Shown: one piece after another, positions 1 to 59,431 of the stretch
Layout: each line of letters opens with the position of its first letter
Position numbering within the stretch: position 1 is the first letter of the stretch
Origin: a virus
IMG/VR virus record: IMGVR_UViG_3300014962_000006
Coordinates: 1-59,431 of that record
Direction: 5' to 3' (one strand)
DNA: 59,431 bases
Translations under genes and position numbers: made by a program
Notes under the pieces: generated by a model
Databases searched by the model: none
Seen by the model: the letters and a program-made list of their open reading frames with translations, nothing else
Told to the model about the DNA's origin: nothing

Positions 1-84
1 TCGAGGAGAAGAGGAACCAGTATGACGTCTTCGTTATCGTGGCGCCGACGGCCTTTGGTAAGAGTGCCATGGCGAAGACCCTGC
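1..84. repeat. Terminal overlap, left copy
   Basis: Bases 1-84 match 59348-59431 at 83 of 84 positions; the only difference is A at 12 versus T at 59359. The simplest reading is an assembly overlap of a circular or circularly permuted molecule with unit length 59,347 bp. The copy lies inside the helicase gene, so it is not a natural intergenic terminal repeat. The mismatch changes one codon (AGG Arg here, TGG Trp at the right end). Confidence 0.95.
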
Positions 85-1367
85 TGAAAGCAGGATATTC
101 AGCTAGCTACATCAATCCCACGAATCAATTGGTGGACCAGTTCCTATCTACCTTTCCCGATACGCCGACACTAAGGCGGTTGGACAGCTATTGGTGCGAG
201 GATAGTCAACTCCCCTGTGCGAAGGTAAGGGCCATCAAGAAGGGTTTCTGTAAGGGATGTTCCTGCGGAACACAACTCGCCCAAGCGAAGTACCGCCGTG
301 GTCCAGGGGTGTATACCTATCACGCCTACTTGGCTCACCGCCTCTACCGGGATGTCTTAATAGTTGATGAGGCCCACCAGCTCATCCCCACCCTCCGCAG
401 TATGGGGGAAGTAGTTTTGTGGCGCCACGATTATCTTTACCCCCTGTCGGCCTATCGGCCTTCTGATTTGCTTCAGTGGGCCGAGCGACTCCCGCCCCGT
501 AAAAAGAAGACCGTCAAGGTGGAGAAACTCTTGGAAACCCTGAAGAGTAGGCATCCCGCTTACAGCGTAAGCCGTGCGGTACGGGAGTTCAATGGGAAGG
601 GAACGCGCCGAGGGGAACCAGAGGAACGGGACTGTATTGTGTTGACTCCATTAGAGGTCGGTAATGAAGCCCGACGGCTGTGGCCGTCGGATGTCAAGAA
701 GGTCATCTTGTTGTCGGCTACCATCGGACCTAAAGATGTGGAGACACTTGGCCTCTCGGGCAAACGGGTAGCATACTTGCATAGCCCGAGCCCGATTCCG
801 CCGGATAGACGTCCCTTTGTCGTGGACGATATCATCTCTGTTAATCGTGCCAATATGGAGCGGGCAGTTGGCGTGATAGCCGATTACATAAACACCAACC
901 TCCTCACGCGACACCAAGGTGAAAGAGGTCTGGTTCACGCCACCTATCAAATGGCCGACATGTTGAGAACGAAGTTAGTTGACAAACGATTCATCTTCCA
1001 TACCAGGGAGAATAAGAAGGCCAAGTATCAAGAATACTTGGATAGCAAGGACGGAGTCCTTGTTGCATGTGGTATGTATGAGGGCGTGGATTTACCGGAT
1101 GACTTAGGCCGTTGGCAAGTGATAACCAAGATTCCGTGGCCCAGTCTTGGCGACCCTGCTATAGCAGCACTCGCCGAGCGTGACCCCGAGTGGTATTTGT
1201 GGGAGACAGCGAAGACTGTCATCCAGGCTGGGGGCCGGGTATCCCGGCACGAGAATGATTACGGAGTTACGTATTGCTTGGATAGTAGTTTTATGAGACT
1301 CTATTCCGAAGGGCAGCATCTCTTGCCCCATTGGTTCCTGGATTGCCTTGTCGATGGGAGAGCGTGA
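1..1367 (+). CDS. XPD/DinG-like superfamily 2 helicase with cysteine cluster (3' part; start lies at 59281)
   Basis: The reading frame is open to the left edge and joins the ATG at 59281, giving about 477 residues. Numbered from that ATG, Walker A (APTAFGKS) is near residues 37-44, DEAH near 145-148, and a motif VI-like QAGGRVSR lies near the C-terminus. Five cysteines at about 88, 95, 106, 109 and 111 sit between Walker A and DEAH, where XPD/DinG helicases hold an iron-sulfur cluster. This is the only helicase I recognise, so it may unwind DNA in replication or recombination. Its start overlaps the C5 methylase and its TGA overlaps the next ATG, which indicates one operon. Family is fairly sure; the cluster and role are inferred. 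Confidence 0.85.
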   Translation, partial: EEKRNQYDVFVIVAPTAFGKSAMAKTLLKAGYSASYINPTNQLVDQFLSTFPDTPTLRRLDSYWCEDSQLPCAKVRAIKKGFCKGCSCGTQLAQAKYRRGPGVYTYHAYLAHRLYRDVLIVDEAHQLIPTLRSMGEVVLWRHDYLYPLSAYRPSDLLQWAERLPPRKKKTVKVEKLLETLKSRHPAYSVSRAVREFNGKGTRRGEPEERDCIVLTPLEVGNEARRLWPSDVKKVILLSATIGPKDVETLGLSGKRVAYLHSPSPIPPDRRPFVVDDIISVNRANMERAVGVIADYINTNLLTRHQGERGLVHATYQMADMLRTKLVDKRFIFHTRENKKAKYQEYLDSKDGVLVACGMYEGVDLPDDLGRWQVITKIPWPSLGDPAIAALAERDPEWYLWETAKTVIQAGGRVSRHENDYGVTYCLDSSFMRLYSEGQHLLPHWFLDCLVDGRA

Positions 1368-1906
1368 TGCGGTGGGAAATAATCATGGAAACAGTAACCG
1401 GCGGAACCATCATGATTTGTCCTAATGAGGGCAAAGTTTATGGCGCACTGCAACGTGACGGAACACGCAAGGAAATTGGACTGGGTAAAAAAAATGGGTA
1501 CCATACCCTTAACCGGGACCGGTATTATGAATCGTTTCGGTCGCGCCTAATTTGGTTGGCCGTACACGGAACTATTCCCCCAGACACGCAAATTAACCAT
1601 CTCAATCACAAGCGAGATGATGACCGAATCACTAACTTAGAATTAGTTACTCCCCAACAAAACTCGGCATATACTCGGAAACGTGGCGGAACCAACACTC
1701 CATTTAAAGGAGTGTACTGTAATCCTCCTAACAGGATTAAGAGTCCGTACAAAGCTGAGATTGCTTGCGATAATAATAAAACAGTGTATATTGGTAGCTT
1801 TGCCACGGCGGAAGAAGCAGCTCTGGCATACGACGCAGCAGCTCGCGAGTGGTTTGGTAGACACGCAGTCCTCAACTTTCCCGACACTGACAAGGAAGTC
1901 CCATGA
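1367..1906 (+). CDS. HNH homing endonuclease with AP2 DNA-binding domain
   Basis: The N-terminal half contains an HNH core (NHLNHKRDDDRITNLELV) with the usual Asn-Leu after it. The C-terminal half is an AP2-type domain (GVYCNP, YIGSFATAEEAALAYD, then a Phe-Gly and an Asn-Phe ending). This HNH plus AP2 pairing is typical of free-standing phage homing endonucleases, which cut a DNA target site to spread themselves. I chose the ATG at 1367, which overlaps the helicase stop as TGATG; an in-frame ATG at 1385 is an alternative. The gene ends in an ATGA overlap with the next gene. It is probably a selfish insertion in the replication operon. Confidence 0.85.
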   Translation: MRWEIIMETVTGGTIMICPNEGKVYGALQRDGTRKEIGLGKKNGYHTLNRDRYYESFRSRLIWLAVHGTIPPDTQINHLNHKRDDDRITNLELVTPQQNSAYTRKRGGTNTPFKGVYCNPPNRIKSPYKAEIACDNNKTVYIGSFATAEEAALAYDAAAREWFGRHAVLNFPDTDKEVP

Positions 1907-2418
1907 AAAAGAGTAAGACATTCAGCATGTCCGCTCAGTTGAAAAAAGGCAAGAAAGCTGAGAAGGACTTCCTGGAACGGTATGGTCAAGGAGCTATCGT
2001 CAGGACGGATGGCCGGAAGGGTGACCTTCAAGTGAAATGGTCTCGCGCCGTTATCGAACTCAAGACGGACTTTTATAGTAAGAGTACCAACCTCTTCATG
2101 GAGAGGTGGTCCGTAACCCCCACGCCTGAGAAGCCTGACGGAAAAGTGGGGGGACCCTGGCAAAGCATTGCCCATGGGGCAAGCTATTATCTCTACTGGT
2201 TTCCGGATAGGGATGAGCTATTTGTTTTCCGTACGGCCGCCTTAGTGGAGTACCTCGAGGCAAATCTGACGGCCTTCCGCCCCTGTCCCGTGAGGAATAA
2301 AGGCTATACCACACTAGGTTATATCGTGCCCAAAGAAAAATTGCTAAAGTTCCATGAGGAAAATCCCGATAAGAAACTGCTCGTCCCACTGGACGATGTG
2401 ATATTCTTTAGGAGTTAA
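1903..2418 (+). CDS. Putative PD-(D/E)XK nuclease
   Basis: A 171-residue basic protein. The segment GRKGDLQVKW followed by AVIELK fits the D...(D/E)XK core of the PD-(D/E)XK nuclease fold: an Asp in GDLQV, then Glu and Lys in IELK. An N-terminal Lys-rich segment could bind DNA. The start overlaps the upstream gene as ATGA, so it is translationally coupled to the HNH and helicase genes. A recombination or Holliday-junction nuclease role is plausible, but RuvC-like and Cas4-like nucleases are also present in this genome. The family call rests on the motif only. Confidence 0.6.
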   Translation: MKKSKTFSMSAQLKKGKKAEKDFLERYGQGAIVRTDGRKGDLQVKWSRAVIELKTDFYSKSTNLFMERWSVTPTPEKPDGKVGGPWQSIAHGASYYLYWFPDRDELFVFRTAALVEYLEANLTAFRPCPVRNKGYTTLGYIVPKEKLLKFHEENPDKKLLVPLDDVIFFRS

Positions 2419-2419
2419 T

Positions 2420-2881
2420 ATGGATACGGACGATTTCGAATGGGAAATGACAAAGAAGAAATACAACTTCAAAGACTGTCCCCTCCCACCCAGTGACCTC
2501 TTTGCTGGGGTATTGGAAGTGATGGAAAATCCCCTCCAGCATATGAAGCATCATCCCGAAACTGATGCTGGGGGAGGAGTTAAGCACGACCAAGGTAAGC
2601 CTGATTTGAGTTTAGTGCCCACCATCGCCCTCGAGTTGGAAGCGAGAGCTCTCATGTTTGGAGAAGGAAAGTATGGCCGATACAACTACACTCAAGGCTT
2701 CGAAGTATCCCGGTTACTTGCCGCAGCACTACGCCACATTCTCGCCTACCGGGACAATCAAGACCACGACCCTGAGTCAGGGATACATCATTTGGGACAT
2801 GCTCGTGCTTGCCTTGCCATGCTTCTCCATTGTGAACAACTGGGAACCTTACGTGATAACCGGTACAAAGGGGGAAAATAA
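2420..2881 (+). CDS. DUF5664 family protein (dATP/dGTP diphosphohydrolase N-terminal-like)
   Basis: A 153-residue protein with the block KHDQGKPDLSLVP, followed by a region on GEGKYGRYNY and an AALRHILAY helix. This pattern is typical of DUF5664, now described as a dATP/dGTP diphosphohydrolase N-terminal domain, an all-alpha fold related to MazG-type enzymes. The likely role is adjusting the phage nucleotide pool. There is no recognisable PurZ or DatZ in the window, so a 2-aminoadenine genome is not supported. It is co-transcribed with the helicase-nuclease operon and ends in TAATG overlap with the next gene. Confidence 0.65.
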   Translation: MDTDDFEWEMTKKKYNFKDCPLPPSDLFAGVLEVMENPLQHMKHHPETDAGGGVKHDQGKPDLSLVPTIALELEARALMFGEGKYGRYNYTQGFEVSRLLAAALRHILAYRDNQDHDPESGIHHLGHARACLAMLLHCEQLGTLRDNRYKGGK

Positions 2882-3126
2882 TGAAACGATATGAATTTTT
2901 GATTGCCGAACAAAACAGATTACACTTAGCATCTTTACATAATTTGGGGGACGGGCAATTTTGCGCTTCTTGGGAGCCGGAAGGTTTGTGGTTACCGGCC
3001 ACTTCTTGTAGCCTATCTCCAGAAAATGCTAAAAGATTAGCCGATTGGATATACTACATGTTAGAAGAGTATGATGGGGAACTTAAACTAAGTAAGGAGG
3101 TTACTAATGGGCCTGATGAGTATTGA
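2881..3126 (+). CDS. Hypothetical protein, 81 residues
   Basis: The ATG overlaps the stop of the DUF5664 gene (TAATG), so it belongs to the same operon. The protein contains a WEPEGLWLPATSCSLS segment and an acidic C-terminal helix (DWIYYMLEEYDGELK). I recognise no family. Its end overlaps the start of the following zinc-ribbon gene by 20 bases. Confidence 0.7.
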   Translation: MKRYEFLIAEQNRLHLASLHNLGDGQFCASWEPEGLWLPATSCSLSPENAKRLADWIYYMLEEYDGELKLSKEVTNGPDEY

Positions 3127-3439
3127 CACACTTTGCGACATCTGCGCTAACCGCACTGACCAGTTAGTTGACAGAGACCTGGCCAGTAACTGGGACACCC
3201 TTTACACTTGCGATAACTGTGGGGAGAGGGGAGTTCGCCGAGTTTGGTCTTTGCCCAATACTACTAAGGAGAGTTACCCTGATGGATACAAACGGGGTGG
3301 TGATTACGCCTTACTAAAAGAATCAGCTAAGGTAGAGAAGCAAGCCGCTTCAGCCAAAGGGGAAACGAAGAAGGAATTACTAAAAGCGGCTGCCGAAATG
3401 AGAACCGCATCCCGAAAAGAGAAAGGGAAGACGAGGTGA
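3107..3439 (+). CDS. Zinc-ribbon protein, FmdB-like
   Basis: A 110-residue protein with two CxxC-type knuckles (CDICANRTD and CDNCGERG) in the first 45 residues, fitting a zinc ribbon like the small FmdB-type proteins common in phages. The C-terminal half is a charged, Ala/Lys/Glu-rich helix that could be a coiled coil. A ribosome binding site (AAGGAGG) precedes the ATG at 3107; a second in-frame ATG follows at 3116. Function is unknown. Confidence 0.7.
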   Translation: MGLMSIDTLCDICANRTDQLVDRDLASNWDTLYTCDNCGERGVRRVWSLPNTTKESYPDGYKRGGDYALLKESAKVEKQAASAKGETKKELLKAAAEMRTASRKEKGKTR

Positions 3440-3588
3440 CGCTCAAACTCCTGGTGAGTAAGACAGGGAAAGTATACGCAGCTGGTCCCCGTCCCATACA
3501 AAAGAGAACCAATACCGAAATCATCAACTCCATAAAGGAGCTATCGTTAAAGGAGAAAGCAAGATGGATAGCGTTTTTCTTAATTTGA
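3436..3588 (+). CDS. Small hypothetical protein, 50 residues, GTG start
   Basis: A 51-codon frame starts with GTG in a GTGA overlap with the zinc-ribbon stop and ends at TGA 3586-3588, overlapping the next gene. It reads VTLKLLVSKTGKVYAAG at the N-terminus and ends in a hydrophobic WIAFFLI. The coupled start and tight packing support translation, but there is no similarity I can name. Confidence 0.45.
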   Translation: MTLKLLVSKTGKVYAAGPRPIQKRTNTEIINSIKELSLKEKARWIAFFLI

Positions 3589-3962
3589 TAAGGGGCAATA
3601 GGGTTACTGCCTACATGGGCCTCATGACACCAAACGGTAACCAGAACTTGAAGTTTGGCCCAGGCTACCAGTACGTGGAGATACCCCTGAAATGTTTCAG
3701 GAAGGATGATGGAACGGAGCTAGACAAAGCTAGCCCGAACCAACATATTGAGGTTGTACCTGATTGTACAATTAAAGTTAGGGGAGGTCAAGCGGTAATG
3801 GTACATTACAATCCCGCCTTCCAAGCAGTGGGTACCATGGCAGGGAGTCACATCGTGTGGCCCGGGGGTGAGGAACACACACCCGGCTTTCACGTGTCAT
3901 TTCGAAAGGGTATATCGGCTAGTGATATTGAGTGGGCAGTCCGCCTCTCTTTACTAGCCTAA
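3564..3962 (+). CDS. Hypothetical protein, 132 residues
   Basis: The ATG is preceded by AAAGGAGAAAGCAAG. The protein is rich in Gly, Pro and beta-prone residues (GPGYQYVEIPLKCF, IVWPGGEEHTPGFHVSF). I do not recognise a family; a beta-sandwich or beta-barrel enzyme or binding protein is possible. It overlaps the 50-residue frame before it by 25 bases. Confidence 0.7.
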   Translation: MDSVFLNLIRGNRVTAYMGLMTPNGNQNLKFGPGYQYVEIPLKCFRKDDGTELDKASPNQHIEVVPDCTIKVRGGQAVMVHYNPAFQAVGTMAGSHIVWPGGEEHTPGFHVSFRKGISASDIEWAVRLSLLA

Positions 3963-3995
3963 TCATCACAACTCTGGTATAATAGGAGACAGGAC

Positions 3996-4196
3996 ATGGA
4001 CATTAGTTTAGCGTTAGCAGAAATTAAACGAGCCATAGCAGAAGAGAAACTCAAATTAGATTACACACTTAGGGGAGCAGAGCTACTAGCTGACCTGCTC
4101 AATAAAGCAAATGAAGCAAGAGAAGCCGAAACAATCGAACGTGGTGAGCCTGGACTGGAAACGGCGCCAGGCACAGGCTCGCGAAACCCAATATAG
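3996..4196 (+). CDS. Small helical protein, 66 residues
   Basis: The ATG follows AGGAGACAGGAC. The sequence is almost entirely helix-forming (ALAEIKRAIAEEKLKL). A TATAAT lies 18 bases upstream of the start, but I found no convincing -35. It overlaps the next gene in another frame by about 85 bases. Function unknown. Confidence 0.55.
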   Translation: MDISLALAEIKRAIAEEKLKLDYTLRGAELLADLLNKANEAREAETIERGEPGLETAPGTGSRNPI

Positions 4197-4356
4197 TAAA
4201 TACAGGGACAAGTCTTTAGAGGGGCGGATAGCCGCCCTCGAAGAGGAACTAGACCGAGTCATCGGGGTCTTAGTAGATACCACTGAGCTGGCGGAAAGTA
4301 ACAGGGACCACCTGTTAACTCTCCTCCGCCGACTCAAGGAACACAAATACCTTTAG
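4111..4356 (+). CDS. Coiled-coil protein, 81 residues; last gene of the plus arm
   Basis: An N-terminal basic stretch (SLDWKRRQAQARETQYSK) is followed by a long charged helix (GRIAALEEELDRVIGVLVD) likely to form a coiled coil. GTG at 4141 is an alternative start inside the overlap with the upstream gene. The stop overlaps by four bases with the end of the convergent minus-strand gene, marking the junction of the two transcription arms. Confidence 0.6.
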   Translation: MKQEKPKQSNVVSLDWKRRQAQARETQYSKYRDKSLEGRIAALEEELDRVIGVLVDTTELAESNRDHLLTLLRRLKEHKYL

Positions 4357-4616
4357 AAGACTGACTTGAATCCTTTTTTGAATTGGTCAACTTTACTCGG
4401 CTCCAGCTTGGGGCCCTTTCTTTTTTTCTCTTGTTCTTCGGGGGATTCGAGTTCATACTCGGGCGATTCAACTTCGGGTTCGGAATCTTCCCCATCGGAA
4501 CCAATAAGTGAGTCAAACATTGATTCCATTTTCTCTTCCCGCTCCGGGAGACCTTTTTGTCTTAGCCGTTGCAAGATACCAAGTGATGTCTGTCTCTTCT
4601 TACTTTCCGTCATCAT
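4353..4616 (-). CDS. Small acidic protein with SPEYE/SPEE repeats; last gene of the minus arm
   Basis: An 87-residue protein: a basic N-terminal third, then an acidic segment EVESPEYELESPEEQE, then a basic C-terminus. The start overlaps the upstream membrane-protein gene. The acidic SPEYE/SPEE motif also occurs in the protein encoded at 21820..22092, so the two may be related or bind a common partner. No function recognised. Confidence 0.65.
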   Translation of the reverse strand: MMTESKKRQTSLGILQRLRQKGLPEREEKMESMFDSLIGSDGEDSEPEVESPEYELESPEEQEKKRKGPKLEPSKVDQFKKGFKSVF

Positions 4617-4827
4617 GCTTTTCTTCCTTCTCCAAAGTTTCCCAACCCCAAGCTTCTTTAGCAGCAGCTAAGAGTTTATCATCTAAATCAGATTGTGTCC
4701 TCGTTACTAGTTTCTCGAGACCATGAATAATGGCTACCTTGAGAAACTTCTCTGTAAAGAGGGCAGTGAACATCGACAAGAGTACCTTGCCCAAAGCTGT
4801 TAACATTATTGATAATACTACTGGCAT
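4600..4827 (-). CDS. Small membrane protein, possible holin
   Basis: I start this at the ATG at 4827, which has GGGAG 11 bases upstream, rather than the in-frame TTG at 4845. The N-terminus (MPVVLSIMLTALGKVLL) is a hydrophobic helix, followed by an amphipathic segment and a charged helical tail (LDDKLLAAAKEAWGWE). Size and layout fit a holin or other small membrane protein at the end of a late operon, but there is no firm motif. Confidence 0.6.
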   Translation of the reverse strand: MPVVLSIMLTALGKVLLSMFTALFTEKFLKVAIIHGLEKLVTRTQSDLDDKLLAAAKEAWGWETLEKEEKHDDGK

Positions 4828-4832
4828 GTTAT

Positions 4833-7800
4833 TTACTTCTCCCAAGGTGCGGGGGGTTTTTCCCCAGTCACATATGTTGGTATATCTTGCATCAAGATTC
4901 GGTAAAGATACCCACCCGGTGCAAAGGTTGTCAAGGCTTTCATCCCACCTTTAGTAAGCTGTTCCGAATCTCCGTTATAGACAGGCTTCACCACCCCGTT
5001 AAAGAGTGCATCGATAACAGGTGGAGTAAACATTCCTTTCTCGGTTGGAGCCCCGAGACCGGCAGCAGAAAGTAATCCTCCCACCGATTCAATGGGTGCC
5101 ATACTCCTAACACCGCCCGCTCCCAATATCTTCTTAGCTCGGTCTCCTACTTCTTTCATGTCGGGGTCCCGTTCCCAATCGCCCGTAGCAATCTTGTACA
5201 AGGTGACATCGACCGCAGCAGCAAGGAGCCATATTGCGGCGTACTTTTCCACCACCCGTGGCAGACCCTTCTGAATTCCCTTAGTCCTAATTTCAGCAGC
5301 AATATCACCAGCGGTAGCTAGTGGCCACTTGGTGAAGGTAGAAAAGAAGGGACCAGCCACTACCCCTAGTTCCGACATCGCGGCCCTGTTATATTGGTAC
5401 TGGGTCACTGATGTAAGATATGATTCGAGTATCTTTTGTTGGGCTTCCCTATTGCCTTGATTTTCTACAAGGGTGCGGCGAATAGATGTAGGCATCTTAT
5501 TGACTGCCTTAAACGCGGCGGAACTACCGGCTGTAATATCGTCCAGTATCCGACTAGCCATATTCCTAGTCACGGCAATGTTGAGAGTGTTCATCTTGCC
5601 GTAAGACCACATGGCTGCATCGGACATCGTTCTCAAGGCTTTAGCTGGGGTATTGTAGAGGAGTGTCTGTTCCGCTGAGCTAGCCAAACTTTCACTAGCT
5701 TCCCGTAAAAAAGACTTCGGTTCGAGGCCCCTCTCCGCTACTTCTTCCATTCTCACCCCAAGCTTCTTCCAATTTAGCATCACTTCCATCATGGACTTGA
5801 CAGCTGTTTCATAGCCGTATACCCCGCCCAGTTCCGGTGCATTCTTGAAAAGGACTTGAGTAAGCTGGGATAGGTGAGAACGGGGATTGAGTGCCAATAC
5901 ATTGGGATAGATATTATGTTGTAAGCTGGCCCCCAGTTCCGGAAGAAGTCTTAGCCCGTCCACGATTTTTTTTCTTTCCTCGGGGTTGGTAATTACTTTC
6001 TCCAGTCCCGCATCTAGACTTTTAGCTAGGGCAATCCTTGATTCGTTACCCAGTCTCGCCATGGAAAATTCCCGGATGCCGAGGTTGTCGGCAACAAACC
6101 GGCGGACAAACTCAGCTTCTGGTTTTGCTTTAATCTTATCTAAGTATGCAGCGTCAACTAACATATCCTTCAATGTGTTTCGGTAGTAAACATTCCGTAA
6201 GATATTCTCAGAATAGCGTCCCATTAATTTGAAGATATCCTTTTCCCTCAAGAAATCTGGGATGGCATCTTTACGTTGAAAAACAGTAGAGGCAGTAGTT
6301 TGGACTTTGGCTGATGCCCCACCACTAGAAGTGGCTATTTTAAGGGCGGACAATAATTGGGGACCATTAGTAACGGGTGTATCAGAAAAGAGATTGACTC
6401 CCCTCCGTAGTTCATCAAGTGCGGGAATGGTATTACTCAAGTGGATAAAGTCACTAACGTTAGTGGTATCCTTTAATATCTCAATATCCCCCAAGTACCT
6501 TTCCACTTCAGCTAGTTTTTCATTGAAACGGATAGCAGTCTCGGCCGGTTCCACCGTCATGTGGGGTAGACCGAATCCCTCTTTCTTGGCTATATTAAGG
6601 GGGGTGATGCCTGGACCTTCAATGGTATTTCCCCGCCAGCGCATCGTATCAAAGAAGTCTCGAATATCTGTAGCAAGTTTTTGTTGCTCGGGGGGAAGGG
6701 TATCGTACTGTTCACTATCCATGGCACGAAAGAAGTTACTGCCCTTCGCATCCCTGACATCTTTTTTTACACCGATATCTTTAGCAGCCCCGTAAAGGTC
6801 ATTCATCCTTTTTTGGTAGTCGTGACGTTCTGCGGTAAGTAAGTTATTTTGTTCCATGAAACGCAAAAATTTCGGATAAAGTCTACCTCCTGCCCTCTCA
6901 TCAGCAACAATAAATCCGTATTGTCTATCCCCCATACCGTTAGCAATTTGTTTACCAACAGAAAAGGAACCTGGACCAATCTTAATATTGAGCTTATCTA
7001 GTGCAGATTCCCCAACTTCTATAGCCATCTTGCGGCGGAATTCATCTTTAAGGTAATCTTCTCCTAAAGCTTTAGCCCTATCTAATACCGCTTCTAGACT
7101 TTCCTTAGCAGATATATCTTCAGTTGGCTTCAAGCCTGGAACATCTTCAGCAATTTGGTTAGCAAATATCTTCTTTCTTTGGGCGGTGATTTCGTTTGCG
7201 ATTGCTAGCTCATCAGTCACTGCCTCTGGAATGGGCAAGTCTTTCTCTTCCGGTGCCCTTGTTTTTTTGTAGTCGTTTATTAATTTTTCTTTAAAAACAT
7301 CAACAGTGTCTGGCTTAAGCTGCTCTTCAATAATGAGGTTAGCTTCTTCCCTAGTCAGGGGGCGGTTATTGACAATAGCATCTGCCATAGCATCGGTGGA
7401 TTTTTCAACCTTACCATAAGCTTCTTTAGTTGCGGTCTCGATATCCGCTTCATTATTCTTGAAGAACTTAGTACTAATCTCTTTAGTTGTGGGGTCGATA
7501 TCTTTGGGTGTCCTAGCTTTGGCAATCCCGGCAGCAACCCCACCAAGAACCCCACCAATCGTAGCTCCTACTAGGGCAGACTCCTTTTCAGTTCCCTCTT
7601 TGGAACCGGCCACGCCGTATACTGTTCCCGTCCCGATAGCCTCTCCGGCTTGCTTTGCAATAGTAGGTGCCTTTAATGCCTCGCCTGTAGATGTGGCAAA
7701 TTTGATAAGCTTCCCAACTGGAGCAAAGTTCCACCCTACAAACTCTACCGCACCCATCCTACCTTCAGCCAGTTCCCTAGCCTCGTCAATGAAGCGGCGG

Positions 7801-8294
7801 ACATTGGGGTCATCGGTTGCTATCTTCTTAGCAACAAAGGCAGGCAAGTTACCCAACGCGTAATTGAGTCGGCCAGCGGCAACATCGGCAGCTTTACTAA
7901 GGGACATTTCTTCAAGGGGAGGCATAGCTCCAAGAAGGGGACCTAACGCGACCGCCGTCTCCTTATCAACTCCAGTTCCTTCAGCCAACGCTTCCAAGTC
8001 AGAGGCTGGTGTTGTCTTGGTGGAGAATACCCCACCCCTAGCTGCGACTGCACCGGGCCGTATTAAGTCACCAAGGCCGTATTCGTTTCGTTCCTTAGTC
8101 AGCTCTTGATATCGTTTGAGGCCGGGAGTAGAAGGAGGAGTTGGCTGTGCAGGACTAACAGCATACTGGGCAAAGGGGTCAGCTGCTTTCGGTGTGGGAG
8201 GAGCAACCGCAAATTCAGCAAAGGGGTCAGTGCCCGCTTCCACTTGGGGAGACGGCACTGCGTATGCTGCAAATGGGTCCTTACTATTCGCCAT
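4833..8294 (-). CDS. Large internal virion / ejection protein candidate, 1153 residues
   Basis: The protein opens with three short repeats of DPFAxYAV/DPFAEFAV type within the first 50 residues. A Gly/Ala-rich, membrane-like stretch (ATIGGVLGGVAAGIA) lies near residue 240. The rest is mostly helical and charged. No enzymatic motif is evident. Its position at the end of a run of large helical proteins downstream of the tail nozzle gene matches podovirus ejection proteins, which leave the capsid with the DNA to form a channel across the envelope. The start overlaps the upstream stop as TAATG. Role is inferred from context. Confidence 0.6.
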   Translation of the reverse strand: MANSKDPFAAYAVPSPQVEAGTDPFAEFAVAPPTPKAADPFAQYAVSPAQPTPPSTPGLKRYQELTKERNEYGLGDLIRPGAVAARGGVFSTKTTPASDLEALAEGTGVDKETAVALGPLLGAMPPLEEMSLSKAADVAAGRLNYALGNLPAFVAKKIATDDPNVRRFIDEARELAEGRMGAVEFVGWNFAPVGKLIKFATSTGEALKAPTIAKQAGEAIGTGTVYGVAGSKEGTEKESALVGATIGGVLGGVAAGIAKARTPKDIDPTTKEISTKFFKNNEADIETATKEAYGKVEKSTDAMADAIVNNRPLTREEANLIIEEQLKPDTVDVFKEKLINDYKKTRAPEEKDLPIPEAVTDELAIANEITAQRKKIFANQIAEDVPGLKPTEDISAKESLEAVLDRAKALGEDYLKDEFRRKMAIEVGESALDKLNIKIGPGSFSVGKQIANGMGDRQYGFIVADERAGGRLYPKFLRFMEQNNLLTAERHDYQKRMNDLYGAAKDIGVKKDVRDAKGSNFFRAMDSEQYDTLPPEQQKLATDIRDFFDTMRWRGNTIEGPGITPLNIAKKEGFGLPHMTVEPAETAIRFNEKLAEVERYLGDIEILKDTTNVSDFIHLSNTIPALDELRRGVNLFSDTPVTNGPQLLSALKIATSSGGASAKVQTTASTVFQRKDAIPDFLREKDIFKLMGRYSENILRNVYYRNTLKDMLVDAAYLDKIKAKPEAEFVRRFVADNLGIREFSMARLGNESRIALAKSLDAGLEKVITNPEERKKIVDGLRLLPELGASLQHNIYPNVLALNPRSHLSQLTQVLFKNAPELGGVYGYETAVKSMMEVMLNWKKLGVRMEEVAERGLEPKSFLREASESLASSAEQTLLYNTPAKALRTMSDAAMWSYGKMNTLNIAVTRNMASRILDDITAGSSAAFKAVNKMPTSIRRTLVENQGNREAQQKILESYLTSVTQYQYNRAAMSELGVVAGPFFSTFTKWPLATAGDIAAEIRTKGIQKGLPRVVEKYAAIWLLAAAVDVTLYKIATGDWERDPDMKEVGDRAKKILGAGGVRSMAPIESVGGLLSAAGLGAPTEKGMFTPPVIDALFNGVVKPVYNGDSEQLTKGGMKALTTFAPGGYLYRILMQDIPTYVTGEKPPAPWEK

Positions 8295-10093
8295 TACTTC
8301 CTCTTAGCACCGGCCGCTTCTAGCCTAGCCACTTCACTGGCCGGAACTTTTAGTAGCCGTCCATCCGGCGCTACCATATCTACAGTACCACCCCCAGCTG
8401 ATGTTGTCGAGGGTTGACTGGGAGGAGTAACCCCACCCAAGATTTCCTTTTGCTTCGCAATACTATTATCCCTTTGTTGGGTAAGTTTTGAAATTTCTTC
8501 ATTGAGTTGGGCAGCTCTGGCAGCAGCCGCCGCTTGAGCTTTTTCTTTATCAACGTTAACTCCACCCCACCAGCCCTTCTCTTCCATTTCCTCTTTTCGA
8601 ATATTGGCCCTAGCCAGAAAGTTATTGAGAGCTTTACCAAACTCGTCACTTTTTTCAGCCGTAGTAACTGCTGTAGCTGCTTGTAACTCGGCCTTCTTTT
8701 GGGCGAGAAGCGTATTGGTATTCTTGATGTCGGTATTTAACCAGGAGTAGAGTTGCTTACTTCCAGATTGTTGTGCGGATTTTTCTTCTTTGGCTCTCTT
8801 TTCAGCTGCTTTATTGGCTTCTGCTGCTTGCCGAAGCTGGTGGAGTTCTAAGCGGGTAGCCAAGTCCCTTTCTTGGGACGCCTTTCTTTCTTGTGCAGAA
8901 ACAGCTTGTTCCCCTAAACGGAGGACATTTTCCAAACCTTGCCGTTTTAATTCAGCTTCCTTGAGACCAAAACGTTCCTGTCTTTCCTTTTCCCGTTCCG
9001 CTGCCCGTTCTTGTTCCCCAATAATACCAGTCTCAGCTTCATAGGCGCGGAGAGCTTGACCGGTCCTAGCACCGTAGTCAATACTGGGTAGGGATAAGCC
9101 ACGATGGGCAACACCAGCACTGCCTGCTGCGTACGTTGCTAGTGCGTTAGTCAGATTCTGAGCAACTTCAAGCCACTCATTTCTATCGGCTTTTTCCTTG
9201 TAGGCTTGGTATGCCCTAGCCCTTGCTTGGATAAACTGATTCTTATCAGCTTCATTTATTTCGGGACTGGCTACTTGAACTTGCTTAATTTGGTCCAAGA
9301 CAGATAGTAAATCACCACGGGAAATATCCTTACCAGCCCGTAACTTATCTTCGAGTGTCTCACTTGACGCTTGTGCGGAGGCAGCAGTTTGTTGTGGTTT
9401 ACTTTTTGGTTGACGGACGGGCTCTGTCTGTGCCATCTTAGATTCGGAGGTACTTGGTACTTCCCCCCCAACAGAAGCCGGAGCAGGTGCTACCACTTGT
9501 TTCGGCTTTTCCACATCACTTTCCGTGGGCGCTTTTACAGTATCAATCTTTCCTGTCTTATCATCTCGTACTAAGTAATACCCGCTGGCGGTTGCCGCAC
9601 CAAGTACAGTTCCCACTCCGGCTGCCGTCTTCATTTTGCTGCCCGCTTTGGGAATAGCGGCTGCTGCTTCAGCAAGGTACTCAGAAGGTAAAGAAGAAGT
9701 GCCGGGTACTTTGGCTGGGGGAGCCTCGACTGATGCTAATGGGTAAGCTTCCCCGCTGGACATCTTTACTTCTGGTGGTTGGGCCACACCTTTGTATGGT
9801 TCTTGTATAGCAGTAACTACCGGTTTAGGTTCAGTTTCTTTGGCAAATTGCTGGACCAAATCATCCGAACTGAGTTTGGGATTTTCGGTAGCGGTCTTAG
9901 TTAAGGTTTCGATATCCGCTTTATAAACCGGGATGCCTTGTTCTTTAAGTTTAGTAATAGCAGCAAGTGCTTTTTCTTCTGCGCCAATTGATTCTTGAAT
10001 TGCTTTTTCGCCCATGGCGGCACCAAGCTTACTAGCTAAAGTGCCCTCACCTTTTGTTCCTACGGATTTTATTAACGACGATAGCATCCCCAT
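8294..10093 (-). CDS. Internal virion protein candidate with long coiled coil, 599 residues
   Basis: The N-terminus is basic and helical (GMLSSLIKSVGTKGEG). A short Gly/Ala-rich hydrophobic stretch (AAGVGTVLGAATASGYYLV) near residue 160 could insert in a membrane. Residues about 330-500 are rich in Glu, Lys, Arg, Gln and Ala (AAEREKERQERFGLKEAELK), a strong coiled coil. It is cotranscribed with three other large helical proteins. An ejection or internal core function is likely but not proven by sequence. Confidence 0.6.
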   Translation of the reverse strand: MGMLSSLIKSVGTKGEGTLASKLGAAMGEKAIQESIGAEEKALAAITKLKEQGIPVYKADIETLTKTATENPKLSSDDLVQQFAKETEPKPVVTAIQEPYKGVAQPPEVKMSSGEAYPLASVEAPPAKVPGTSSLPSEYLAEAAAAIPKAGSKMKTAAGVGTVLGAATASGYYLVRDDKTGKIDTVKAPTESDVEKPKQVVAPAPASVGGEVPSTSESKMAQTEPVRQPKSKPQQTAASAQASSETLEDKLRAGKDISRGDLLSVLDQIKQVQVASPEINEADKNQFIQARARAYQAYKEKADRNEWLEVAQNLTNALATYAAGSAGVAHRGLSLPSIDYGARTGQALRAYEAETGIIGEQERAAEREKERQERFGLKEAELKRQGLENVLRLGEQAVSAQERKASQERDLATRLELHQLRQAAEANKAAEKRAKEEKSAQQSGSKQLYSWLNTDIKNTNTLLAQKKAELQAATAVTTAEKSDEFGKALNNFLARANIRKEEMEEKGWWGGVNVDKEKAQAAAAARAAQLNEEISKLTQQRDNSIAKQKEILGGVTPPSQPSTTSAGGGTVDMVAPDGRLLKVPASEVARLEAAGAKRK

Positions 10094-10095
10094 GG

Positions 10096-10956
10096 TTATA
10101 TTCTCCCCGATTCTTTAGCCGCTTCTCTTTGTCCGTAAGCTGTAGCTAGGCCGCCTGTCGCGATGAGACCGGCTCCCGCAACTTGGGCTCCGGGTACGAA
10201 CATCAGACCCGTCCCGACCGCGGTAGCAATCCCACCCAAGCCGGACCACATGGCCGATGTATTGGCCGCTTTCCGTTGGGCATCCCTCAATTTCTTCTCA
10301 GTCTCTAATTTGAGGTTGACTATTTCTTGCTTCGCTGCCTGGTCTAATTTCTGTTCCCCGATTCGGAAATTGTTTCTTTCAACTTCGGCTAGCCTATCAT
10401 AGATGGTTTGGAGTGTAGCAATATTTCTTTTGTGTAAATTTTGGGCAGTGCTAGCCCATGACTTGAATTGCTCATCACTAGCGGCAGCCTGCTTCTTGTA
10501 ATCCGCCAGTTGCCTTTCACTAAAGAAGGTCTGATTAGCGGCATCTTTTTTGAACTGGAGTTCTTGGTCAAAGAGTTCTTTCTTGGCGTTGGCATCAAGG
10601 GCAGCCAATCTCTCAGTCTGACCAAGTCTTTCTTGCCGTAGTGATTCTTGCTCCGCCCCAAGTTTTGCGGCACCGGCCAAAGCTGTTTCTCTCTGACCAA
10701 GTTGTGCAATCTGTCCAACCTGCTCCTGGGTTTGGGCAGCGCGTGCTACTTGCTGGGCTCCCGCCTGCTCAGCCATTGTTGCCCCTAACTGGGCTGCTTG
10801 TGCTGAAGTGGGGGCTTGCTGGGGAGTCATTTGGGCGATGGTCTGCTGGAGTTGTAGTGCGCGAGCTGCCTTTTGCTGGTCAGCAATTAGCTTATTTCTT
10901 ACCGGCATTTGCGTTGCCAGTCCACCTAGTCCTGTTTGTGTTAGTGTTTGGGCCAT
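10096..10956 (-). CDS. Gln/Ala-rich coiled-coil internal virion protein candidate, 286 residues
   Basis: The sequence is dominated by Gln and Ala (QQTIAQMTPQQAPTSAQAAQ) with long helices. The C-terminus has a Gly/Ala-rich hydrophobic segment (GLGGIATAVGTGLMFVPGAQ) resembling a membrane-inserting helix. A similar helix-then-hydrophobic layout occurs in the next protein, at 10956..11858, so the two may be paired ejection proteins. The stop is two bases from the next gene's start. Confidence 0.6.
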   Translation of the reverse strand: MAQTLTQTGLGGLATQMPVRNKLIADQQKAARALQLQQTIAQMTPQQAPTSAQAAQLGATMAEQAGAQQVARAAQTQEQVGQIAQLGQRETALAGAAKLGAEQESLRQERLGQTERLAALDANAKKELFDQELQFKKDAANQTFFSERQLADYKKQAAASDEQFKSWASTAQNLHKRNIATLQTIYDRLAEVERNNFRIGEQKLDQAAKQEIVNLKLETEKKLRDAQRKAANTSAMWSGLGGIATAVGTGLMFVPGAQVAGAGLIATGGLATAYGQREAAKESGRI

Positions 10957-11858
10957 TAGCTAGATACTCCACCTGTATAACCCGTAGCTGGCAAATTTCC
11001 TTTAGCAGCATCAGTTTCCTGCTTAGTCATCCAACTAGTATAGCTCATGGGATACCGGCCCGCAACTCGTTCCTTCTCGGCATAATCTTGATAATCACCA
11101 CTCAAGCTACCACTTTTATAAGCGCCGTAGGCTTGAGCTCCGACCATGGGGATGGACGCATAGCCTTGAATAGTGGCCTTTTGGATATCGGCTTGGGCGT
11201 TGTCCCTCGCCATAGCTACCGCCATTGTAATATCAATCTTAGCCAAAGCTTTGGTGAAGTCCCTATCGCTGGCGTTAATAGCGGATTCATTCTTATACTT
11301 CAGCTTTTGGAGTGCCAAGTTATCATCAAGGATGGACTGCTGTAATTTCTCAGTAAAAGCTATATCATCTTGAAGTCGGGCCTTAGCCCCTTCCCTCTGC
11401 AAATTGTCAACATATCTAGCATCTTGGAGTCGGAGACTAGAAGCTACCGCTTCGAGGCCCAGTTGACGCTGCTGCTCGGAAAGGGTAGCTTTTCCCTGTT
11501 CCAAATTACGGAGTAGATTTTCTGTTTGGATTCGGTTCTCAAGACGGGAGGATTGCTTTTGAGCAGCTAGTTCTTCTTCCCTTTGTCTCTGTTCCATTTC
11601 TTGTCCAGCTGCTGCTTGCTGGAGGCCGATGCCTTGAAGTTGGGCAGACTGGGCTACTTGGGCAAGTTGTTGCTGGGCTGGGGCACGGGCAGCTATTTCA
11701 CTAACAGCTAGTCCCCTCGGGCCGAGGGCAGTTTCCGGACCGACGATACCCTTCTTAGCTGCAAGAAGTTGCCTCACTTGACCAGTCTCATCAACAGTCT
11801 GCTCAGGTGCGGCTGCCCCACTTAGTGTCTGCTGTAGTTTTTCGAGTAGTGTGGCCAT
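10956..11858 (-). CDS. Gln/Ala-rich coiled-coil internal virion protein candidate, about 300 residues
   Basis: I start at the ATG at 11858 (MATLLEKLQQTLSG), which has GGGGGA upstream. An in-frame GTG at 11876 lies inside the upstream gene's end. Most of the protein is predicted helix rich in Gln, Glu, Leu and Ala. A short hydrophobic stretch (GYASIPMVGAQAYGAY) follows near residue 240. It resembles its downstream neighbour in composition and layout. Likely internal virion or ejection component. Confidence 0.6.
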   Translation of the reverse strand: MATLLEKLQQTLSGAAAPEQTVDETGQVRQLLAAKKGIVGPETALGPRGLAVSEIAARAPAQQQLAQVAQSAQLQGIGLQQAAAGQEMEQRQREEELAAQKQSSRLENRIQTENLLRNLEQGKATLSEQQRQLGLEAVASSLRLQDARYVDNLQREGAKARLQDDIAFTEKLQQSILDDNLALQKLKYKNESAINASDRDFTKALAKIDITMAVAMARDNAQADIQKATIQGYASIPMVGAQAYGAYKSGSLSGDYQDYAEKERVAGRYPMSYTSWMTKQETDAAKGNLPATGYTGGVSS

Positions 11859-11863
11859 GGTAA

Positions 11864-14314
11864 CTATATCCCCCACTTCTTGAGTTGTTTTCGGGCTTTC
11901 TTTGCTAAGGGTGTTTGTTCTACTTCCGAGATTATATTTCTTCCTGTTTGCTCAATTGTTTGGTAAGCGCGTTCAACTGGGGACTGTGCAGCAGAAACTT
12001 TATTTGTCGCTTCAAGAACAGCAGCCGCGTTAGCTTGTTCGGCAGCTGCATCAACAGCCGCTTGGAAGTTCCGCTGTTTACCGGCTATCCCATTCCTGGT
12101 ATTTTGTAAAACATCTAAGTATTGTTGGATAACTGCTTTTGAAGCATTGCTTGGCGCTTGTGACAGGGCATTCTTTACAGCATTTATAGCACCATCAACC
12201 TGAGACAGGGCTGCGTTTGCCTGGTCTAAGTTATTAATATTGCCAGATGAATTTCTAATTTGGTTAATTCCATCCACCGAAATCCCATTTTCGGAAAATT
12301 TGTTGTTTACTTCACTTATGATTTTTCGATTCAAGATACCAGCCAAGGTGTTATTAATCGTGGCCGCTTCCGGAAAGCCACTAATCTTTTTATCGACCAG
12401 TGCTTTAGCATCGTCGGCGTTAAACGCCAAAGAGTCAATTTCTTTTAACTCAGCATCAGTAATAACTTTGTCCCGGAAAGCAGACACCAATCCACTGAGT
12501 AGGGGACTCCCGCCGGTATCTGTCGGCTTGAGTTGGAAGGACTTGATGGATGGAACGGAACCCGCTTTTACTACCTCTTTCAGGCTGGGAATGGTACCAC
12601 CAAATTGTTTCTTTAATTCGGGAACATCTTCAGCACCAAATTTTCCGTCATGGTTAACGTCTAGCTCACTGGCATTACTGCCTGGGTAGCCAAGAGCTTC
12701 TGCTAAAATATCTTCTGATATGGCTGCGTTGATATCCGCCAAGCTCACCCCGGGAATCGCCCTTGACAAAAAGGTCTGTGGCTGATTATCGGGGATACTA
12801 TTAATATCCGCCAACTTCCCGGCCACAATATTATACTGGGACCAAAGACCGTCTTGTTTATCCAGTCCCAAAGCTGCAATTTCCCCAGCATTCAAATCTT
12901 TTATTTGGTCTGGGGGTAGCTGCGCCAAGCTACTCAAAGCGACTTGCTGCTTATCAGCAGGTTGGGAGAGGATATATTGGGCAGAGGGAGGGAGGTCCGA
13001 GAGTTGGAGCTGCTTGTCTTGCAGCTGGTCCATATTGAGACCAAGCTTCCCGAAGAGTTCCTTTTGGGTAGCTAGGGGTTGTAGTAATTTCTTGTTAGCG
13101 GCTTGGATGTCTTGATAGGAGGTAACAGCCTTGCCCGCTTCCGTTACTAAATTGGCTAAGGCATCCTTCTGTCCCCGTATCCAATTATAAAGGTCTGGTT
13201 GAGTTTTCTTGAGATTGGTGACAAATGGTGTGGTATCTTTAGGGTCTGCCAAAACTTGTTTCACGATATCAGTCATGGCGGGCGAACTTAATAGTTCATC
13301 GACCGAGTAACTATGGTCACCTACCTGTACTTGAGTTGAGCGGTCAATATCGTCAACCAAGCCGCGTAGTTGCATTGATGCAGCAGCGACTCCAGTCTCT
13401 TCAAAGGAACGGAGACTTTGGCGGAGGGCGGCTTTTTCAACTGGCGACAAGAGACCAGACGATAGGCCAGCCTCTACTTGCTGTACCGGAGCTCCGACTT
13501 GGGAAGCGAGAGTGGCCAGTTTATTTTGGATTTCCTCAATGGAGAGATTCTTGACCGCGTTACTTTCCATGTTGAAAAGACTACCCAATTCATCGTACGA
13601 CGTACCAGCCAGTCCCAAGTCTTCAACGGTGAGGGTATCTCCGATAGTCTTTTTTAGGGATGTAGTAGCAGTCTCTGCAACCGTTTCTGGTAAGTCTTTG
13701 ATAAGACCGGGAACTTCTTCCGGCTTGAGCGCGGTATCAATCGTAGATAGACCAAGGGCCGTGTTGAGGTTTCCCGTTAGGGTCATCCTTTTGGTGGGGT
13801 CTGTCTCAGTGGCTATTTGGACAATGAGGTCCCGCACTGTTTCGAGTGCCGTCGAAGATAAACTTTTCAACTTACCGGCAGCGGTATCCAATTTGAGCTG
13901 GGACTGCGCCGGAGCTTGAACGTCTTTCTTCCCGACAATATTGGTAAATGTAGTTTCAACTAAATTGTTTACCTTAGCACCAAAGGTGCCCATAGCTTGG
14001 GTAGCTAATGCGGCTTTGTTTTTCTTTTCAGTATCTTCAGGACTTTCGACGGCGGGTTGCCTAAATAGTTGGGCTTGGCTCAAATCCGTTTCGGTGGGAA
14101 GAGCTTGGGCTAGGGCAGCTTCTTTTTGCGCTGGGGTACCGGCCATCTTGGCTTGCTGGGCAGTCCCCCCGATGAGACCCGTCCCGTAGGCAGTAACAGG
14201 AGCAGCTATAAGTCCCTGCTGGGAGGCCAGTTTTTGGACAGATTGGGGCTGTTGACCAGAGAGTCCCCTGGCACCAGCAGCTACTTTTTCTTGTAAAGTT
14301 GTGGGTTTGGCCAC
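11864..14314 (-). CDS. Large helical virion protein with EF-hand-like calcium loop, 816 residues
   Basis: A GTG start with GGGGG upstream begins this first gene of the internal-virion operon. The protein is long, helical and Gln/Ala/Leu-rich. At about residue 545 it has DVNHDGKFGAEDVPEL, which matches an EF-hand or dockerin-type calcium-binding loop (DxNxDGxxxxxD). Promoters at 14336..14364 and 14565..14592 lie upstream. It may be an internal core or tail-associated protein; the calcium loop may sense the calcium level outside or in the periplasm. Function is inferred from position. Confidence 0.6.
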   Translation of the reverse strand: MAKPTTLQEKVAAGARGLSGQQPQSVQKLASQQGLIAAPVTAYGTGLIGGTAQQAKMAGTPAQKEAALAQALPTETDLSQAQLFRQPAVESPEDTEKKNKAALATQAMGTFGAKVNNLVETTFTNIVGKKDVQAPAQSQLKLDTAAGKLKSLSSTALETVRDLIVQIATETDPTKRMTLTGNLNTALGLSTIDTALKPEEVPGLIKDLPETVAETATTSLKKTIGDTLTVEDLGLAGTSYDELGSLFNMESNAVKNLSIEEIQNKLATLASQVGAPVQQVEAGLSSGLLSPVEKAALRQSLRSFEETGVAAASMQLRGLVDDIDRSTQVQVGDHSYSVDELLSSPAMTDIVKQVLADPKDTTPFVTNLKKTQPDLYNWIRGQKDALANLVTEAGKAVTSYQDIQAANKKLLQPLATQKELFGKLGLNMDQLQDKQLQLSDLPPSAQYILSQPADKQQVALSSLAQLPPDQIKDLNAGEIAALGLDKQDGLWSQYNIVAGKLADINSIPDNQPQTFLSRAIPGVSLADINAAISEDILAEALGYPGSNASELDVNHDGKFGAEDVPELKKQFGGTIPSLKEVVKAGSVPSIKSFQLKPTDTGGSPLLSGLVSAFRDKVITDAELKEIDSLAFNADDAKALVDKKISGFPEAATINNTLAGILNRKIISEVNNKFSENGISVDGINQIRNSSGNINNLDQANAALSQVDGAINAVKNALSQAPSNASKAVIQQYLDVLQNTRNGIAGKQRNFQAAVDAAAEQANAAAVLEATNKVSAAQSPVERAYQTIEQTGRNIISEVEQTPLAKKARKQLKKWGI

Positions 14315-14335
14315 GGCATTACCCCCGTTCCTAGT

Positions 14336-14364
14336 ACTATATCACGGCAGGGAGACTGTGTCAA
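14336..14364 (-). promoter_or_regulatory. Sigma-70-like promoter for the internal-virion operon
   Basis: On the minus strand, TTGACA (14359-14364) and TATAGT (14336-14341) are separated by 17 bases. The start codon of the 816-residue protein is 22 bases beyond the -10 box. Confidence 0.75.
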
Positions 14365-14564
14365 GGAAGACGGGGGGTTGCTGGTGATACTACTTGGCCC
14401 CTCACTAAGTAAGGGTGCTACCTACTACTATGTAGCGGTACGTCGGTACGCTGCGGTACAAGCTTCATCGGTACGAGTCAGCTGATACTTCTTGTGAGGC
14501 ACTGCCGGTACGTATAAACTACTTTGTTTTGAACCAGTACCGAAGCTAAGCAACCGATGGTTTT
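14365..14564. repeat. Intergenic cluster of GTACCG/CGGTAC copies
   Basis: This 200-base stretch has no gene. It contains five CGGTAC copies between 14431 and 14515 and one GTACCG on the forward strand near 14537, with short hairpins between them. The spacing is irregular, roughly 9-40 bases. It lies between two minus-strand promoters, so it could be an operator array, part of a small RNA, or an iteron-type site. No function is established. Confidence 0.45.
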
Positions 14565-14592
14565 ATTGTACCAAGGGTTGCAATTTTGTCAA
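14565..14592 (-). promoter_or_regulatory. Sigma-70-like promoter, distal copy before the internal-virion operon
   Basis: Minus strand TTGACA (14587-14592) and TACAAT (14565-14570) with a 16-base spacer, directly after the stop of the tail nozzle gene. A transcript from here would carry a leader of about 250 bases containing the GTACCG copies. Confidence 0.6.
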
Positions 14593-17500
14593 CTACACTC
14601 CGGATTGGGCTTTAGTTGTCGCAGCTTGCGTGATGCCTTTCGACGTGAGACCTGCTACCACGTAGCTCATCCCCGCAATTTCTAGTGCCTCGTCAAGACC
14701 ATTGTTGCTAATCTTGACCGTCATATAGATACACTTCCGTCTTACCAAACTATGCCGTATTGAAGTCACATCTTGTCCAGCAACAGTACTGAAACCGTTA
14801 TCTGTTGGTATGTTGACAACAGCAAAGGGAGTCGTCTCGTCATATTCTTGGTAGAGGTCAGGGGCAGTGTAGAGGTAGGTATTGTCACTCATCCCCCCTG
14901 TCCTATAATTAACAACTACATGACTGACTATCTTCCTAATACCACCATTACCGAAATCGGTGGCCCGACCTTCGACAGTCATCTCTATCGCGTCCCCACT
15001 ATCCCGGTAATCTTCTGGTACATCTTCCGCCCTCAGTCTCATCACAGACCCGTTTACATTAGCAAAAAAAGCATCCTGATAAAGGTTGGCCCAACCAGTA
15101 GCGGGATGGTTAGTATACCTAGCCCATCCACCCGGTTCCTCAGTTCCCTCATTGGTGTGGTTATAGACGTAGACTTCACTATTCTCGGCGTAGCCTGGCA
15201 AACTTTCAGAGAGGAGGGGTACTGATAACTTATATTGCCTTCCCACACTGTAGTGATGACCCTGTACAATATTTAGGTAATCCTTATTAACTTTATTTTG
15301 CCAGTTTCTTTCCATGAACCGGCCCAGGTATTCAATCCGCTGATTCCTACGCAAGACGTAAATGCCCGAATCGTTAGCAAAAGCAATCCCATCCTTAGTG
15401 GGAGCGATACTATAGGGAGCGGTGCAACCCAGTCCTTGCGTCTCAATTCTTTGTACTGCATTTTTGCCTAAAGCTTTTTCGGACAAATCAACCAAATAAA
15501 TACTATTTTGTTTGAAGACAACTAAAACACCGGATTGGAGAGCTGCACCGAAAGCACTCTCACCAAAGAAAGGGATGACGCCAGTTATTTCTTGTCCGTC
15601 CGATGAGTTAATATCAATCGCAGAATCGGATAGGGAATCATCTACCGACCAAGGATTGTCAAATATTTCTGGATAGTTATTATAGCTGACAAGTATTCGA
15701 CTTGGGTAGCGGGTTACTAGTGCCTTAACTGATGTACCATTACTTTGGCTACCATTAATGTAAGTTTTATAGTTTGTTCCCCCACCGCTAATTTGAACTG
15801 ATGGTATTTGAATTTCAGCTCGGGGTTGTTTTACAATTAGCTGTCCCCCCGTATCTGATTCAGACCGGGCAACTAGCCATGGAATAAATTGCGATTGACT
15901 TGCCAGTCCCTTATTTGTCATTCTCATCGTCGCATTAATTGCCATTCCAATCCGACGCAAAATACGGATAGCGGGAGTAAGAAAGGAAACTGTATCCCCG
16001 TTATACATTCCCATATTGTAGTCACCGTCAATGTTTACTGGAACGTCTAGTGCAGTTGTCGCAAACATGGCGTAGGGCACTGTTGTGGGTGCAGTTGTTG
16101 CAAGGGGAGTAGGTACAGTAATAGTAGTATTAGTGACTGTCTGTCCGGCGGTATATGTGATTAGCGGTGAAATTCCTGTAAATGATGCACCGGTCGTTCC
16201 ACTATAAGTATATGTATTACTTCCAATTTTAACCACGCCAGATGAGGGAAAGCCAGCTGTAGATACTACGTTAACGGTTGAAACTGTTGTTCCGGTTCCA
16301 ACGGTTGTTGTGGAATTGGTAGTTGAAGAGGATACTTGCCACCAGCCAGAGTAGGCTAAATCGGAAATTGTTGATGTTCCATAATAGAGGTATACCCAGT
16401 CTTTGGCTTGAATTGACCTTGCCGGGATACAAGTAAAAGTAAAAGATGTTCCAGCTACAGTTGACCATGACGAAGTAACTACTCCACCCGTACTTTTAAG
16501 TTCGTATGTTACCCGGTCTACCATGTTGGTATCCGAACTGGTATCCTCACTATTCTTTCGAAACAAGAATTTTTGTCCGCTATACTCGGTGTATGATGTC
16601 ACTCCCGGCGTGAGGTAACTAATAGCTAGTGTTGGCCAGTCAACAACATTTCCCAGTACTAACCTATTCCCGGCGCTGGTAACATATTTAGCTCGGGCAG
16701 GTTCATCCCAGCCAGCTGGAACTGTGCTTGGTGATAAGACGCTTACCACTGCATCTATTGTTACTAGTGTGTCATTTCCTAGCTTGTCCACAAAATCAAT
16801 ATAACCATCCACTCCCGTGTAAGGCATTTGCTTAGTAGAAACTTCATAGAATACAGGAATATCGCCCAGTGCTTTAGTTGTCCACAGGGTACGACAAATC
16901 TTTAGTTCAATGTTTTTATTGCGGTAGTCATACTGGTCCCATGCTGGAAAGCCAGCAAGCCGTAAATAAACGGTATATTGGGTAGTGGCAGTAGGAGCAA
17001 TTAATGCAACAAAGTCATTAGCGCCGGTAACAGCACTAGCAACAGTAACTCCATTATTGTCTTTAATATTGAGACGAAAGGAATAACGAGCTTGATATAC
17101 TAAAGAAATTATACCGCCAGTTCCACCGGAAACAATTGCTAGCGGTTCCTCAAAAGTGAGACTGTGGTCACTTGCTGATTTTTCCACGTTACTAGCAACA
17201 GTTAAAATAATCCCACCAGTATTAACACTATCGGTGTATTTTATTACTGTCCCGACCGGAAACTGGACTTCATCGGCTTTGGAAACTACTAGTGTTCCCC
17301 CATCAGGGGCAGCCGAAACTGATATTCCGGCCAGTTTAATACCGTCAGCAACTCCAGATTTCGCAGTTAAAAAGAGACCAGGCTGCCAGGGGATAATACC
17401 TGCCCGGTACAAATTCTCGCCGTCATACTTATATACTTCATCATCACCATTGGTAAGGTACATATTGTTTTGTACCATGGCTGAGCGAAGGAAGGGCTGA

Positions 17501-19923
17501 TTTATGTAGGGATTATTGGCAAAGTAGCGGGGAATTTGGTCATTGATGAGGTTGTCGCCACTATCTTTTAGTGGCATCTCTCTTGGTAACCACCGCCGCG
17601 ACACAGTAAAGGTAGTTAAGTTAGTGGTGTCATCGTACCACGTAATGGGCTGGTCGAGGGTAATAGTATTACTAGTAACATCAATCGATGTGATAGTGAG
17701 GGGATAGGCCAATGACGAACAAGTAAGGGTATCCCCAATCACGAGGTTTGATACTGCTGGGGTATTGGTATTATTTCTCAGGGCGAGAGTAGAACTGGTA
17801 CGGAGTCCCGCGATAAGGAGACCTGCCGACAGTTCTTTATAGTCAAAGACATTACTGATAACGGAACTAAGACCGGAACTGGATTTGACAATAAGCTCCA
17901 CATCTTCTCCCCAAGCCGAGGAAAGGAGGGTATCATTCTCGATAAATTCATTCAGGGAAGAGAAAGTAAATCTATCAGTAAATATTCCCCCGAGTCCCGC
18001 TGTACCATTATCATCGTAGTCACTGGTTGTGATGGAGGGGTTTTCGACATCGATAGTAATGGAATTGGGATTGGAAAGGACGTCGTAGTCTCTTATCTTA
18101 AATGTCCCGCCATGTCTTGAGTGGGACATGTTTTTGATGGTGAGGTAGTCACCGATGGGCTGTTGAACTTCGGTACCAGAAAGTGCTGTAATACTAGGAC
18201 TAATACCAGTTAGGGTATTACTTGATTTTCCACTGTAAGTATAGAGTTCCCCCGAAACTAGTATTGTTCCAGAAGATGCAAATAAAGACGCATCGATTAA
18301 CACCAGAGAATTACTATTGGCAACGCTTGCGTTCACTAAGCTGGATGGCGTTGCTGTAATTGGAGTACCGGTTACCGATAGGGAAGGGGTTGATATTGTA
18401 TACCTTGTCCACCCACTACTAGCTTGATACTCGATACCAGATACCTGTCCCCACCCAGTTCCACCAGATGTGAAGGCAATTGTACCCCTCGTCCTAGCGG
18501 GTACATCACCAATATCACAGAATGCCGGTCCGATATTGAGCGGGGAATTTAGCCTGGACTGTAACCGGGCATAATAGGTTGGCATACTGGATTGGAATGT
18601 AGTTGGTGACTCGCTTTTCGTCAAAGCAGCAAAGAGGTTCCCACCCAAGCCAGCAACCATGTGCGTGGTATTTGGGGAGCGGTATGAGTCAAGATGGGTA
18701 ACCCATCCCTTCCTTTCTGAAAATTTCTCTTCCCCGTAAAGAGTTGCGTGGTCTAAGCCGTAAAGAGTAATTTGGGGGGATGTATCAGTTCCTGGAGTTA
18801 GTCCAGCTGCCGAAACGTACAATTCATTGGCCCTAATCGTACCGTAATTGTAACAAAATTTTCCACTCGCAGCTGATGCGGATGTATATGTTAATGTCAA
18901 TGCCTTTGTAACATCATTATATTCTTGCTTATCGGGCAGCACTAATTGTGAATTACTTCCGGACAGGGTATACAATGCCCCAAAGATGAAGGGGGAACCA
19001 ACGTTGGGGATAGTAATAGTTTGTGCTGTACCGGGACTAAACGCTGTTGTTAGGACTTGCGCGGCGGGACTGGCCGCTAAAATAAGCTTGGCAGTGGTGG
19101 GGAGTGTGGTCGAGTCATTGTAAGTAAAGTCGCAAGTTACTGTACCAGCACTACTAATACTAAAACTGTCTGGAGTAATTTCAGTCCAATTTGTAGCCCC
19201 ACTCCCGACAAATAGTTGTGGGACGATATTGTAATTGGCGAGTTGATGAGTAGCAGCGGTGACCGTTATTGAGGGTTGGGCTCCCGGCACTGTAACAGAT
19301 TGAGTTGCGGTATATGTTTCCCCCGTAACGGTGCTTCTGTCTAAGTAGTAAAGGAAGACATTTTTGGCACCGTCGCCGTTAGTATAACTAGCCGTTACGT
19401 CAAAGGAAGTACTATTAATAGAGAAGGTATCGGGATAGATTCTCTCCCCGCTAAGGTCACTATCTACTCCTGTACTGGTTGCTAAACCAATAAACATATC
19501 AGAAGTTGAGATGGTGTGCTCAGTGGCAGGAGCGGTGATAGTACTAGTAGTATTGGCTAGTAATATTTTCCTCAGTGCGGTTACCCACAAAGAGTAGTAT
19601 TGAACTGATGGCGTAGATGTAAAGGGGGAAGTAAGACTACTCCTCCCGTATGCTATAAGGGGACAGCTACTTACCCTCGTTAATTCAACACCTTCTTCAA
19701 GTGTAAAGTATATCTTATCGGTATCGTAACGGAGTTTGGTTATCCTAACTGGGATATTCCCCGCGTAAGAAACATAGCCTTTCCTTTTCCTTATCCTACC
19801 CTCAATGATATCAGCATTGACTAAGTCACGAACAAATCCTTCACGGAGTTGGTTCTCCGCCGACCTGGCGTCGATACCAAATGCAAAGGATTTCTCGTCA
19901 ACTGTAGTGTACTGGTATGCCAT
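14593..19923 (-). CDS. Very large tail nozzle / tail tubular-B-like protein, 1776 residues
   Basis: The N-terminus (FAFGIDARSAENQLREGFV, then a GRIRKRKGYV segment) resembles podovirus tail nozzle or stabilisation proteins of the T7 gp12 and P22 gp10 kind, as I recall those families. The protein is beta-rich throughout, with many Thr, Ser and Gly. Two modules share the pattern ASSGTILVSGELYTYSG / PSSGVVKIGSNTYTYSG followed by LTGISP or FTGISP, suggesting duplicated beta domains. It is much longer than classical nozzle proteins of about 800 residues. Start ATG has GGAG seven bases upstream. Confidence 0.7.
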   Translation of the reverse strand: MAYQYTTVDEKSFAFGIDARSAENQLREGFVRDLVNADIIEGRIRKRKGYVSYAGNIPVRITKLRYDTDKIYFTLEEGVELTRVSSCPLIAYGRSSLTSPFTSTPSVQYYSLWVTALRKILLANTTSTITAPATEHTISTSDMFIGLATSTGVDSDLSGERIYPDTFSINSTSFDVTASYTNGDGAKNVFLYYLDRSTVTGETYTATQSVTVPGAQPSITVTAATHQLANYNIVPQLFVGSGATNWTEITPDSFSISSAGTVTCDFTYNDSTTLPTTAKLILAASPAAQVLTTAFSPGTAQTITIPNVGSPFIFGALYTLSGSNSQLVLPDKQEYNDVTKALTLTYTSASAASGKFCYNYGTIRANELYVSAAGLTPGTDTSPQITLYGLDHATLYGEEKFSERKGWVTHLDSYRSPNTTHMVAGLGGNLFAALTKSESPTTFQSSMPTYYARLQSRLNSPLNIGPAFCDIGDVPARTRGTIAFTSGGTGWGQVSGIEYQASSGWTRYTISTPSLSVTGTPITATPSSLVNASVANSNSLVLIDASLFASSGTILVSGELYTYSGKSSNTLTGISPSITALSGTEVQQPIGDYLTIKNMSHSRHGGTFKIRDYDVLSNPNSITIDVENPSITTSDYDDNGTAGLGGIFTDRFTFSSLNEFIENDTLLSSAWGEDVELIVKSSSGLSSVISNVFDYKELSAGLLIAGLRTSSTLALRNNTNTPAVSNLVIGDTLTCSSLAYPLTITSIDVTSNTITLDQPITWYDDTTNLTTFTVSRRWLPREMPLKDSGDNLINDQIPRYFANNPYINQPFLRSAMVQNNMYLTNGDDEVYKYDGENLYRAGIIPWQPGLFLTAKSGVADGIKLAGISVSAAPDGGTLVVSKADEVQFPVGTVIKYTDSVNTGGIILTVASNVEKSASDHSLTFEEPLAIVSGGTGGIISLVYQARYSFRLNIKDNNGVTVASAVTGANDFVALIAPTATTQYTVYLRLAGFPAWDQYDYRNKNIELKICRTLWTTKALGDIPVFYEVSTKQMPYTGVDGYIDFVDKLGNDTLVTIDAVVSVLSPSTVPAGWDEPARAKYVTSAGNRLVLGNVVDWPTLAISYLTPGVTSYTEYSGQKFLFRKNSEDTSSDTNMVDRVTYELKSTGGVVTSSWSTVAGTSFTFTCIPARSIQAKDWVYLYYGTSTISDLAYSGWWQVSSSTTNSTTTVGTGTTVSTVNVVSTAGFPSSGVVKIGSNTYTYSGTTGASFTGISPLITYTAGQTVTNTTITVPTPLATTAPTTVPYAMFATTALDVPVNIDGDYNMGMYNGDTVSFLTPAIRILRRIGMAINATMRMTNKGLASQSQFIPWLVARSESDTGGQLIVKQPRAEIQIPSVQISGGGTNYKTYINGSQSNGTSVKALVTRYPSRILVSYNNYPEIFDNPWSVDDSLSDSAIDINSSDGQEITGVIPFFGESAFGAALQSGVLVVFKQNSIYLVDLSEKALGKNAVQRIETQGLGCTAPYSIAPTKDGIAFANDSGIYVLRRNQRIEYLGRFMERNWQNKVNKDYLNIVQGHHYSVGRQYKLSVPLLSESLPGYAENSEVYVYNHTNEGTEEPGGWARYTNHPATGWANLYQDAFFANVNGSVMRLRAEDVPEDYRDSGDAIEMTVEGRATDFGNGGIRKIVSHVVVNYRTGGMSDNTYLYTAPDLYQEYDETTPFAVVNIPTDNGFSTVAGQDVTSIRHSLVRRKCIYMTVKISNNGLDEALEIAGMSYVVAGLTSKGITQAATTKAQSGV

Positions 19924-19937
19924 GATAAAGCTCCGGG

Positions 19938-20363
19938 CTATCCCCTTAGTCTCTGTTTAATTTTGTACTGCCTGACTTCACTTTCGTCGGCCAGATTACC
20001 AAGCATCTGCTTAGTACCTTCTGACATCGGTGCCTTGATGCAGGATTGGATATAGCCGCAAAGTGCCTTCTCGACGTGGAGGACGCCCTCATAAAAGCTC
20101 CGGTTGGAGTCGCCTGGTTCTTTGGGGAGGTCTGTTACTAAGTCGAGGGAGTCGTTAGCTAATTTCAAGGTGTCCACCGATTTACCGGTCAGGCCGATAT
20201 ATCGCTCGATGCAGCCGTCATAACCAGTCTCGTAGACGGGATACAATTCACCAAAGAAGTCGTGGTCTTGACCGAAGGTCGAGCCTTTGACGTGATTGTG
20301 GGCGTGGTGGGCGTAGAGTTGCCCGCCGCGCAAAAGGGCAGCAGTTTTCAGTAAGTGGTCCAT
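19938..20363 (-). CDS. Dps/ferritin-like protein
   Basis: A 141-residue helical protein whose first helix carries LLRGGQLYAHHAHNHVKG followed by a DHDFFGELYPVYE segment. The spacing of His, Asp and Glu fits the Dps/ferritin-like helical bundle with metal-ligand residues. Dps proteins bind DNA and oxidise iron; related proteins occur in phages. It is unusual to find it among virion genes. It may protect DNA or act as a structural protein. Its start overlaps the stop of the 47-residue gene upstream by one base. Confidence 0.65.
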   Translation of the reverse strand: MDHLLKTAALLRGGQLYAHHAHNHVKGSTFGQDHDFFGELYPVYETGYDGCIERYIGLTGKSVDTLKLANDSLDLVTDLPKEPGDSNRSFYEGVLHVEKALCGYIQSCIKAPMSEGTKQMLGNLADESEVRQYKIKQRLRG

Positions 20364-20506
20364 TATTTCTTACCTTTGTCCTTGCGAGACTTCCCGGCCT
20401 TTTCTAGAGCAATAGCTACACTTTGTTTTTGGGGATACCCTTCTTCTTTCAGCTTCTTAATATTTTTACTTACCGTTTTGTCTGACGAGCCCTTTTTGAG
20501 TGGCAT
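20363..20506 (-). CDS. Small basic protein, 47 residues
   Basis: A frame of 48 codons beginning [16 protein letters not shown] with a Lys-rich body ([20 protein letters not shown]). This matches, from memory, a widespread phage microprotein of unknown role usually near head genes. An AGGAAAAG ribosome binding site lies upstream, and the stop overlaps the Dps-like start (TAATG). Very basic, so it may bind DNA or RNA. Confidence 0.75.
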
Positions 20507-20545
20507 ATTCTTTTCCTCGCACTGTTTGCAACCACAGTCCATATT

Positions 20546-20794
20546 TTACCATTTTTTGCAGGACCAATATCCCGCCGTCATCTTATCAGTCTTCTCATCG
20601 CACTTATGGCGGGCCCGAAAAGATTTGCGGCGGGCCGGTTCGTCTTTTCGGATTTCCATGTTGGCATCCCCAAATCGGATGAGCTTCTCTTCACCGTCCT
20701 TACAGGCCTTTACCTTAAACTTCTTGCCCCCGCTCGTTTCCCGAGTCGGTTTATTACAAGGCATCCTGTCCTTTAAGTCTTTCACAGAAGCCAT
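20546..20794 (-). CDS. Conserved small basic phage protein, 82 residues
   Basis: A Lys/Arg/Cys-rich protein (PCNKPTRETSGGKKFKVKAC, then KLIRFGD and a RRKSFRARHKC run, ending YWSCKKW). I recognise this pattern from marine-type phage genomes, where it is conserved and unannotated. The paired cysteines could bind a metal. The ATG overlaps the upstream stop (TAATG) and follows GAGGTAGATA. Function unknown. Confidence 0.7.
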   Translation of the reverse strand: MASVKDLKDRMPCNKPTRETSGGKKFKVKACKDGEEKLIRFGDANMEIRKDEPARRKSFRARHKCDEKTDKMTAGYWSCKKW

Positions 20795-21771
20795 TATCTA
20801 CCTCTCGTGACAGTAAACCAGGGACGGATTGGGACACCAAATGCCTGACTTCTTTTGGCGACCCGGATAGTAGTTTCCCGTCCTGCCCACGTCTTTTGGA
20901 CCTGCTTCTCAAACTTGTCGAGGATAGCTTCCTCTTCTTGGGAATTGAGGCCAAGTTGTCGGCTAATTTCCGCAACTGCGTACTGGATGAGGAAGTTACT
21001 TGTGGGGGCCCCAAGGTACGGGATACAAGTACCTTCTGCTACACAGATGTAGTCATCCTCCACTGCCCCGATATCAGTTAGCGATGTCGACACTGGTAAG
21101 CCGACTACAGTACTTCTCGTTAACGCAGTCCTAAATGTAACTCGGTCCCCGTCGATGGAAGCGATTTGGAATGTTCCCCTCACTTCCCCCGTTTCCCCGT
21201 TAATGATGTTGACATAATTATTGAGTTGATTTGATTCAGTGGTGAGGCCCGTTCCGAGTCCTTCCACTACTACATAATTATTTGTAGTATTTACTTTAGT
21301 TACCCTACCTTGGGGTAAGACTAATGGTTCCGGTTCCTTTACGTACCAAAGTCTGGCGTCATACGTCCCACTTGGACCCGGAATGAAGTGTATCTTCCTA
21401 CCGACTACGGTGTAATAATAGGGGATAGCGGTAGTACCATCTGTCTCATAGTTGACAGCATCCCTGTAAAGGATACGCGTCACTTCCCTATAGGTATTCC
21501 GACTTGTCTTGATTTCGATTCGGACAATCCTGTCCTCGAAAACGTCACCGGGAATGGAATATTCCTGGTCGGAGCCATTCAAATCTAGTACTACATATCT
21601 AAGAAATGGGTCCGGGTAGTGGCGGCTGTAAATGTCGACCGCATACTCGAGTCCCCGGTTGAGGGCGGGCAAGATGTCTCTTTCCGTGTCAACGGAGTCC
21701 CGATTCATTTCGTCAAGACGGGCTCGAACTGCTGTTACCAGCTCGTCGGTAGTATACAACATACGACTCAT
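20794..21771 (-). CDS. Head-tail adaptor-like protein, 325 residues
   Basis: The N-terminal helical region (YTTDELVTAVRARLDE) followed by beta-rich domains (YSIPGDVFEDRIVRIEI; IPYYYTVVGRKIHFIPG) is typical of podovirus head-to-tail adaptor proteins of the T7 gp11 or SU10-adaptor kind. The C-terminal helix (LGLNSQEEEAILDKFEKQV) is also typical. Its position upstream of the nozzle protein supports this. No single motif is diagnostic; I rely on overall layout. Confidence 0.65.
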   Translation of the reverse strand: MSRMLYTTDELVTAVRARLDEMNRDSVDTERDILPALNRGLEYAVDIYSRHYPDPFLRYVVLDLNGSDQEYSIPGDVFEDRIVRIEIKTSRNTYREVTRILYRDAVNYETDGTTAIPYYYTVVGRKIHFIPGPSGTYDARLWYVKEPEPLVLPQGRVTKVNTTNNYVVVEGLGTGLTTESNQLNNYVNIINGETGEVRGTFQIASIDGDRVTFRTALTRSTVVGLPVSTSLTDIGAVEDDYICVAEGTCIPYLGAPTSNFLIQYAVAEISRQLGLNSQEEEAILDKFEKQVQKTWAGRETTIRVAKRSQAFGVPIRPWFTVTRGR

Positions 21772-21819
21772 AGTTCACCCCGTTTAATAGTAGCACAGAC
21801 AGAAGGACCGCAGGTCCGA

Positions 21820-22092
21820 TTACACGTACGCGTCTTCAGCTGACTCTTCGCCGGTTTCCTTCTCGAGTTGGGACATGAGGCCCCTCTTCTTGACTTCGGC
21901 TAGGAGGTCATCATCGCTGACTTTTTCCAACTCACCGGGATGCTCCGATGCTTCCTCTTCAGGAGACTCGGCACCTTCCTCTTCGGGCGACTCGGAAGCT
22001 TCATACTCGGGGCTTTCTTCAGCGGAGTCCATCTCACCGAGGTCGAATTCCTTTGGTTTGGGCATCGAGAGTTTCTTTAATTTCATCGCCAT
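21820..22092 (-). CDS. Acidic protein with SPE repeats, 90 residues
   Basis: I start at the ATG at 22092, two bases after the upstream stop with AAGGGAAAG before it. A basic N-terminus (MAMKLKKLSMPKPKEFD) is followed by an acidic region with SPEYEASESPEEEGAES and a further repeat of SPEEE. A C-terminal helix carries DDLLAEVKKRGLMSQL. The acidic motif echoes the protein at 4353..4616. Function unknown. Confidence 0.65.
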   Translation of the reverse strand: MAMKLKKLSMPKPKEFDLGEMDSAEESPEYEASESPEEEGAESPEEEASEHPGELEKVSDDDLLAEVKKRGLMSQLEKETGEESAEDAYV

Positions 22093-22093
22093 C

Positions 22094-22309
22094 TTACTTT
22101 CCCTTAAAATAGAGGCTGACAAGGAATCCCCCAGCAGCCATGATGATTGTAACCATTAGTTTCGCGTGACCCTTTAGCCATTCAATTGAGGCCTCGGCGG
22201 CGGCCAACCTACCTAAGTGGTCGTCGAGTTTAGTCTCCACACGGGATAACCTCTCGTCAACACTGTCAAATCTATCGTCTAGATGTTGTCTTAAGTCGGA
22301 GTCGGACAC
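22094..22309 (-). CDS. XhlA-like coiled-coil protein with C-terminal membrane helix, holin candidate
   Basis: A 71-residue protein with a GTG start. The first 50 residues form a coiled coil (RFDSVDERLSRVETKLDDH) and the last 22 form one membrane helix (MVTIIMAAGGFLVSLYF) with a short basic tail. This is the layout of XhlA-type phage proteins found with holins. It sits directly downstream of a sigma-70-like promoter. Confidence 0.65.
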   Translation of the reverse strand: MSDSDLRQHLDDRFDSVDERLSRVETKLDDHLGRLAAAEASIEWLKGHAKLMVTIIMAAGGFLVSLYFKGK

Positions 22310-22342
22310 AGCACGAGGACCTCTTGGATAAGGGGTAATAGC

Positions 22343-22371
22343 AGCATAGCAGGGTAGTTACAGTTTGTCAA
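22343..22371 (-). promoter_or_regulatory. Sigma-70-like promoter upstream of the XhlA-like gene
   Basis: On the minus strand TTGACA (22366-22371), 17 bases, TATGCT (22343-22348). It begins just inside the gap after the lipoprotein gene and would drive the XhlA-like, adaptor and tail genes. Confidence 0.75.
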
Positions 22372-22374
22372 TAG

Positions 22375-23283
22375 TTACTCAGCCTCAGGAGCAACGCCGT
22401 CTAAAACGACCTTGGCAGCCATCAGCCAATGGACCAAGTGGTAATTTTCATGGCCCCGGACGTAGGTGGGGGACTGGTAGTTGCCCGTGAGGAGCAAGGA
22501 AGCCAGTAAGTAATTTCCTGCCACGCCTTGAGCGAGGGCATCTAAAGGAGCCGACTGAGCTAGAATTTTCTCAGCAATCTCCATACCATACTGGGGTCCC
22601 CCTATCTTTTTTTCCAAGTAGCGGGAGAGTAAAATTAGGTGCTGCTCATAGTCGGATTGCACAGGGCCGTAAACTACAGGTGCTAGGCGGATAACGTAAT
22701 CCCTCTGTCCGTTGCTCAATTCGTATAATATCCGCGCGATAAGCGTGATACCGTTGGGTCGTAATAATACCCTACTGATATAATATTCCGGATAGCCCAT
22801 TATCCATTTATGCTGCTCCCCGTATTGGTAGAGCCTCAGAACACTATTTGAATCCCTTGCTGCATAGAGACCTAGGATGATACCCGTTATCATATCATTA
22901 CTGGTCGTGGTAGCGGAACCATCATTATAGCCTAAGTTGCCCGGACCACAGTCAAAGAGGGGTCTCCGGGTCGGGCGGCCGTCGGGGCGGAGCGAGGCAG
23001 TCATATCCACCCAAGTAGCTCCGGCTGCCCTCGCGACGCCAGCCCAAAGAGCTCCATCACAGTCGTGGTCAGAGGGCCACCCTCCAATATTGTTCTTCGT
23101 TTTCTCTTCCAACTCAGCCAACTTATAACCATACTCTAGTCGGAGTGCCGCGATAGTATCAATGGGGACCTCTTTTTCTGCCCCGCAAGCGATTGAACTC
23201 ATTAATAGTAGTAACATTGCAAATGCCCGAGCGTTAGCTCGGAATGACAATACCATAAATAAAAAGAAATATCGTAAAGTCAT
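22375..23283 (-). CDS. Secreted lipoprotein-like protein of unknown function, about 302 residues
   Basis: I start at the ATG at 23283, which has GGAG six bases upstream. The N-terminus is hydrophobic and includes AFAMLLLLMSSIACGAE, where SSIAC could be a lipobox. The mature part is helical and Trp/Tyr-rich with NNIGGWPSDHDCDGALWAG and PLFDCGPGNLGYND segments; two cysteines could form a disulfide. An all-helical glycan-binding or glycan-degrading protein is possible but unsupported. It lies between the fibre gene and holin-like gene, so a role in lysis or exclusion of other phages is possible. Confidence 0.6.
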   Translation of the reverse strand: MTLRYFFLFMVLSFRANARAFAMLLLLMSSIACGAEKEVPIDTIAALRLEYGYKLAELEEKTKNNIGGWPSDHDCDGALWAGVARAAGATWVDMTASLRPDGRPTRRPLFDCGPGNLGYNDGSATTTSNDMITGIILGLYAARDSNSVLRLYQYGEQHKWIMGYPEYYISRVLLRPNGITLIARILYELSNGQRDYVIRLAPVVYGPVQSDYEQHLILLSRYLEKKIGGPQYGMEIAEKILAQSAPLDALAQGVAGNYLLASLLLTGNYQSPTYVRGHENYHLVHWLMAAKVVLDGVAPEAE

Positions 23284-23303
23284 GCAAGACTCCAAACAGA
23301 GAA

Positions 23304-23333
23304 AGACCCCGCAGCTAGTGTGCCACGGGGTCT
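23304..23333 (-). terminator. Intrinsic terminator after the long fibre gene
   Basis: Perfect 8-bp stem AGACCCCG (23304-23311) / CGGGGTCT (23326-23333), followed on the minus strand by TTCTCTGTTT. It separates the fibre gene from the lipoprotein gene. Confidence 0.8.
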
Positions 23334-23358
23334 GAAGATTGTCTACCTATTTAGTTGA

Positions 23359-26300
23359 TTATGCAATACGCGTCCACTTATAGTAAGCCCTATACCTAGG
23401 AGTAGCTACTGAATAATCTGCTTGGATGTTGACATAATACGTCGTAGCAACACTGATGTTTACGTCCCTAGATACATATACTTGCGAACCTTCTGATGTA
23501 CCACTTGTGGAGTAATAGCGGGGGAAGGTAAGACCAGACGCGGTTGCAGTAGTTGTGTTGATGTTGAGAGCAAATCCGGTAACCATTGCTCCGTTCAAGT
23601 TCAAGAAACCAGCTGCTTCAAGATTGTATCGTCCAGGTTGTAAAGTTACTGCAAAGACTTGTTTCCATGCGCCGGTACCTGCAAAGTTAGTAAGAGTTGA
23701 TTCGATGCCATCAGCAAATTCACCTACATACCCACTCGCAATTGCATTCCCGGTGGTGTTTCCGGGGAGCCCGGAGGCGGACACCAGTCCCGCCGACACG
23801 CCGGGCGATACGATACCAAAACCGACTGCTGCTCCGGCACTCATTTTTCTTAAGCGCCAACGCCAAGTTGAAATTCCGCTCCAAGCAGACCCGTTAGATG
23901 CATACGTTGCACCGGTTGCCCGAAATCCACCATTCCCAAAGTAAACAGTACATGTTGTAGAATCAGTTACTTCGGACTGGACGCCGTAGGAAATACTAGA
24001 TTGCATTGTGTACGCACCTAGTCGTTTATCGATATCTACCCACTGGCCGGTACCTTGGTCTACTTGAATGATAAATAAATCAGTAGGTTGTATAACTGAT
24101 TGAAATTTAACAACCCGGCTATAAGTAGTTCCAACTGCGCCGTTAGGAATTAAAGAACCTGCTGGACCATATGCAAAACTGGTAGTGTCTGAAACAGTGC
24201 TGTCGCTTTTGCTATTTGAAGCATATTCCACATCATTCTGAGCTAGTTGTACCGTGCCAGAACCGGACCACTCCGCGATTGGTAAGCTAAACAAGCATTC
24301 AAAAGAGTCAGAAGTGCCCATTGTTATGGGGCTAGTAGCTCCGACAACAGAAGTAGCTCCGGACTGGGTAAAGTTGACCGTCGTCGCGGTATCATAAGTA
24401 ACGTAGCCTAAATAGTTGTTTGCTCCGTTATCTTTGATATTCCAAATACCAAATGTTTCCCTTGTGGCTCCCGTTGTAGCAATTTTAGTGCCATCAATAT
24501 TGAGGCTAAGGGGCATAGTCAATGTGAGTGTTCCCGTTACAGATGTAGAACTTCCTGCACTAATGTATGCTTTTACTTCGATATTGGCACCAACTCTGCG
24601 GTAGAAAGCGGACGTTGTCCCGTTACCTAACGTAAAGTTACCAAAGGTTGGTGTGAAGCTTGCCCATTCACCAACAACAGCACCTTGGGGTTGGATGCCG
24701 GGTCCCACAATCACGTTGGTGATGTAGAGGGTGTTTGCTGAGGTACGTGTCCTCTGGACGAGGTTGAGACTGTAGCTCGAAGAGCTACTGCTGTCAAAGT
24801 AAGCAGTGAACTTGCCGCCGGTTACACCCGATGGGAGGACGGTGTCGCCAGCACTATCGGTAGACAAAGCCAGTTTTGTGGAGCCCTGATACAAGGCAAC
24901 CGCCCAAGTACCGGCACTGGAGGCGGGAGTCGTAAAGAAGAACTCCACCTTTAACTTCCGATTTTGTAAACCGGATGGTAAAGTGATAGCATCATAGACG
25001 CCGCTCGTACTAGTCTGGGAGCCGAGAGCGATAGCGGCGCTCGAGGCGATAGCGAAGCTGGTGGAGACAATCCCGTTCAAGGGGCTATTTGCAGTATCTT
25101 TGGTGACCGTGTGGCTGGTGCCAGCTGCCCATCCAGTCGTGTCAGTAGCAGCGCTGGGGTTGAGGACAGCATTAATTTCCCCGCTACCGCCCGCTCCGGA
25201 GCCAACGGCAACTTCGTTACCGGCACTGTCCAACTTGTAGAGGAGACCATCCGATTTGGTGTATATCTTATTGAAGCCAGCAGAGGGGTTACTGGGTGTC
25301 GCAATCTGCTGCACTATGAGGGAGCTATTTACTTGGGGAGCCGACAAAGTCGGGCTCGTGCCGAATACCAAACTACCCGAACCAGTCTCATCGGTAACAG
25401 CGGAAGCAAGGTTGGCGCTAGATGGGGTGCCGAGGAAAGTCGCTACTCCCGCACCAAGGGAAGTAATACCGGTACCGCCATTGGCCACTGGTAATGTACC
25501 AGTAACGTCCGTTGTTAGTGCTACTTGAGAAAGGGTGGTATTGGTACCATCGGAACGGAGAACTCGGTTAGCAGTTTGTGTTCCAGCAAGGGCATTCATT
25601 GCGGCTTGTTGTGTCGTTTGACCTGTACCACCGTTTGCGATTGGCAAAGTACCACTGACATCCGTTCCCAAAGCAACTTGAGACAGGGACATGTTTGTTC
25701 CGTTGGAGCGGAGAACCCTGTTTGCTGTCTGGGTGCCGACAAGGGCGTTAATCGCAGCTTGCTGAGTTGTTTGTCCCGTACCACCGTTGGCTATTGCTAC
25801 CGTACCCGTGACGTTGGCCGAAGTGCCCGACACGTTACCAGTCACGTTGCCTGTAAGGGGACCCGAAAAGGAAGTTGCTGTAATGGTGCCAGCCGAGAAG
25901 TTGCCAGAAGCATCCCGGGCGACGATGGCGCTTGCGGTATTTAAATCGGTCGCAGTTGTTGCGGAGTTTGATACTTTACCTGCGGTGGAAATCGTTCCCA
26001 ACTTAGTATCGGAAATGGCCGCACTGGCGCTGATATCCCCGTCTACAATAACGCCGGAGGAGATTGCTGTAACCCCGGTATTCGAAATCGTAATGTCACC
26101 ACTTACTGCTGTCGATGTCGGGACGTTAAGAGAACTTCCGACCAGTATATTCCCCGATGTCAAAGATGCCAACTTTGAAAAGGAAATTCCGGCACTAGCA
26201 TTGATGTCCGTGTTGACGATAACACCAGTAGCAATTGCTGTAACGCCGGTGTTGGAGATAGTCACGTCACCACTTACCGCTGTTGATGTCGCGACGTTAG

Positions 26301-26616
26301 TCGCACTTCCGACAAGGATATTACCAGAAGTAAGGGAAGCCAATTTACTATACGCAATACCGGCTGTTGCTGATATGTTTGGGTCAGCAATGTTACTAAT
26401 AGTATTCCCGTTACCAGCAGCAACGTTTATCGTCTTATTTGTAAGGGTATCAGCTGAGTTTCTTGATACGAGGACCGCACTACTGCTTTGTTGAGGCAGC
26501 TCTACATCCACTGCCGCGCCGTATATCGTAGTCTGGTTGGGCTTGAGAGCTATTTCAAACCCATCCTTGCGGAACACCGCCGCTACTAATTCCTTGATTG
26601 AACCAAACAACTTCAT
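23359..26616 (-). CDS. Long tail fibre with tandem repeats, about 1085 residues
   Basis: The start is the ATG at 26616 (MKLFGSIKELVAAVF) with AAAGG upstream. Roughly residues 80-220 carry two 60-residue repeats (LASLTSGNILVGS..., TAVSGDVTISNTGVTAI). Then two repeats of about 51 residues occur (ANGGTGQTTQQAAINALVG). The C-terminal half is beta-rich and unrelated in sequence, likely the receptor-binding part. Its N-terminal anchor differs from those of the two other fibre genes. A sigma-28-like promoter at 26688..26715 precedes it. Adsorption role is inferred from the fibre repeats. Confidence 0.75.
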   Translation of the reverse strand: MKLFGSIKELVAAVFRKDGFEIALKPNQTTIYGAAVDVELPQQSSSAVLVSRNSADTLTNKTINVAAGNGNTISNIADPNISATAGIAYSKLASLTSGNILVGSATNVATSTAVSGDVTISNTGVTAIATGVIVNTDINASAGISFSKLASLTSGNILVGSSLNVPTSTAVSGDITISNTGVTAISSGVIVDGDISASAAISDTKLGTISTAGKVSNSATTATDLNTASAIVARDASGNFSAGTITATSFSGPLTGNVTGNVSGTSANVTGTVAIANGGTGQTTQQAAINALVGTQTANRVLRSNGTNMSLSQVALGTDVSGTLPIANGGTGQTTQQAAMNALAGTQTANRVLRSDGTNTTLSQVALTTDVTGTLPVANGGTGITSLGAGVATFLGTPSSANLASAVTDETGSGSLVFGTSPTLSAPQVNSSLIVQQIATPSNPSAGFNKIYTKSDGLLYKLDSAGNEVAVGSGAGGSGEINAVLNPSAATDTTGWAAGTSHTVTKDTANSPLNGIVSTSFAIASSAAIALGSQTSTSGVYDAITLPSGLQNRKLKVEFFFTTPASSAGTWAVALYQGSTKLALSTDSAGDTVLPSGVTGGKFTAYFDSSSSSSYSLNLVQRTRTSANTLYITNVIVGPGIQPQGAVVGEWASFTPTFGNFTLGNGTTSAFYRRVGANIEVKAYISAGSSTSVTGTLTLTMPLSLNIDGTKIATTGATRETFGIWNIKDNGANNYLGYVTYDTATTVNFTQSGATSVVGATSPITMGTSDSFECLFSLPIAEWSGSGTVQLAQNDVEYASNSKSDSTVSDTTSFAYGPAGSLIPNGAVGTTYSRVVKFQSVIQPTDLFIIQVDQGTGQWVDIDKRLGAYTMQSSISYGVQSEVTDSTTCTVYFGNGGFRATGATYASNGSAWSGISTWRWRLRKMSAGAAVGFGIVSPGVSAGLVSASGLPGNTTGNAIASGYVGEFADGIESTLTNFAGTGAWKQVFAVTLQPGRYNLEAAGFLNLNGAMVTGFALNINTTTATASGLTFPRYYSTSGTSEGSQVYVSRDVNISVATTYYVNIQADYSVATPRYRAYYKWTRIA

Positions 26617-26660
26617 GATTTTGCTACCTTTCTTTGGGGTTGCAGCCCCGGTTATACTAA

Positions 26661-26677
26661 CCACTCGCCATGAGTGG
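26661..26677. promoter_or_regulatory. Perfect inverted repeat in the fibre leader
   Basis: CCACTC and GAGTGG form a 6-bp inverted repeat around GCCAT. It lies between the sigma-28-like promoter and the fibre start, close to the expected transcript 5' end. It may be an operator or a leader hairpin. Confidence 0.45.
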
Positions 26678-26687
26678 CTCGTCAGAC

Positions 26688-26715
26688 GTATCGGATGATA
26701 CGCCTTTTTACTTTA
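26688..26715 (-). promoter_or_regulatory. Sigma-28-like promoter before the long fibre gene
   Basis: On the minus strand TAAAGTAA (26708-26715), 12 bases, TCCGATAC (26688-26695). This matches the sigma-28 consensus at most positions and has the same 12-base spacing as the copy at 56341..56368. It lies in the short gap after the stop of the upstream fibre gene at 26719. Confidence 0.55.
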
Positions 26716-26718
26716 GCG

Positions 26719-28110
26719 TTATCTTACCCAATACATTACTCGCCATGACCCGGCTACTATACCATCCGGTAAAGTAAGGGTAAAGGAGTTATTTCCAGCT
26801 CCCCAAGTAACGTTGTCCACAAAAATTCTTTCCCCACTTACGTTATCGAAGATAACAAAATCAATATCTTTTGTTGCGGCATCGTGAGTTAGTGTGATGG
26901 AGTTGGTGCCCATCCAAGTGGATTTACTGAGGGATAATTTACTAACCGCGTATGTTTTGAGTACTCCGAGTGATGGTGCCTTTGTTTGGTCGGCGTCATC
27001 GATATTGATACTAACTGCCGCACTCTTGGCTCGGGAAGCCGTAAAGTATTGGTTACTGCCCTCACTAACGTCAGTAGTGGAGAGGGATACAGTACCACTT
27101 TGACCATTAACAGAAGTAACCGCTCCCCCCGCAGTAATTTCTTTCCAGCTTGATAGTGACGTGGGGTCACTGTCAGCAAGGATGTAAGTTTTGCTATTAT
27201 CTGTTCGAATTGCAACGTCGCCTTCTTGCGCCGATAGTGCCAACATCGCGGACTGACTACTTACCACGTTTGTGGAGGTGATGGCTAGGGAGGGGAGTTG
27301 GCTGGTCGGCAGCTTGCCGCTGGCGTCGAGGGATGCCAAGCCAGAAGGTTGGGCTTTCACTGCGGCGATACCCGCACTGACCCTGGCATCGGCGTCAGCA
27401 TCGGTATAAGCTTCGGGTATGGAAAGGGAAACGGCTCCCGTTTGGCCGTTTACTGACGTGACCGGCGCGCTGTAGGAGATATTCCCAGTTTGCCCATTAA
27501 AGCTCGTCACCCCGGCAGGGGGCACTTCAACAGTGCTCCAAGTCAGGGTACCATTTACAAGTGATAAGTATTTACCGTTATTATTGCTGTAGCTGGGCAG
27601 TAAACTTCCCGAGAGGGAACCGGTCAAGGCGGAAACGTTGACTTTGCCCGGTGTCGTAATCGTGGCTAATTTGCTATCTGTAATACCCGCATCACTGGCT
27701 ATGTCACTATTCTTAATCGAGCCAAGTAAGTTAAGGGAAGAATATCCGATATTACTTAGTAAGTTAGCACTACCCGAGATGCTCTTATTGGTAAGGGTAT
27801 TCAAAGAATCTTCGGTAAGGAGGGAGCCAGCTCCCCCCGATACATCAAAACTGGTAGCGAAAAATTTGACCGCGACGGGCTGGGCAGATGACCCGATATG
27901 TACTTCCCCGCCTGAGCCGGAGCCACCCACTTCACTGGCCTCCGGTTTCAGGACAAGGTTACCCCTTGACCTAACTTCTAAGTGGTCATTCTCATCAACT
28001 GCAAACGAAAATCCTAAATCATCTAGCCGCTGTAAATTTTGACTAGCGGGAAGGGAAAGGTCCGCTCTTACCCTTAATCTCAAATATCTAGTAAGTGTCG
28101 ATAGAGACAT
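26719..28110 (-). CDS. Tail fibre protein, 463 residues
   Basis: The N-terminus (LTRYLRLRVRADLS, then NLQRLDDLGFSFAVDEND) is homologous to that of the fibre at 28196..30037, so both probably attach to the virion at the same kind of site. The middle has a TLTNKSI and DSKLATITTPGKV repeat type and the PVTSVNGQTGAVSL collagen-like or fibre repeat. The C-terminus is a small beta domain ending SWRVMYWVR. A sigma-70-like promoter at 28150..28178 precedes it. Confidence 0.7.
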   Translation of the reverse strand: MSLSTLTRYLRLRVRADLSLPASQNLQRLDDLGFSFAVDENDHLEVRSRGNLVLKPEASEVGGSGSGGEVHIGSSAQPVAVKFFATSFDVSGGAGSLLTEDSLNTLTNKSISGSANLLSNIGYSSLNLLGSIKNSDIASDAGITDSKLATITTPGKVNVSALTGSLSGSLLPSYSNNNGKYLSLVNGTLTWSTVEVPPAGVTSFNGQTGNISYSAPVTSVNGQTGAVSLSIPEAYTDADADARVSAGIAAVKAQPSGLASLDASGKLPTSQLPSLAITSTNVVSSQSAMLALSAQEGDVAIRTDNSKTYILADSDPTSLSSWKEITAGGAVTSVNGQSGTVSLSTTDVSEGSNQYFTASRAKSAAVSINIDDADQTKAPSLGVLKTYAVSKLSLSKSTWMGTNSITLTHDAATKDIDFVIFDNVSGERIFVDNVTWGAGNNSFTLTLPDGIVAGSWRVMYWVR

Positions 28111-28149
28111 GATAATTCCTTACACAAAAGTTTGGGGATGACTGGAGAA

Positions 28150-28178
28150 AGTATAGCATGGATTTACCTTCCCGTCAA
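28150..28178 (-). promoter_or_regulatory. Sigma-70-like promoter for the 463-residue fibre
   Basis: On the minus strand TTGACG (28173-28178), 17 bases, TATACT (28150-28155). It lies in the gap after the upstream fibre's stop. Confidence 0.8.
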
Positions 28179-28195
28179 ACCGGGCCTACTCGTAG

Positions 28196-30037
28196 CTATG
28201 GTCTGATAACTACAGTCCAATTTCCGGTGGGGGCAGTTGATGAAGTCAACGTCACTGCGTTATTGCTGGTCCTATCTACAGTATCTACTAAGATATCCTC
28301 ACCATTCTCATCGTAAATAGTAACGGATACTGTGGTCTTATTGAGGGAATGGGTAATACTTTTTGTTGCCCCGTCAACAGTTGCCCACGTGTAGGCAGTA
28401 GCCCCGCCACCTTGGGAGGTCACGTAAGCTTTCATCGAAGAGACAGAAGGAGCTTTGTTTGTTTCGGAACCAGAAGTTGAGTCAACAACAGCAGCGGTTT
28501 GGGCACGCCCGTCAGTGAAATAGAGGTTGGTACCCTCAGTAACAGCTGAGGTGTTGAGGGTTTGCCATGTCTTGTCACCCCGCCAATATTGCCCCGATGT
28601 ACCTGCGGCTATCGCTGGTTCCTTACTATTAAAGGTAGACCAGTCTGTTGAGGAGAGGTAGCCATTAACAATACTGGTAGCGGCTGGTATATTGACTGTG
28701 GGATTGATTGCTGGGTCCCCAGTAATGGTCAAAGGGGAACTGGCCGATACACTTGTTACACCTGCTCCTGCTCCCGTAACCCACTCAATTCCGGTCTCGG
28801 TGAGATTGACACGAAGTACAGCTAAGCTCTTTCCACTGTAGGAAGGGAGGATAGCAGCTTGTGCCGTTTCTTTAGTAGTGGCTCCCGTACCACCACTAGT
28901 AATGGGGAGAGTGCCGCTCAATTGACTCACTGGTAAGGAGAGATTTGGCAAGGATGTTAGGGTGGAATTGGTAACACCGGTGATATTGGCAGCGTTACCG
29001 GGAATATTTCCGCTAACTTGACTACCGGGTAAGGAGAGGGAGGACAACGTCGTCAAGGTACTATTACTCGTGTCAGTAATATTACTAGCCGTCCCACTCA
29101 CATTACCAGTAACATTTCCCGTGAGGCTGGCAGTAATGGTACCGGCTGAAAAATTACCGGAAGCGTCCCGTTTAACAATTGTGGAGGGACTATTACTACT
29201 TGTAGCGGCTAAAGTGGCATCAACTGAAGTGGAGACTTGAGCCGATGTCTTCCCACCTACAGAAGCGACAACTGTAGCACTTTGGGTTCCGGTCACATTT
29301 CCAGCAAGAGTTCCGGTAAAAGAAGCTGCTGAACCGGAGACATTTCCTGTAACATTTCCCGTTAATGCACCAATAAAAGAAGTAGCTGTGATGGTGCCTG
29401 CAGTAAAGTTGCCTGAAGCATCCCGGGCGACGATGGTGCTTGCTATATTGGAGCTGGTCGCTGTAGTAGCGGAATTGGCTACTTTTCCGGACGTGGAAAT
29501 AGTAGCCAGCTTTGTGTCGGCAATAGTTGCGCCACTAGCAATATTATCATCTCTGATATTGGTGAGGGTATTAGCAGTCGCATCAATACCCTTGTTTGTT
29601 AAAGTTTGAGCGCCGTCTTCAGTAACAACTTCCCCGCTATGTGAGAATACTATGGACCGATTATCACCGCCAGTACTAATGGTAAGGGTGTAATCATTAC
29701 TTTGTCCCTGAATAGAGGCCAAGTTAAGGTAATTATTGGTACTGCTCGGAAGGGAAAGGGGTGATTTTATTTTAAAGGAATTTGAATAAGCTAAGATATC
29801 TGCTGAGTTGGAATTATTTCCTAAATAGATGGTACCCGAATTGGCTACCCCACCCACGTCAGGGGATTCGGGCTCGATGAAGATGTTCCCGATAGACCTA
29901 ATCAGGAGGTCCGCTGTATTGTCAACAGCAAATGTAGCTCCAAGTGTGTCAATTCGTTGGAGGTTATATCTGGCATCAGCTGATAAATCAGCAGCGATTT
30001 TCAGTTTCAAGTATCGGGTAAGGGTGTAATCTGCCAT
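28196..30037 (-). CDS. Tail fibre protein, about 613 residues
   Basis: I start at MADYTLTRYLKLKIAADLS (ATG at 30037), matching the aligned N-terminus of the 463-residue fibre. The body carries repeats ending in VARDASGNFTAGTITATSF and GNVTGNVSG that are shared with the long fibre. The C-terminal part includes NSKEPAIAAGTSGQYWRGDK, a common phage fibre sequence. DNA identity to the long fibre gene is high enough for recombination (see findings). Confidence 0.7.
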   Translation of the reverse strand: MADYTLTRYLKLKIAADLSADARYNLQRIDTLGATFAVDNTADLLIRSIGNIFIEPESPDVGGVANSGTIYLGNNSNSADILAYSNSFKIKSPLSLPSSTNNYLNLASIQGQSNDYTLTISTGGDNRSIVFSHSGEVVTEDGAQTLTNKGIDATANTLTNIRDDNIASGATIADTKLATISTSGKVANSATTATSSNIASTIVARDASGNFTAGTITATSFIGALTGNVTGNVSGSAASFTGTLAGNVTGTQSATVVASVGGKTSAQVSTSVDATLAATSSNSPSTIVKRDASGNFSAGTITASLTGNVTGNVSGTASNITDTSNSTLTTLSSLSLPGSQVSGNIPGNAANITGVTNSTLTSLPNLSLPVSQLSGTLPITSGGTGATTKETAQAAILPSYSGKSLAVLRVNLTETGIEWVTGAGAGVTSVSASSPLTITGDPAINPTVNIPAATSIVNGYLSSTDWSTFNSKEPAIAAGTSGQYWRGDKTWQTLNTSAVTEGTNLYFTDGRAQTAAVVDSTSGSETNKAPSVSSMKAYVTSQGGGATAYTWATVDGATKSITHSLNKTTVSVTIYDENGEDILVDTVDRTSNNAVTLTSSTAPTGNWTVVIRP

Positions 30038-30057
30038 GCAAGCCTCCGGTCTAGTTG

Positions 30058-30086
30058 ACTTTAGCACACCACTTGAGATGTGTCAA
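30058..30086 (-). promoter_or_regulatory. Sigma-70-like promoter for the 613-residue fibre
   Basis: On the minus strand TTGACA (30081-30086), 17 bases, TAAAGT (30058-30063). It follows the terminator at 30097..30124. Confidence 0.7.
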
Positions 30087-30096
30087 GTAAGGGAAA

Positions 30097-30124
30097 CGGG
30101 AAGGAGCCAAGCGACCCCTTCCCG
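30097..30124 (-). terminator. Stem-loop terminator between decoration and fibre genes
   Basis: An 8-bp inverted repeat CGGGAAGG (30097-30104) / CCTTCCCG (30117-30124), followed on the minus strand by TTTCCCTTA. The T-run is weak. The gap 30125-30263 also holds a 5-bp hairpin with GCGAG/CTCGC near 30211 and GGCCC/GGGCC near 30238. Confidence 0.6.
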
Positions 30125-30263
30125 CGAACACCCCAGTATCAAACATGACCGGGGGTGGATGGACCGGGTAGCCCCCCGGCAGCTCACCACTATCACATCG
30201 GCGCGAAGCCTCTCGCAGGTGACGCGAGCAATAATCGGCCCAAGGGCCTTCTGTCTTAGTATC

Positions 30264-30704
30264 TTATGCTACAGTTCCCGGTTTAATCATCCATTCCACA
30301 TAAAAGGTAACTTTGCCAGCGGTAGCTGGGTTGGTCGCGACGGCGATATTCAGCTCCGAAGCGGACGTTACTTTGATGCCTGTAGCAGAACCAGCAAGGG
30401 TTTGGCTATTTACGCCAGAAGAGGCAGTTAAATCAAGGGCACCGGTGAGTGCTGTTGAACCGGCTTTAAGCGTGATAGAAGTGGCGCCGGTGACTGCGGT
30501 TTCCTCGTCCGTCCACACGTTGGTGACAATAGCACCAGCAGGTAGTGACTGGCCAAAGAGGTAGGTGCCGACTGCGCCCCCGTCCTTGCTGAAGTCATAG
30601 GTACAAGCTGAGAGTTGTTTCGCGAACTGGAGTACAGCGGCTTCCCGTTTGTTGGTTCTACCTTCCGCGAGCGGGCCAGCATTTGTTCGTTTGTAAGATA
30701 ACAT
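30264..30704 (-). CDS. Putative head decoration protein, 146 residues
   Basis: Directly downstream of the major capsid gene, with AAGGAG eight bases before the ATG. The N-terminus (LSYKRTNAGPLAEGRTNK) is followed by a beta-rich, Ala/Thr/Ser/Gly-rich domain (ETAVTGATSITLKAGSTAL). The same domain style occurs in the protein at 37638..38018. Decoration of the capsid is inferred from position and composition. Confidence 0.55.
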   Translation of the reverse strand: MLSYKRTNAGPLAEGRTNKREAAVLQFAKQLSACTYDFSKDGGAVGTYLFGQSLPAGAIVTNVWTDEETAVTGATSITLKAGSTALTGALDLTASSGVNSQTLAGSATGIKVTSASELNIAVATNPATAGKVTFYVEWMIKPGTVA

Positions 30705-30770
30705 AGTATTTTCTCCTTAGAGGGGGACAAAGGAGCGGCGATATGCCGCCCCTTCCCCGAGTTGTAAGTA

Positions 30771-32156
30771 TCAGGTATTAGTGAAGTTTCTTATCACCCC
30801 GACCGAAGCGGGATGTTTTGCAATAAGGACGCCAATCGACTGGAGGTAGCTGACCACGGTGTTGAGGTAGCCCGAGCTGGATGGTTTCAGATGGAAATCC
30901 GTCATGCCTTGAGCTTTGACAGTTTCGAAATCGGAACCATGGAACTCGAGGACTTTCTCGCCAGCTTTCGTTTCCGGGAGACAGTAGATGCGGGACTTGG
31001 GAACATACTCGGAAGTGTAACATTCCAAGGTGTCATTGCCGTGGACGTAAGCGAAGAACTTGATACCCCGCTTATTGTCTTCCACAGTTTGGAAGCGGCG
31101 GTCGGTCTCCCTTGATTCAATCAAGGAGGCATGCGTCTCAGGAGCCATACAGAGCATCTTCCAGCGGTAGCGGTCTTGACCGACTAACACTTTCACTTTA
31201 TCCATCATTTTTTGGATATGTTTCACGTCGATGGGGTTCCCACCAGCGTCAATCTTGGAACCGGAAGTGGCGCCGCTCATCGTGATACCGTGGACAAGAC
31301 GGCCGTCGCTGGCGACCAATGATTCCAAACCGGCCATAACTTCGCTCAACGTACCATAGTCTACACTGCTTGTGATAGCAGTAAGGTCAGGAATGGAGGG
31401 TTGACCATAGCGGTAGAACACGTCACCGGAAGTGGGCTGTACCGAGATAGAGGTCATACTAGCAACTGGAGAAAGGTTGCTGTCCAAACCTTGGAGGGTG
31501 ACAGTGTTATTGTCACGGTCTTTTTCGATAACTTTCCAGTAAGCTGGCTCAGTTGCGAGGTTGGTGTCGAGGGCTGAGCTTCCTGCGGAAGCCGACTTTA
31601 GCACCAAAAGGTCCCCAAACTCGAAGAAGCCAACATGGCCACGAGCGGTGTCAGAGGAGGAAAGCGTAAAGACGAGTTGGTTAGAAGCGGGGCTGGTAAC
31701 AGCGGCAGAAGAAACTTGGCCGATAACGCCAGTTCCGTCACCATAAAGGTCCGCAGCGATACGACGCTTGGCAGCAGAGGCTTTGCTGTCGATTTCGAGA
31801 GCTAGAGGTTCCGCATATTTCTCGGGAGATTTACGTGCCCTATCCCAAATGTTGTATTCGAGTTCGATAGTTGCGTTCAATTCTTTGAACTTGGCAATCT
31901 TTTCGCCGATGGTGACTTGTTGAGCGGCGGGGAAAGAACGGTCAGCAACGCCGGGGTTTCGGTACTGGATAGCACCAGCGCCGAGCGTCGTTTGGAACAT
32001 GAAGCGGAGTTCGCGAGCTACGGAGTTTCCTACTTTTGCCCTCTTCACCATCTCAAAGTCGCGGAAGTCAACCGAAATCTGGTTACGGACGCCGTCAGAA
32101 AAGACAATCTGCAGCAAATTACCTAAGTTTAATGCGTCAATATTACTAAAAGCCAT
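30771..32156 (-). CDS. Major capsid protein
   Basis: A 461-residue protein following a scaffold-like gene. It has an N-terminal NLLQIVFSDGVRNQISVDF segment, a central beta domain and a C-terminal GSDFETVKAQGMTDFHLKPS typical of phage capsid subunits. The strong ribosome binding site (AGGAA) and order (scaffold, capsid, decoration) support the call. HK97 fold is assumed, not demonstrated. Confidence 0.8.
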   Translation of the reverse strand: MAFSNIDALNLGNLLQIVFSDGVRNQISVDFRDFEMVKRAKVGNSVARELRFMFQTTLGAGAIQYRNPGVADRSFPAAQQVTIGEKIAKFKELNATIELEYNIWDRARKSPEKYAEPLALEIDSKASAAKRRIAADLYGDGTGVIGQVSSAAVTSPASNQLVFTLSSSDTARGHVGFFEFGDLLVLKSASAGSSALDTNLATEPAYWKVIEKDRDNNTVTLQGLDSNLSPVASMTSISVQPTSGDVFYRYGQPSIPDLTAITSSVDYGTLSEVMAGLESLVASDGRLVHGITMSGATSGSKIDAGGNPIDVKHIQKMMDKVKVLVGQDRYRWKMLCMAPETHASLIESRETDRRFQTVEDNKRGIKFFAYVHGNDTLECYTSEYVPKSRIYCLPETKAGEKVLEFHGSDFETVKAQGMTDFHLKPSSSGYLNTVVSYLQSIGVLIAKHPASVGVIRNFTNT

Positions 32157-32219
32157 GATAAAAATTCCTATTCGTAATTAAGTTTTGCCCTATTTGGGAC
32201 GTTAGTTGTGGCCAGTGGA

Positions 32220-33341
32220 TTATCTTTTACCAAACACTGAGCCGTATTTATTCCAATTTTTGAGTAACCCTGTTAGGTTACCATTCCTTAACATATCTGA
32301 AGCTTCTTTTTGTAGGTTGGAATTACGGTAGCCAGAAGAGACAGCGGCTTGGACATTTTCGGTAGCTTCCTGTTTCTTCTGCTCAACAGCCTTTGCTGCC
32401 TTTTTCTCAGCTTGGACGTTAATCCTTTTTCTGAGTGCGGTAGCTACTGTCTTAAATTCCTTTTCTACTAAATCAGCAGTAATTGGGAGACCTTTCTCCT
32501 CATACGGTTCTAGTCTCTTTAGTGCACTGTTCCAAAGCATTTCGTCAAACATTTGCTCAGTATCAGCATCGCCGAGTTTATCGGCAAAGCGGTACCTATC
32601 AAATGCGGGATGGACCGTACTTTCGAGAGACTTCAGCTCTGCTGCTTCCCTCTCAGCTTGGATGCTTTTCTTGAACTCTTCGTTTTCCTTGCGAATCTTT
32701 TCGACTTCGCGTTGGCGGAAGCTTTCCTTTTCCTTCGCTTCGAAGAGTTCCCGTTCAGCTGGACTAGCTTTTCTCAAGAAGTCTGCACGTTCCATTCTGG
32801 ATTTTTCCCAGTCTTGGAAAGCTCCTGGACGACCTTCAAGCAAATCAATCAGTCCCTCGACTCCACCATTTTGGTAGGCTTGCTCTAGTGTATCCCAGTT
32901 ACTTCTCAATGTAGAATATTGTGCTTCTACTTCTTTCGATTTGGAGATGGCTTGGTCGCGTTCCGCCTGCCACTTCCTGGCACCGTGGGCCATTTGGACA
33001 AACTTCTTCAGTTGGTCCTTGTTATTGAAATCGACTTCGATTCGTCGCTTACCCTTGTCATCCGTTACTGTGACGTACTCTTTCCCAGCCGGTGCAGTAG
33101 ACTTTGCAGTGGGTTCTGCGGACCCAGTCTCCTGGTCGGTGGAGGTGTCGTCAGAGAGGTTGGCATCCGGTAAAGATGACTCGACTTCTGATTCCCCGCT
33201 AGTCACGATATCTTCATGGTCATCGCCGATGTAACGGACGTTGTCCACGGAAGATGAGGGGGTGACTGCCCCTTCTGCTGCTGGTGCGGCTGCTGCTCTG
33301 GCTTGTTGCGCTGCTTGGAGGATTGCTGTTGCTGTACTCAT
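32220..33341 (-). CDS. Scaffolding protein
   Basis: A 373-residue acidic, highly helical protein. The N-terminal third is Ala- and Ser/Asp-rich and disordered-looking; residues about 90-330 are charged helices (EKIRKENEEFKKSIQAERE). The C-terminus (GLLKNWNKYGSVFGKR) is basic, as expected for capsid-binding scaffolds. It lies between the portal and capsid genes and has a promoter at 33401..33429. Confidence 0.75.
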   Translation of the reverse strand: MSTATAILQAAQQARAAAAPAAEGAVTPSSSVDNVRYIGDDHEDIVTSGESEVESSLPDANLSDDTSTDQETGSAEPTAKSTAPAGKEYVTVTDDKGKRRIEVDFNNKDQLKKFVQMAHGARKWQAERDQAISKSKEVEAQYSTLRSNWDTLEQAYQNGGVEGLIDLLEGRPGAFQDWEKSRMERADFLRKASPAERELFEAKEKESFRQREVEKIRKENEEFKKSIQAEREAAELKSLESTVHPAFDRYRFADKLGDADTEQMFDEMLWNSALKRLEPYEEKGLPITADLVEKEFKTVATALRKRINVQAEKKAAKAVEQKKQEATENVQAAVSSGYRNSNLQKEASDMLRNGNLTGLLKNWNKYGSVFGKR

Positions 33342-33400
33342 GACACTAGTTCCTTTCTGTCCCGCCCGAGGGTAGGGATGAGATGGTGGTTAATGTCTTG

Positions 33401-33429
33401 ATACTAGGTAATATTGTCATTTATGTCAA
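33401..33429 (-). promoter_or_regulatory. Sigma-70-like promoter for scaffold and capsid
   Basis: On the minus strand TTGACA (33424-33429), 17 bases, TAGTAT (33401-33406). The start codon of the scaffold gene is 60 bases downstream, after AGGAACT. Confidence 0.75.
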
Positions 33430-33444
33430 TCTTTTTTTGTAACG

Positions 33445-33837
33445 CTAAGGAATGAAGACTCTATTGCCAGAGGAGGGTCGTCTGGTTTGGAGATGTATCC
33501 ACCTTTTAGCTGGCGGTTCGTGGGTATAAAGGGGGGATTCCATATAGAGTCCTGCTTCTTCCAATAACTTTAAGTTGGCTAGACACCACTTTCCGAATTC
33601 CCCATCAGGGTCGTGGAAATCCACCGCTTCACAAGTCATGTGGGCTGACTTCTTGGCGCCCCGAGCCGATTTATTGAAGTGGCCCGGCCGGTAACCGCTT
33701 GTAACAACTAGTGGTTTCCCCCACTCTTTTCTAATCTTGTTGACCGCGTCGAGTAATCGGGTCAGATTCAGCTCAAGTTCACTATCGAGGGGGTAGTCCC
33801 TATCCCGTCCCTTCAAGATTTCGTCTCTTGATATCAT
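33445..33837 (-). CDS. Endolysin-like peptidase M15A
   Basis: A 130-residue single-domain protein. SGYRPGHFNK, then KKSAHMTCEAVDFHD and RWIHLQ match the M15A-type zinc peptidase motifs (first His and Asp ligands, second His in WxH). Such enzymes cleave D-Ala or cross-links in peptidoglycan. No signal peptide is visible, so a holin or membrane leak would be needed for release. Its location between portal and scaffold is unusual for a lysis gene; it could instead be a virion-associated wall enzyme. Confidence 0.8.
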   Translation of the reverse strand: MISRDEILKGRDRDYPLDSELELNLTRLLDAVNKIRKEWGKPLVVTSGYRPGHFNKSARGAKKSAHMTCEAVDFHDPDGEFGKWCLANLKLLEEAGLYMESPLYTHEPPAKRWIHLQTRRPSSGNRVFIP

Positions 33838-33838
33838 G

Positions 33839-35872
33839 CTATGCGTTCTCCATCGGGGGCACTAATGGGGGTTGGCCGGGCTCGGGCTGTGGTATGGCGG
33901 AGGGCGGCACGCCCGGAGTGGGACCCGGAGTTGCTCCGGCTGGCGGCATGGTAAGGGCGGCCTTTTCCTGAGCAGCTAGTTGAATTCTGTCCCTAATGTG
34001 CTGCTTACAGAGTTCCTTTAACTGGAGCTCGAGTGATTGGAATTCTTGCGTCATGAAATATTCCAATGCCCAAGATATCATATTCTCGTGGTCGAGTAAG
34101 TCTTCGGGTGGGATATAACGGCCAGTTGCTATCATTTCATCAAAAACTTCCCGTTGACGATTTTCGGCGAGGGCCAATCTATCATACATCCCCTCAAGTT
34201 CATTGAGCTTTAGTAACTTTAACGAAGTACGGGTAGGAACACCGGCCTTCTCGAAGAGGGGTTGGAGGGTTAGTATCTCTTCGCGGCGGCTCATCGGGTC
34301 TAGGGAAAGTGATACCCCATACTCCCCGACTACGTCATATCCGCCATCAATATCAGCACCTTTGAGGTCAACAGCTTCTAAGGCATTTTCCTTACCGAGC
34401 ACATAAATTGTCCTATTAACTGGCCAATGTTTACATACAAGTTTTAGGATAGCTTTATATATTGATTCGACTACTAGGACGTACTTATTAAATATCCTCC
34501 TCCTAATCATATTGCCTTGATTAGTGGCGTAGTTCATTGATGTCCCTGAAGTTTCCCTCTTCTGTACCCCGAACATCGCGTCATTCACGCCCATCACGTC
34601 ATTGATGCCTTGAATCAAGTTCACCCGGGTAGCGGTCATTTCAGGCATCAACTGCGGCACTTCCATATAGTAGGGGGGCTGGTTGCCGCTAATCTTCATC
34701 ACGTCCCAGGGGCTATTGCTGATATTGACTTGGGCTTCGGCTGATTCTGGCAGTATCATCCTCGCCACGCCATGAGCTTGAATATTGTCCATGACGGCGG
34801 TATCTAACCGAGCCAGGCTATCCTGCAACTGAGATGCATATTCGACCGCACTCCTGCCCCACACGATGTTAGGGACATCAATATCGGTAAGGAGGTGGTA
34901 TGGCAGGGTAGCCTGCTCGGGAGTCTTCTTTAGTTTCTCTTCAACAACATCATCAGGTAGTCCACTATCTTGCATCCGGCGAGCTGCACCGGGCTGCCTA
35001 AACTTAAAGGGACTTGGTCTACAACTTTCAACCACGCCTCCCCCTGTAGTAAGTAAACAAAACCGACCAAGGTAACCATTTGTGGGGAGACCAGTTTCCC
35101 AAAACTCAATTAATTCTACGGAATTGAATCTATCGTGGGACAGGTTACTTTGTCTAGTGGCGGCGTGTTGGACGGAGCTGTCGCGGGTAACGCGGGCTGC
35201 CTTAAGGACTTCCTCTTTATCTGGCCAGCGAGCTAATGCCTCATCATAGTCTATATAAATCCGTTCAATAATCCACTTAACGTCTTTCCATGTCCTGGCA
35301 TCGGGGTCAACAAAGATATTCCAAGTAAAGGGAACGGATATGTTGATATCCCCTTCCAACTTTACTGTTCCATCCTTCTCATTCCACTCAACAATATCAC
35401 CCTTGCCGCTATCCCAAATTGTCTTAATAATTCCGGTACCGTAGAGGAGGGCGTGGAGTGAGAGCTGGTCAATTTTTTCTTGCATGTCATAATGACGGAT
35501 GGCCCACCGGACAACCCTGTCCGCAGCATCAGCCCGGCGGTGGTCATCTTGGTCAGAGGAAGTGGGACGCATGACAACAGATGGGGGGTTGGCACTCATT
35601 TGGGCGTGGAGGAACCGGAGATTTTTGAATGTGTATGCGGCGTTGAGGTCCGCACCGGACTGGTCAATTCCAGGCATGGCGCTATTGTAAGACGCTTCGA
35701 GGGAAGTCGTCATAAAGTTCATGGAGGCGAGAGTTGACGTGGCGTATACCGCCTGTTCATTTTTGAGCCACCGCTGCTCGAAGGGCTGCCTTTGCGCCTG
35801 AGAGTCCCGGTACCGTTTCATGATATTACTGGAGGCTAATTCATCATTCCAAGCTGTTACTTTGATAGACAT
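33839..35872 (-). CDS. Portal protein
   Basis: A 677-residue protein directly downstream of the large terminase. The N-terminus (SNIMKRYRDSQAQRQPFEQRW) and the central region (LSLHALLYGTGIIKTIWDSGKG) have the style of podovirus portals, with a Pro-rich C-terminal tail (GATPGPTPGVPPSAIPQPEP). AGAGGTTAGA precedes the ATG. Size and position fit the portal dodecamer subunit. Confidence 0.8.
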   Translation of the reverse strand: MSIKVTAWNDELASSNIMKRYRDSQAQRQPFEQRWLKNEQAVYATSTLASMNFMTTSLEASYNSAMPGIDQSGADLNAAYTFKNLRFLHAQMSANPPSVVMRPTSSDQDDHRRADAADRVVRWAIRHYDMQEKIDQLSLHALLYGTGIIKTIWDSGKGDIVEWNEKDGTVKLEGDINISVPFTWNIFVDPDARTWKDVKWIIERIYIDYDEALARWPDKEEVLKAARVTRDSSVQHAATRQSNLSHDRFNSVELIEFWETGLPTNGYLGRFCLLTTGGGVVESCRPSPFKFRQPGAARRMQDSGLPDDVVEEKLKKTPEQATLPYHLLTDIDVPNIVWGRSAVEYASQLQDSLARLDTAVMDNIQAHGVARMILPESAEAQVNISNSPWDVMKISGNQPPYYMEVPQLMPEMTATRVNLIQGINDVMGVNDAMFGVQKRETSGTSMNYATNQGNMIRRRIFNKYVLVVESIYKAILKLVCKHWPVNRTIYVLGKENALEAVDLKGADIDGGYDVVGEYGVSLSLDPMSRREEILTLQPLFEKAGVPTRTSLKLLKLNELEGMYDRLALAENRQREVFDEMIATGRYIPPEDLLDHENMISWALEYFMTQEFQSLELQLKELCKQHIRDRIQLAAQEKAALTMPPAGATPGPTPGVPPSAIPQPEPGQPPLVPPMENA

Positions 35873-35881
35873 TCTAACCTC

Positions 35882-36151
35882 TTAAAAATAATAACCAAAA
35901 CGTCGAAGGGTAGGTTCAATCATATCGAGGAGATTTTTGACTCGGGGGCTACTCTTCTTTTTGAGGAGGGCAGTCTTTAGCCTCTTCAACAATAAGAAGT
36001 CTACCTGAGTACCGGTACCGTCGTCAATCCTTTGAATGCAGGCTCGGACTTGGTCTTCTAAATTGGGTTGGGACTGGGTCCCTTTTGCCCCACCCACGGA
36101 TGGCATCTGGAGCTGGATTGAAATACCTATTTTACTGGAACCGTCGTGCAT
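35882..36151 (-). CDS. Hypothetical protein between terminase and portal, 89 residues
   Basis: The ATG overlaps the last codons of the large terminase and follows GGGAGGCAATC. The C-terminal half is a basic helical region (DFLLLKRLKTALLKKKSSPR). I recognise no family; a small packaging or portal-associated factor is possible. Confidence 0.7.
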   Translation of the reverse strand: MHDGSSKIGISIQLQMPSVGGAKGTQSQPNLEDQVRACIQRIDDGTGTQVDFLLLKRLKTALLKKKSSPRVKNLLDMIEPTLRRFGYYF

Positions 36152-37589
36152 GATTGCCTCCCCGACGCTGGATAGCCCGTCTCTGTAATTCTACTTTAGC
36201 CTTCTCAATGTTGGCTTTTCTTTTTTCGTTTTCATTGTATAGCCACGAGTGCCAGTTGGTATTAGTCTGAGGTGCGGCTTCCGCTTTCGGTTTAACATCT
36301 TGAAAATATTGAGCAGAATCAAGGAGGTGATAATCACTCCCAGAAGCAATCTTACCATCACGAGTATCACTCCATCTAGCGGATGTTATTTCTTCTATCA
36401 GTGCCTCGGCAGTGGGGGCAATTTTGAGTTGCCTACCAAGTCCCTCTTGGAAGTTTTTTATTAGTTCCGCTTTTCTGTCATTCTTTTTGTAGACACCGGT
36501 GTAAATTATTCCCATTGAGGAGGCAGTATGAATATACCAACTTTCATGGGGGTCCGATATCCTGCGCACGATATTGTAGTTTTGACTAAGTTTTTGGACA
36601 GTGGCAACTAACTCAGTGGGAACATAGATGCCCTTGATGTACTCGGCCTTGATGCAGTACCATATCCCTGTTTGGGGATTCTCAGCCCAGAGGGTATAGC
36701 CAAGGGCGGATTTGATAGCGGGGTCCACACTTTCAACATGTCTCCAAAGGGGGGAATACCCTTGCGGAATTTCCACCATGGTGCTGTAATCAAAATGGAA
36801 GACCGCGTTATCGTCACTCATCCACTCGCCGTAGAGACGGCTATTCCTAACATGCTCGGGGAGGTGGGACAAAGATGAGAGGATTTCGTTTTGTCGTTGG
36901 GGGTCCCTGTAGAGGGGGTTATCTAACATCCGAAACCGGTAGGTTTTAGCTAGTGGTGCCTGCAAATTATCAACAAAGCGCTGAACTTGGACATTCCTTA
37001 CTAAAGGAGTAAAGCTTGCCAAAAAGTAACCATTCCTAGCTTGAACGCGGCGTAAGAGTTCGTCCATCACGTCAACAGTGGGGGGTAACTCATCAATCCA
37101 AGCGATATGGGCTACGTAGGATTGGATACGTTCCCTAGCCATATTGGGGTTCTCTAGTGATTGGAAGACAATACGATTCCCGTTATCAAGTTCCAGGCGT
37201 TGGATGATGTTCCCGATTCGGACTTCTTTGTAAGTTCCCGGCTCGAGGTAGCTCCTTATTTTCGGTAGGAGGGATTCCTCGATTTGCTTACCGGTACGGC
37301 CAGCCACAATGGCAAGTAATGGCTCATTACCCCACAAGGCTGGCTTCTTCCACTTGGGGTGGGTATTAGTTAGCACCCAAGTTAGTAGTCTGGAGCAAGT
37401 CTGCGATTTTCCTGACTGGGTACCAGCCCTAATCAATTGGATATGAGTAGAGCCAAAGTCGTCAATGACTTGCTGCTGGGTAGGGGTAGGGGTACTGTCA
37501 GGACTGGCCGGGTCAAAACACTCCTGCCGACGGAGCTTTTCTAGCTTCTCCATCGCAGCAAGTAGTAATTTGTCGGTCTTTTGCTTCAT
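36132..37589 (-). CDS. terL: Terminase large subunit
   Basis: A 485-residue packaging motor protein. Walker A is RAGTQSGKS near residue 60 and Walker B is HIAWIDELPP near residue 168, followed by a C-motif-like segment in LASFTP. The nuclease domain starts at VESVDPAIKSALGYTLW with the first acidic residue. The type of end produced (headful or cohesive) cannot be read directly, but the circularly permuted assembly suggests headful or circular packaging. Confidence 0.9.
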   Translation of the reverse strand: MKQKTDKLLLAAMEKLEKLRRQECFDPASPDSTPTPTQQQVIDDFGSTHIQLIRAGTQSGKSQTCSRLLTWVLTNTHPKWKKPALWGNEPLLAIVAGRTGKQIEESLLPKIRSYLEPGTYKEVRIGNIIQRLELDNGNRIVFQSLENPNMARERIQSYVAHIAWIDELPPTVDVMDELLRRVQARNGYFLASFTPLVRNVQVQRFVDNLQAPLAKTYRFRMLDNPLYRDPQRQNEILSSLSHLPEHVRNSRLYGEWMSDDNAVFHFDYSTMVEIPQGYSPLWRHVESVDPAIKSALGYTLWAENPQTGIWYCIKAEYIKGIYVPTELVATVQKLSQNYNIVRRISDPHESWYIHTASSMGIIYTGVYKKNDRKAELIKNFQEGLGRQLKIAPTAEALIEEITSARWSDTRDGKIASGSDYHLLDSAQYFQDVKPKAEAAPQTNTNWHSWLYNENEKRKANIEKAKVELQRRAIQRRGGNHARRFQ

Positions 37590-37637
37590 GTACCTACCGA
37601 AGGGAACCGCACTCGCGTCAGCTAGTGGGGGAGAAAA

Positions 37638-38018
37638 TCACTCCTCCATCAAGGTTTGGACACTAGATACCGTAACCGAGGAAGCGCCGTTCGTAGTAAC
37701 AACTATTTCCCCAAGGGAAAGGAGGGGTAAAATACCCGCAGTAGTGTCCACGTCACTGTTTACTTTGATATAAAAGTTACCAGCCCCGGTCAATGCTACC
37801 GTTTTTCCGGTCGCGTTAACTGGGGTACCGCTGCCCATACTGGAGCGGAGTTGGGCAGTGACGGTACCAGCAGCAGCGCTGACCGTAATTAGCACAACCA
37901 TGTTCTTGCTACCCCCGGCCGTGATGGGGAATTTTTTACTGATGGGGACATCCGCTTGGGAAGCACCGATGGCAGAAAGTCCCGGTAATGTTACTGTGTT
38001 AGGTATCCAAGCGTTCAT
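37638..38018 (-). CDS. Putative head decoration or fibre-base protein, 126 residues
   Basis: A Thr/Ala/Val/Gly-rich beta protein with no cysteines. Composition and length resemble the putative decoration protein next to the capsid gene. GAGGTACTTAC precedes the ATG. A promoter and terminator lie in the gap upstream. Confidence 0.55.
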   Translation of the reverse strand: MNAWIPNTVTLPGLSAIGASQADVPISKKFPITAGGSKNMVVLITVSAAAGTVTAQLRSSMGSGTPVNATGKTVALTGAGNFYIKVNSDVDTTAGILPLLSLGEIVVTTNGASSVTVSSVQTLMEE

Positions 38019-38055
38019 GTAAGTACCTCGTAAGGGGATTTACCCAGTCCCTAGT

Positions 38056-38085
38056 AAGATACCATAATGACGATTCTTTTGTAAA
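38056..38085 (-). promoter_or_regulatory. Weak sigma-70-like promoter before the terminase cluster
   Basis: On the minus strand TTTACA (38080-38085), 18 bases, TATCTT (38056-38061), downstream of the terminator at 38090..38119. Confidence 0.45.
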
Positions 38086-38089
38086 GCCC

Positions 38090-38119
38090 TAAAAAGAAAG
38101 GGCCCCCCTAAAGGAGCCC
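38090..38119 (-). terminator. Intrinsic terminator after the coiled-coil fibre gene
   Basis: On the minus strand a GC-rich 7-bp stem (38113-38119 with 38100-38106, one G-T pair), loop of six, then TTTCTTTTT at 38099-38091. It closes the 38148..39980 gene. Confidence 0.8.
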
Positions 38120-38147
38120 CCGGAACATCAGCTATCTTATTTCAAGA

Positions 38148-39980
38148 TTAAGCTGGTTGGTCCCCGTTTTTGTACATGTAGCCGCAACGGAAGAGGTCTC
38201 CAGCTTCTGGTCCCTCTTCGCTGGACATGAAAGACTCAGAGAAAGTGACTCGTGTTTTACCACTTACAGTGGACAAGCTATAGTCATCAGTCTCGTGGCA
38301 AGCCAGGCGGTCGATGAAGACGTGGGTAGAAGAACCAAGTACCACATGGTCCAAGTCAACGTAACCGTTAGAGATGTCTGTAGAAGAAAGGGTTTTTCTT
38401 ACTTTAGCGTGGCGGGGAAGTTCGGCAGCCCGAGTCGAAGACTCGAGTGCGTCAGCCGCTTCGCGAGCAGATTGTTCTGCCGAGTCAGCAGCAATACGAG
38501 CAGATTCTTCAGCGTCGATGTTGTCTTGGAGGGTGTTGTCAGCAGAGCTTCGTGCGTTAGCTTCAGCGGTATCAGCAGCTTGGCGAGCAGAGGCTTCATT
38601 GCCAATGCTGGTCATGATATTGGTAGCAAAGTTGGCGTCGTCACCAATTGCGTCAGCCAATTCTTTCAAGGTATCCAAAATGGCTGGGGCACCGTTAACT
38701 AAAGCAGCAACTTGGCTGTCGGTGTAAGCTTGAGCATCATCAAAGCCTTGAGTCATTGCTGCATCAAGGTCAGAGATGCTTTGCTCGAGGTTAGAAACTG
38801 CGGTTTCCCGGGCGTTTACTTCAGCAACAATAGCTGCGTCAAGTTTGCTATCAGCATCTTTGAGGCTGACAGAAGAACCGAGGTATTGGCTACCAACGGG
38901 AGCGGAGTAGGAACCATCTACACCAAGACCGGCACCGGACTGGGTAGCGTCCAACTCAGATTGGATACCGCTATCAGCAGCCATTCGAGCAGCTTCTTCA
39001 CCGGAAACAGCGGCCTGTCTGTCAGATACTTCTTGGTCAATAGCAGCTTGAAGGTCGGCATCGGCAGATTCACGTGCTGATTGCTCAGCAGAAACAGCTG
39101 CTTCTCGGTCAGATGCTTCTTGGTCAACTCGACCATTTAGGTCCGTGTCAGCTTCTTGACGAGCTTGTGCTTCACTGTCAATGGCAGCAGAAAGCAGTCC
39201 TTCCACTTCACCAGCACGAGCAATTTCACTATCCAAATTAGCTGCTAATTCATCAATAGCGGTTTGTCTGTCGCTGACTTCTTGAGCAAGGGCAGCGTCA
39301 TTGCTGAGGACGTAAGAAGCAAAAGCAGAATCATTTTCCGTATCAACGCTGTTGATAAGGTTAACGATTTCAGCAAAGCTATCCTTGTCGGCATCCGAGG
39401 CCAAGAGGATAGCGTCGATACGGGCTTTTTCCGTATCAATGTTACTTTGGAGAGTGGTATCAGCAGCTTGACGCGCCGCAATTTCATCTTGGAGAGCGGT
39501 AGCGGAGCTAGCATTGAGTGCGTCAACAGCGGCCTGAAGGCCGGCTTCCACACCTTCAGCGCGGGATTGTTCAGCGTCAATTGCAGTTTGAAGTTCTGAC
39601 TCAGCAGTGGTTGCTCTTTCAATTTCTGAGTCAAGGGCACTTTGAAGTGCTTCTTCAGCGGCTTCCGCACGAGATTGTTCAGCTGCAACAGCAGCTTCCC
39701 TAGCAGCTTGCTCAGCTGCGTCAGCTTGGACGCGAGCAGCAGCTTCTGCTAGTACTTGTGCATCAACGTAGCTTTTCCGTGACAGGTCGTTACCTGCGAC
39801 GGGGTCGGAGCCATGACGAGGCATTTGGAGGAATTGGAAGATGTTGCTATTGTCGAGCTTAAAGAGCTCCACATCAACACCCGACGATGATTTGGCGCGG
39901 AATGATTCGTTGTTGGAGAACTGAACTTTTGCTCCATCAACTGCATTGCTCGCCAGGAATTTCTTCTTAATCTGGGCCAT
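38148..39980 (-). CDS. Coiled-coil fibre protein, 610 residues
   Basis: The centre is a series of heptad-like repeats rich in Ala, Glu, Arg and Ser (EQSRAEAAEEALQSALDSE; QEVSDRQAAVSGEEAARMA), giving a long parallel coiled coil. A LVNGAPAILDTLKELADAIG segment occurs near residue 430, a known fibre sequence. The C-terminal about 100 residues are a distinct beta domain. A fibre, whisker or tail-spike shaft is likely. It belongs to a cluster with three short putative tail-fibre proteins. Confidence 0.7.
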   Translation of the reverse strand: MAQIKKKFLASNAVDGAKVQFSNNESFRAKSSSGVDVELFKLDNSNIFQFLQMPRHGSDPVAGNDLSRKSYVDAQVLAEAAARVQADAAEQAAREAAVAAEQSRAEAAEEALQSALDSEIERATTAESELQTAIDAEQSRAEGVEAGLQAAVDALNASSATALQDEIAARQAADTTLQSNIDTEKARIDAILLASDADKDSFAEIVNLINSVDTENDSAFASYVLSNDAALAQEVSDRQTAIDELAANLDSEIARAGEVEGLLSAAIDSEAQARQEADTDLNGRVDQEASDREAAVSAEQSARESADADLQAAIDQEVSDRQAAVSGEEAARMAADSGIQSELDATQSGAGLGVDGSYSAPVGSQYLGSSVSLKDADSKLDAAIVAEVNARETAVSNLEQSISDLDAAMTQGFDDAQAYTDSQVAALVNGAPAILDTLKELADAIGDDANFATNIMTSIGNEASARQAADTAEANARSSADNTLQDNIDAEESARIAADSAEQSAREAADALESSTRAAELPRHAKVRKTLSSTDISNGYVDLDHVVLGSSTHVFIDRLACHETDDYSLSTVSGKTRVTFSESFMSSEEGPEAGDLFRCGYMYKNGDQPA

Positions 39981-40003
39981 AAATTTTCCTTTGGGGAAAG
40001 AAG

Positions 40004-40381
40004 TTAATAAAAGTAGTTTACTTGAATAATATCCCCAATCTCAAGTAAACCATCCAAACCATATCCATCCCAAGAGAGGGTTAGACCATCTACAATGAAG
40101 TCTTCATTGATGAATTGGGCAGGGCCGCCATGGGGGAGGATAGTCACATTATACCCTAAATGGGGGGCATGTGTCAAGTTGGCCGCTTTTGCTGATAGTA
40201 TGGCTGCAGTAATTGTAATACTTTGTATTTGGGGGCGGGGTAAATCGGATTGAAAATAGGAACGGAGGTTGGCCATCGAGGCCTTTCTTGTGGAAAGGGT
40301 AGAAATATCAACTACAACAGCAAGGTCATCGCTAGTTACTTCTGATAAATCATCTAGTTCACTAATCTTTTTGTTGGCCAT
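40004..40381 (-). CDS. Small fibre-associated protein, 125 residues
   Basis: The N-terminus (ANKKISELDDLSEVTSDDL) is the KISEL-type opening shared by many short phage fibre or adaptor proteins. The rest is beta-rich and ends GDIIQVNYFY. GGGAGCGTACA precedes the ATG. It probably attaches to the coiled-coil fibre. Confidence 0.6.
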   Translation of the reverse strand: MANKKISELDDLSEVTSDDLAVVVDISTLSTRKASMANLRSYFQSDLPRPQIQSITITAAILSAKAANLTHAPHLGYNVTILPHGGPAQFINEDFIVDGLTLSWDGYGLDGLLEIGDIIQVNYFY

Positions 40382-40416
40382 TGTACGCTCCCTTCAGTCG
40401 CTTCTATTGGGTACAA

Positions 40417-40803
40417 TTATAATCCCAAGTAATCGCCTGTTTCAAGTAGTAAAAAGCCACTACTATCAGCAACGCCTGCAGGACCCCAATACGTTAACTC
40501 GACATCGATGCCAACATCGTTCTCCCAACAGAAAGTAACTTGCTTGGTATTGACACTCCCTGAGGAGTAGGTATTGGTAGTGAAATACCCCGCTGCGTTA
40601 AGGGCGGAATAGAAACGGACTTCTTGTCCTAACTGCCTAACGCGGAAGGTGATATTAGTTGAGCCGTCCGGAAAGGTGTACGATACCCTGGTGCTGGGAT
40701 TGACGCGGAGAGCGGTGACCACGATGTTGTAGGCAGGGGCAACTGCGGTGTTGGTAATTTCAACAATACTGCCGGAAGACCCGGAGGGGGTAACAGCTGC
40801 CAT
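40417..40803 (-). CDS. Hypothetical beta-rich virion protein, 128 residues
   Basis: The ATG lies two bases beyond the upstream stop. The protein is beta-rich (SGSIVEITNTAVAPAYNIV; TNITFRVRQLGQEVRFY) with no catalytic motif. It is probably a structural fibre or head protein in the same operon as its neighbours. Confidence 0.55.
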   Translation of the reverse strand: MAAVTPSGSSGSIVEITNTAVAPAYNIVVTALRVNPSTRVSYTFPDGSTNITFRVRQLGQEVRFYSALNAAGYFTTNTYSSGSVNTKQVTFCWENDVGIDVELTYWGPAGVADSSGFLLLETGDYLGL

Positions 40804-40805
40804 TC

Positions 40806-41435
40806 TTAGCCCCCACTTTCAATAATTCTGATATCGCAGGGGCCGTCTACTGCAGTTGCGTATAGTTCCACACCGGCTTGGATATCCAAGCCAAGGGCAT
40901 CCTTAGGTCCGATGGGCCAACCTTTTCCAGGCTGGGCTTTAGCTATGGTCTCCCCCACATAGATTATTCCGGATGTAGACCAGTTTTTCAACGCAATCGC
41001 ATTTCGGTCTACTAGTGAAGCGGGAACGAGAAGGGATACCACGCTATTGACAGTTTTTTGACTAAACTTGAGCGAGGCCCCACCCAAGATGCGGGTATCG
41101 GAGGAACCGGTGGATACTGCTCGAGCAGACAACTCAAAGTTGCAGGCAGCGGTATGAGTCACTTTGATGCGGAGTCGGGTGGGAACAGTACCAGTTCTCT
41201 TTTGCAAAATTTCTAGGGTAGGGGCATTGACTACAGGAAAGGAGAGGATGAAGACTTCCTTATTATCACTATCAAGGATGCCATAGACTTCCACTGTGAT
41301 ATTGCCGGAAGTGGAATTCACCCAAAGGAGGAAGAGAGCAGCGTCTGACTGAACAGAAATATCCTTAGTAATGACACCGGCTGCTACTGGTGCTGATTGG
41401 AGTACAACTTCTTGTAATCCTGTTTTGAGCAGCAA
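40806..41435 (-). CDS. Hypothetical beta-rich virion protein, 209 residues, TTG start
   Basis: The start is TTG at 41435, preceded by AGGAG at eight bases, giving MLLKTGLQEVVLQSAPV. No ATG fits better. The protein is beta-rich with SGNITVEVYGIL and NFELSARAVSTGSSD segments. No family recognised; its place between the small terminase candidate and fibre genes suggests a virion protein. Confidence 0.6.
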   Translation of the reverse strand: MLLKTGLQEVVLQSAPVAAGVITKDISVQSDAALFLLWVNSTSGNITVEVYGILDSDNKEVFILSFPVVNAPTLEILQKRTGTVPTRLRIKVTHTAACNFELSARAVSTGSSDTRILGGASLKFSQKTVNSVVSLLVPASLVDRNAIALKNWSTSGIIYVGETIAKAQPGKGWPIGPKDALGLDIQAGVELYATAVDGPCDIRIIESGG

Positions 41436-41446
41436 TGTTATTACTC

Positions 41447-41986
41447 CTACCCGTTGGGGGACTCCGTAGTCTCATCTAATGTATCAGGCTGGGAAGGGGT
41501 TGTCAATGGTTCGGGAGATGATAAGTACCGGAGATTGCGACGGACGTAGTCCTCAAGCTCGGAGCGGGAGAGGGCCTCAAGTCTGGTAGCTGGGGAATCC
41601 TCAATCTTTTTGGGCATCTTGCTAGCCGCCTCGAGAACGAGTTTGGCAGATGCTACTTTAGCAGATGCATTAGCATCGGGGTCAGAGAGGACCTGCTCTA
41701 GGGAATCGAGAGCGATATCGGCAAGATACTCTAACCTCTCCCTAAACTCCTCCCTATTTTGGAACCACTCTTGGAAGCCGGGAAGGGTCCACCACTTAGA
41801 TAGTCTCTTGTCAGAGCTTATTTGTTGGACAGAGGCTAGGGTTACTGAATCAGAGGAGAGGCTGGTGGGGGCATCCGCGAAGCGGGACCAGAAGGCGGCT
41901 TTGGCTCGACGCATGTCCGGAGTAGGGGAAAAGGTCAAGTCAGTGGAAGCAGCAGCTAGTATCTTATTAATGTCCTTCAAGCTCAT
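41447..41986 (-). CDS. Small terminase subunit candidate
   Basis: I start at the ATG at 41986 (MSLKDINKILAAASTDLTF); an in-frame start at 42046 would add 20 residues. The helical C-terminal part (ADIALDSLEQVLSDPDANA, then SAKVASAKLVLEAASKM) resembles a helix pair seen in small terminase-like or DNA-binding packaging proteins. It is the first virion gene after a long regulatory gap and follows an HNH gene, which often sits near terminases. The large subunit lies 4 kb away. Confidence 0.45.
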   Translation of the reverse strand: MSLKDINKILAAASTDLTFSPTPDMRRAKAAFWSRFADAPTSLSSDSVTLASVQQISSDKRLSKWWTLPGFQEWFQNREEFRERLEYLADIALDSLEQVLSDPDANASAKVASAKLVLEAASKMPKKIEDSPATRLEALSRSELEDYVRRNLRYLSSPEPLTTPSQPDTLDETTESPNG

Positions 41987-42046
41987 CTTATACTCTAGTC
42001 CGTATGGAGTAATAGCATGTAGTAATGATACTATAGCATAGAGCAT

Positions 42047-42593
42047 ATAGCCACTACCACTACTAAGTTACTATTTAGTACTTAGTAGCTACTTTACTTA
42101 GTAGCTTCGTGTCACGTAGCAGCTTGGACACAGCTGCGATATGCTCCTGTCTTAGTGACACTTCGGTACCTTCTACTACTCATCATTATACCCAGTAGAT
42201 GAGTAACGAGTAGTAAGCGCGGAACTGGCCAGGTGGCCAACTTGCCGGGAGCTATTCAGTGTTACTTGTTGCTAGCTAAGACTGGGATGCCCACCATCTT
42301 TTTACTCCCCCGTGTCCGGGGTCGCTCCTGAATCGAAGGGGGGCGGTGAAAGAATCACTAACCACACCCAACCAGTTTCTTAGTTCGCTCTAGGTAACTG
42401 TCTCGAATTATTGGTCCAGTTCTTGCCTGCAGGCTCGGTACTCTCAGTTCGTTACTGACTCAACAGTGATTCTTCGCCCGGTAGCTTGGATTCCGGATAA
42501 CCCGTTACGGTAGCAGTAAACTGCCGCTTCTTCATTGTATCATGACCGTAACGGGCGTGTCAATATGTTGTCTGGCTGTCAACGTACTGGGGA
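42047..42593. other. 547-base gap with no gene; leader of the terminase/fibre operon
   Basis: No convincing gene is seen on either strand. It holds a sigma-70-like promoter with an overlapping inverted repeat at 42501..42563, several CTAGT/ACTACT-rich stretches near 42050-42110, and a weaker TATAAT on the minus strand (42185-42190). A long leader RNA of about 480 bases is predicted before the small terminase candidate. Confidence 0.6.
42501..42563 (-). promoter_or_regulatory. Minus-strand promoter overlapped by an 11-bp inverted repeat (operator-like)
   Basis: TTGACA (42558-42563) and TACAAT (42534-42539), 18 bases apart, form the promoter. A perfect inverted repeat, CCCGTTACGGT at 42501-42511 and ACCGTAACGGG at 42545-42555, places one arm in the promoter spacer and the other 23 bases beyond the -10. 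Such geometry suggests a repressor or looping site. A second TTGACA is at 42575-42580. Confidence 0.65.
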
Positions 42594-43193
42594 CTAGAGG
42601 GTCTCCCTACCGCTCTTTTCGAGGAAGACCTTAGCAATCTTTAGTACATGAACTATGAATTCGGACTTGTCCATGGCCATTTTCATCTTATTGCAGGTAC
42701 CGCAGCAGGGGGTAACATTCCCAGCAACGTAGCCAAGTGAGGAGTCAACCCTATCAATTCCGTTCATTGTCGTTTTGATAGTTTTACCCCGCTTAGAAAA
42801 CCTCCCCTCATATATCCTGGGTGGGGCATCGCAATAAGTACAGTCTTTCTTTACTAATTTCAGGAACTCCTCAGGGGAGAGTCTCCACTCGATGCCCCGT
42901 TTCACGGCCGATTTGATGTAGCGGAGGTGCTGCAATCTCATAGCTTTAGTCCACCCTCTAAGCTTTGCTCCAGTAGTAGCAGCTTCGCTAAGCATTTCAG
43001 TATGATACTGACAGTCACCGCAGGACTTAATTTTACCGCCAGCCGCGTCGGAACCCCTCACTTCCTTGATTTTCCCACAGTCACATTTAGCCATCCAATA
43101 CACTCCCTTACCAGAACCACCACTCCTGGTGGGGTAGAGTAACGTAAGATGGTAGTATTTCTGACCTTTGTGGTCCCTTCGTCGCGCAGCCAT
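42594..43193 (-). CDS. HNH endonuclease
   Basis: I start at the ATG at 43193 with GGAGGACAGTT upstream. A first zinc-ribbon-like part (KCDCGKIKEVRG; SCGDC) precedes a second motif: CTYCDAPP, then a GIDRVDSSLGYVAGNV stretch and CCGTCN, giving an HNH fold with structural cysteines. About 199 residues. HNH proteins near terminase genes can help packaging, but a homing endonuclease is equally possible. Promoter at 43211..43239. Confidence 0.8.
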   Translation of the reverse strand: MAARRRDHKGQKYYHLTLLYPTRSGGSGKGVYWMAKCDCGKIKEVRGSDAAGGKIKSCGDCQYHTEMLSEAATTGAKLRGWTKAMRLQHLRYIKSAVKRGIEWRLSPEEFLKLVKKDCTYCDAPPRIYEGRFSKRGKTIKTTMNGIDRVDSSLGYVAGNVTPCCGTCNKMKMAMDKSEFIVHVLKIAKVFLEKSGRETL

Positions 43194-43210
43194 AACTGTC
43201 CTCCAAGTAT

Positions 43211-43239
43211 AGAATATCATAGTGGGAAATGAGGGTCAA
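43211..43239 (-). promoter_or_regulatory. Sigma-70-like promoter of the HNH gene
   Basis: On the minus strand TTGACC (43234-43239), 17 bases, TATTCT (43211-43216), about 18 bases before the start codon. Confidence 0.7.
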
Positions 43240-43513
43240 GTGGGTGGGGGCTTCATCGGGCGTAAGCCCGTGTGTGGAGTGGTAAATTCTTGGTCCGGGG
43301 GCGGGGGGCGTCGGCACTTGTCGCCATTCTAATGGCTCATCCTTCTTGTTGGTGGTGATAGAAGGTGGGGGAAATGAACAACTTCGCCCACGACCAATCA
43401 ACGGGTTACAGCGCAAGCGGTAGCTTGACCCAAAAAGAAAGCGGCACAATTGGCTCCGGTTGAGTTTGCCGGGGGTACCCCATGGGTAGATACCCCGCTG
43501 AAATGGGCGAAAG

Positions 43514-43536
43514 GGACACGAAATGTCCGTTACGGG
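43514..43536 (+). promoter_or_regulatory. Hairpin element, variant copy 1
   Basis: GGACA, loop CGAAA, TGTCC, then GTTACGGG. It resembles the hairpin elements that precede ribosome binding sites at 45267, 46862 and others, but here no gene follows directly. Confidence 0.5.
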
Positions 43537-43635
43537 TAGCTAGAATTGGTGACCATATCCTTAATAGCACCTTCGGTGGTTTGAGCCATACCGGCGACTG
43601 AGGCAAGGGGACAAAAAATAATTTTTGAAGTCCAC

Positions 43636-43662
43636 TAAAGTTTTTTTGTGAGATGCCGATAC
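43636..43662 (+). promoter_or_regulatory. Sigma-28-type promoter P1
   Basis: TAAAGTTT (43636-43643), 11 bases, GCCGATAC (43655-43662). This matches the FliA consensus at 15 of 16 positions. It begins the plus arm and leads to the gene at 43711. Confidence 0.8.
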
Positions 43663-43710
43663 AGGTGTTATAAACAACGGCCTGGTGGCCAAAGATGAGG
43701 AACAACAACC

Positions 43711-44103
43711 ATGGCATATAACCCCTACTCAATTACCCTCCTAAAATGGGAGGACATCGCGACTGCCGAGTCTTCCGAATTCGGTGAGTACGAGAGAACG
43801 GGCGAGGACATGAGGGAATTAACCTATAACTGGGACCTGACTGGACTACTTCAAGCGGCCGACCAATTCGTTTGGTGGATAAGTCAGCACGTTGGACCCC
43901 ATGAGCGGCCGTCACTGGACGCCCGTTTGCGGTTTGATTACGCGTGGGAGACCGTCTATGGCGAAGATGGCGTTGAAAACTATACCAACGGAGAGACCGC
44001 CTATACCAGAGTTACGGTTTTGTTTCCCGAGGGCTTCACTGACCGCGGTCGTTTAGCTTTCAATGCGGCCGTCGAGAGAGCGCTTAATAAACTGGCCAAA
44101 TAA
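43711..44103 (+). CDS. Hypothetical protein, 130 residues; first gene of the plus arm
   Basis: Directly downstream of promoter P1, with GAGG upstream of the ATG. It is acidic and Tyr/Trp-rich (SITLLKWEDIATAESSEFGE; LTYNWDLTGLLQAADQF). It is likely the first gene expressed after infection from this side. Function not recognised. Confidence 0.7.
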   Translation: MAYNPYSITLLKWEDIATAESSEFGEYERTGEDMRELTYNWDLTGLLQAADQFVWWISQHVGPHERPSLDARLRFDYAWETVYGEDGVENYTNGETAYTRVTVLFPEGFTDRGRLAFNAAVERALNKLAK

Positions 44104-44114
44104 ATAATTTAACC

Positions 44115-44130
44115 GGGCCCCTCGGGGCCC
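44115..44130 (+). terminator. GC-rich hairpin after the first plus-arm gene
   Basis: GGGCCC (44115-44120), loop CTCG, GGGCCC (44125-44130). Only a weak T-run follows (CTTTTG at 44140-44145), so it may attenuate rather than end transcription. Confidence 0.5.
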
Positions 44131-44161
44131 CTAGTGAAACTTTTGTAACAAAGGAGTTATT

Positions 44162-44359
44162 ATGCTTTTTTCTTTTTTAATAAGCAATGAGGACCAAACG
44201 GTCTTCAGAAATGAGGTCACGGGCCTCATTCTCACAGCAAGCGCCAGAGACTTGTTATTATGGGGCTCCGAAGGGCGGTACTGCGGTACTGTCGTCAAAT
44301 GGAGCCAGTATTATGTTGGTTCTAAACCGTTTATTCACGTGACGGAGGTTGTGTCATGA
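44162..44359 (+). CDS. Hypothetical protein, 65 residues
   Basis: AAAGGAG lies seven bases before the ATG. A hydrophobic N-terminus (MLFSFLISN) leads into a mixed sequence (GLILTASARDLLLWGSEGRY). Its TGA overlaps the next ATG. No family recognised. Confidence 0.65.
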   Translation: MLFSFLISNEDQTVFRNEVTGLILTASARDLLLWGSEGRYCGTVVKWSQYYVGSKPFIHVTEVVS

Positions 44360-44505
44360 CCCCAGTGCAAGAAATAACGCACCTAATAGGTGCAATAGAC
44401 CGTCTACGGTCTGAGGCTGATAGCGGTGAAGCGCTGGAGCGCTTGAGAACCCTGGAATTGTGTTTAATTGAGGCGGCCCGCCGCCTCGGACAGGAGGCCG
44501 TATGA
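44356..44505 (+). CDS. Small helical protein, 49 residues
   Basis: ATGA-coupled to the genes on either side. The sequence (MTPVQEITHLIGAIDRLRS and a RLRTLELCLIEAARRLG run) is one amphipathic helical protein. It was not named as a gene by length alone; the perfect coupling supports it. Confidence 0.6.
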   Translation: MTPVQEITHLIGAIDRLRSEADSGEALERLRTLELCLIEAARRLGQEAV

Positions 44506-44588
44506 TAATATTCATACTTCTCTATCTATCCCTAATTATTCTTTCACCGTTCCTGATTGTTGCCCTAGTGACTAGGGCATTGAGCTAA
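44502..44588 (+). CDS. 28-residue membrane micropeptide
   Basis: MIIFILLYLSLIILSPFLI continues for nine more residues (VALVTRALS). It is nearly all membrane helix. The ATG overlaps the previous stop, and GGAGG lies upstream. The terminator at 44601..44630 follows. It could modify a host membrane process. Confidence 0.55.
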   Translation: MIIFILLYLSLIILSPFLIVALVTRALS

Positions 44589-44600
44589 AACAAAAACCGG

Positions 44601-44630
44601 CCGGGCCCATTGCGGCCCGGTTTCTTTTTA
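44601..44630 (+). terminator. Intrinsic terminator
   Basis: CCGGGCC (44601-44607) pairs with GGCCCGG (44614-44620), followed by TTTCTTTTTA. It ends the first short plus-arm transcript from P1. Confidence 0.9.
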
Positions 44631-44657
44631 GTGGAACTAAGCCAATGCACACCCCTG

Positions 44658-44730
44658 TCACATCACACCGACGATGCGTCACACCGCTATCACATCACAC
44701 CGACGATGCGTCACACCGCTATCACGTCAC
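44658..44730 (+). repeat. 32-bp tandem repeat, two copies plus a partial third
   Basis: The unit at 44658-44689 is repeated exactly at 44690-44721, and TCACGTCAC begins a third with one change. Each unit holds a GACG-ATG-CGTC inverted repeat and TCACACC motifs. It lies just after the terminator and outside clear genes, so a protein-binding array or recombination relic is possible. Confidence 0.75.
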
Positions 44731-44771
44731 ACCCCCGTCACCTATTTTCTTTTCACCGCCCAAAGCCTGAA

Positions 44772-44824
44772 CAGGTAAAGGCGGCAAAGGACAGTGATAA
44801 CTGCCCGATACAACAGGTAAAGGC
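44772..44824 (+). other. Two CAGGTAAAGGC copies flanking a hairpin element
   Basis: CAGGTAAAGGC at 44772-44782 and 44814-44824 surround the hairpin element GGACAG (44789-44794), loop TGATAA, CTGCCC (44801-44806), GATACA. A weak frame from 44610 to 44849 runs through it and ends with QVKA-containing peptide; I consider it doubtful as a gene. Confidence 0.5.
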
Positions 44825-44871
44825 CGATGGCATGATAGATGCAATATAAATAGCAATAAGAGGAGAGACGT

Positions 44872-45084
44872 ATGGAAACTTTCTACCAATTTCTCGAGGA
44901 CAATCATTATTTTTGGGATAGGAAAGACCAGAACCACATATGGGTAGCCTTAAATGGCTACCGTTGCTATGACGATAGGCGCACATCGCTTGAGGCTGCT
45001 GCTAAACAGGTAAAGGCGGTTCTTGTCGGAGAAGATTTCGATTCCCATTCCGGCAAAACGTTTTATGTCTTTAAACATAAATGA
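44872..45084 (+). CDS. Hypothetical protein, 70 residues
   Basis: ATG after AGAGGAGAGACGT. The protein is Tyr/Trp/His-rich (FYQFLEDNHYFWDRKDQNH) with an AAAKQVKAVLV segment encoded by a copy of the 11-mer CAGGTAAAGGC at 45007. No family recognised. Confidence 0.65.
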   Translation: METFYQFLEDNHYFWDRKDQNHIWVALNGYRCYDDRRTSLEAAAKQVKAVLVGEDFDSHSGKTFYVFKHK

Positions 45085-45094
45085 GGTAAAGACC

Positions 45095-45259
45095 ATGAGC
45101 ATCAAATATAAATTGGACCTTAGTAAATACAATTTGGTGGAGCTCGAGTGCTTCCTCGAGGAAGGCATCATCACCGTTGATGAACTTGATAGCGAGGTAA
45201 AGGCGCGAGGCTTGACTCACGACTGGGTCACACCCCATGGTAGTAAAGTACAGCACTAA
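45095..45259 (+). CDS. Small protein with short helical domain, 54 residues
   Basis: ATG at 45095 after GAGGTAAAGACC. The sequence (KYNLVELECFLEEGIITVDEL) looks like a short helix-turn-helix-type or leucine-rich pair of helices. A variant 11-mer repeat is in the frame at 45194. No family recognised. Confidence 0.6.
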   Translation: MSIKYKLDLSKYNLVELECFLEEGIITVDELDSEVKARGLTHDWVTPHGSKVQH

Positions 45260-45266
45260 TCGTCAA

Positions 45267-45292
45267 GGGCACTTTAGTGCCCGATACAGGAG
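45267..45292 (+). promoter_or_regulatory. Hairpin element joined to a ribosome binding site
   Basis: GGGCAC, loop TTTA, GTGCCC (45277-45282), GATACA, then GGAG (45289-45292), the ribosome binding site of the gene at 45300. Confidence 0.65.
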
Positions 45293-45299
45293 ACCCATT

Positions 45300-45527
45300 A
45301 TGCTCTTTTCTATCAGGTATGGTATGACAGGTAAAAGCCGGGAATGTGAAGCAGAAGTTTGCTATCGGACGGGTACCCTAGTTTCCGGCTACTGGCTCGA
45401 TGATGACTCTGAAATGACGGACGAGGACCTCCTGATGGTAGAAGAGGCCTTCGAGTATGAACTACGGGAAGAGGCCATCGGCTACCGAGCTGAAGAGGCT
45501 TACGACAGGTGGAAGGACGGAGAATGA
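45300..45527 (+). CDS. Acidic hypothetical protein, 75 residues
   Basis: I start at the ATG at 45300, seven bases after GGAG, not at the earlier in-frame codon. It reads MLFSIRYGMTGKSREC then becomes very acidic (DDDSEMTDEDLLMVEEAFEY). An acidic DNA-mimic or regulator is possible, but this is only composition. Confidence 0.65.
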   Translation: MLFSIRYGMTGKSRECEAEVCYRTGTLVSGYWLDDDSEMTDEDLLMVEEAFEYELREEAIGYRAEEAYDRWKDGE

Positions 45528-45567
45528 TTGGGTACTTTGTTGAAGTAAAAAAGTTGCAAAATAGTAC

Positions 45568-45594
45568 TAAAGATTTTTTACGTTCGTCCGATAA
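45568..45594 (+). promoter_or_regulatory. Sigma-28-type promoter P2
   Basis: TAAAGATT (45568-45575), 11 bases, TCCGATAA (45587-45594). The spacer and -10 are the same as in P3. AAGTAAAAAA upstream resembles an A-tract UP element. The gap 45528-45800 also holds the hairpin element at 45675. Confidence 0.8.
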
Positions 45595-45674
45595 GTAAGT
45601 TATAAGACGCGGACAGGATGCCGCACCAAGCTCCAAATATACTCCAGTTTAGCTACGTTAGGACAAATTGTCAA

Positions 45675-45690
45675 GGACACGTAAGTGTCC
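45675..45690 (+). promoter_or_regulatory. Hairpin element
   Basis: GGACAC, loop GTAA, GTGTCC, followed by GCTACA. It lies in the leader of the P2 transcript, about 110 bases before the next gene. A second perfect hairpin, CCATAC-CTTT-GTATGG, lies at 45762-45777. Confidence 0.6.
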
Positions 45691-45800
45691 GCTACAAGTC
45701 AAGGCTTACCACCACAACGCTATGGACGGCGTTCCTCCCTTGACACTACCCAGTAATCAACGCCATACCTTTGTATGGTATCACAATAGGAGACCCCGAT

Positions 45801-46130
45801 ATGAGCACGATTTACAACAAGGCAGTGAAACTCTTCAAAGTGAGACCCGAGTTACTCGAAGATGCCAAAGATGTCGTTAGTTTTTGGACCGAGGATGAGC
45901 TCGAAACTCAGTGCAATGACTTGCTTGACGAAACTTTACCTGAAGTAGTTATCGGTAACTATTCCTATTCCCCTTCTCGTGTCTTGGCTGAAGTTGACCC
46001 CATCGCTCACCGCCAAGAGGTACTAACATATATTGACAACATGGACGTGGTAGAAGTCAACGGACTTTACTTTGACCAAAATGAGATGGAAGATTTTATT
46101 GAACAACACACCACCAGCGAGGTTATATAA
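45801..46130 (+). CDS. Hypothetical protein, 109 residues
   Basis: ATG with GGAG eight bases upstream; first gene after P2. It is acidic and helical (LLEDAKDVVSFWTEDELETQ) with a C-terminal DFIEQHTTSEVI. No family recognised. Confidence 0.7.
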   Translation: MSTIYNKAVKLFKVRPELLEDAKDVVSFWTEDELETQCNDLLDETLPEVVIGNYSYSPSRVLAEVDPIAHRQEVLTYIDNMDVVEVNGLYFDQNEMEDFIEQHTTSEVI

Positions 46131-46131
46131 T

Positions 46132-46362
46132 ATGCGTCGTGAAACTGCCACAATAGCCGAAATTGATACCATCCTAGTTGGGAATACCCCCCACCACTTT
46201 GTGCAGGTATATTATACCAGCTCCGATAATAAATTATCGGGGTGGCTACGGTCTACCCAGCCCCACTACATTGGTGCCCTTGTTGAGGTAGCCTTCACCG
46301 AGAAGCAGGACAGATTAGGGAATAGTTACGAGCAACCCTCTATCGTGGGGGTAATCAGATGA
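46132..46362 (+). CDS. Hypothetical protein, 76 residues
   Basis: ATG immediately after the previous stop, with GAGG nine bases upstream. Beta-rich (VGNTPHHFVQVYYTSSDNKL). It overlaps the next gene at ATGA. No family recognised. Confidence 0.65.
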   Translation: MRRETATIAEIDTILVGNTPHHFVQVYYTSSDNKLSGWLRSTQPHYIGALVEVAFTEKQDRLGNSYEQPSIVGVIR

Positions 46363-46679
46363 GCATCAGTACCATACTAATTACTGGTGGTGGACTTCTA
46401 CTCGGATACTTCTTTGGCAAGAATCTTTACATCCTCTACCGAGTCAAGAAGATACTAACTGAAGGCAAAAATGCCCGCTTTGAGATTGAATGGGCTAGCG
46501 GTGCGGTTACTTATCGGATACTCAAATACGCCGAGGAGAGACATTTACCGATGCTGTGTCGGATACTAGCCACAGTAACTATGAGACAAGACGGGGATAC
46601 CCTAGTATCTGACCAGGTAAAGGCCGTGAAGATTGTTCATAGAAACTGGCCGGACCAGGAAAAGAGTGCTGCGTTATGA
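46359..46679 (+). CDS. Membrane-anchored protein, 106 residues
   Basis: An N-terminal membrane helix (STILITGGGLLLGYFFG) is followed by a cytoplasmic-type domain. The C-terminal SDQVKAVKIV is encoded by the 11-mer at 46614. It is ATGA-coupled to both neighbours. Function unknown. Confidence 0.65.
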   Translation: MSISTILITGGGLLLGYFFGKNLYILYRVKKILTEGKNARFEIEWASGAVTYRILKYAEERHLPMLCRILATVTMRQDGDTLVSDQVKAVKIVHRNWPDQEKSAAL

Positions 46680-46849
46680 AAACCGAAACCTTTTTTATGG
46701 ACAGTGAAGGGGATGCATTAAAGTTCGTGGCCAAATGTGCCGAGGAGGGGATAGAAGCGGCGTTGTTACCAGCCAAAAAAGAAGATGGCCGCTTAGTTTA
46801 CCCAGTCAAAGTAAAGTATCACTTCAAGAATGTGGCTAAGGAAGATTAA
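46676..46849 (+). CDS. Small acidic protein, 57 residues
   Basis: ATGA-coupled to the membrane protein. Reads MKTETFFMDSEGDALKFV with a later VKVKYHFKN beta segment. No family recognised. Confidence 0.6.
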   Translation: MKTETFFMDSEGDALKFVAKCAEEGIEAALLPAKKEDGRLVYPVKVKYHFKNVAKED

Positions 46850-46861
46850 CCCAGCGACAAA

Positions 46862-46888
46862 GGACAGCATAGCTGTCCGTTACAGGAG
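46862..46888 (+). promoter_or_regulatory. Hairpin element joined to a ribosome binding site
   Basis: After GCGACAAA comes GGACAG, loop CATAG, CTGTCC (46873-46878), GTTACA, GGAG (46885-46888). This is the clearest member of the family, just before the GTG start at 46897. Confidence 0.7.
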
Positions 46889-46896
46889 AACATGCC

Positions 46897-47115
46897 GTGA
46901 ACGACGTAATCGGATTTGACAATGTAGCTTACTTTGATTCAGCACAGGAACGTGAATGGTTCTTGGCCAATGTGGAAGGTATCCCCGCTGTGACGATGAC
47001 CAAATTACCCGCCATAACTCGAGACGATATCGAAATGTGGCCGTTGGTTATCGTCTTTGGGGAACCGACCGAGACCCCAATTGACTTACCACCCACTATC
47101 AACGTCCCATTTTGA
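46897..47115 (+). CDS. Hypothetical protein, 72 residues, GTG start
   Basis: GTG is preceded by GGAG at eight bases; the in-frame ATG at 46892 opens another frame that stops at once. Contains an FDSAQEREWFLANVEGIPAV segment. No family recognised. Confidence 0.6.
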   Translation: MNDVIGFDNVAYFDSAQEREWFLANVEGIPAVTMTKLPAITRDDIEMWPLVIVFGEPTETPIDLPPTINVPF

Positions 47116-47126
47116 GAGGAGCTTTT

Positions 47127-47417
47127 ATGAGTAAGAGTGAAATCACTTCCAGTATCCAACTCGCAGCCCGGTTAACAGATGCCCTTTACCGGGAGGGAAT
47201 TGTCAACTCCGACAGCGCTCAAGCCCTGTTTGATGTCCTCGCCGACGCGCTCGAAAAAAGACCCGATGTGGTAGCTTCGGTTAGTGAGGACCTTACTACC
47301 CGGCAACAGGATATCGATGCCTCCTTCAGGGAAGTACTCAATCGACTCGACGAGCTAGAGCAAGACTATCTCCGTACCTATCACAAAACCATCGAGGTGC
47401 GTTCCAATGAAGACTGA
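47127..47417 (+). CDS. Helical protein, 96 residues
   Basis: I chose the ATG at 47127 after GAGGAGC. Nearly all helix, with a coiled-coil end (FREVLNRLDELEQDYLR). The tail overlaps the small frame at 47407. Function unknown. Confidence 0.65.
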   Translation: MSKSEITSSIQLAARLTDALYREGIVNSDSAQALFDVLADALEKRPDVVASVSEDLTTRQQDIDASFREVLNRLDELEQDYLRTYHKTIEVRSNED

Positions 47418-47505
47418 GATGAATCCAACCAAGTTACTAAGGAAGAGACTTGTTTATAACTTAAGCGCCAGAATTAATAAGCTAAAAAAGGAGGGTAAAA
47501 TATGA
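47407..47505 (+). CDS. 32-residue basic peptide
   Basis: A short frame overlapping the ends of both neighbours (ATGA at 47502). Lys/Arg-rich (KLLRKRLVYNLSARINKLKK). The packed layout supports translation, but a chance frame is possible. Confidence 0.4.
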   Translation: MKTEMNPTKLLRKRLVYNLSARINKLKKEGKI

Positions 47506-47879
47506 GCGACAATAAAAAAGACAATGTCATTCCCTTCATTAAGGAAAAAGAGACGAGAGCTATTATCAAGTTCCAGTTTAGTGAGGCGAGTAAGAGGAAA
47601 GTAAAGGAAACTCTAGACAATATTAACGCACAAATGGAAGACTTAAAGGAATCAGTAAGGAAGCAGAGGGAATACCTTTCAGGTACGGCACATGTTGAGA
47701 TGCTCGCCCCCGAGGAAAGGCGGGCCGAAGAGATGACCAGCACCCTCAATGAAAGTGAATTAGAAAAAGAGTACAGGAGAAAGCAAGATGAGATGCGGAA
47801 AAAAAGAGAAGAGAATAACCGGAGCGTTACTAGGTCTTATAATCTCCGCCATCCTTCTCGGGACGACAGGAAGAAGTGA
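47502..47879 (+). CDS. Coiled-coil protein, 125 residues
   Basis: Charged helices (KETLDNINAQMEDLKESVRK) make up most of it, with a basic C-terminus (RSYNLRHPSRDDRKK). It overlaps the start of the transglycosylase gene by 92 bases. It may be a small chaperone or regulator for lysis, but there is no evidence of that. Confidence 0.6.
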   Translation: MSDNKKDNVIPFIKEKETRAIIKFQFSEASKRKVKETLDNINAQMEDLKESVRKQREYLSGTAHVEMLAPEERRAEEMTSTLNESELEKEYRRKQDEMRKKREENNRSVTRSYNLRHPSRDDRKK

Positions 47880-48405
47880 GCCACTGGGTCCCCTCGCACC
47901 CGAATTAATGGCTTGGCATGATTGTGGGGTAACGCTGGCCAGCGACAAGGCTGTAAATCCTGAACAGGTAAAGGCCGCGATGTACGCTCTCGGTACGAGC
48001 AGCGTTGATACCTCGCCCCGCTTCTTGACCTTCGCTGCTACTGTTATCGCCGCCGAATCGGGTTTCAATCACCGAGCCGTTTCAGGCTCGGGTGCCTACG
48101 GCCTCATGCAAGTCACCCTCATAGGAGCAAAGGAGGCAGCCATCCAGTGCCGCCTTCCTTTTGCTCGGGGGGTTGAAGACAGTGTCCTCCTAGCGAGGCT
48201 AATGGATAGCCGAGCGAATGTCAAGTATGGAACCTGTCTCTTGAAGTATTATTTGGACCAAGTGAATGGGGACCGTACTTTAGCGTTAGTTCTTTATAAT
48301 GGGGGCTATGTCCAGTTGACACGCTTCCTCAATACCGGTACCTTATCTAAAGAGACAACGGAGTATGTCCTCCGTGTCAGTTCTTACCTTGGGAGATGTA
48401 GATGA
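47788..48405 (+). CDS. Exported lytic transglycosylase (SLT-like)
   Basis: A 205-residue protein with an N-terminal membrane or signal helix (TGALLGLIISAILLGTTG). The catalytic Glu90 is in AAESGFNHRAVSGSGAYGLM, the signature of Slt-type lytic transglycosylases that cleave peptidoglycan glycan strands, and LVLYNGG follows. The start lies inside the coiled-coil gene, preceded by GGAG. It is placed in the early arm, far from the virion genes, and coupled to the exported ClpP-like gene. It could be an early wall remodelling enzyme or an endolysin with signal-anchor. Confidence 0.8.
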   Translation: MRCGKKEKRITGALLGLIISAILLGTTGRSEPLGPLAPELMAWHDCGVTLASDKAVNPEQVKAAMYALGTSSVDTSPRFLTFAATVIAAESGFNHRAVSGSGAYGLMQVTLIGAKEAAIQCRLPFARGVEDSVLLARLMDSRANVKYGTCLLKYYLDQVNGDRTLALVLYNGGYVQLTRFLNTGTLSKETTEYVLRVSSYLGRCR

Positions 48406-49109
48406 AGTCTTTTATCCTCACTTTAATAGCGCTGTTTTGTAGCTCAACTGCTTTTTCAAAAGGGAAAGTTGAGTTTGACCCAGCTAGGACTATCCTCCTT
48501 AATGGAGTAATTAGTGGTGAAATATATGAGCCGATGGTAAATACTATGAAAGCTTTGGCCAAAGAAGGGGACACTATCAACATCATCATCTCCTCACCGG
48601 GTGGGGAAGTAGTTGCGGGCTCCCTCCTCATCGACAGAATGGAACAGATGAAATTGGCCGGTATCAAGTTCCGATGTGCAGTAAGGGATGTGGCTGCATC
48701 CATGGCATTCCAAATACTGCTACACTGTAACGAGCGGTATGCTACCCCTCATTCCTTTCTCCTCTGGCACCCAGTTAGAATATTTGCTCGTGGTGTGATG
48801 ACATCAGACATGGCGTATACTTTGGCTAGTCAATTAGCGGAAGCGGATGAGGTCGCATTGCACGACCTGAAAGCGTACCTGATTATGCCTGAAGCTGAGC
48901 TACTATGGCACTTCCGAAATGAGACACTCCACCAAGCTATCAACCTAATGCTCCTATCACCATCCTTCTTCAAGAAAGTAACGAATGATATCAATGGACT
49001 GTACTCATCTGATGTTGCCCTTGATACCTCTTCCCTCTCTTCCGGTTTCGGTATCAATCAAGTCATTTACATCCACGAGAGATTCCTATCACCGAAGAAG
49101 AATAAGTAG
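48402..49109 (+). CDS. Exported ClpP-like serine protease
   Basis: A 235-residue protein. The N-terminus (MKSFILTLIALFCSSTAFSK) is a clear signal peptide. The ClpP fold motifs are present: NIIISSPGGEVVAGSLLID, the catalytic Ser100 in AASMAFQIL, and His123 in FLLWHPV. A Clp-type protease normally works in the cytosol with an ATPase; an exported phage copy is unusual and resembles SppA-style placement. ATGA overlap couples it to the transglycosylase. Possible targets are periplasmic or membrane proteins, or a holin partner. This last part is inference. Confidence 0.75.
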   Translation: MKSFILTLIALFCSSTAFSKGKVEFDPARTILLNGVISGEIYEPMVNTMKALAKEGDTINIIISSPGGEVVAGSLLIDRMEQMKLAGIKFRCAVRDVAASMAFQILLHCNERYATPHSFLLWHPVRIFARGVMTSDMAYTLASQLAEADEVALHDLKAYLIMPEAELLWHFRNETLHQAINLMLLSPSFFKKVTNDINGLYSSDVALDTSSLSSGFGINQVIYIHERFLSPKKNK

Positions 49110-49132
49110 TAAGTAACAGGTACCTTGCGACA

Positions 49133-49217
49133 AAGGACACGCCGCTCTCATGGGGAGAGCGCCCTAAAGGGCTGACCGAAGGTCAGGCGACATCTCTGAT
49201 GCCCGTTACAGAAAGGA
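49133..49217 (+). promoter_or_regulatory. Extended hairpin element before the 49225 gene
   Basis: Starts GCGACAAAGGACAC like the other elements, then CGCTCTC/GAGAGCG (49143-49149 with 49155-49161), GCCC-TAAA-GGGC, TGACC-GAA-GGTCA (49173-49185) and finally TGCCCGTTACAGAAAGG before the ATG. It looks like a multi-stem leader RNA rather than one hairpin. Confidence 0.6.
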
Positions 49218-49224
49218 AAAGAAT

Positions 49225-49491
49225 ATGAGACTCAGACTAGCGTTCAAACTTCATGGTGAGGAAGCGGAGTTAGCCCGGCAGATGGCCGATGCTGCAGGCA
49301 TCGAGCCCGATAAAATAGCCAAGCTTGCGATGCAAAGATATATGCAAGATGTAATGGACCGAGCTTACGCTTACCAAAAAGAAATGGAGAAGAACAATGT
49401 ATCAGGACAATCCAGCAATCCCGACTCAGTCAACTCTTCTGGAGTTGTTCCGTCTCCATCGGACGCCCTTCCTAGCCAGACACCAGGATAG
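49225..49491 (+). CDS. Helical protein, 88 residues
   Basis: ATG with GAAAGGAAAAG upstream. The first 60 residues are amphipathic helix (AELARQMADAAGIEPDKIAK); the last third is Ser/Pro-rich. A ribbon-helix-helix-like DNA-binding protein is possible, but not certain. The next gene overlaps it by 95 bases. Confidence 0.6.
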   Translation: MRLRLAFKLHGEEAELARQMADAAGIEPDKIAKLAMQRYMQDVMDRAYAYQKEMEKNNVSGQSSNPDSVNSSGVVPSPSDALPSQTPG

Positions 49492-49639
49492 CCGTCGGCT
49501 CTGGAAGATACTTGGCTTCGGGCCGAATGGTGATTACGTGGTTGGGTGGGTGGTCGGCTACGACAATCCGGAGTTGGTCAAGTTAAAGAAAGATGAACGG
49601 GCTTGGGTGTATATCAACAGTGTGGGACCGAATGAGTGA
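49397..49639 (+). CDS. Hypothetical protein, 80 residues
   Basis: ATG with GGAG seven bases upstream, in a different frame from the gene it overlaps. Contains FRLHRTPFLARHQDSRRLWK and a GWVVGYDNPEL segment. No family recognised. Confidence 0.6.
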   Translation: MYQDNPAIPTQSTLLELFRLHRTPFLARHQDSRRLWKILGFGPNGDYVVGWVVGYDNPELVKLKKDERAWVYINSVGPNE

Positions 49640-49646
49640 GGCCAGT

Positions 49647-50591
49647 ATGAGTTTACTTAATATCAATCTAACGAACTTATTCTGGTCCGGCATTGCTGAT
49701 GACAGGGAGAAGCATTCGGAAGGGGAAGTTGCCAAGCTTGGAAACCTCCGGGCTGGGGACAGCTCGGTCATGACCAAGGGTGGCGATATTATTGGGGGCT
49801 GTCACAGGAAGTCCTTCATTCGGAGCTTCGCTGGTATCGAAGGGGAAGTTCCCGAACCTGACAATCTACTGATGTTTGAGCTGGGTAAAGCTAACGAGTT
49901 GATATGGATGGATAAACTGAGACGCAGCTGGCCCGGAGCAATTAAGCAAGAAGAAGAAATCCCCATCAAGTGGACGACATCGAGGGGTGTTGCTGTTACA
50001 GGTCGACCCGATATCGTACTCTGTAAAGCGGACAATAGTCCTGTACTCGGCATCGAGCATAAAGCAATCTGCTCCATATGGACAGCGAGGGATGTATCCT
50101 TTGAAGTTGCACCGAAAGTTAAGCATCTTATCCAAGCGGCCCACTATGCGTGGAAGTTGGGAGTCCCTTACCGGTTGGTATATAGTCAATATACTAACTT
50201 CGCCATACCTGATTGGGCTGGTAAGATGTTTCCACCTTCTCATCCTTTAGTAGAAGTAAATGAAAAGGGTAATCCCAAACATGTCAAACCCCATATCACT
50301 GTCTACGAAGTAGGCTTCGGGCAGGGCAACGTTATCCAATACCGTATCGAAGGTGCCCCGACGTGGAGTGTTACCCCTTGGTCAACATCTGACATCGAAC
50401 GATTTTATGAGTACGTTTCTTCTATGACCGAGAAGAAGGTGCTAGGTCCCCGGCCGACACCGGTAAAGGTGGATGGCAAAAAGGCTAGCTACAGTGACTG
50501 TTCCTATTGTCCCCTGGTAGAAGTGTGTGATAAATATGAAAACAACTGGGAGAAGTGGCATGAAGAAGTCAGTAAATTTGGGAAAAGCTAA
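49647..50591 (+). CDS. Cas4/RecB-like PD-(D/E)XK nuclease with C-terminal cysteines
   Basis: About 314 residues from the ATG at 49647 (GAGG five bases upstream); an ATG at 49632 is an alternative. The nuclease core is GRPDIVLC then GIEHKAICS, giving D and E-x-K. Cysteines in the N-terminal GCHRKSFIRS and the C-terminal CSYCPLVEVCDKY fit the iron-sulfur cluster of Cas4/AddB-type nucleases. A role in end processing during phage recombination or replication is likely. It lies 1 kb upstream of the polymerase. Confidence 0.75.
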   Translation: MSLLNINLTNLFWSGIADDREKHSEGEVAKLGNLRAGDSSVMTKGGDIIGGCHRKSFIRSFAGIEGEVPEPDNLLMFELGKANELIWMDKLRRSWPGAIKQEEEIPIKWTTSRGVAVTGRPDIVLCKADNSPVLGIEHKAICSIWTARDVSFEVAPKVKHLIQAAHYAWKLGVPYRLVYSQYTNFAIPDWAGKMFPPSHPLVEVNEKGNPKHVKPHITVYEVGFGQGNVIQYRIEGAPTWSVTPWSTSDIERFYEYVSSMTEKKVLGPRPTPVKVDGKKASYSDCSYCPLVEVCDKYENNWEKWHEEVSKFGKS

Positions 50592-50868
50592 TTTGTCCGA
50601 AGAGGAACTTGATGAGTATTATAAGGAAGCGGCTATGGACAGCCTCCTTTACTGGGTGAACTGTACCATATCAGCAGCGGGAGCCAATGCCACATTGACT
50701 ATCCTTACTGAGATGCTGGCAACATCCATTACCCACCTCGTCCCAGTGAAGCAAGTTGATAGGGCAGAGACAGTCATCTTGGACTTGATAAAGGAAAGCT
50801 TTGATATTGTGAGGGAGGGCAGTTCTGATGAGAATAAGGTGTCCAGTAAATCCCCCGACTTAAACTGA
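50560..50868 (+). CDS. Hypothetical helical protein, 102 residues
   Basis: I start at the ATG at 50560, seven bases after GGAG, inside the end of the nuclease gene. Helical and acidic (LSEEELDEYYKEAAMDSLLY). No family recognised. Confidence 0.65.
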   Translation: MKKSVNLGKANLSEEELDEYYKEAAMDSLLYWVNCTISAAGANATLTILTEMLATSITHLVPVKQVDRAETVILDLIKESFDIVREGSSDENKVSSKSPDLN

Positions 50869-50874
50869 TGTATC

Positions 50875-50899
50875 GGACACCTTCGGCGTCCTTTGTCGC
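50875..50899 (+). terminator. Hairpin in inverted orientation; possible terminator
   Basis: GGACACC (50875-50881) pairs with GGCGTCC (50885-50891) around a TTC loop, then TTTGTCG. Read on the minus strand it is the hairpin element GCGACAAAGGACG. It may both end the plus transcript and act as the mirrored element. Confidence 0.5.
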
Positions 50900-50935
50900 A
50901 TGGTTCTGGTGCTAAGATAGAAGTAAAAAAAGTAC

Positions 50936-50962
50936 TAAAGTTTTTTTACGTTCGTCCGATAA
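50936..50962 (+). promoter_or_regulatory. Sigma-28-type promoter P3
   Basis: TAAAGTTT (50936-50943), 11 bases, TCCGATAA (50955-50962). An AAGTAAAAAAAG A-tract precedes it, as in P2. Confidence 0.85.
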
Positions 50963-51020
50963 GAGTAGTATGAATGAACTGAGCATGTCGCTCAGTCTGT
51001 ATCAAATGAGGAATAGTTTT

Positions 51021-51305
51021 ATGGCATTCAACAATCAGTCTCAAGGGAATCGTTTCGGTAACAAGTCTGCTGGTAAACCAGCCAGCTCTGGTACTCCCCG
51101 GGCCGCAGGTCCCAAGCCCGAAGTAGTTCTCTCCTCCGGTCTCTTCAAGCCCAAGTCTGAGAAGAGCAAGGCTCTCGCTTCCGTGGCCACGACTATCGAG
51201 CAAGACATCCCAGCTGGTACGACTGTGTATATCGACGTCTACGCGAACGAAGAAATCGTGGACGGGAAACCCACCCACAAACTCCTTATTAAAAAGCGTG
51301 CCTAA
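51021..51305 (+). CDS. Small basic protein with disordered start, 94 residues
   Basis: First gene after P3, ATG at 51021 with GAGG nine bases upstream. The first half is Gly/Ser/Asn/Lys-rich (NNQSQGNRFGNKSAGKPA); the second half is a short beta domain (TTVYIDVYANEEIVDGKPTH). A nucleic-acid-binding protein ahead of the polymerase is plausible, since no single-stranded DNA-binding protein was otherwise seen. This is a guess from location and composition. Confidence 0.6.
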   Translation: MAFNNQSQGNRFGNKSAGKPASSGTPRAAGPKPEVVLSSGLFKPKSEKSKALASVATTIEQDIPAGTTVYIDVYANEEIVDGKPTHKLLIKKRA

Positions 51306-51364
51306 TAACAAAGAGCGGTCGTAAAGAAGGCCGCTTGGTAGCCAGTCTTTGAGCGATTGGTACT

Positions 51365-51388
51365 GGGAGGTGTAGCGCCCTCCCTTTT
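51365..51388 (+). terminator. Intrinsic terminator
   Basis: GGGAGG (51365-51370) pairs with CCTCCC (51379-51384), followed by TTTT. It may limit expression of the 51021 gene apart from the polymerase. Confidence 0.8.
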
Positions 51389-51483
51389 ATATTAGTATGT
51401 TAGCTAATTACGAGTAGCGTTGGCGGGACTACTTTACGCAGTTGCTACTGGTAAAGACATAACTTCATGATATGAGGGATGAA

Positions 51484-51624
51484 ATGATACTCGCAGTCTT
51501 CATTTACTTCTGTGCCCATCATGGTTTATTAATTGCCACTCCAGTTGTAATCAATACAATAGCAGTAGGTGCCGTGGCCACTACATATAGTGACAAGGTG
51601 AAAGTTAACTTGCTGCCAAAGTGA
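51484..51624 (+). CDS. 46-residue membrane protein
   Basis: A membrane-type sequence (MILAVFIYFCAHHGLLIAT, then PVVINTIAVGAVATTY) with GAGGGATGAA before the ATG. It ends four bases before the polymerase ribosome binding site. Too short for most gene finders. Function unknown. Confidence 0.6.
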   Translation: MILAVFIYFCAHHGLLIATPVVINTIAVGAVATTYSDKVKVNLLPK

Positions 51625-51632
51625 GGACATCC

Positions 51633-53837
51633 ATGGACCACGTTACCCTTACTACCCATCCCCGTTTCGTACTCATTGAGCCGAAACCGACACCCGCACG
51701 AACCGGCAGTAACTACCAAGTAGTGTGCCCCCCATGCATCGACCACGGGGAGCGGTTACTCAAGTCCGCCCTCGCTTCCCCGGTAGTGGCCATCGACTTC
51801 GAAACACGAGGCAACGATTACTCGCTCGTATTTACGGAGTCTTACGTAGTGGGCGTCGGCCTAGCTTGGGACAGAGGTAGTTGTTATTTCTCGACAGATG
51901 ATTTATCAGACAAAGAACTGGAACTACTAATTGAACTTTTGACCGAGCATAAGGGATTGATAGCCCACAACGTTTACTTTGACGGGGGGTGGATAAGGCG
52001 TGACCTAAGTCAGCATGCCAACTGGTTAGCGTGTACGTTCGGTCTCTACATGCAGTGCGCTAGTGAGGGTTTCGAGGGCCAAAGGTGGGGTCTCAAGGAA
52101 GCTATGGTGGACGTCTTGATGTGGCAATCAACCAATGAAATTGACTTGGATGAATGGCTGATTGCTAATGGATACAAGAAGCAGAACAACGCTCCCCTGA
52201 AAGGGGAAATGTGGAGGGCACCTGCGTCCATACTTGGGAAGTATTGTGTGTTGGATGCCGAGGCCACGTACTTACTTTACACGGAACACCTAGCCCCGCT
52301 TCTTAAACGGTTCCCCAAACTAGCCGATTATCACCGGCAAGATTTCTTGCCGCATGTCATGGTTCACATCGACCAAAAGATAGCCGGCATCATGACGGAT
52401 AGGAAACATTGGGTGGGGTATGCTACTGAGTTGGAAGCGGCTATCGTAAATAGTGAACAGACGTTCCGCAACCATTTCCTAGTCAAACCGCACGTCGATG
52501 CTTGGGAAAGGGAAGCCCTTGAGGGATTCCTCGCGACTGAGCCCCCCCGCTACAAAAAGAAAAAGGAACGGAAGGAACCTGCTAGGTACACCAAGAGTGG
52601 GGAAGTATCCAAGAACTGGCTGAAGTGGAAAGCCCTTGAAGAGGAGCCGCCAGTTGAAAGTCTTAACTGGAAAAGGTGGCATGACAAAAAGGTTGGTATT
52701 GAGTTTGGTATCGAGCCCAGCTACTCCTTCAACCTCCAATCGGGTGACCACTTGCGGTGGCTCATGTACGAGAAGCTCAAGCATAAGGTATTGTTGCAGA
52801 CCGAGAGCGGCTTACCTGCGATAGGTGAGGATGCTTTGCAAAGTATGGGAGACGTGGGCCAGGTCCTTATCGGGCGGGCGCTCAAGGTGAAGGAGCTCAG
52901 CTATGTATCGGATTATATCGAGCGAGTGGAGCATCGGCCCACGATTCACCCCTCCTTTAAGATGCCCGGTACTGTGACGGGTAGGCTAGCTGGGAAGTCA
53001 CCCAATCTCCAACAGTTGCCGAAGACGAAGGGTGCCCTGTCGGGTTTCATTTCCCGGCCCGGCCATAGCTTCGTCGACTGTGACGTGAACGCATTGGAGA
53101 TGGTGGTGACAGCGGAGCTGTCGCAGGATAAGAACTTGTTGGCTTTGTATGGGCCAGGTGCCAAGAAGAATGACATCTACCTCTTCTACGGTAGCATGAT
53201 GGCGGGCATTGGTCCGCGACTTACGTCGCTGGGATATAGTCCCTATGACCCAATACCGGAAGTAATGGATGCTACGAAGAAGGCATTTAAGAAGGAGAGG
53301 TCAATCGCTAAGCTCCTCATCCTGTCCGATAACTACGGCTCGGGAGTGAAAAAGAAACAGAAGATACTCTCTTTGAATGGTGTGGATATGTCCCTCCACG
53401 AAGTGGAGGATATGCACGATTCCCTCATGGCTGCCAAAAGCGGAGTGCTGGAGTATGTAGCTTGGTTACAAGATGAGTGGAGAGCGAATGGTGGCTGGGT
53501 TGAGAATGGGTATGGCCGCCCGATATGCGTCGATGAAAAATACCTTAAGGATATATTAAACCGCGTGGTACAATCTACTGGACACGACATCCTCCAACTA
53601 TACGCACGTATCGCAGCTGACTTGCTTACGGCGGCTGGTGTGAGTTGGCGTCCAATAGTGATGGACTGGCATGACGAAAGTATCATCGAGGTACCCGACG
53701 AACAGGTTGAAGACGCGAAACGAATAATGGAGATTGACGCATACCGGGAATTGAATAGAATTCTAGGTGGAACTTGTCCCCTGAAGGGGAGTGCTGCCGT
53801 GGCGAAGACCTTAGCGGGAATCAAATTAGAAGAATAA
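51633..53837 (+). CDS. polA: Family A DNA polymerase
   Basis: About 734 residues from the ATG at 51633, preceded by AGGA. The 3'-5' exonuclease part shows VVAIDFETRG, LIAHNVYFDG and YCVLDAEATYLLY (D-E, D and Y-D motifs). Polymerase motif A is FVDCDVNALEMVV, the O-helix is KERSIAKLLILSDNYG, and motif C is VMDWHDESI. In the O-helix the residue aligned with E. coli Phe762 is Leu. No 5'-3' exonuclease domain is present. It is the phage replicase; no DnaB-type helicase or primase was recognised, so priming is unexplained. Confidence 0.95.
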   Translation: MDHVTLTTHPRFVLIEPKPTPARTGSNYQVVCPPCIDHGERLLKSALASPVVAIDFETRGNDYSLVFTESYVVGVGLAWDRGSCYFSTDDLSDKELELLIELLTEHKGLIAHNVYFDGGWIRRDLSQHANWLACTFGLYMQCASEGFEGQRWGLKEAMVDVLMWQSTNEIDLDEWLIANGYKKQNNAPLKGEMWRAPASILGKYCVLDAEATYLLYTEHLAPLLKRFPKLADYHRQDFLPHVMVHIDQKIAGIMTDRKHWVGYATELEAAIVNSEQTFRNHFLVKPHVDAWEREALEGFLATEPPRYKKKKERKEPARYTKSGEVSKNWLKWKALEEEPPVESLNWKRWHDKKVGIEFGIEPSYSFNLQSGDHLRWLMYEKLKHKVLLQTESGLPAIGEDALQSMGDVGQVLIGRALKVKELSYVSDYIERVEHRPTIHPSFKMPGTVTGRLAGKSPNLQQLPKTKGALSGFISRPGHSFVDCDVNALEMVVTAELSQDKNLLALYGPGAKKNDIYLFYGSMMAGIGPRLTSLGYSPYDPIPEVMDATKKAFKKERSIAKLLILSDNYGSGVKKKQKILSLNGVDMSLHEVEDMHDSLMAAKSGVLEYVAWLQDEWRANGGWVENGYGRPICVDEKYLKDILNRVVQSTGHDILQLYARIAADLLTAAGVSWRPIVMDWHDESIIEVPDEQVEDAKRIMEIDAYRELNRILGGTCPLKGSAAVAKTLAGIKLEE

Positions 53838-53860
53838 TAAGATGCAAAGGAGAAACTAAG

Positions 53861-54085
53861 ATGATGACCCCGACCGAAGTATTCTTTTGGGTAGCCTTTA
53901 CGATGTGCTCTGAAACGAAGTTGATACTACCCCCCGGCGAGAAGGAAACAGCAGAGGACAGGTCTGCAGTAGCCCGAGCCAAGCATCACTGCCCGGAGTT
54001 GTATGAGAATTCCCCCTGCGCTAGGGTAGTGGAACGACGCGCCCACCTCAACTACTGGGTAACTTGCGGGGGATATGACAAATGA
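53861..54085 (+). CDS. Cysteine-containing hypothetical protein, 74 residues
   Basis: ATG with GGAG eight bases upstream. Four cysteines are spread over the sequence (TMCSETKLIL, HHCPELYENSPCARV, VTCGG). Possibly a metal-binding protein. The stop overlaps the next ATG. Confidence 0.6.
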   Translation: MMTPTEVFFWVAFTMCSETKLILPPGEKETAEDRSAVARAKHHCPELYENSPCARVVERRAHLNYWVTCGGYDK

Positions 54086-54288
54086 CCATCCTCGATACCA
54101 TTCATTACTTCATCCAAGAGCACCTAGATAGTACTGGGGAATACCCAGATGTACTCTACCTGAGGCAAGATGAGTATGACTTCTTCATCGAGTGGGCTTC
54201 AGCATACAAGATGAGTACAACTCACTATAATCATTACAGTCTCCCCCACAAAGTAAGAATAGAGTGGGATGGGAAGGTACTCCATTAA
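54082..54288 (+). CDS. Hypothetical protein, 68 residues
   Basis: ATGA-coupled to the upstream gene. Tyr/His/Asp-rich (DTIHYFIQEHLDSTGEYPDV). No family recognised. Ends just before the P4 promoter. Confidence 0.6.
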   Translation: MTILDTIHYFIQEHLDSTGEYPDVLYLRQDEYDFFIEWASAYKMSTTHYNHYSLPHKVRIEWDGKVLH

Positions 54289-54298
54289 GAGATTCTAC

Positions 54299-54325
54299 TA
54301 AAGTTTTTTTACGAACAGCCGATAC
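54299..54325 (+). promoter_or_regulatory. Sigma-28-type promoter P4
   Basis: TAAAGTTT (54299-54306), 11 bases, GCCGATAC (54318-54325). It is the cleanest copy and drives the lipoprotein metalloprotease gene about 35 bases downstream. Confidence 0.85.
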
Positions 54326-54359
54326 TATAATAGTGTCCAGTAAGTGATAAGGAGACATT

Positions 54360-54857
54360 ATGAAGTATTGGTTAGTGACTCTCTTCTTGTTGGTTAGCTG
54401 TGGTACTACCGAGCATTGCCGAAGTACCCCAGCCTTTCACGGTAATGACGGGAAGCCCGGTCCCTGCTACCCTTCCCAAATAGCATACCGTATCCACCCC
54501 ACTGTGGAGTACGCAGTGGAACAGTTCGCAGCTGACGCAGTAGGCAGGGATGTTCCTTGCTACACTGTGGACACGGTGGGTTTCCTATCCAAGCTACCCC
54601 CGGAGCTGGAGGATAAAGATGTAGTCGGCTTCTGTAAGTTTCCCATCGAAGTCCGCTTCATGAAAAGGTTTTGGGACAACGCATCAGCCAATCAAAGGCT
54701 AGCGTTAGTCTACCACGAACTGGGCCACTGCGCTTTGAGACTGGAGCACGATGACACGATGCCAGATATTATGAATAGTTATCTACTACCCGAATACTTT
54801 GTTGAGAAAGAATGGGATAGTCTCGTCAATAAACTTTTCGAAAGGGCAAAGAGATGA
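54360..54857 (+). CDS. Lipoprotein zinc metalloprotease
   Basis: A 165-residue protein. MKYWLVTLFLLVSCG is a lipoprotein signal with the lipid Cys at residue 14. The motif HELGHCALRLEH at 119-130 gives zinc ligands H119, H123 and H130, with catalytic E120. PDIMNSY follows as a Met-turn. The H-to-third-H spacing is seven rather than the six of classic metzincins, as in some secreted HELGHC lipoproteins I recall. It would act outside the cytosol, attached to a membrane. Directly under P4; ATGA-coupled to the next gene. Confidence 0.75.
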   Translation: MKYWLVTLFLLVSCGTTEHCRSTPAFHGNDGKPGPCYPSQIAYRIHPTVEYAVEQFAADAVGRDVPCYTVDTVGFLSKLPPELEDKDVVGFCKFPIEVRFMKRFWDNASANQRLALVYHELGHCALRLEHDDTMPDIMNSYLLPEYFVEKEWDSLVNKLFERAKR

Positions 54858-55087
54858 GCAGTTCTTACGTCAAGGCTAGAGCAGACCAGAAGAGGAAACT
54901 GAAGGGTACCTATCACGATAAACTCTTCATTGCCGCAGCGCAAGTCCTACCTTCCGTGGTACTCCGCTCCCCTCCCGACGCTACTGAAAGTGAAATGGTA
55001 GATGAGGCTGTCATCTTAGCGCGGTCCTTACTAGCGGAACTTGGTTACAAGTATCCCGGGATGGGAGAAGAAAATGAACCCGAGTGA
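54854..55087 (+). CDS. Hypothetical protein, 77 residues
   Basis: ATGA-coupled to the metalloprotease. Mixed helical sequence (YVKARADQKRKLKGTYHDK) with a C-terminal acidic tail. No family recognised. Confidence 0.65.
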   Translation: MSSSYVKARADQKRKLKGTYHDKLFIAAAQVLPSVVLRSPPDATESEMVDEAVILARSLLAELGYKYPGMGEENEPE

Positions 55088-55244
55088 TATGGACATTGCC
55101 GAGGAACCGATTAGGTGGCTGGTGGTATTTCCGGTGGGGTTACTGGCCTTGTCTTTGACAGCCTTCCTCGTGGCCATATCCTGGCCCCCTTATATCGTGT
55201 ACCGACTTATCCGGTACGCTTACTACATCCTCTCGGAGAAGTAA
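55074..55244 (+). CDS. Small membrane protein, 56 residues
   Basis: I start at the ATG at 55074 with GGGAGAAG before it. A hydrophobic segment (WLVVFPVGLLALSLTAFLVA) is likely to span the membrane, with a Tyr-rich C-terminus. Might be a holin or membrane regulator. Confidence 0.6.
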   Translation: MNPSDMDIAEEPIRWLVVFPVGLLALSLTAFLVAISWPPYIVYRLIRYAYYILSEK

Positions 55245-55245
55245 C

Positions 55246-55548
55246 ATGACAGTCTTTATAGTGGTCTCCTACTTCCTGGCCTTTGCCCGAGTCCAAATTG
55301 TCGAGAATGACAACGGTAACTACCGACATCTCTTCTCCTTTCGGGATAGTCAGAATAGGGATATCCTACTTCACTGGGAGGGGAAGACTAGACTCGGCGA
55401 TGAAGATACCCGCATGTGGATTCATATTCACGAAATGGAATGTAGTCGGGTGAATACTATAGATGAGATTGAGACGGGGGGTTCCCTTTATCAAGCATCT
55501 AGTAGGACTTGGCTATGTACCGCTAAACTTGTGCAAGGGGATAGATAA
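55246..55548 (+). CDS. Hypothetical protein, 100 residues
   Basis: ATG with GGAG seven bases upstream. N-terminus (TVFIVVSYFLAFARVQIV) is hydrophobic, the remainder polar. Overlaps the resolvase start by one base. No family recognised. Confidence 0.65.
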   Translation: MTVFIVVSYFLAFARVQIVENDNGNYRHLFSFRDSQNRDILLHWEGKTRLGDEDTRMWIHIHEMECSRVNTIDEIETGGSLYQASSRTWLCTAKLVQGDR

Positions 55549-56072
55549 TGATAAGTAAGAAAACGAAACTCTACCAGAATGTTGATAGATTGAAGGGACC
55601 CCTGACATACGGGAGTGTCCTCGTCATTGACCCCTCGATAGGGAGTACATCCTCCTCACCTGGGTGGGCCTATTACCAGGCCGGCCACAAGATTGACAGT
55701 GGTATTATTCACACCGGGGGGAGTCACCTCCACCTTTGGCAGAGGGCAAGGAAGCTTGGCCAGTCATTGAATGTACTATGTAATGAATACAAAGTGGATG
55801 TCCTTGTCTACGAAGATATCCCAGCTACTAGCGGCTTCAATCAAAATGCTATTGCTAGTCTTCTCAAAGCAGTCGGTATCGTGCTAGCATGTACTACAAG
55901 CTCCCACGTACTGGGAGTCCACCCCGCATCTTGGAAGAAGTATGTCAGACCAGAATATAAAAAAGGCGACGAAGCAGATGCCATCGAAATCGGACATATC
56001 GTTATCTCCCTCGCCAGACATATCCAAGCTGCCGGAGATACTGATGGTGATGGGAGTTCCCTTTCGGATTGA
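55548..56072 (+). CDS. RuvC-like Holliday junction resolvase
   Basis: A 174-residue RNase H-fold resolvase candidate. The acidic residues lie in VLVIDPSIGSTSSSPGW, in VLVYEDIP, and in KGDEADAIEIGHIVIS, which matches the D, E, and D-D pattern of RuvC-type enzymes. It would resolve branched DNA before packaging. Stops inside the next gene. Confidence 0.75.
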   Translation: MISKKTKLYQNVDRLKGPLTYGSVLVIDPSIGSTSSSPGWAYYQAGHKIDSGIIHTGGSHLHLWQRARKLGQSLNVLCNEYKVDVLVYEDIPATSGFNQNAIASLLKAVGIVLACTTSSHVLGVHPASWKKYVRPEYKKGDEADAIEIGHIVISLARHIQAAGDTDGDGSSLSD

Positions 56073-56343
56073 GCTAACCGATACCGGGGAGGAGAATGTC
56101 GGGGAGACACTCGGCCTCCACCGGAAGATAGCCATCAGTCAAGACCTTGATAAGAAAAGGATATGGTCAGTTTTAGTTCACGAGTGGGCGCACGCGGTGT
56201 TGTACGCGAATGGGGTAGCTAACATCTTAGACGAGAATGTCGAGGAAGTAATAGCTCAAAGTTTGGAGCATGCTGTTGAGGAGTTACTCAAGCAGATTGG
56301 CCCCGAACTAATTCACGTCTTTAGTAGTGAAGAAAGAGACTAA
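56044..56343 (+). CDS. Zinc protease-like protein (HExxH), 99 residues
   Basis: I start at the ATG at 56044 with GGAG six bases upstream, giving a short overlap with the resolvase. WSVLVHEWAHAVLYANG carries HEWAH, with a downstream Glu in EEVIAQSLEHAVEEL, as in small ImmA/IrrE-type metalloproteases. These usually cleave repressors. The stop codon TAA forms the first bases of promoter P5. Confidence 0.65.
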   Translation: MVMGVPFRIELTDTGEENVGETLGLHRKIAISQDLDKKRIWSVLVHEWAHAVLYANGVANILDENVEEVIAQSLEHAVEELLKQIGPELIHVFSSEERD

Positions 56344-56368
56344 AGTTTTTTAGTCTTGGTGCCGATAG
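56341..56368 (+). promoter_or_regulatory. Sigma-28-type promoter P5
   Basis: TAAAGTTT (56341-56348), 12 bases, GCCGATAG (56361-56368). It overlaps the stop codon of the upstream gene and precedes the small lipoprotein gene. Confidence 0.7.
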
Positions 56369-56394
56369 TAATATTGTAGTACGGGGAGGCAATA

Positions 56395-56571
56395 ATGTAT
56401 TACATTATATTGTTCACTTTCCTTTTATCATCATGTGCCCATCCAGCGCCGAGAGAATGGTGGCCATCCGACCACCGCAAGATGATGGGCGAATGTCAGG
56501 CGATGTGCAGAAATCAAGTCAAGTCTTACAACTCCAATGGAGGGGAATGTCTATGTCACAAAAGAAAGTAA
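56395..56571 (+). CDS. Small lipoprotein, 58 residues
   Basis: Missed by length filters. GGGGAGG is five bases before the ATG. MYYIILFTFLLSSCAH is a lipoprotein signal with Cys at residue 14. The mature part is short and Cys-rich (CQAMCRNQV, ECLCHKRK), which suggests two disulfides. Sole direct product next to P5. It may act in the periplasm or on the cell surface, for instance against superinfection, but that is speculation. Confidence 0.65.
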   Translation: MYYIILFTFLLSSCAHPAPREWWPSDHRKMMGECQAMCRNQVKSYNSNGGECLCHKRK

Positions 56572-56900
56572 AACAAAATTCGAAGCCGGCTGAAGAGAAA
56601 ACACTACCGGACCCAGTTTGTAAAACGTACTTCCTCCTCGCCCCCGATGTAATTGACTCTACAGCTACGTACACTAAAAACCGTGTTACGGTTGTCCATG
56701 ACGAAGATTCCTACATACGAGTAATTGATAACGGTAACGGGTATGAGATTACTGATGTGAGTCCGAATGGGGGTACCAAGAAGATTGATATGGATTACGC
56801 TTTGGCCGCTGATTTGTTTGCCGCGCTTAAGATATTCTACCATAATGCCGGTAAGGTTAACGGCGAGTATTGGACCATCTTTCAAGGGGAGAAGCTATGA
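56553..56900 (+). CDS. Hypothetical protein, 115 residues
   Basis: I start at the ATG at 56553, seven bases after GGGG; an ATG at 56547 is an alternative. Basic N-terminus (SQKKVKQNSKPAEEK), then a beta-rich domain (NRVTVVHDEDSYIRVIDNG). ATGA overlap with the next gene. Confidence 0.65.
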   Translation: MSQKKVKQNSKPAEEKTLPDPVCKTYFLLAPDVIDSTATYTKNRVTVVHDEDSYIRVIDNGNGYEITDVSPNGGTKKIDMDYALAADLFAALKIFYHNAGKVNGEYWTIFQGEKL

Positions 56901-57193
56901 AAGCTACCCTATCATTCAATCTGCCAGAAGAGAGGGACGAATTCGAGACGGCGGTTAACGCCGGGAAGTACCGGGCTGCATTACAAGAAATAGCCCAGTC
57001 AGTATTCCGTCCTGCTAGGAAGCATGGCTACGCGGATGCCAGGATACAAACATTGGTGGACAAACTGGACCTAGTGAAGGTACCGTCGATGTACGGTTAT
57101 ACGGAAGAGATGGTTGGGGGAGGAACTGAACTAATTTCACAACTCGAGAAACTTTTCTATGAAATCTTGCAAGAAGAGGGAGTGGAGTTATGA
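56897..57193 (+). CDS. Hypothetical protein conserved in phages, 98 residues
   Basis: Begins MKATLSFNLPEERDEFETAV with NAGKYRAALQEIAQ after it. I remember this opening from phage genomes, where it is unnamed. A helical C-terminus follows (SQLEKLFYEILQEE). ATGA-coupled on both sides. Confidence 0.65.
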   Translation: MKATLSFNLPEERDEFETAVNAGKYRAALQEIAQSVFRPARKHGYADARIQTLVDKLDLVKVPSMYGYTEEMVGGGTELISQLEKLFYEILQEEGVEL

Positions 57194-57411
57194 CCCAGGA
57201 AAAGAAAACATTTACGGTGCGACACTTACATACTGGAAAAGACCTGGGAATATTTGACACTGCAGAAGAAGCCAGGAATTTTTGTCAGGAGAATAAGTTA
57301 ACTCCAGTTACTATTCCCCATGGTCACCAATTTATAAGTCCTTTTCCGCTTCCGGATAGCCCCACTGACTTTGTTATGTTTGCTTATTTTGAGGAAGGGA
57401 TTGAACTATGA
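57190..57411 (+). CDS. Hypothetical protein, 73 residues
   Basis: ATGA-coupled. Contains KTFTVRHLHTGKDLGIFDTA, then a Pro-rich stretch. No family recognised. Confidence 0.65.
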   Translation: MTQEKKTFTVRHLHTGKDLGIFDTAEEARNFCQENKLTPVTIPHGHQFISPFPLPDSPTDFVMFAYFEEGIEL

Positions 57412-57551
57412 AAGACAATGTCTATCGACATTGCAGTAGCTGTCAACGTACTGTCTTGTCTCGCCACTATAAAATACATATTTGCTCCAGTGTCGGTGAT
57501 ATGCTCCGACTAAAGGAAGAAATTGCTAACACGGTGTGGAGGACTAAGTAA
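57408..57551 (+). CDS. 47-residue zinc-finger-like protein
   Basis: ATG overlaps the previous stop (ATGA). HCSSCQRTVLSRHYKIHIC gives CxxC and H/C ligands like a classical zinc finger. Very short; coupling and ligands support it. Confidence 0.6.
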   Translation: MKDNVYRHCSSCQRTVLSRHYKIHICSSVGDMLRLKEEIANTVWRTK

Positions 57552-57552
57552 T

Positions 57553-57753
57553 ATGAAGATACTATTATCTGCTAAGAATGCCATAGGGGATGTGGCTGAT
57601 TACGAAGTGGAAGTTGATAACTTGGTTGAGTTACAAACTGCCATCCATAAACTGTACGCGAGGCCTGGCATCACTAGGGTAACGATGCCCGACGCCACAA
57701 TAAATCTACTTGAAGAATGGGCCGACCAGTGGGAAGGTTTCGATAATACTTAA
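57553..57753 (+). CDS. Hypothetical protein, 66 residues
   Basis: ATG with GGAGG eleven bases upstream. Reads MKILLSAKNAIGDVADYEVE and an acidic C-terminus. No family recognised. Confidence 0.65.
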   Translation: MKILLSAKNAIGDVADYEVEVDNLVELQTAIHKLYARPGITRVTMPDATINLLEEWADQWEGFDNT

Positions 57754-57767
57754 CAAAGGAGCGCACT

Positions 57768-57992
57768 GTGCAAGATATCACAAACGCAGTTGACTTAGTA
57801 GAAAACAAAATTTACGAACACCTAGAATCTATAGACCAGTTAAAAAAAGAAAGACAAAAAATCCAGGCCACATGTCCCCATCCCCACGACCAACAAAAGC
57901 TAACACTTTCGAATGGCGGCCCATGGGACCACTACAAGTGTTTAGTTTGTTACAAACTTTATACGAAACCATCAAAGGCAAGTTTTGAGTAA
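57768..57992 (+). CDS. Coiled-coil plus zinc ribbon protein, 74 residues, GTG start
   Basis: GTG after AAAGGAGCGCACT. A helical N-terminus (LVENKIYEHLESIDQLKKER) leads into CPHPHD and YKCLVCYK, a four-ligand zinc knuckle. Possible regulator. Confidence 0.6.
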   Translation: MQDITNAVDLVENKIYEHLESIDQLKKERQKIQATCPHPHDQQKLTLSNGGPWDHYKCLVCYKLYTKPSKASFE

Positions 57993-58071
57993 CCGATAAC
58001 AAGCCGCGGTCATTCACCACTCGCTTTAGCTAGTGGGGGATGGCCGTACAACAGTAACAGGAGGGTATCAA

Positions 58072-58257
58072 GTGTTGTACCAGTGGGACTGCAAGAAGTG
58101 TGGGAAACAAGTGGACGTCATGAGGAAAGTCGCTGACCGCGATGTCCCTCCGGAGGAGGGGTGTGAGGTGTGCGGCTGCACGGATTTCATCCGTGTCGTG
58201 TCAGGTGGTACGGGGTTTAAACTATTAGGTGGAGGGTGGTTTCGGGATGGCTACTAA
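58072..58257 (+). CDS. FmdB-type zinc-ribbon protein, 61 residues, GTG start
   Basis: GTG is seven bases after GGAGG. The sequence YQWDCKKCGKQVDVM and CEVCGCTDFIRVV gives two CxxC knuckles, matching the FmdB-like family; a Gly-rich tail follows. A short regulatory protein is likely. Overlaps the next start. Confidence 0.7.
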   Translation: MLYQWDCKKCGKQVDVMRKVADRDVPPEEGCEVCGCTDFIRVVSGGTGFKLLGGGWFRDGY

Positions 58258-58438
58258 TCTCTTTGAACTTAAGGCATTAATCGGACTGGGACTTATTGTT
58301 GGGTTGGGCGGTATCGCCCTCATCACCTACAAGCTACAGCAATTGATACGGGCTATCATAGATTTACACTCGGATATCAGTGTCATCCGACTAGACAATA
58401 GCCGGACAATGGCCGAGATTCGGAGACGGTACCGGTAG
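58247..58438 (+). CDS. Small membrane protein, 63 residues
   Basis: ATG inside the upstream gene's end. A membrane helix (LIVGLGGIALITYKLQQL) is followed by a charged helix. Candidate for a holin-like role, but without strong proof. Confidence 0.6.
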   Translation: MATNLFELKALIGLGLIVGLGGIALITYKLQQLIRAIIDLHSDISVIRLDNSRTMAEIRRRYR

Positions 58439-58467
58439 CCGTATGTGCAATTATCGGACATATAATC

Positions 58468-58495
58468 CGAAAGTTTAGTCTCTATATCCGAAAGT
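58468..58495 (+). promoter_or_regulatory. Weak sigma-28-like promoter candidate before the methylase
   Basis: GAAAGTTT (58469-58476), 10 bases, TCCGAAAG (58487-58494), within a repeat of ATCCGAAAG (58466-58474 and 58486-58494). A further AGCGATAAC follows. It is degenerate and may not be real, but the methylase-helicase operon has no other clear promoter. Confidence 0.35.
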
Positions 58496-58525
58496 AGCGA
58501 TAACATTTAATACTTTGGTACCAAA

Positions 58526-59293
58526 ATGAAAGATAAACTTTATGGCTTGGACCTTTTTAGTGGCATCGGAGGAAATACCCTCGCCCTCAGAGAGTGGGTT
58601 AAAACCGTCGCTTATTGTGAAGCGAACCGACACGCTCAGTCTGTGCTCCTTTCACGGATGGGGGATGGAAGTATTGAGTCGGCACCAATTTGGGACGACA
58701 TCACGACACTCAAAGGAAGCATGTTTGATGTCCCCATTGACATCATCATTGCAGGATTCCCGTGTCAAGATATCAGCCTTGCAGGAAAGGGTGCAGGACT
58801 GGAAGGAAAGCGAAGCGGACTTTTTTTTGAAGTCATGCGCTTGGCCAGAGAAGTCAAGCCCACGTTCTTATTCCTTGAAAATGTCCCAGCAATCAGAACG
58901 CGGGGACTGGATACAGTTATCGAGGAACTTACCGAAGCAGGGTATGATAGTCGATGGTGTATGCTATCCGCTGCAAATATTGGTGCAAACCACAAAAGAG
59001 AAAGATGGTTTTTATTGGCCCACTCCAACCAGCAAAATGACAAACCGCAGTCGCGAGGCTTGGGAAAAACACCGAGCTCGCCCGAACAACAAGTCAGGGG
59101 GAATGGATTTATCGGTAGCGGTCCAAGAAATTCCAGACAATGGTGGACGGTTGAACCCAGTGTGGACCGAGTGGTTAATGGGCTTCCCTTTAGGATGGAC
59201 AGAATTGAGCGACTGGGCAATGCAGTGGTACCAGCCCAAGCCAAAGAAGCCTTTGAAATTCTAATTGGAATAAAAAAGTCATGGAACTCTTAA
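58526..59293 (+). CDS. C5 cytosine DNA methyltransferase
   Basis: A 255-residue Dcm-type enzyme. Motif I is LDLFSGIGG (residues 8-16), motif IV is GFPCQDISL with catalytic Cys80, motif VI is ENV (118-120), motif VIII is RERW (158-161), and motif X is LGNAVVPAQA (230-239). The variable target region is short (about 162-210), so the protein is shorter than typical Dcm enzymes. No cognate nuclease is seen, so it is an orphan methylase that likely protects phage DNA from host restriction. It is read through in another frame by the 240-residue frame at 58542. Confidence 0.9.
   Translation: MKDKLYGLDLFSGIGGNTLALREWVKTVAYCEANRHAQSVLLSRMGDGSIESAPIWDDITTLKGSMFDVPIDIIIAGFPCQDISLAGKGAGLEGKRSGLFFEVMRLAREVKPTFLFLENVPAIRTRGLDTVIEELTEAGYDSRWCMLSAANIGANHKRERWFLLAHSNQQNDKPQSRGLGKTPSSPEQQVRGNGFIGSGPRNSRQWWTVEPSVDRVVNGLPFRMDRIERLGNAVVPAQAKEAFEILIGIKKSWNS
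58542..59264 (+). CDS. Overlapping +1-frame open reading frame with methylase-associated motifs
   Basis: A 240-codon frame lies wholly inside the methylase gene. Its C-terminal 150 residues carry a YWPTPTSK motif near 59020 and GGRLNPVWTEWLMGFPLGW near 59150. From memory these motifs (WPTPT and LNPxWVEWLMGxPxGWT) occur in C5-methylase-associated phage proteins. In register, the same DNA gives AHSN and LPFRMDRIERLGNAVVP in the methylase frame. Whether it is translated alone, by frameshift, or not at all is unknown. See findings. Confidence 0.4.
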   Translation: MAWTFLVASEEIPSPSESGLKPSLIVKRTDTLSLCSFHGWGMEVLSRHQFGTTSRHSKEACLMSPLTSSLQDSRVKISALQERVQDWKESEADFFLKSCAWPEKSSPRSYSLKMSQQSERGDWIQLSRNLPKQGMIVDGVCYPLQILVQTTKEKDGFYWPTPTSKMTNRSREAWEKHRARPNNKSGGMDLSVAVQEIPDNGGRLNPVWTEWLMGFPLGWTELSDWAMQWYQPKPKKPLKF

Positions 59294-59431
59294 AGCATTT
59301 CCCGTACAAAGTGATACGGGACTTTCAAAAGGAAACACTGTCACTTCTCGAGGAGAAGTGGAACCAGTATGACGTCTTCGTTATCGTGGCGCCGACGGCC
59401 TTTGGTAAGAGTGCCATGGCGAAGACCCTGC
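59281..59431 (+). CDS. XPD/DinG-like helicase (5' part; continues at 1)
   Basis: ATG at 59281 lies inside the end of the methylase gene. MELLKHFPYKVIRDFQKETL leads into Walker A (APTAFGKS). The frame continues across the circular junction into 1..1367. Trp at codon 27 here is Arg in the left copy because of the single mismatch. Confidence 0.85.
   Translation, partial: MELLKHFPYKVIRDFQKETLSLLEEKWNQYDVFVIVAPTAFGKSAMAKTL
59348..59431. repeat. Terminal overlap, right copy
   Basis: Same 84-base sequence as 1-84 with one difference (T at 59359 instead of A at 12). Shows the window closes into a circle of about 59,347 bp. Confidence 0.95.

Follow-up and report, generated by a model that had tools for sequence, protein, structure and literature searches.

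Phages are usually described as starting from the primary sigma factor of the host and then taking over the cell. The promoters compared here are those of sigma-28 (FliA), with the published consensus TAAAGTTT-N11-GCCGATAA, which was used for scoring over 16 positions. Of the attack-phase promoters mapped in Bdellovibrio, two thirds carry TTAAG-N16-CCGATA (PMC3627812). A review of flagellotropic phages describes no sigma-28-driven phage genes (PMC9266447), and in our literature search, with subscription papers outside its scope, no described phage had sigma-28 promoters along one of its gene arms. The use of host sigma factors by phages is well known and, as far as could be checked, sigma-28 on one arm with sigma-70 on the other is not described. 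To that extent the searches agree with a sequence-only reading of this DNA, which knew of no phage with such an arrangement; the feature itself is shared by unrelated phages of IMG/VR, as given below.

The window is the whole stretch of DNA analysed and comprises 59,431 nucleotides of a single IMG/VR virus record (IMGVR_UViG_3300014962_000006). Its last 84 bases repeat the first 84 with one mismatch, and it is therefore taken as, in effect, a complete circular genome of ~59.3 kb. The phage, itself uncultured, is podovirus-like and lacks close cultured relatives. TerL and portal had no usable relative among 50,697 phage records, a near-identity search of the phage collection with the right arm gave zero matches and an Rfam search gave no match. 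The genes form two arms, pointing away from each other on either side of a non-coding region at ~42.0-43.7 kb. The replication/accessory arm (+ strand) extends from 43.7 kb over the circular join to ~4.8 kb and contains DNA polymerase A, a RuvC-like resolvase, a helicase, a C5 methyltransferase, HNH and a dATP/dGTP pyrophosphohydrolase; other repeats, with no role assigned, are also found in this arm. The structural arm (- strand) extends from 43.2 to 4.8 kb and contains terminase, portal, candidate capsid, adaptor and tail fibre. The sequence-only reading had called the first of these arms early; its genes are replication/accessory genes, and they would presumably be the first expressed. Four genes of the two arms are:

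51621..53837, + strand: family A DNA polymerase gene (replication arm)
39..1367, + strand: helicase gene (replication arm, past the circular join)
36132..37589, - strand: large terminase gene (structural arm), the query for finding relatives
33839..35872, - strand: portal protein gene (structural arm)

The sites were searched with the pattern TAAAGNTTN{10,13}CCGATA; the five identified in the replication arm, and a possible sixth, are:

43636..43662, + strand: sigma-28-type promoter 1 (putative), TAAAGTTT-N11-GCCGATAC, before the gene at 43711
45568..45594, + strand: sigma-28-type promoter 2 (putative), TAAAGATT-N11-TCCGATAA, before the operon from 45801 (~206-nt leader), counterparts in relatives G006 and G009
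50936..50962, + strand: sigma-28-type promoter 3 (putative), TAAAGTTT-N11-TCCGATAA, before the DNA polymerase operon (51021 onward), counterparts in 5 relatives
54299..54325, + strand: sigma-28-type promoter 4 (putative), TAAAGTTT-N11-GCCGATAC, before the lipoprotein-like gene at 54360, counterparts in G004, G006, G010 and G048
56341..56368, + strand: sigma-28-type promoter 5 (putative), TAAAGTTT-N12-GCCGATAG, before the gene at 56395, counterparts in G006 and G007
2345..2372, + strand: possible sixth site, TAAAGTTC-N12-CCCGATAA, 14/16, before the dATP/dGTP pyrophosphohydrolase gene 2420-2881

The motif TAAAG[TA]TT-N11/12-[GT]CCGATA has exactly five matches in the window, all on the + strand, where none is expected; 100 dinucleotide shuffles and the reversed pattern gave none. 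These are the positions proposed in the sequence-only reading, and the spacers (11, 11, 11, 11 and 12), the TTTTACG that begins three of them and the resemblance to the FliA consensus (14-15/16 at each site) were recovered as it had described. Its placing of the sites in gaps before gene starts also holds: all five are non-coding in an arm that is ~90% coding (only ~10% non-coding), the last one sharing 3 bases with the end of the preceding gene. The starts downstream (43711, 45801, 51021, 54360 and 56395) are preceded by a Shine-Dalgarno (SD) sequence, at 26-58 nt from the -10 element in four of the five, 45801 having instead the ~206-nt leader. The site at 2345 was left uncounted because it lies inside a conserved coding stretch, where the reading frame LLK[FY]HEEN.DKKL explains its conservation and the site is not separable from codon conservation. 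Two 14/16 sites occur on the - strand too (58477 and 15207), so that a weak match by itself has no diagnostic value. Scanning with TAAAGTTTTTTTACG proved too unspecific and was dropped.

Relatives were sought through TerL, with 30 relatives in a TerL scan and 56 loci in a profile scan. Those carrying sites share 40-87% TerL identity with the window and include four near-complete genomes (G004, G006, G007 and G010) and two fragments (G005 and G009). The six relatives have ten exact matches, every one on the opposite strand to TerL; one of these is common to G004 and G005, which are near copies. In the window and the four near-complete relatives, sites of at least 14/16 number 24 on the replication strand versus 4 on the opposite one, against an expectation of 0-0.2 for each strand of a genome. 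At four positions, sites precede orthologous operons. At the polymerase operon of six genomes the mean identity is 88% in the -35 octamer and 92% in the -10 octamer, versus 32-36% in the spacer and in the flanks (40 bases upstream, 45 downstream), barely over unrelated sequence; this difference argues for purifying selection on exactly the two sigma-28 elements. Spacer length switches between 11 and 12 among relatives (19 sites with 11 and 15 with 12 in the phage clade). The clade consensus is C-T[AC]AAGTTTTT, spacer, T-GCCGATAAG, its core letters being partly built in, as the sites were picked by consensus match, and its flanking C and G not. Replication-strand sites were also identified in more distant relatives: G048 (TerL 48%), the phage of an Oligoflexales MAG (C146 and C86) and C22 (from a bin labelled Nanoarchaeia). 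The replication genes are the same in the sister lineages G041 and G042, which have no sites, and the distribution on the TerL tree requires about two changes.

Sigma-70 promoters were scanned as TTGACA-N16-18-TATAAT, scored over 12 positions. With a threshold of 10/12 the window has 17 structural-strand sites, where 5.4 are expected, and 6 replication-strand sites, where 5.6 are expected. In the four near-complete relatives the structural versus replication counts are 19 vs 5, 12 vs 2, 20 vs 6 and 14 vs 5, and at 11/12 or better the five genomes combined have 23 versus 3. Many of these sites directly precede structural genes, as in the window:

42534..42563, - strand: sigma-70-type promoter (predicted), TTGACA-N18-TACAAT, head of the structural arm
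40148..40177, - strand: sigma-70-type promoter (predicted), perfect, TTGACA-N18-TATAAT, intact in three relatives
40416..40445, - strand: sigma-70-type promoter (predicted), TTGAAA-N18-TATAAT, 35 nt before gene 40004-40381
33401..33429, - strand: sigma-70-type promoter (predicted), TTGACA-N17-TAGTAT, 60 nt before gene 32220-33341
14336..14364, - strand: sigma-70-type promoter (predicted), TTGACA-N17-TATAGT, 22 nt before gene 11864-14314

The structural arm thus has more canonical sigma-70 sites than expected and the replication arm does not, which points to a genome divided by sigma factor, with sigma-28 type for replication and sigma-70 for particles, and the four relatives agree. The replication strand of G042 presents three sigma-70 sites at 11/12, as if this lineage had gone over to sigma-70.

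Among the IMG/VR matches listed for the pattern TAAAGTTTN{11,12}GCCGATA there are several unrelated contigs with multiple sigma-28-type sites. G032 (35 kb, GC 0.325, with portal and terminase) contains about nine, mostly directly upstream of operons; G031, G033, G035 and G036 contain several each, and in G034 one site precedes an rIIA gene.

We consider it probable that the five sites are promoters for the host RNA polymerase with a sigma-28 (FliA) family sigma, driving the replication arm, that the structural arm is read by the sigma-70 holoenzyme and that the host's choice of sigma is the switch. The promoter identity of the sites appears well supported and the use of a host sigma-28-type holoenzyme likely; initiation would presumably be by that holoenzyme, with a sigma of presumably flagellar nature. 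The part of the sequence-only reading that stands is sigma-28-type promoters on this arm, and as such the sites are conserved. Searches for a phage sigma gene gave no sigma-70 region 2 or region 4 match at E<=10 in the five near-complete genomes, control genomes being positive. The phage apparently encodes no sigma of its own, and the host primary sigma (sigma-70) holoenzyme would transcribe the structural arm and the sigma-28 holoenzyme the replication/accessory arm. The replication genes would then require active sigma-28, that is a motile or dispersal-phase cell, and the particle genes sigma-70; where sigma-28 marks motile or dispersal cells of the host, replication genes would be available only there. 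Infection or expression confined to motile cells, as earlier proposed, is plausible in these terms. Counted against the sigma-28 reading are G041 and G042 and the Bdellovibrio phages phi1422 and phi1402, all without the sites.

Non-flagellar roles are possible for sigma-28-family factors, a point against the flagellar reading, and factors of this family with a similar consensus and other roles exist. One of them (WhiG-like or as the chlamydial sigma-28) could read the sites with no tie to host flagella, and the motility link would be wrong. We hold it very unlikely, as Bdellovibrio FliA controls the attack phase including flagellar genes (PMC3627812) and Bdellovibrionota genomes rich in such sites exist. 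Many proteins of the replication arm have no known function, and one of them might be a sigma or activator without recognisable sigma domain that reads the repeats, the likeness to FliA being convergence. Promoter-specificity factors of their own are frequent in phages, and phiEco32-type phages have a divergent sigma. Such a factor is nevertheless very unlikely here, given the agreement with the cellular consensus in 14-15/16 positions, spacing included, the T[AC]AAG and 11/12-bp variation as in bacterial genomes, the same motif in unrelated phages and the lack of a sigma domain in five genomes. That the repeats are binding or structural elements at operon heads is hardly credible, even with the unassigned repeats of this arm, since the two octamers are preserved on either side of a spacer that varies in sequence and length, all sites have a single orientation and four of the five are followed at 26-58 nt by an SD-preceded start.

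Among named assemblies, only three contained relatives: the Oligoflexales MAG, an assembly of Thiomargarita and a bin labelled as archaeal. The last two are taken as co-assembled or mis-binned phage contigs, the one from Thiomargarita being 5 kb long. The Oligoflexales bin has a second contig, with the phage polymerase and homologs of other replication-arm genes. A profile search gave one more TerL relative in 57 other genomes of this MAG's phylum versus none in 397 other Pseudomonadota, a difference that alone is not significant. Near-perfect sigma-28 sites number 20-45 in several Bdellovibrionota genomes, where the spacers are of 12 and 11 bp, and 0-4, mostly of 11 bp, in the sampled Pseudomonadota; the two MAGs with TerL hits are not among the site-rich genomes. 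The spacer ratio of the phage clade lies between both bacterial groups and differs from each, and spacer-length statistics were rejected as a host identifier. CRISPR-spacer-like matches of 20 kb of the window against 58 genomes gave a best short match of 24 bp (E 0.002), judged chance, and a match of E 1.8e-24 is a methyltransferase gene, mobile and uninformative as a host link. In two tailed phages isolated on Bdellovibrio, phi1422 and phi1402, sigma-28-type sites are not in excess. Phage phiMH2K has a single 13/16 site (intergenic, at 3345) against 0.08 expected.

Weak evidence points to a host among the Bdellovibrionota, in which sigma-28 can act as a global regulator, and we give this a little less than an even chance; a Bdellovibrio or predator host is moderately favoured. 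In a Bdellovibrio-like host the attack-to-growth switch itself would order both arms. More tentatively, and with some doubt, this may be a phage family of predatory (Bdellovibrio-like) bacteria with arms wired to the life-cycle switch, sigma-28 reading the replication genes in the free-swimming attack cell, which is the cell met by the phage, and sigma-70 reading the particle genes after prey entry and the onset of growth.

If the proposed use of host sigma-28 is true, infection depends on the motile or developmental state of the host after DNA entry and not on adsorption alone, and without sigma-28 there should be no replication-arm transcription, a sharp prediction. Sigma-28-type sites would then mark, from sequence alone, phages with hosts dominated by sigma-28; predatory bacteria, of which few phages are well known, may be among these hosts.

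The phage sites share with FliA class 3 flagellar promoters (TAAAGTTT-N11-GCCGATAA) both octamers, the spacing and the place before gene starts, whereas they precede replication genes and have a 12-base spacer nearly as frequently as one of 11 (19:15, 11 vs 12, in the phage clade). The Bdellovibrio attack-phase promoters likewise have a sigma-28-type motif, serving a global programme, and their N16 corresponds to the 12-bp spacer of part of the phage sites; they belong to bacterial genes and are mostly TTAAG in the published consensus, (PMC3627812), in contrast to mostly TAAAG/TCAAG in the phage. Flagellotropic phages such as Salmonella phage Chi favour motile cells, as would the window phage, which has tail fibre genes, but their restriction is at adsorption and the one proposed here is transcriptional; Chi (49.9 kb scanned) has only weak matches to the sigma-28-type sites. 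Phages of the T4, T7 and lambda type, with early genes on host sigma-70, likewise enter through the host RNA polymerase without a polymerase of their own, whereas the window phage has its enrichment of sigma-70 sites on the structural side and carries sigma-28-type sites in the replication arm.

The replication arm carries three kinds of short repeat, located in the window as follows:

44648-44743: three tandem copies of a GC-rich 32 bp unit, CACACC..TCACATCACACCGACGATGCGT
44772, 44814, 45007, 46614 and 47965, + strand: five copies of CAGGTAAAGG
45265-45295, 45673-45695 and 46861-46890, + strand: hairpins AGGRCAN..TGYCC, then G-N-TACA

The CAGGTAAAGG repeat was identified only on the + strand of this arm, and its strand counts in three near-complete relatives are 4:0 (G006), 5:1 (G007) and 2:0 (G004), there directly after sigma-28 sites. 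The hairpins are short and repeated in the gaps between genes, two of them directly 5' of a Shine-Dalgarno sequence, and are possibly an element for RNA processing or translation. The tandem copies are also sited in a gap.

Three genes complete the description:

54360-54857, + strand: first gene after promoter 4, lipoprotein-like signal at its start (..LLVSCGT..)
56395-56571, + strand: first gene after promoter 5, lipoprotein-like signal at its start (..LLSSCAH..)
42594-43220, - strand: endonuclease VII-like gene

The first two products are perhaps surface-exclusion lipoproteins. The third gene also presented weak PHROG matches to the T4 Srd anti-sigma and to a sigma-70 decoy; a sigma-70 modulator would suit the two-sigma scheme, but the endonuclease matches are stronger.

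Contig C22 (L188; 47,247 bp), labelled Candidatus Nanoarchaeia archaeon, is a clear relative of the window phage, with 20 collinear homologous genes; contamination of its bin (G038) is probable.

Genomes from the phylum of the Oligoflexales MAG (G068-G073) contain 20-45 near-perfect sigma-28 sites each, with a spacer mostly of 12 bp; these numbers and spacers suggest that sigma-28 is a global regulator there. Among the IMG/VR matches listed, unrelated phage contigs contain several near-perfect sigma-28 promoters 5' of operons (L238-L239 in G032, L243 in G034, L240-L242 in G031 and L244 in G033), one of them, in G034, preceding rIIA. In the Bdellovibrio microvirus phiMH2K (L257), a single sigma-28-like site matching at 13/16 positions lies between genes (3345-3371; expected 0.08).
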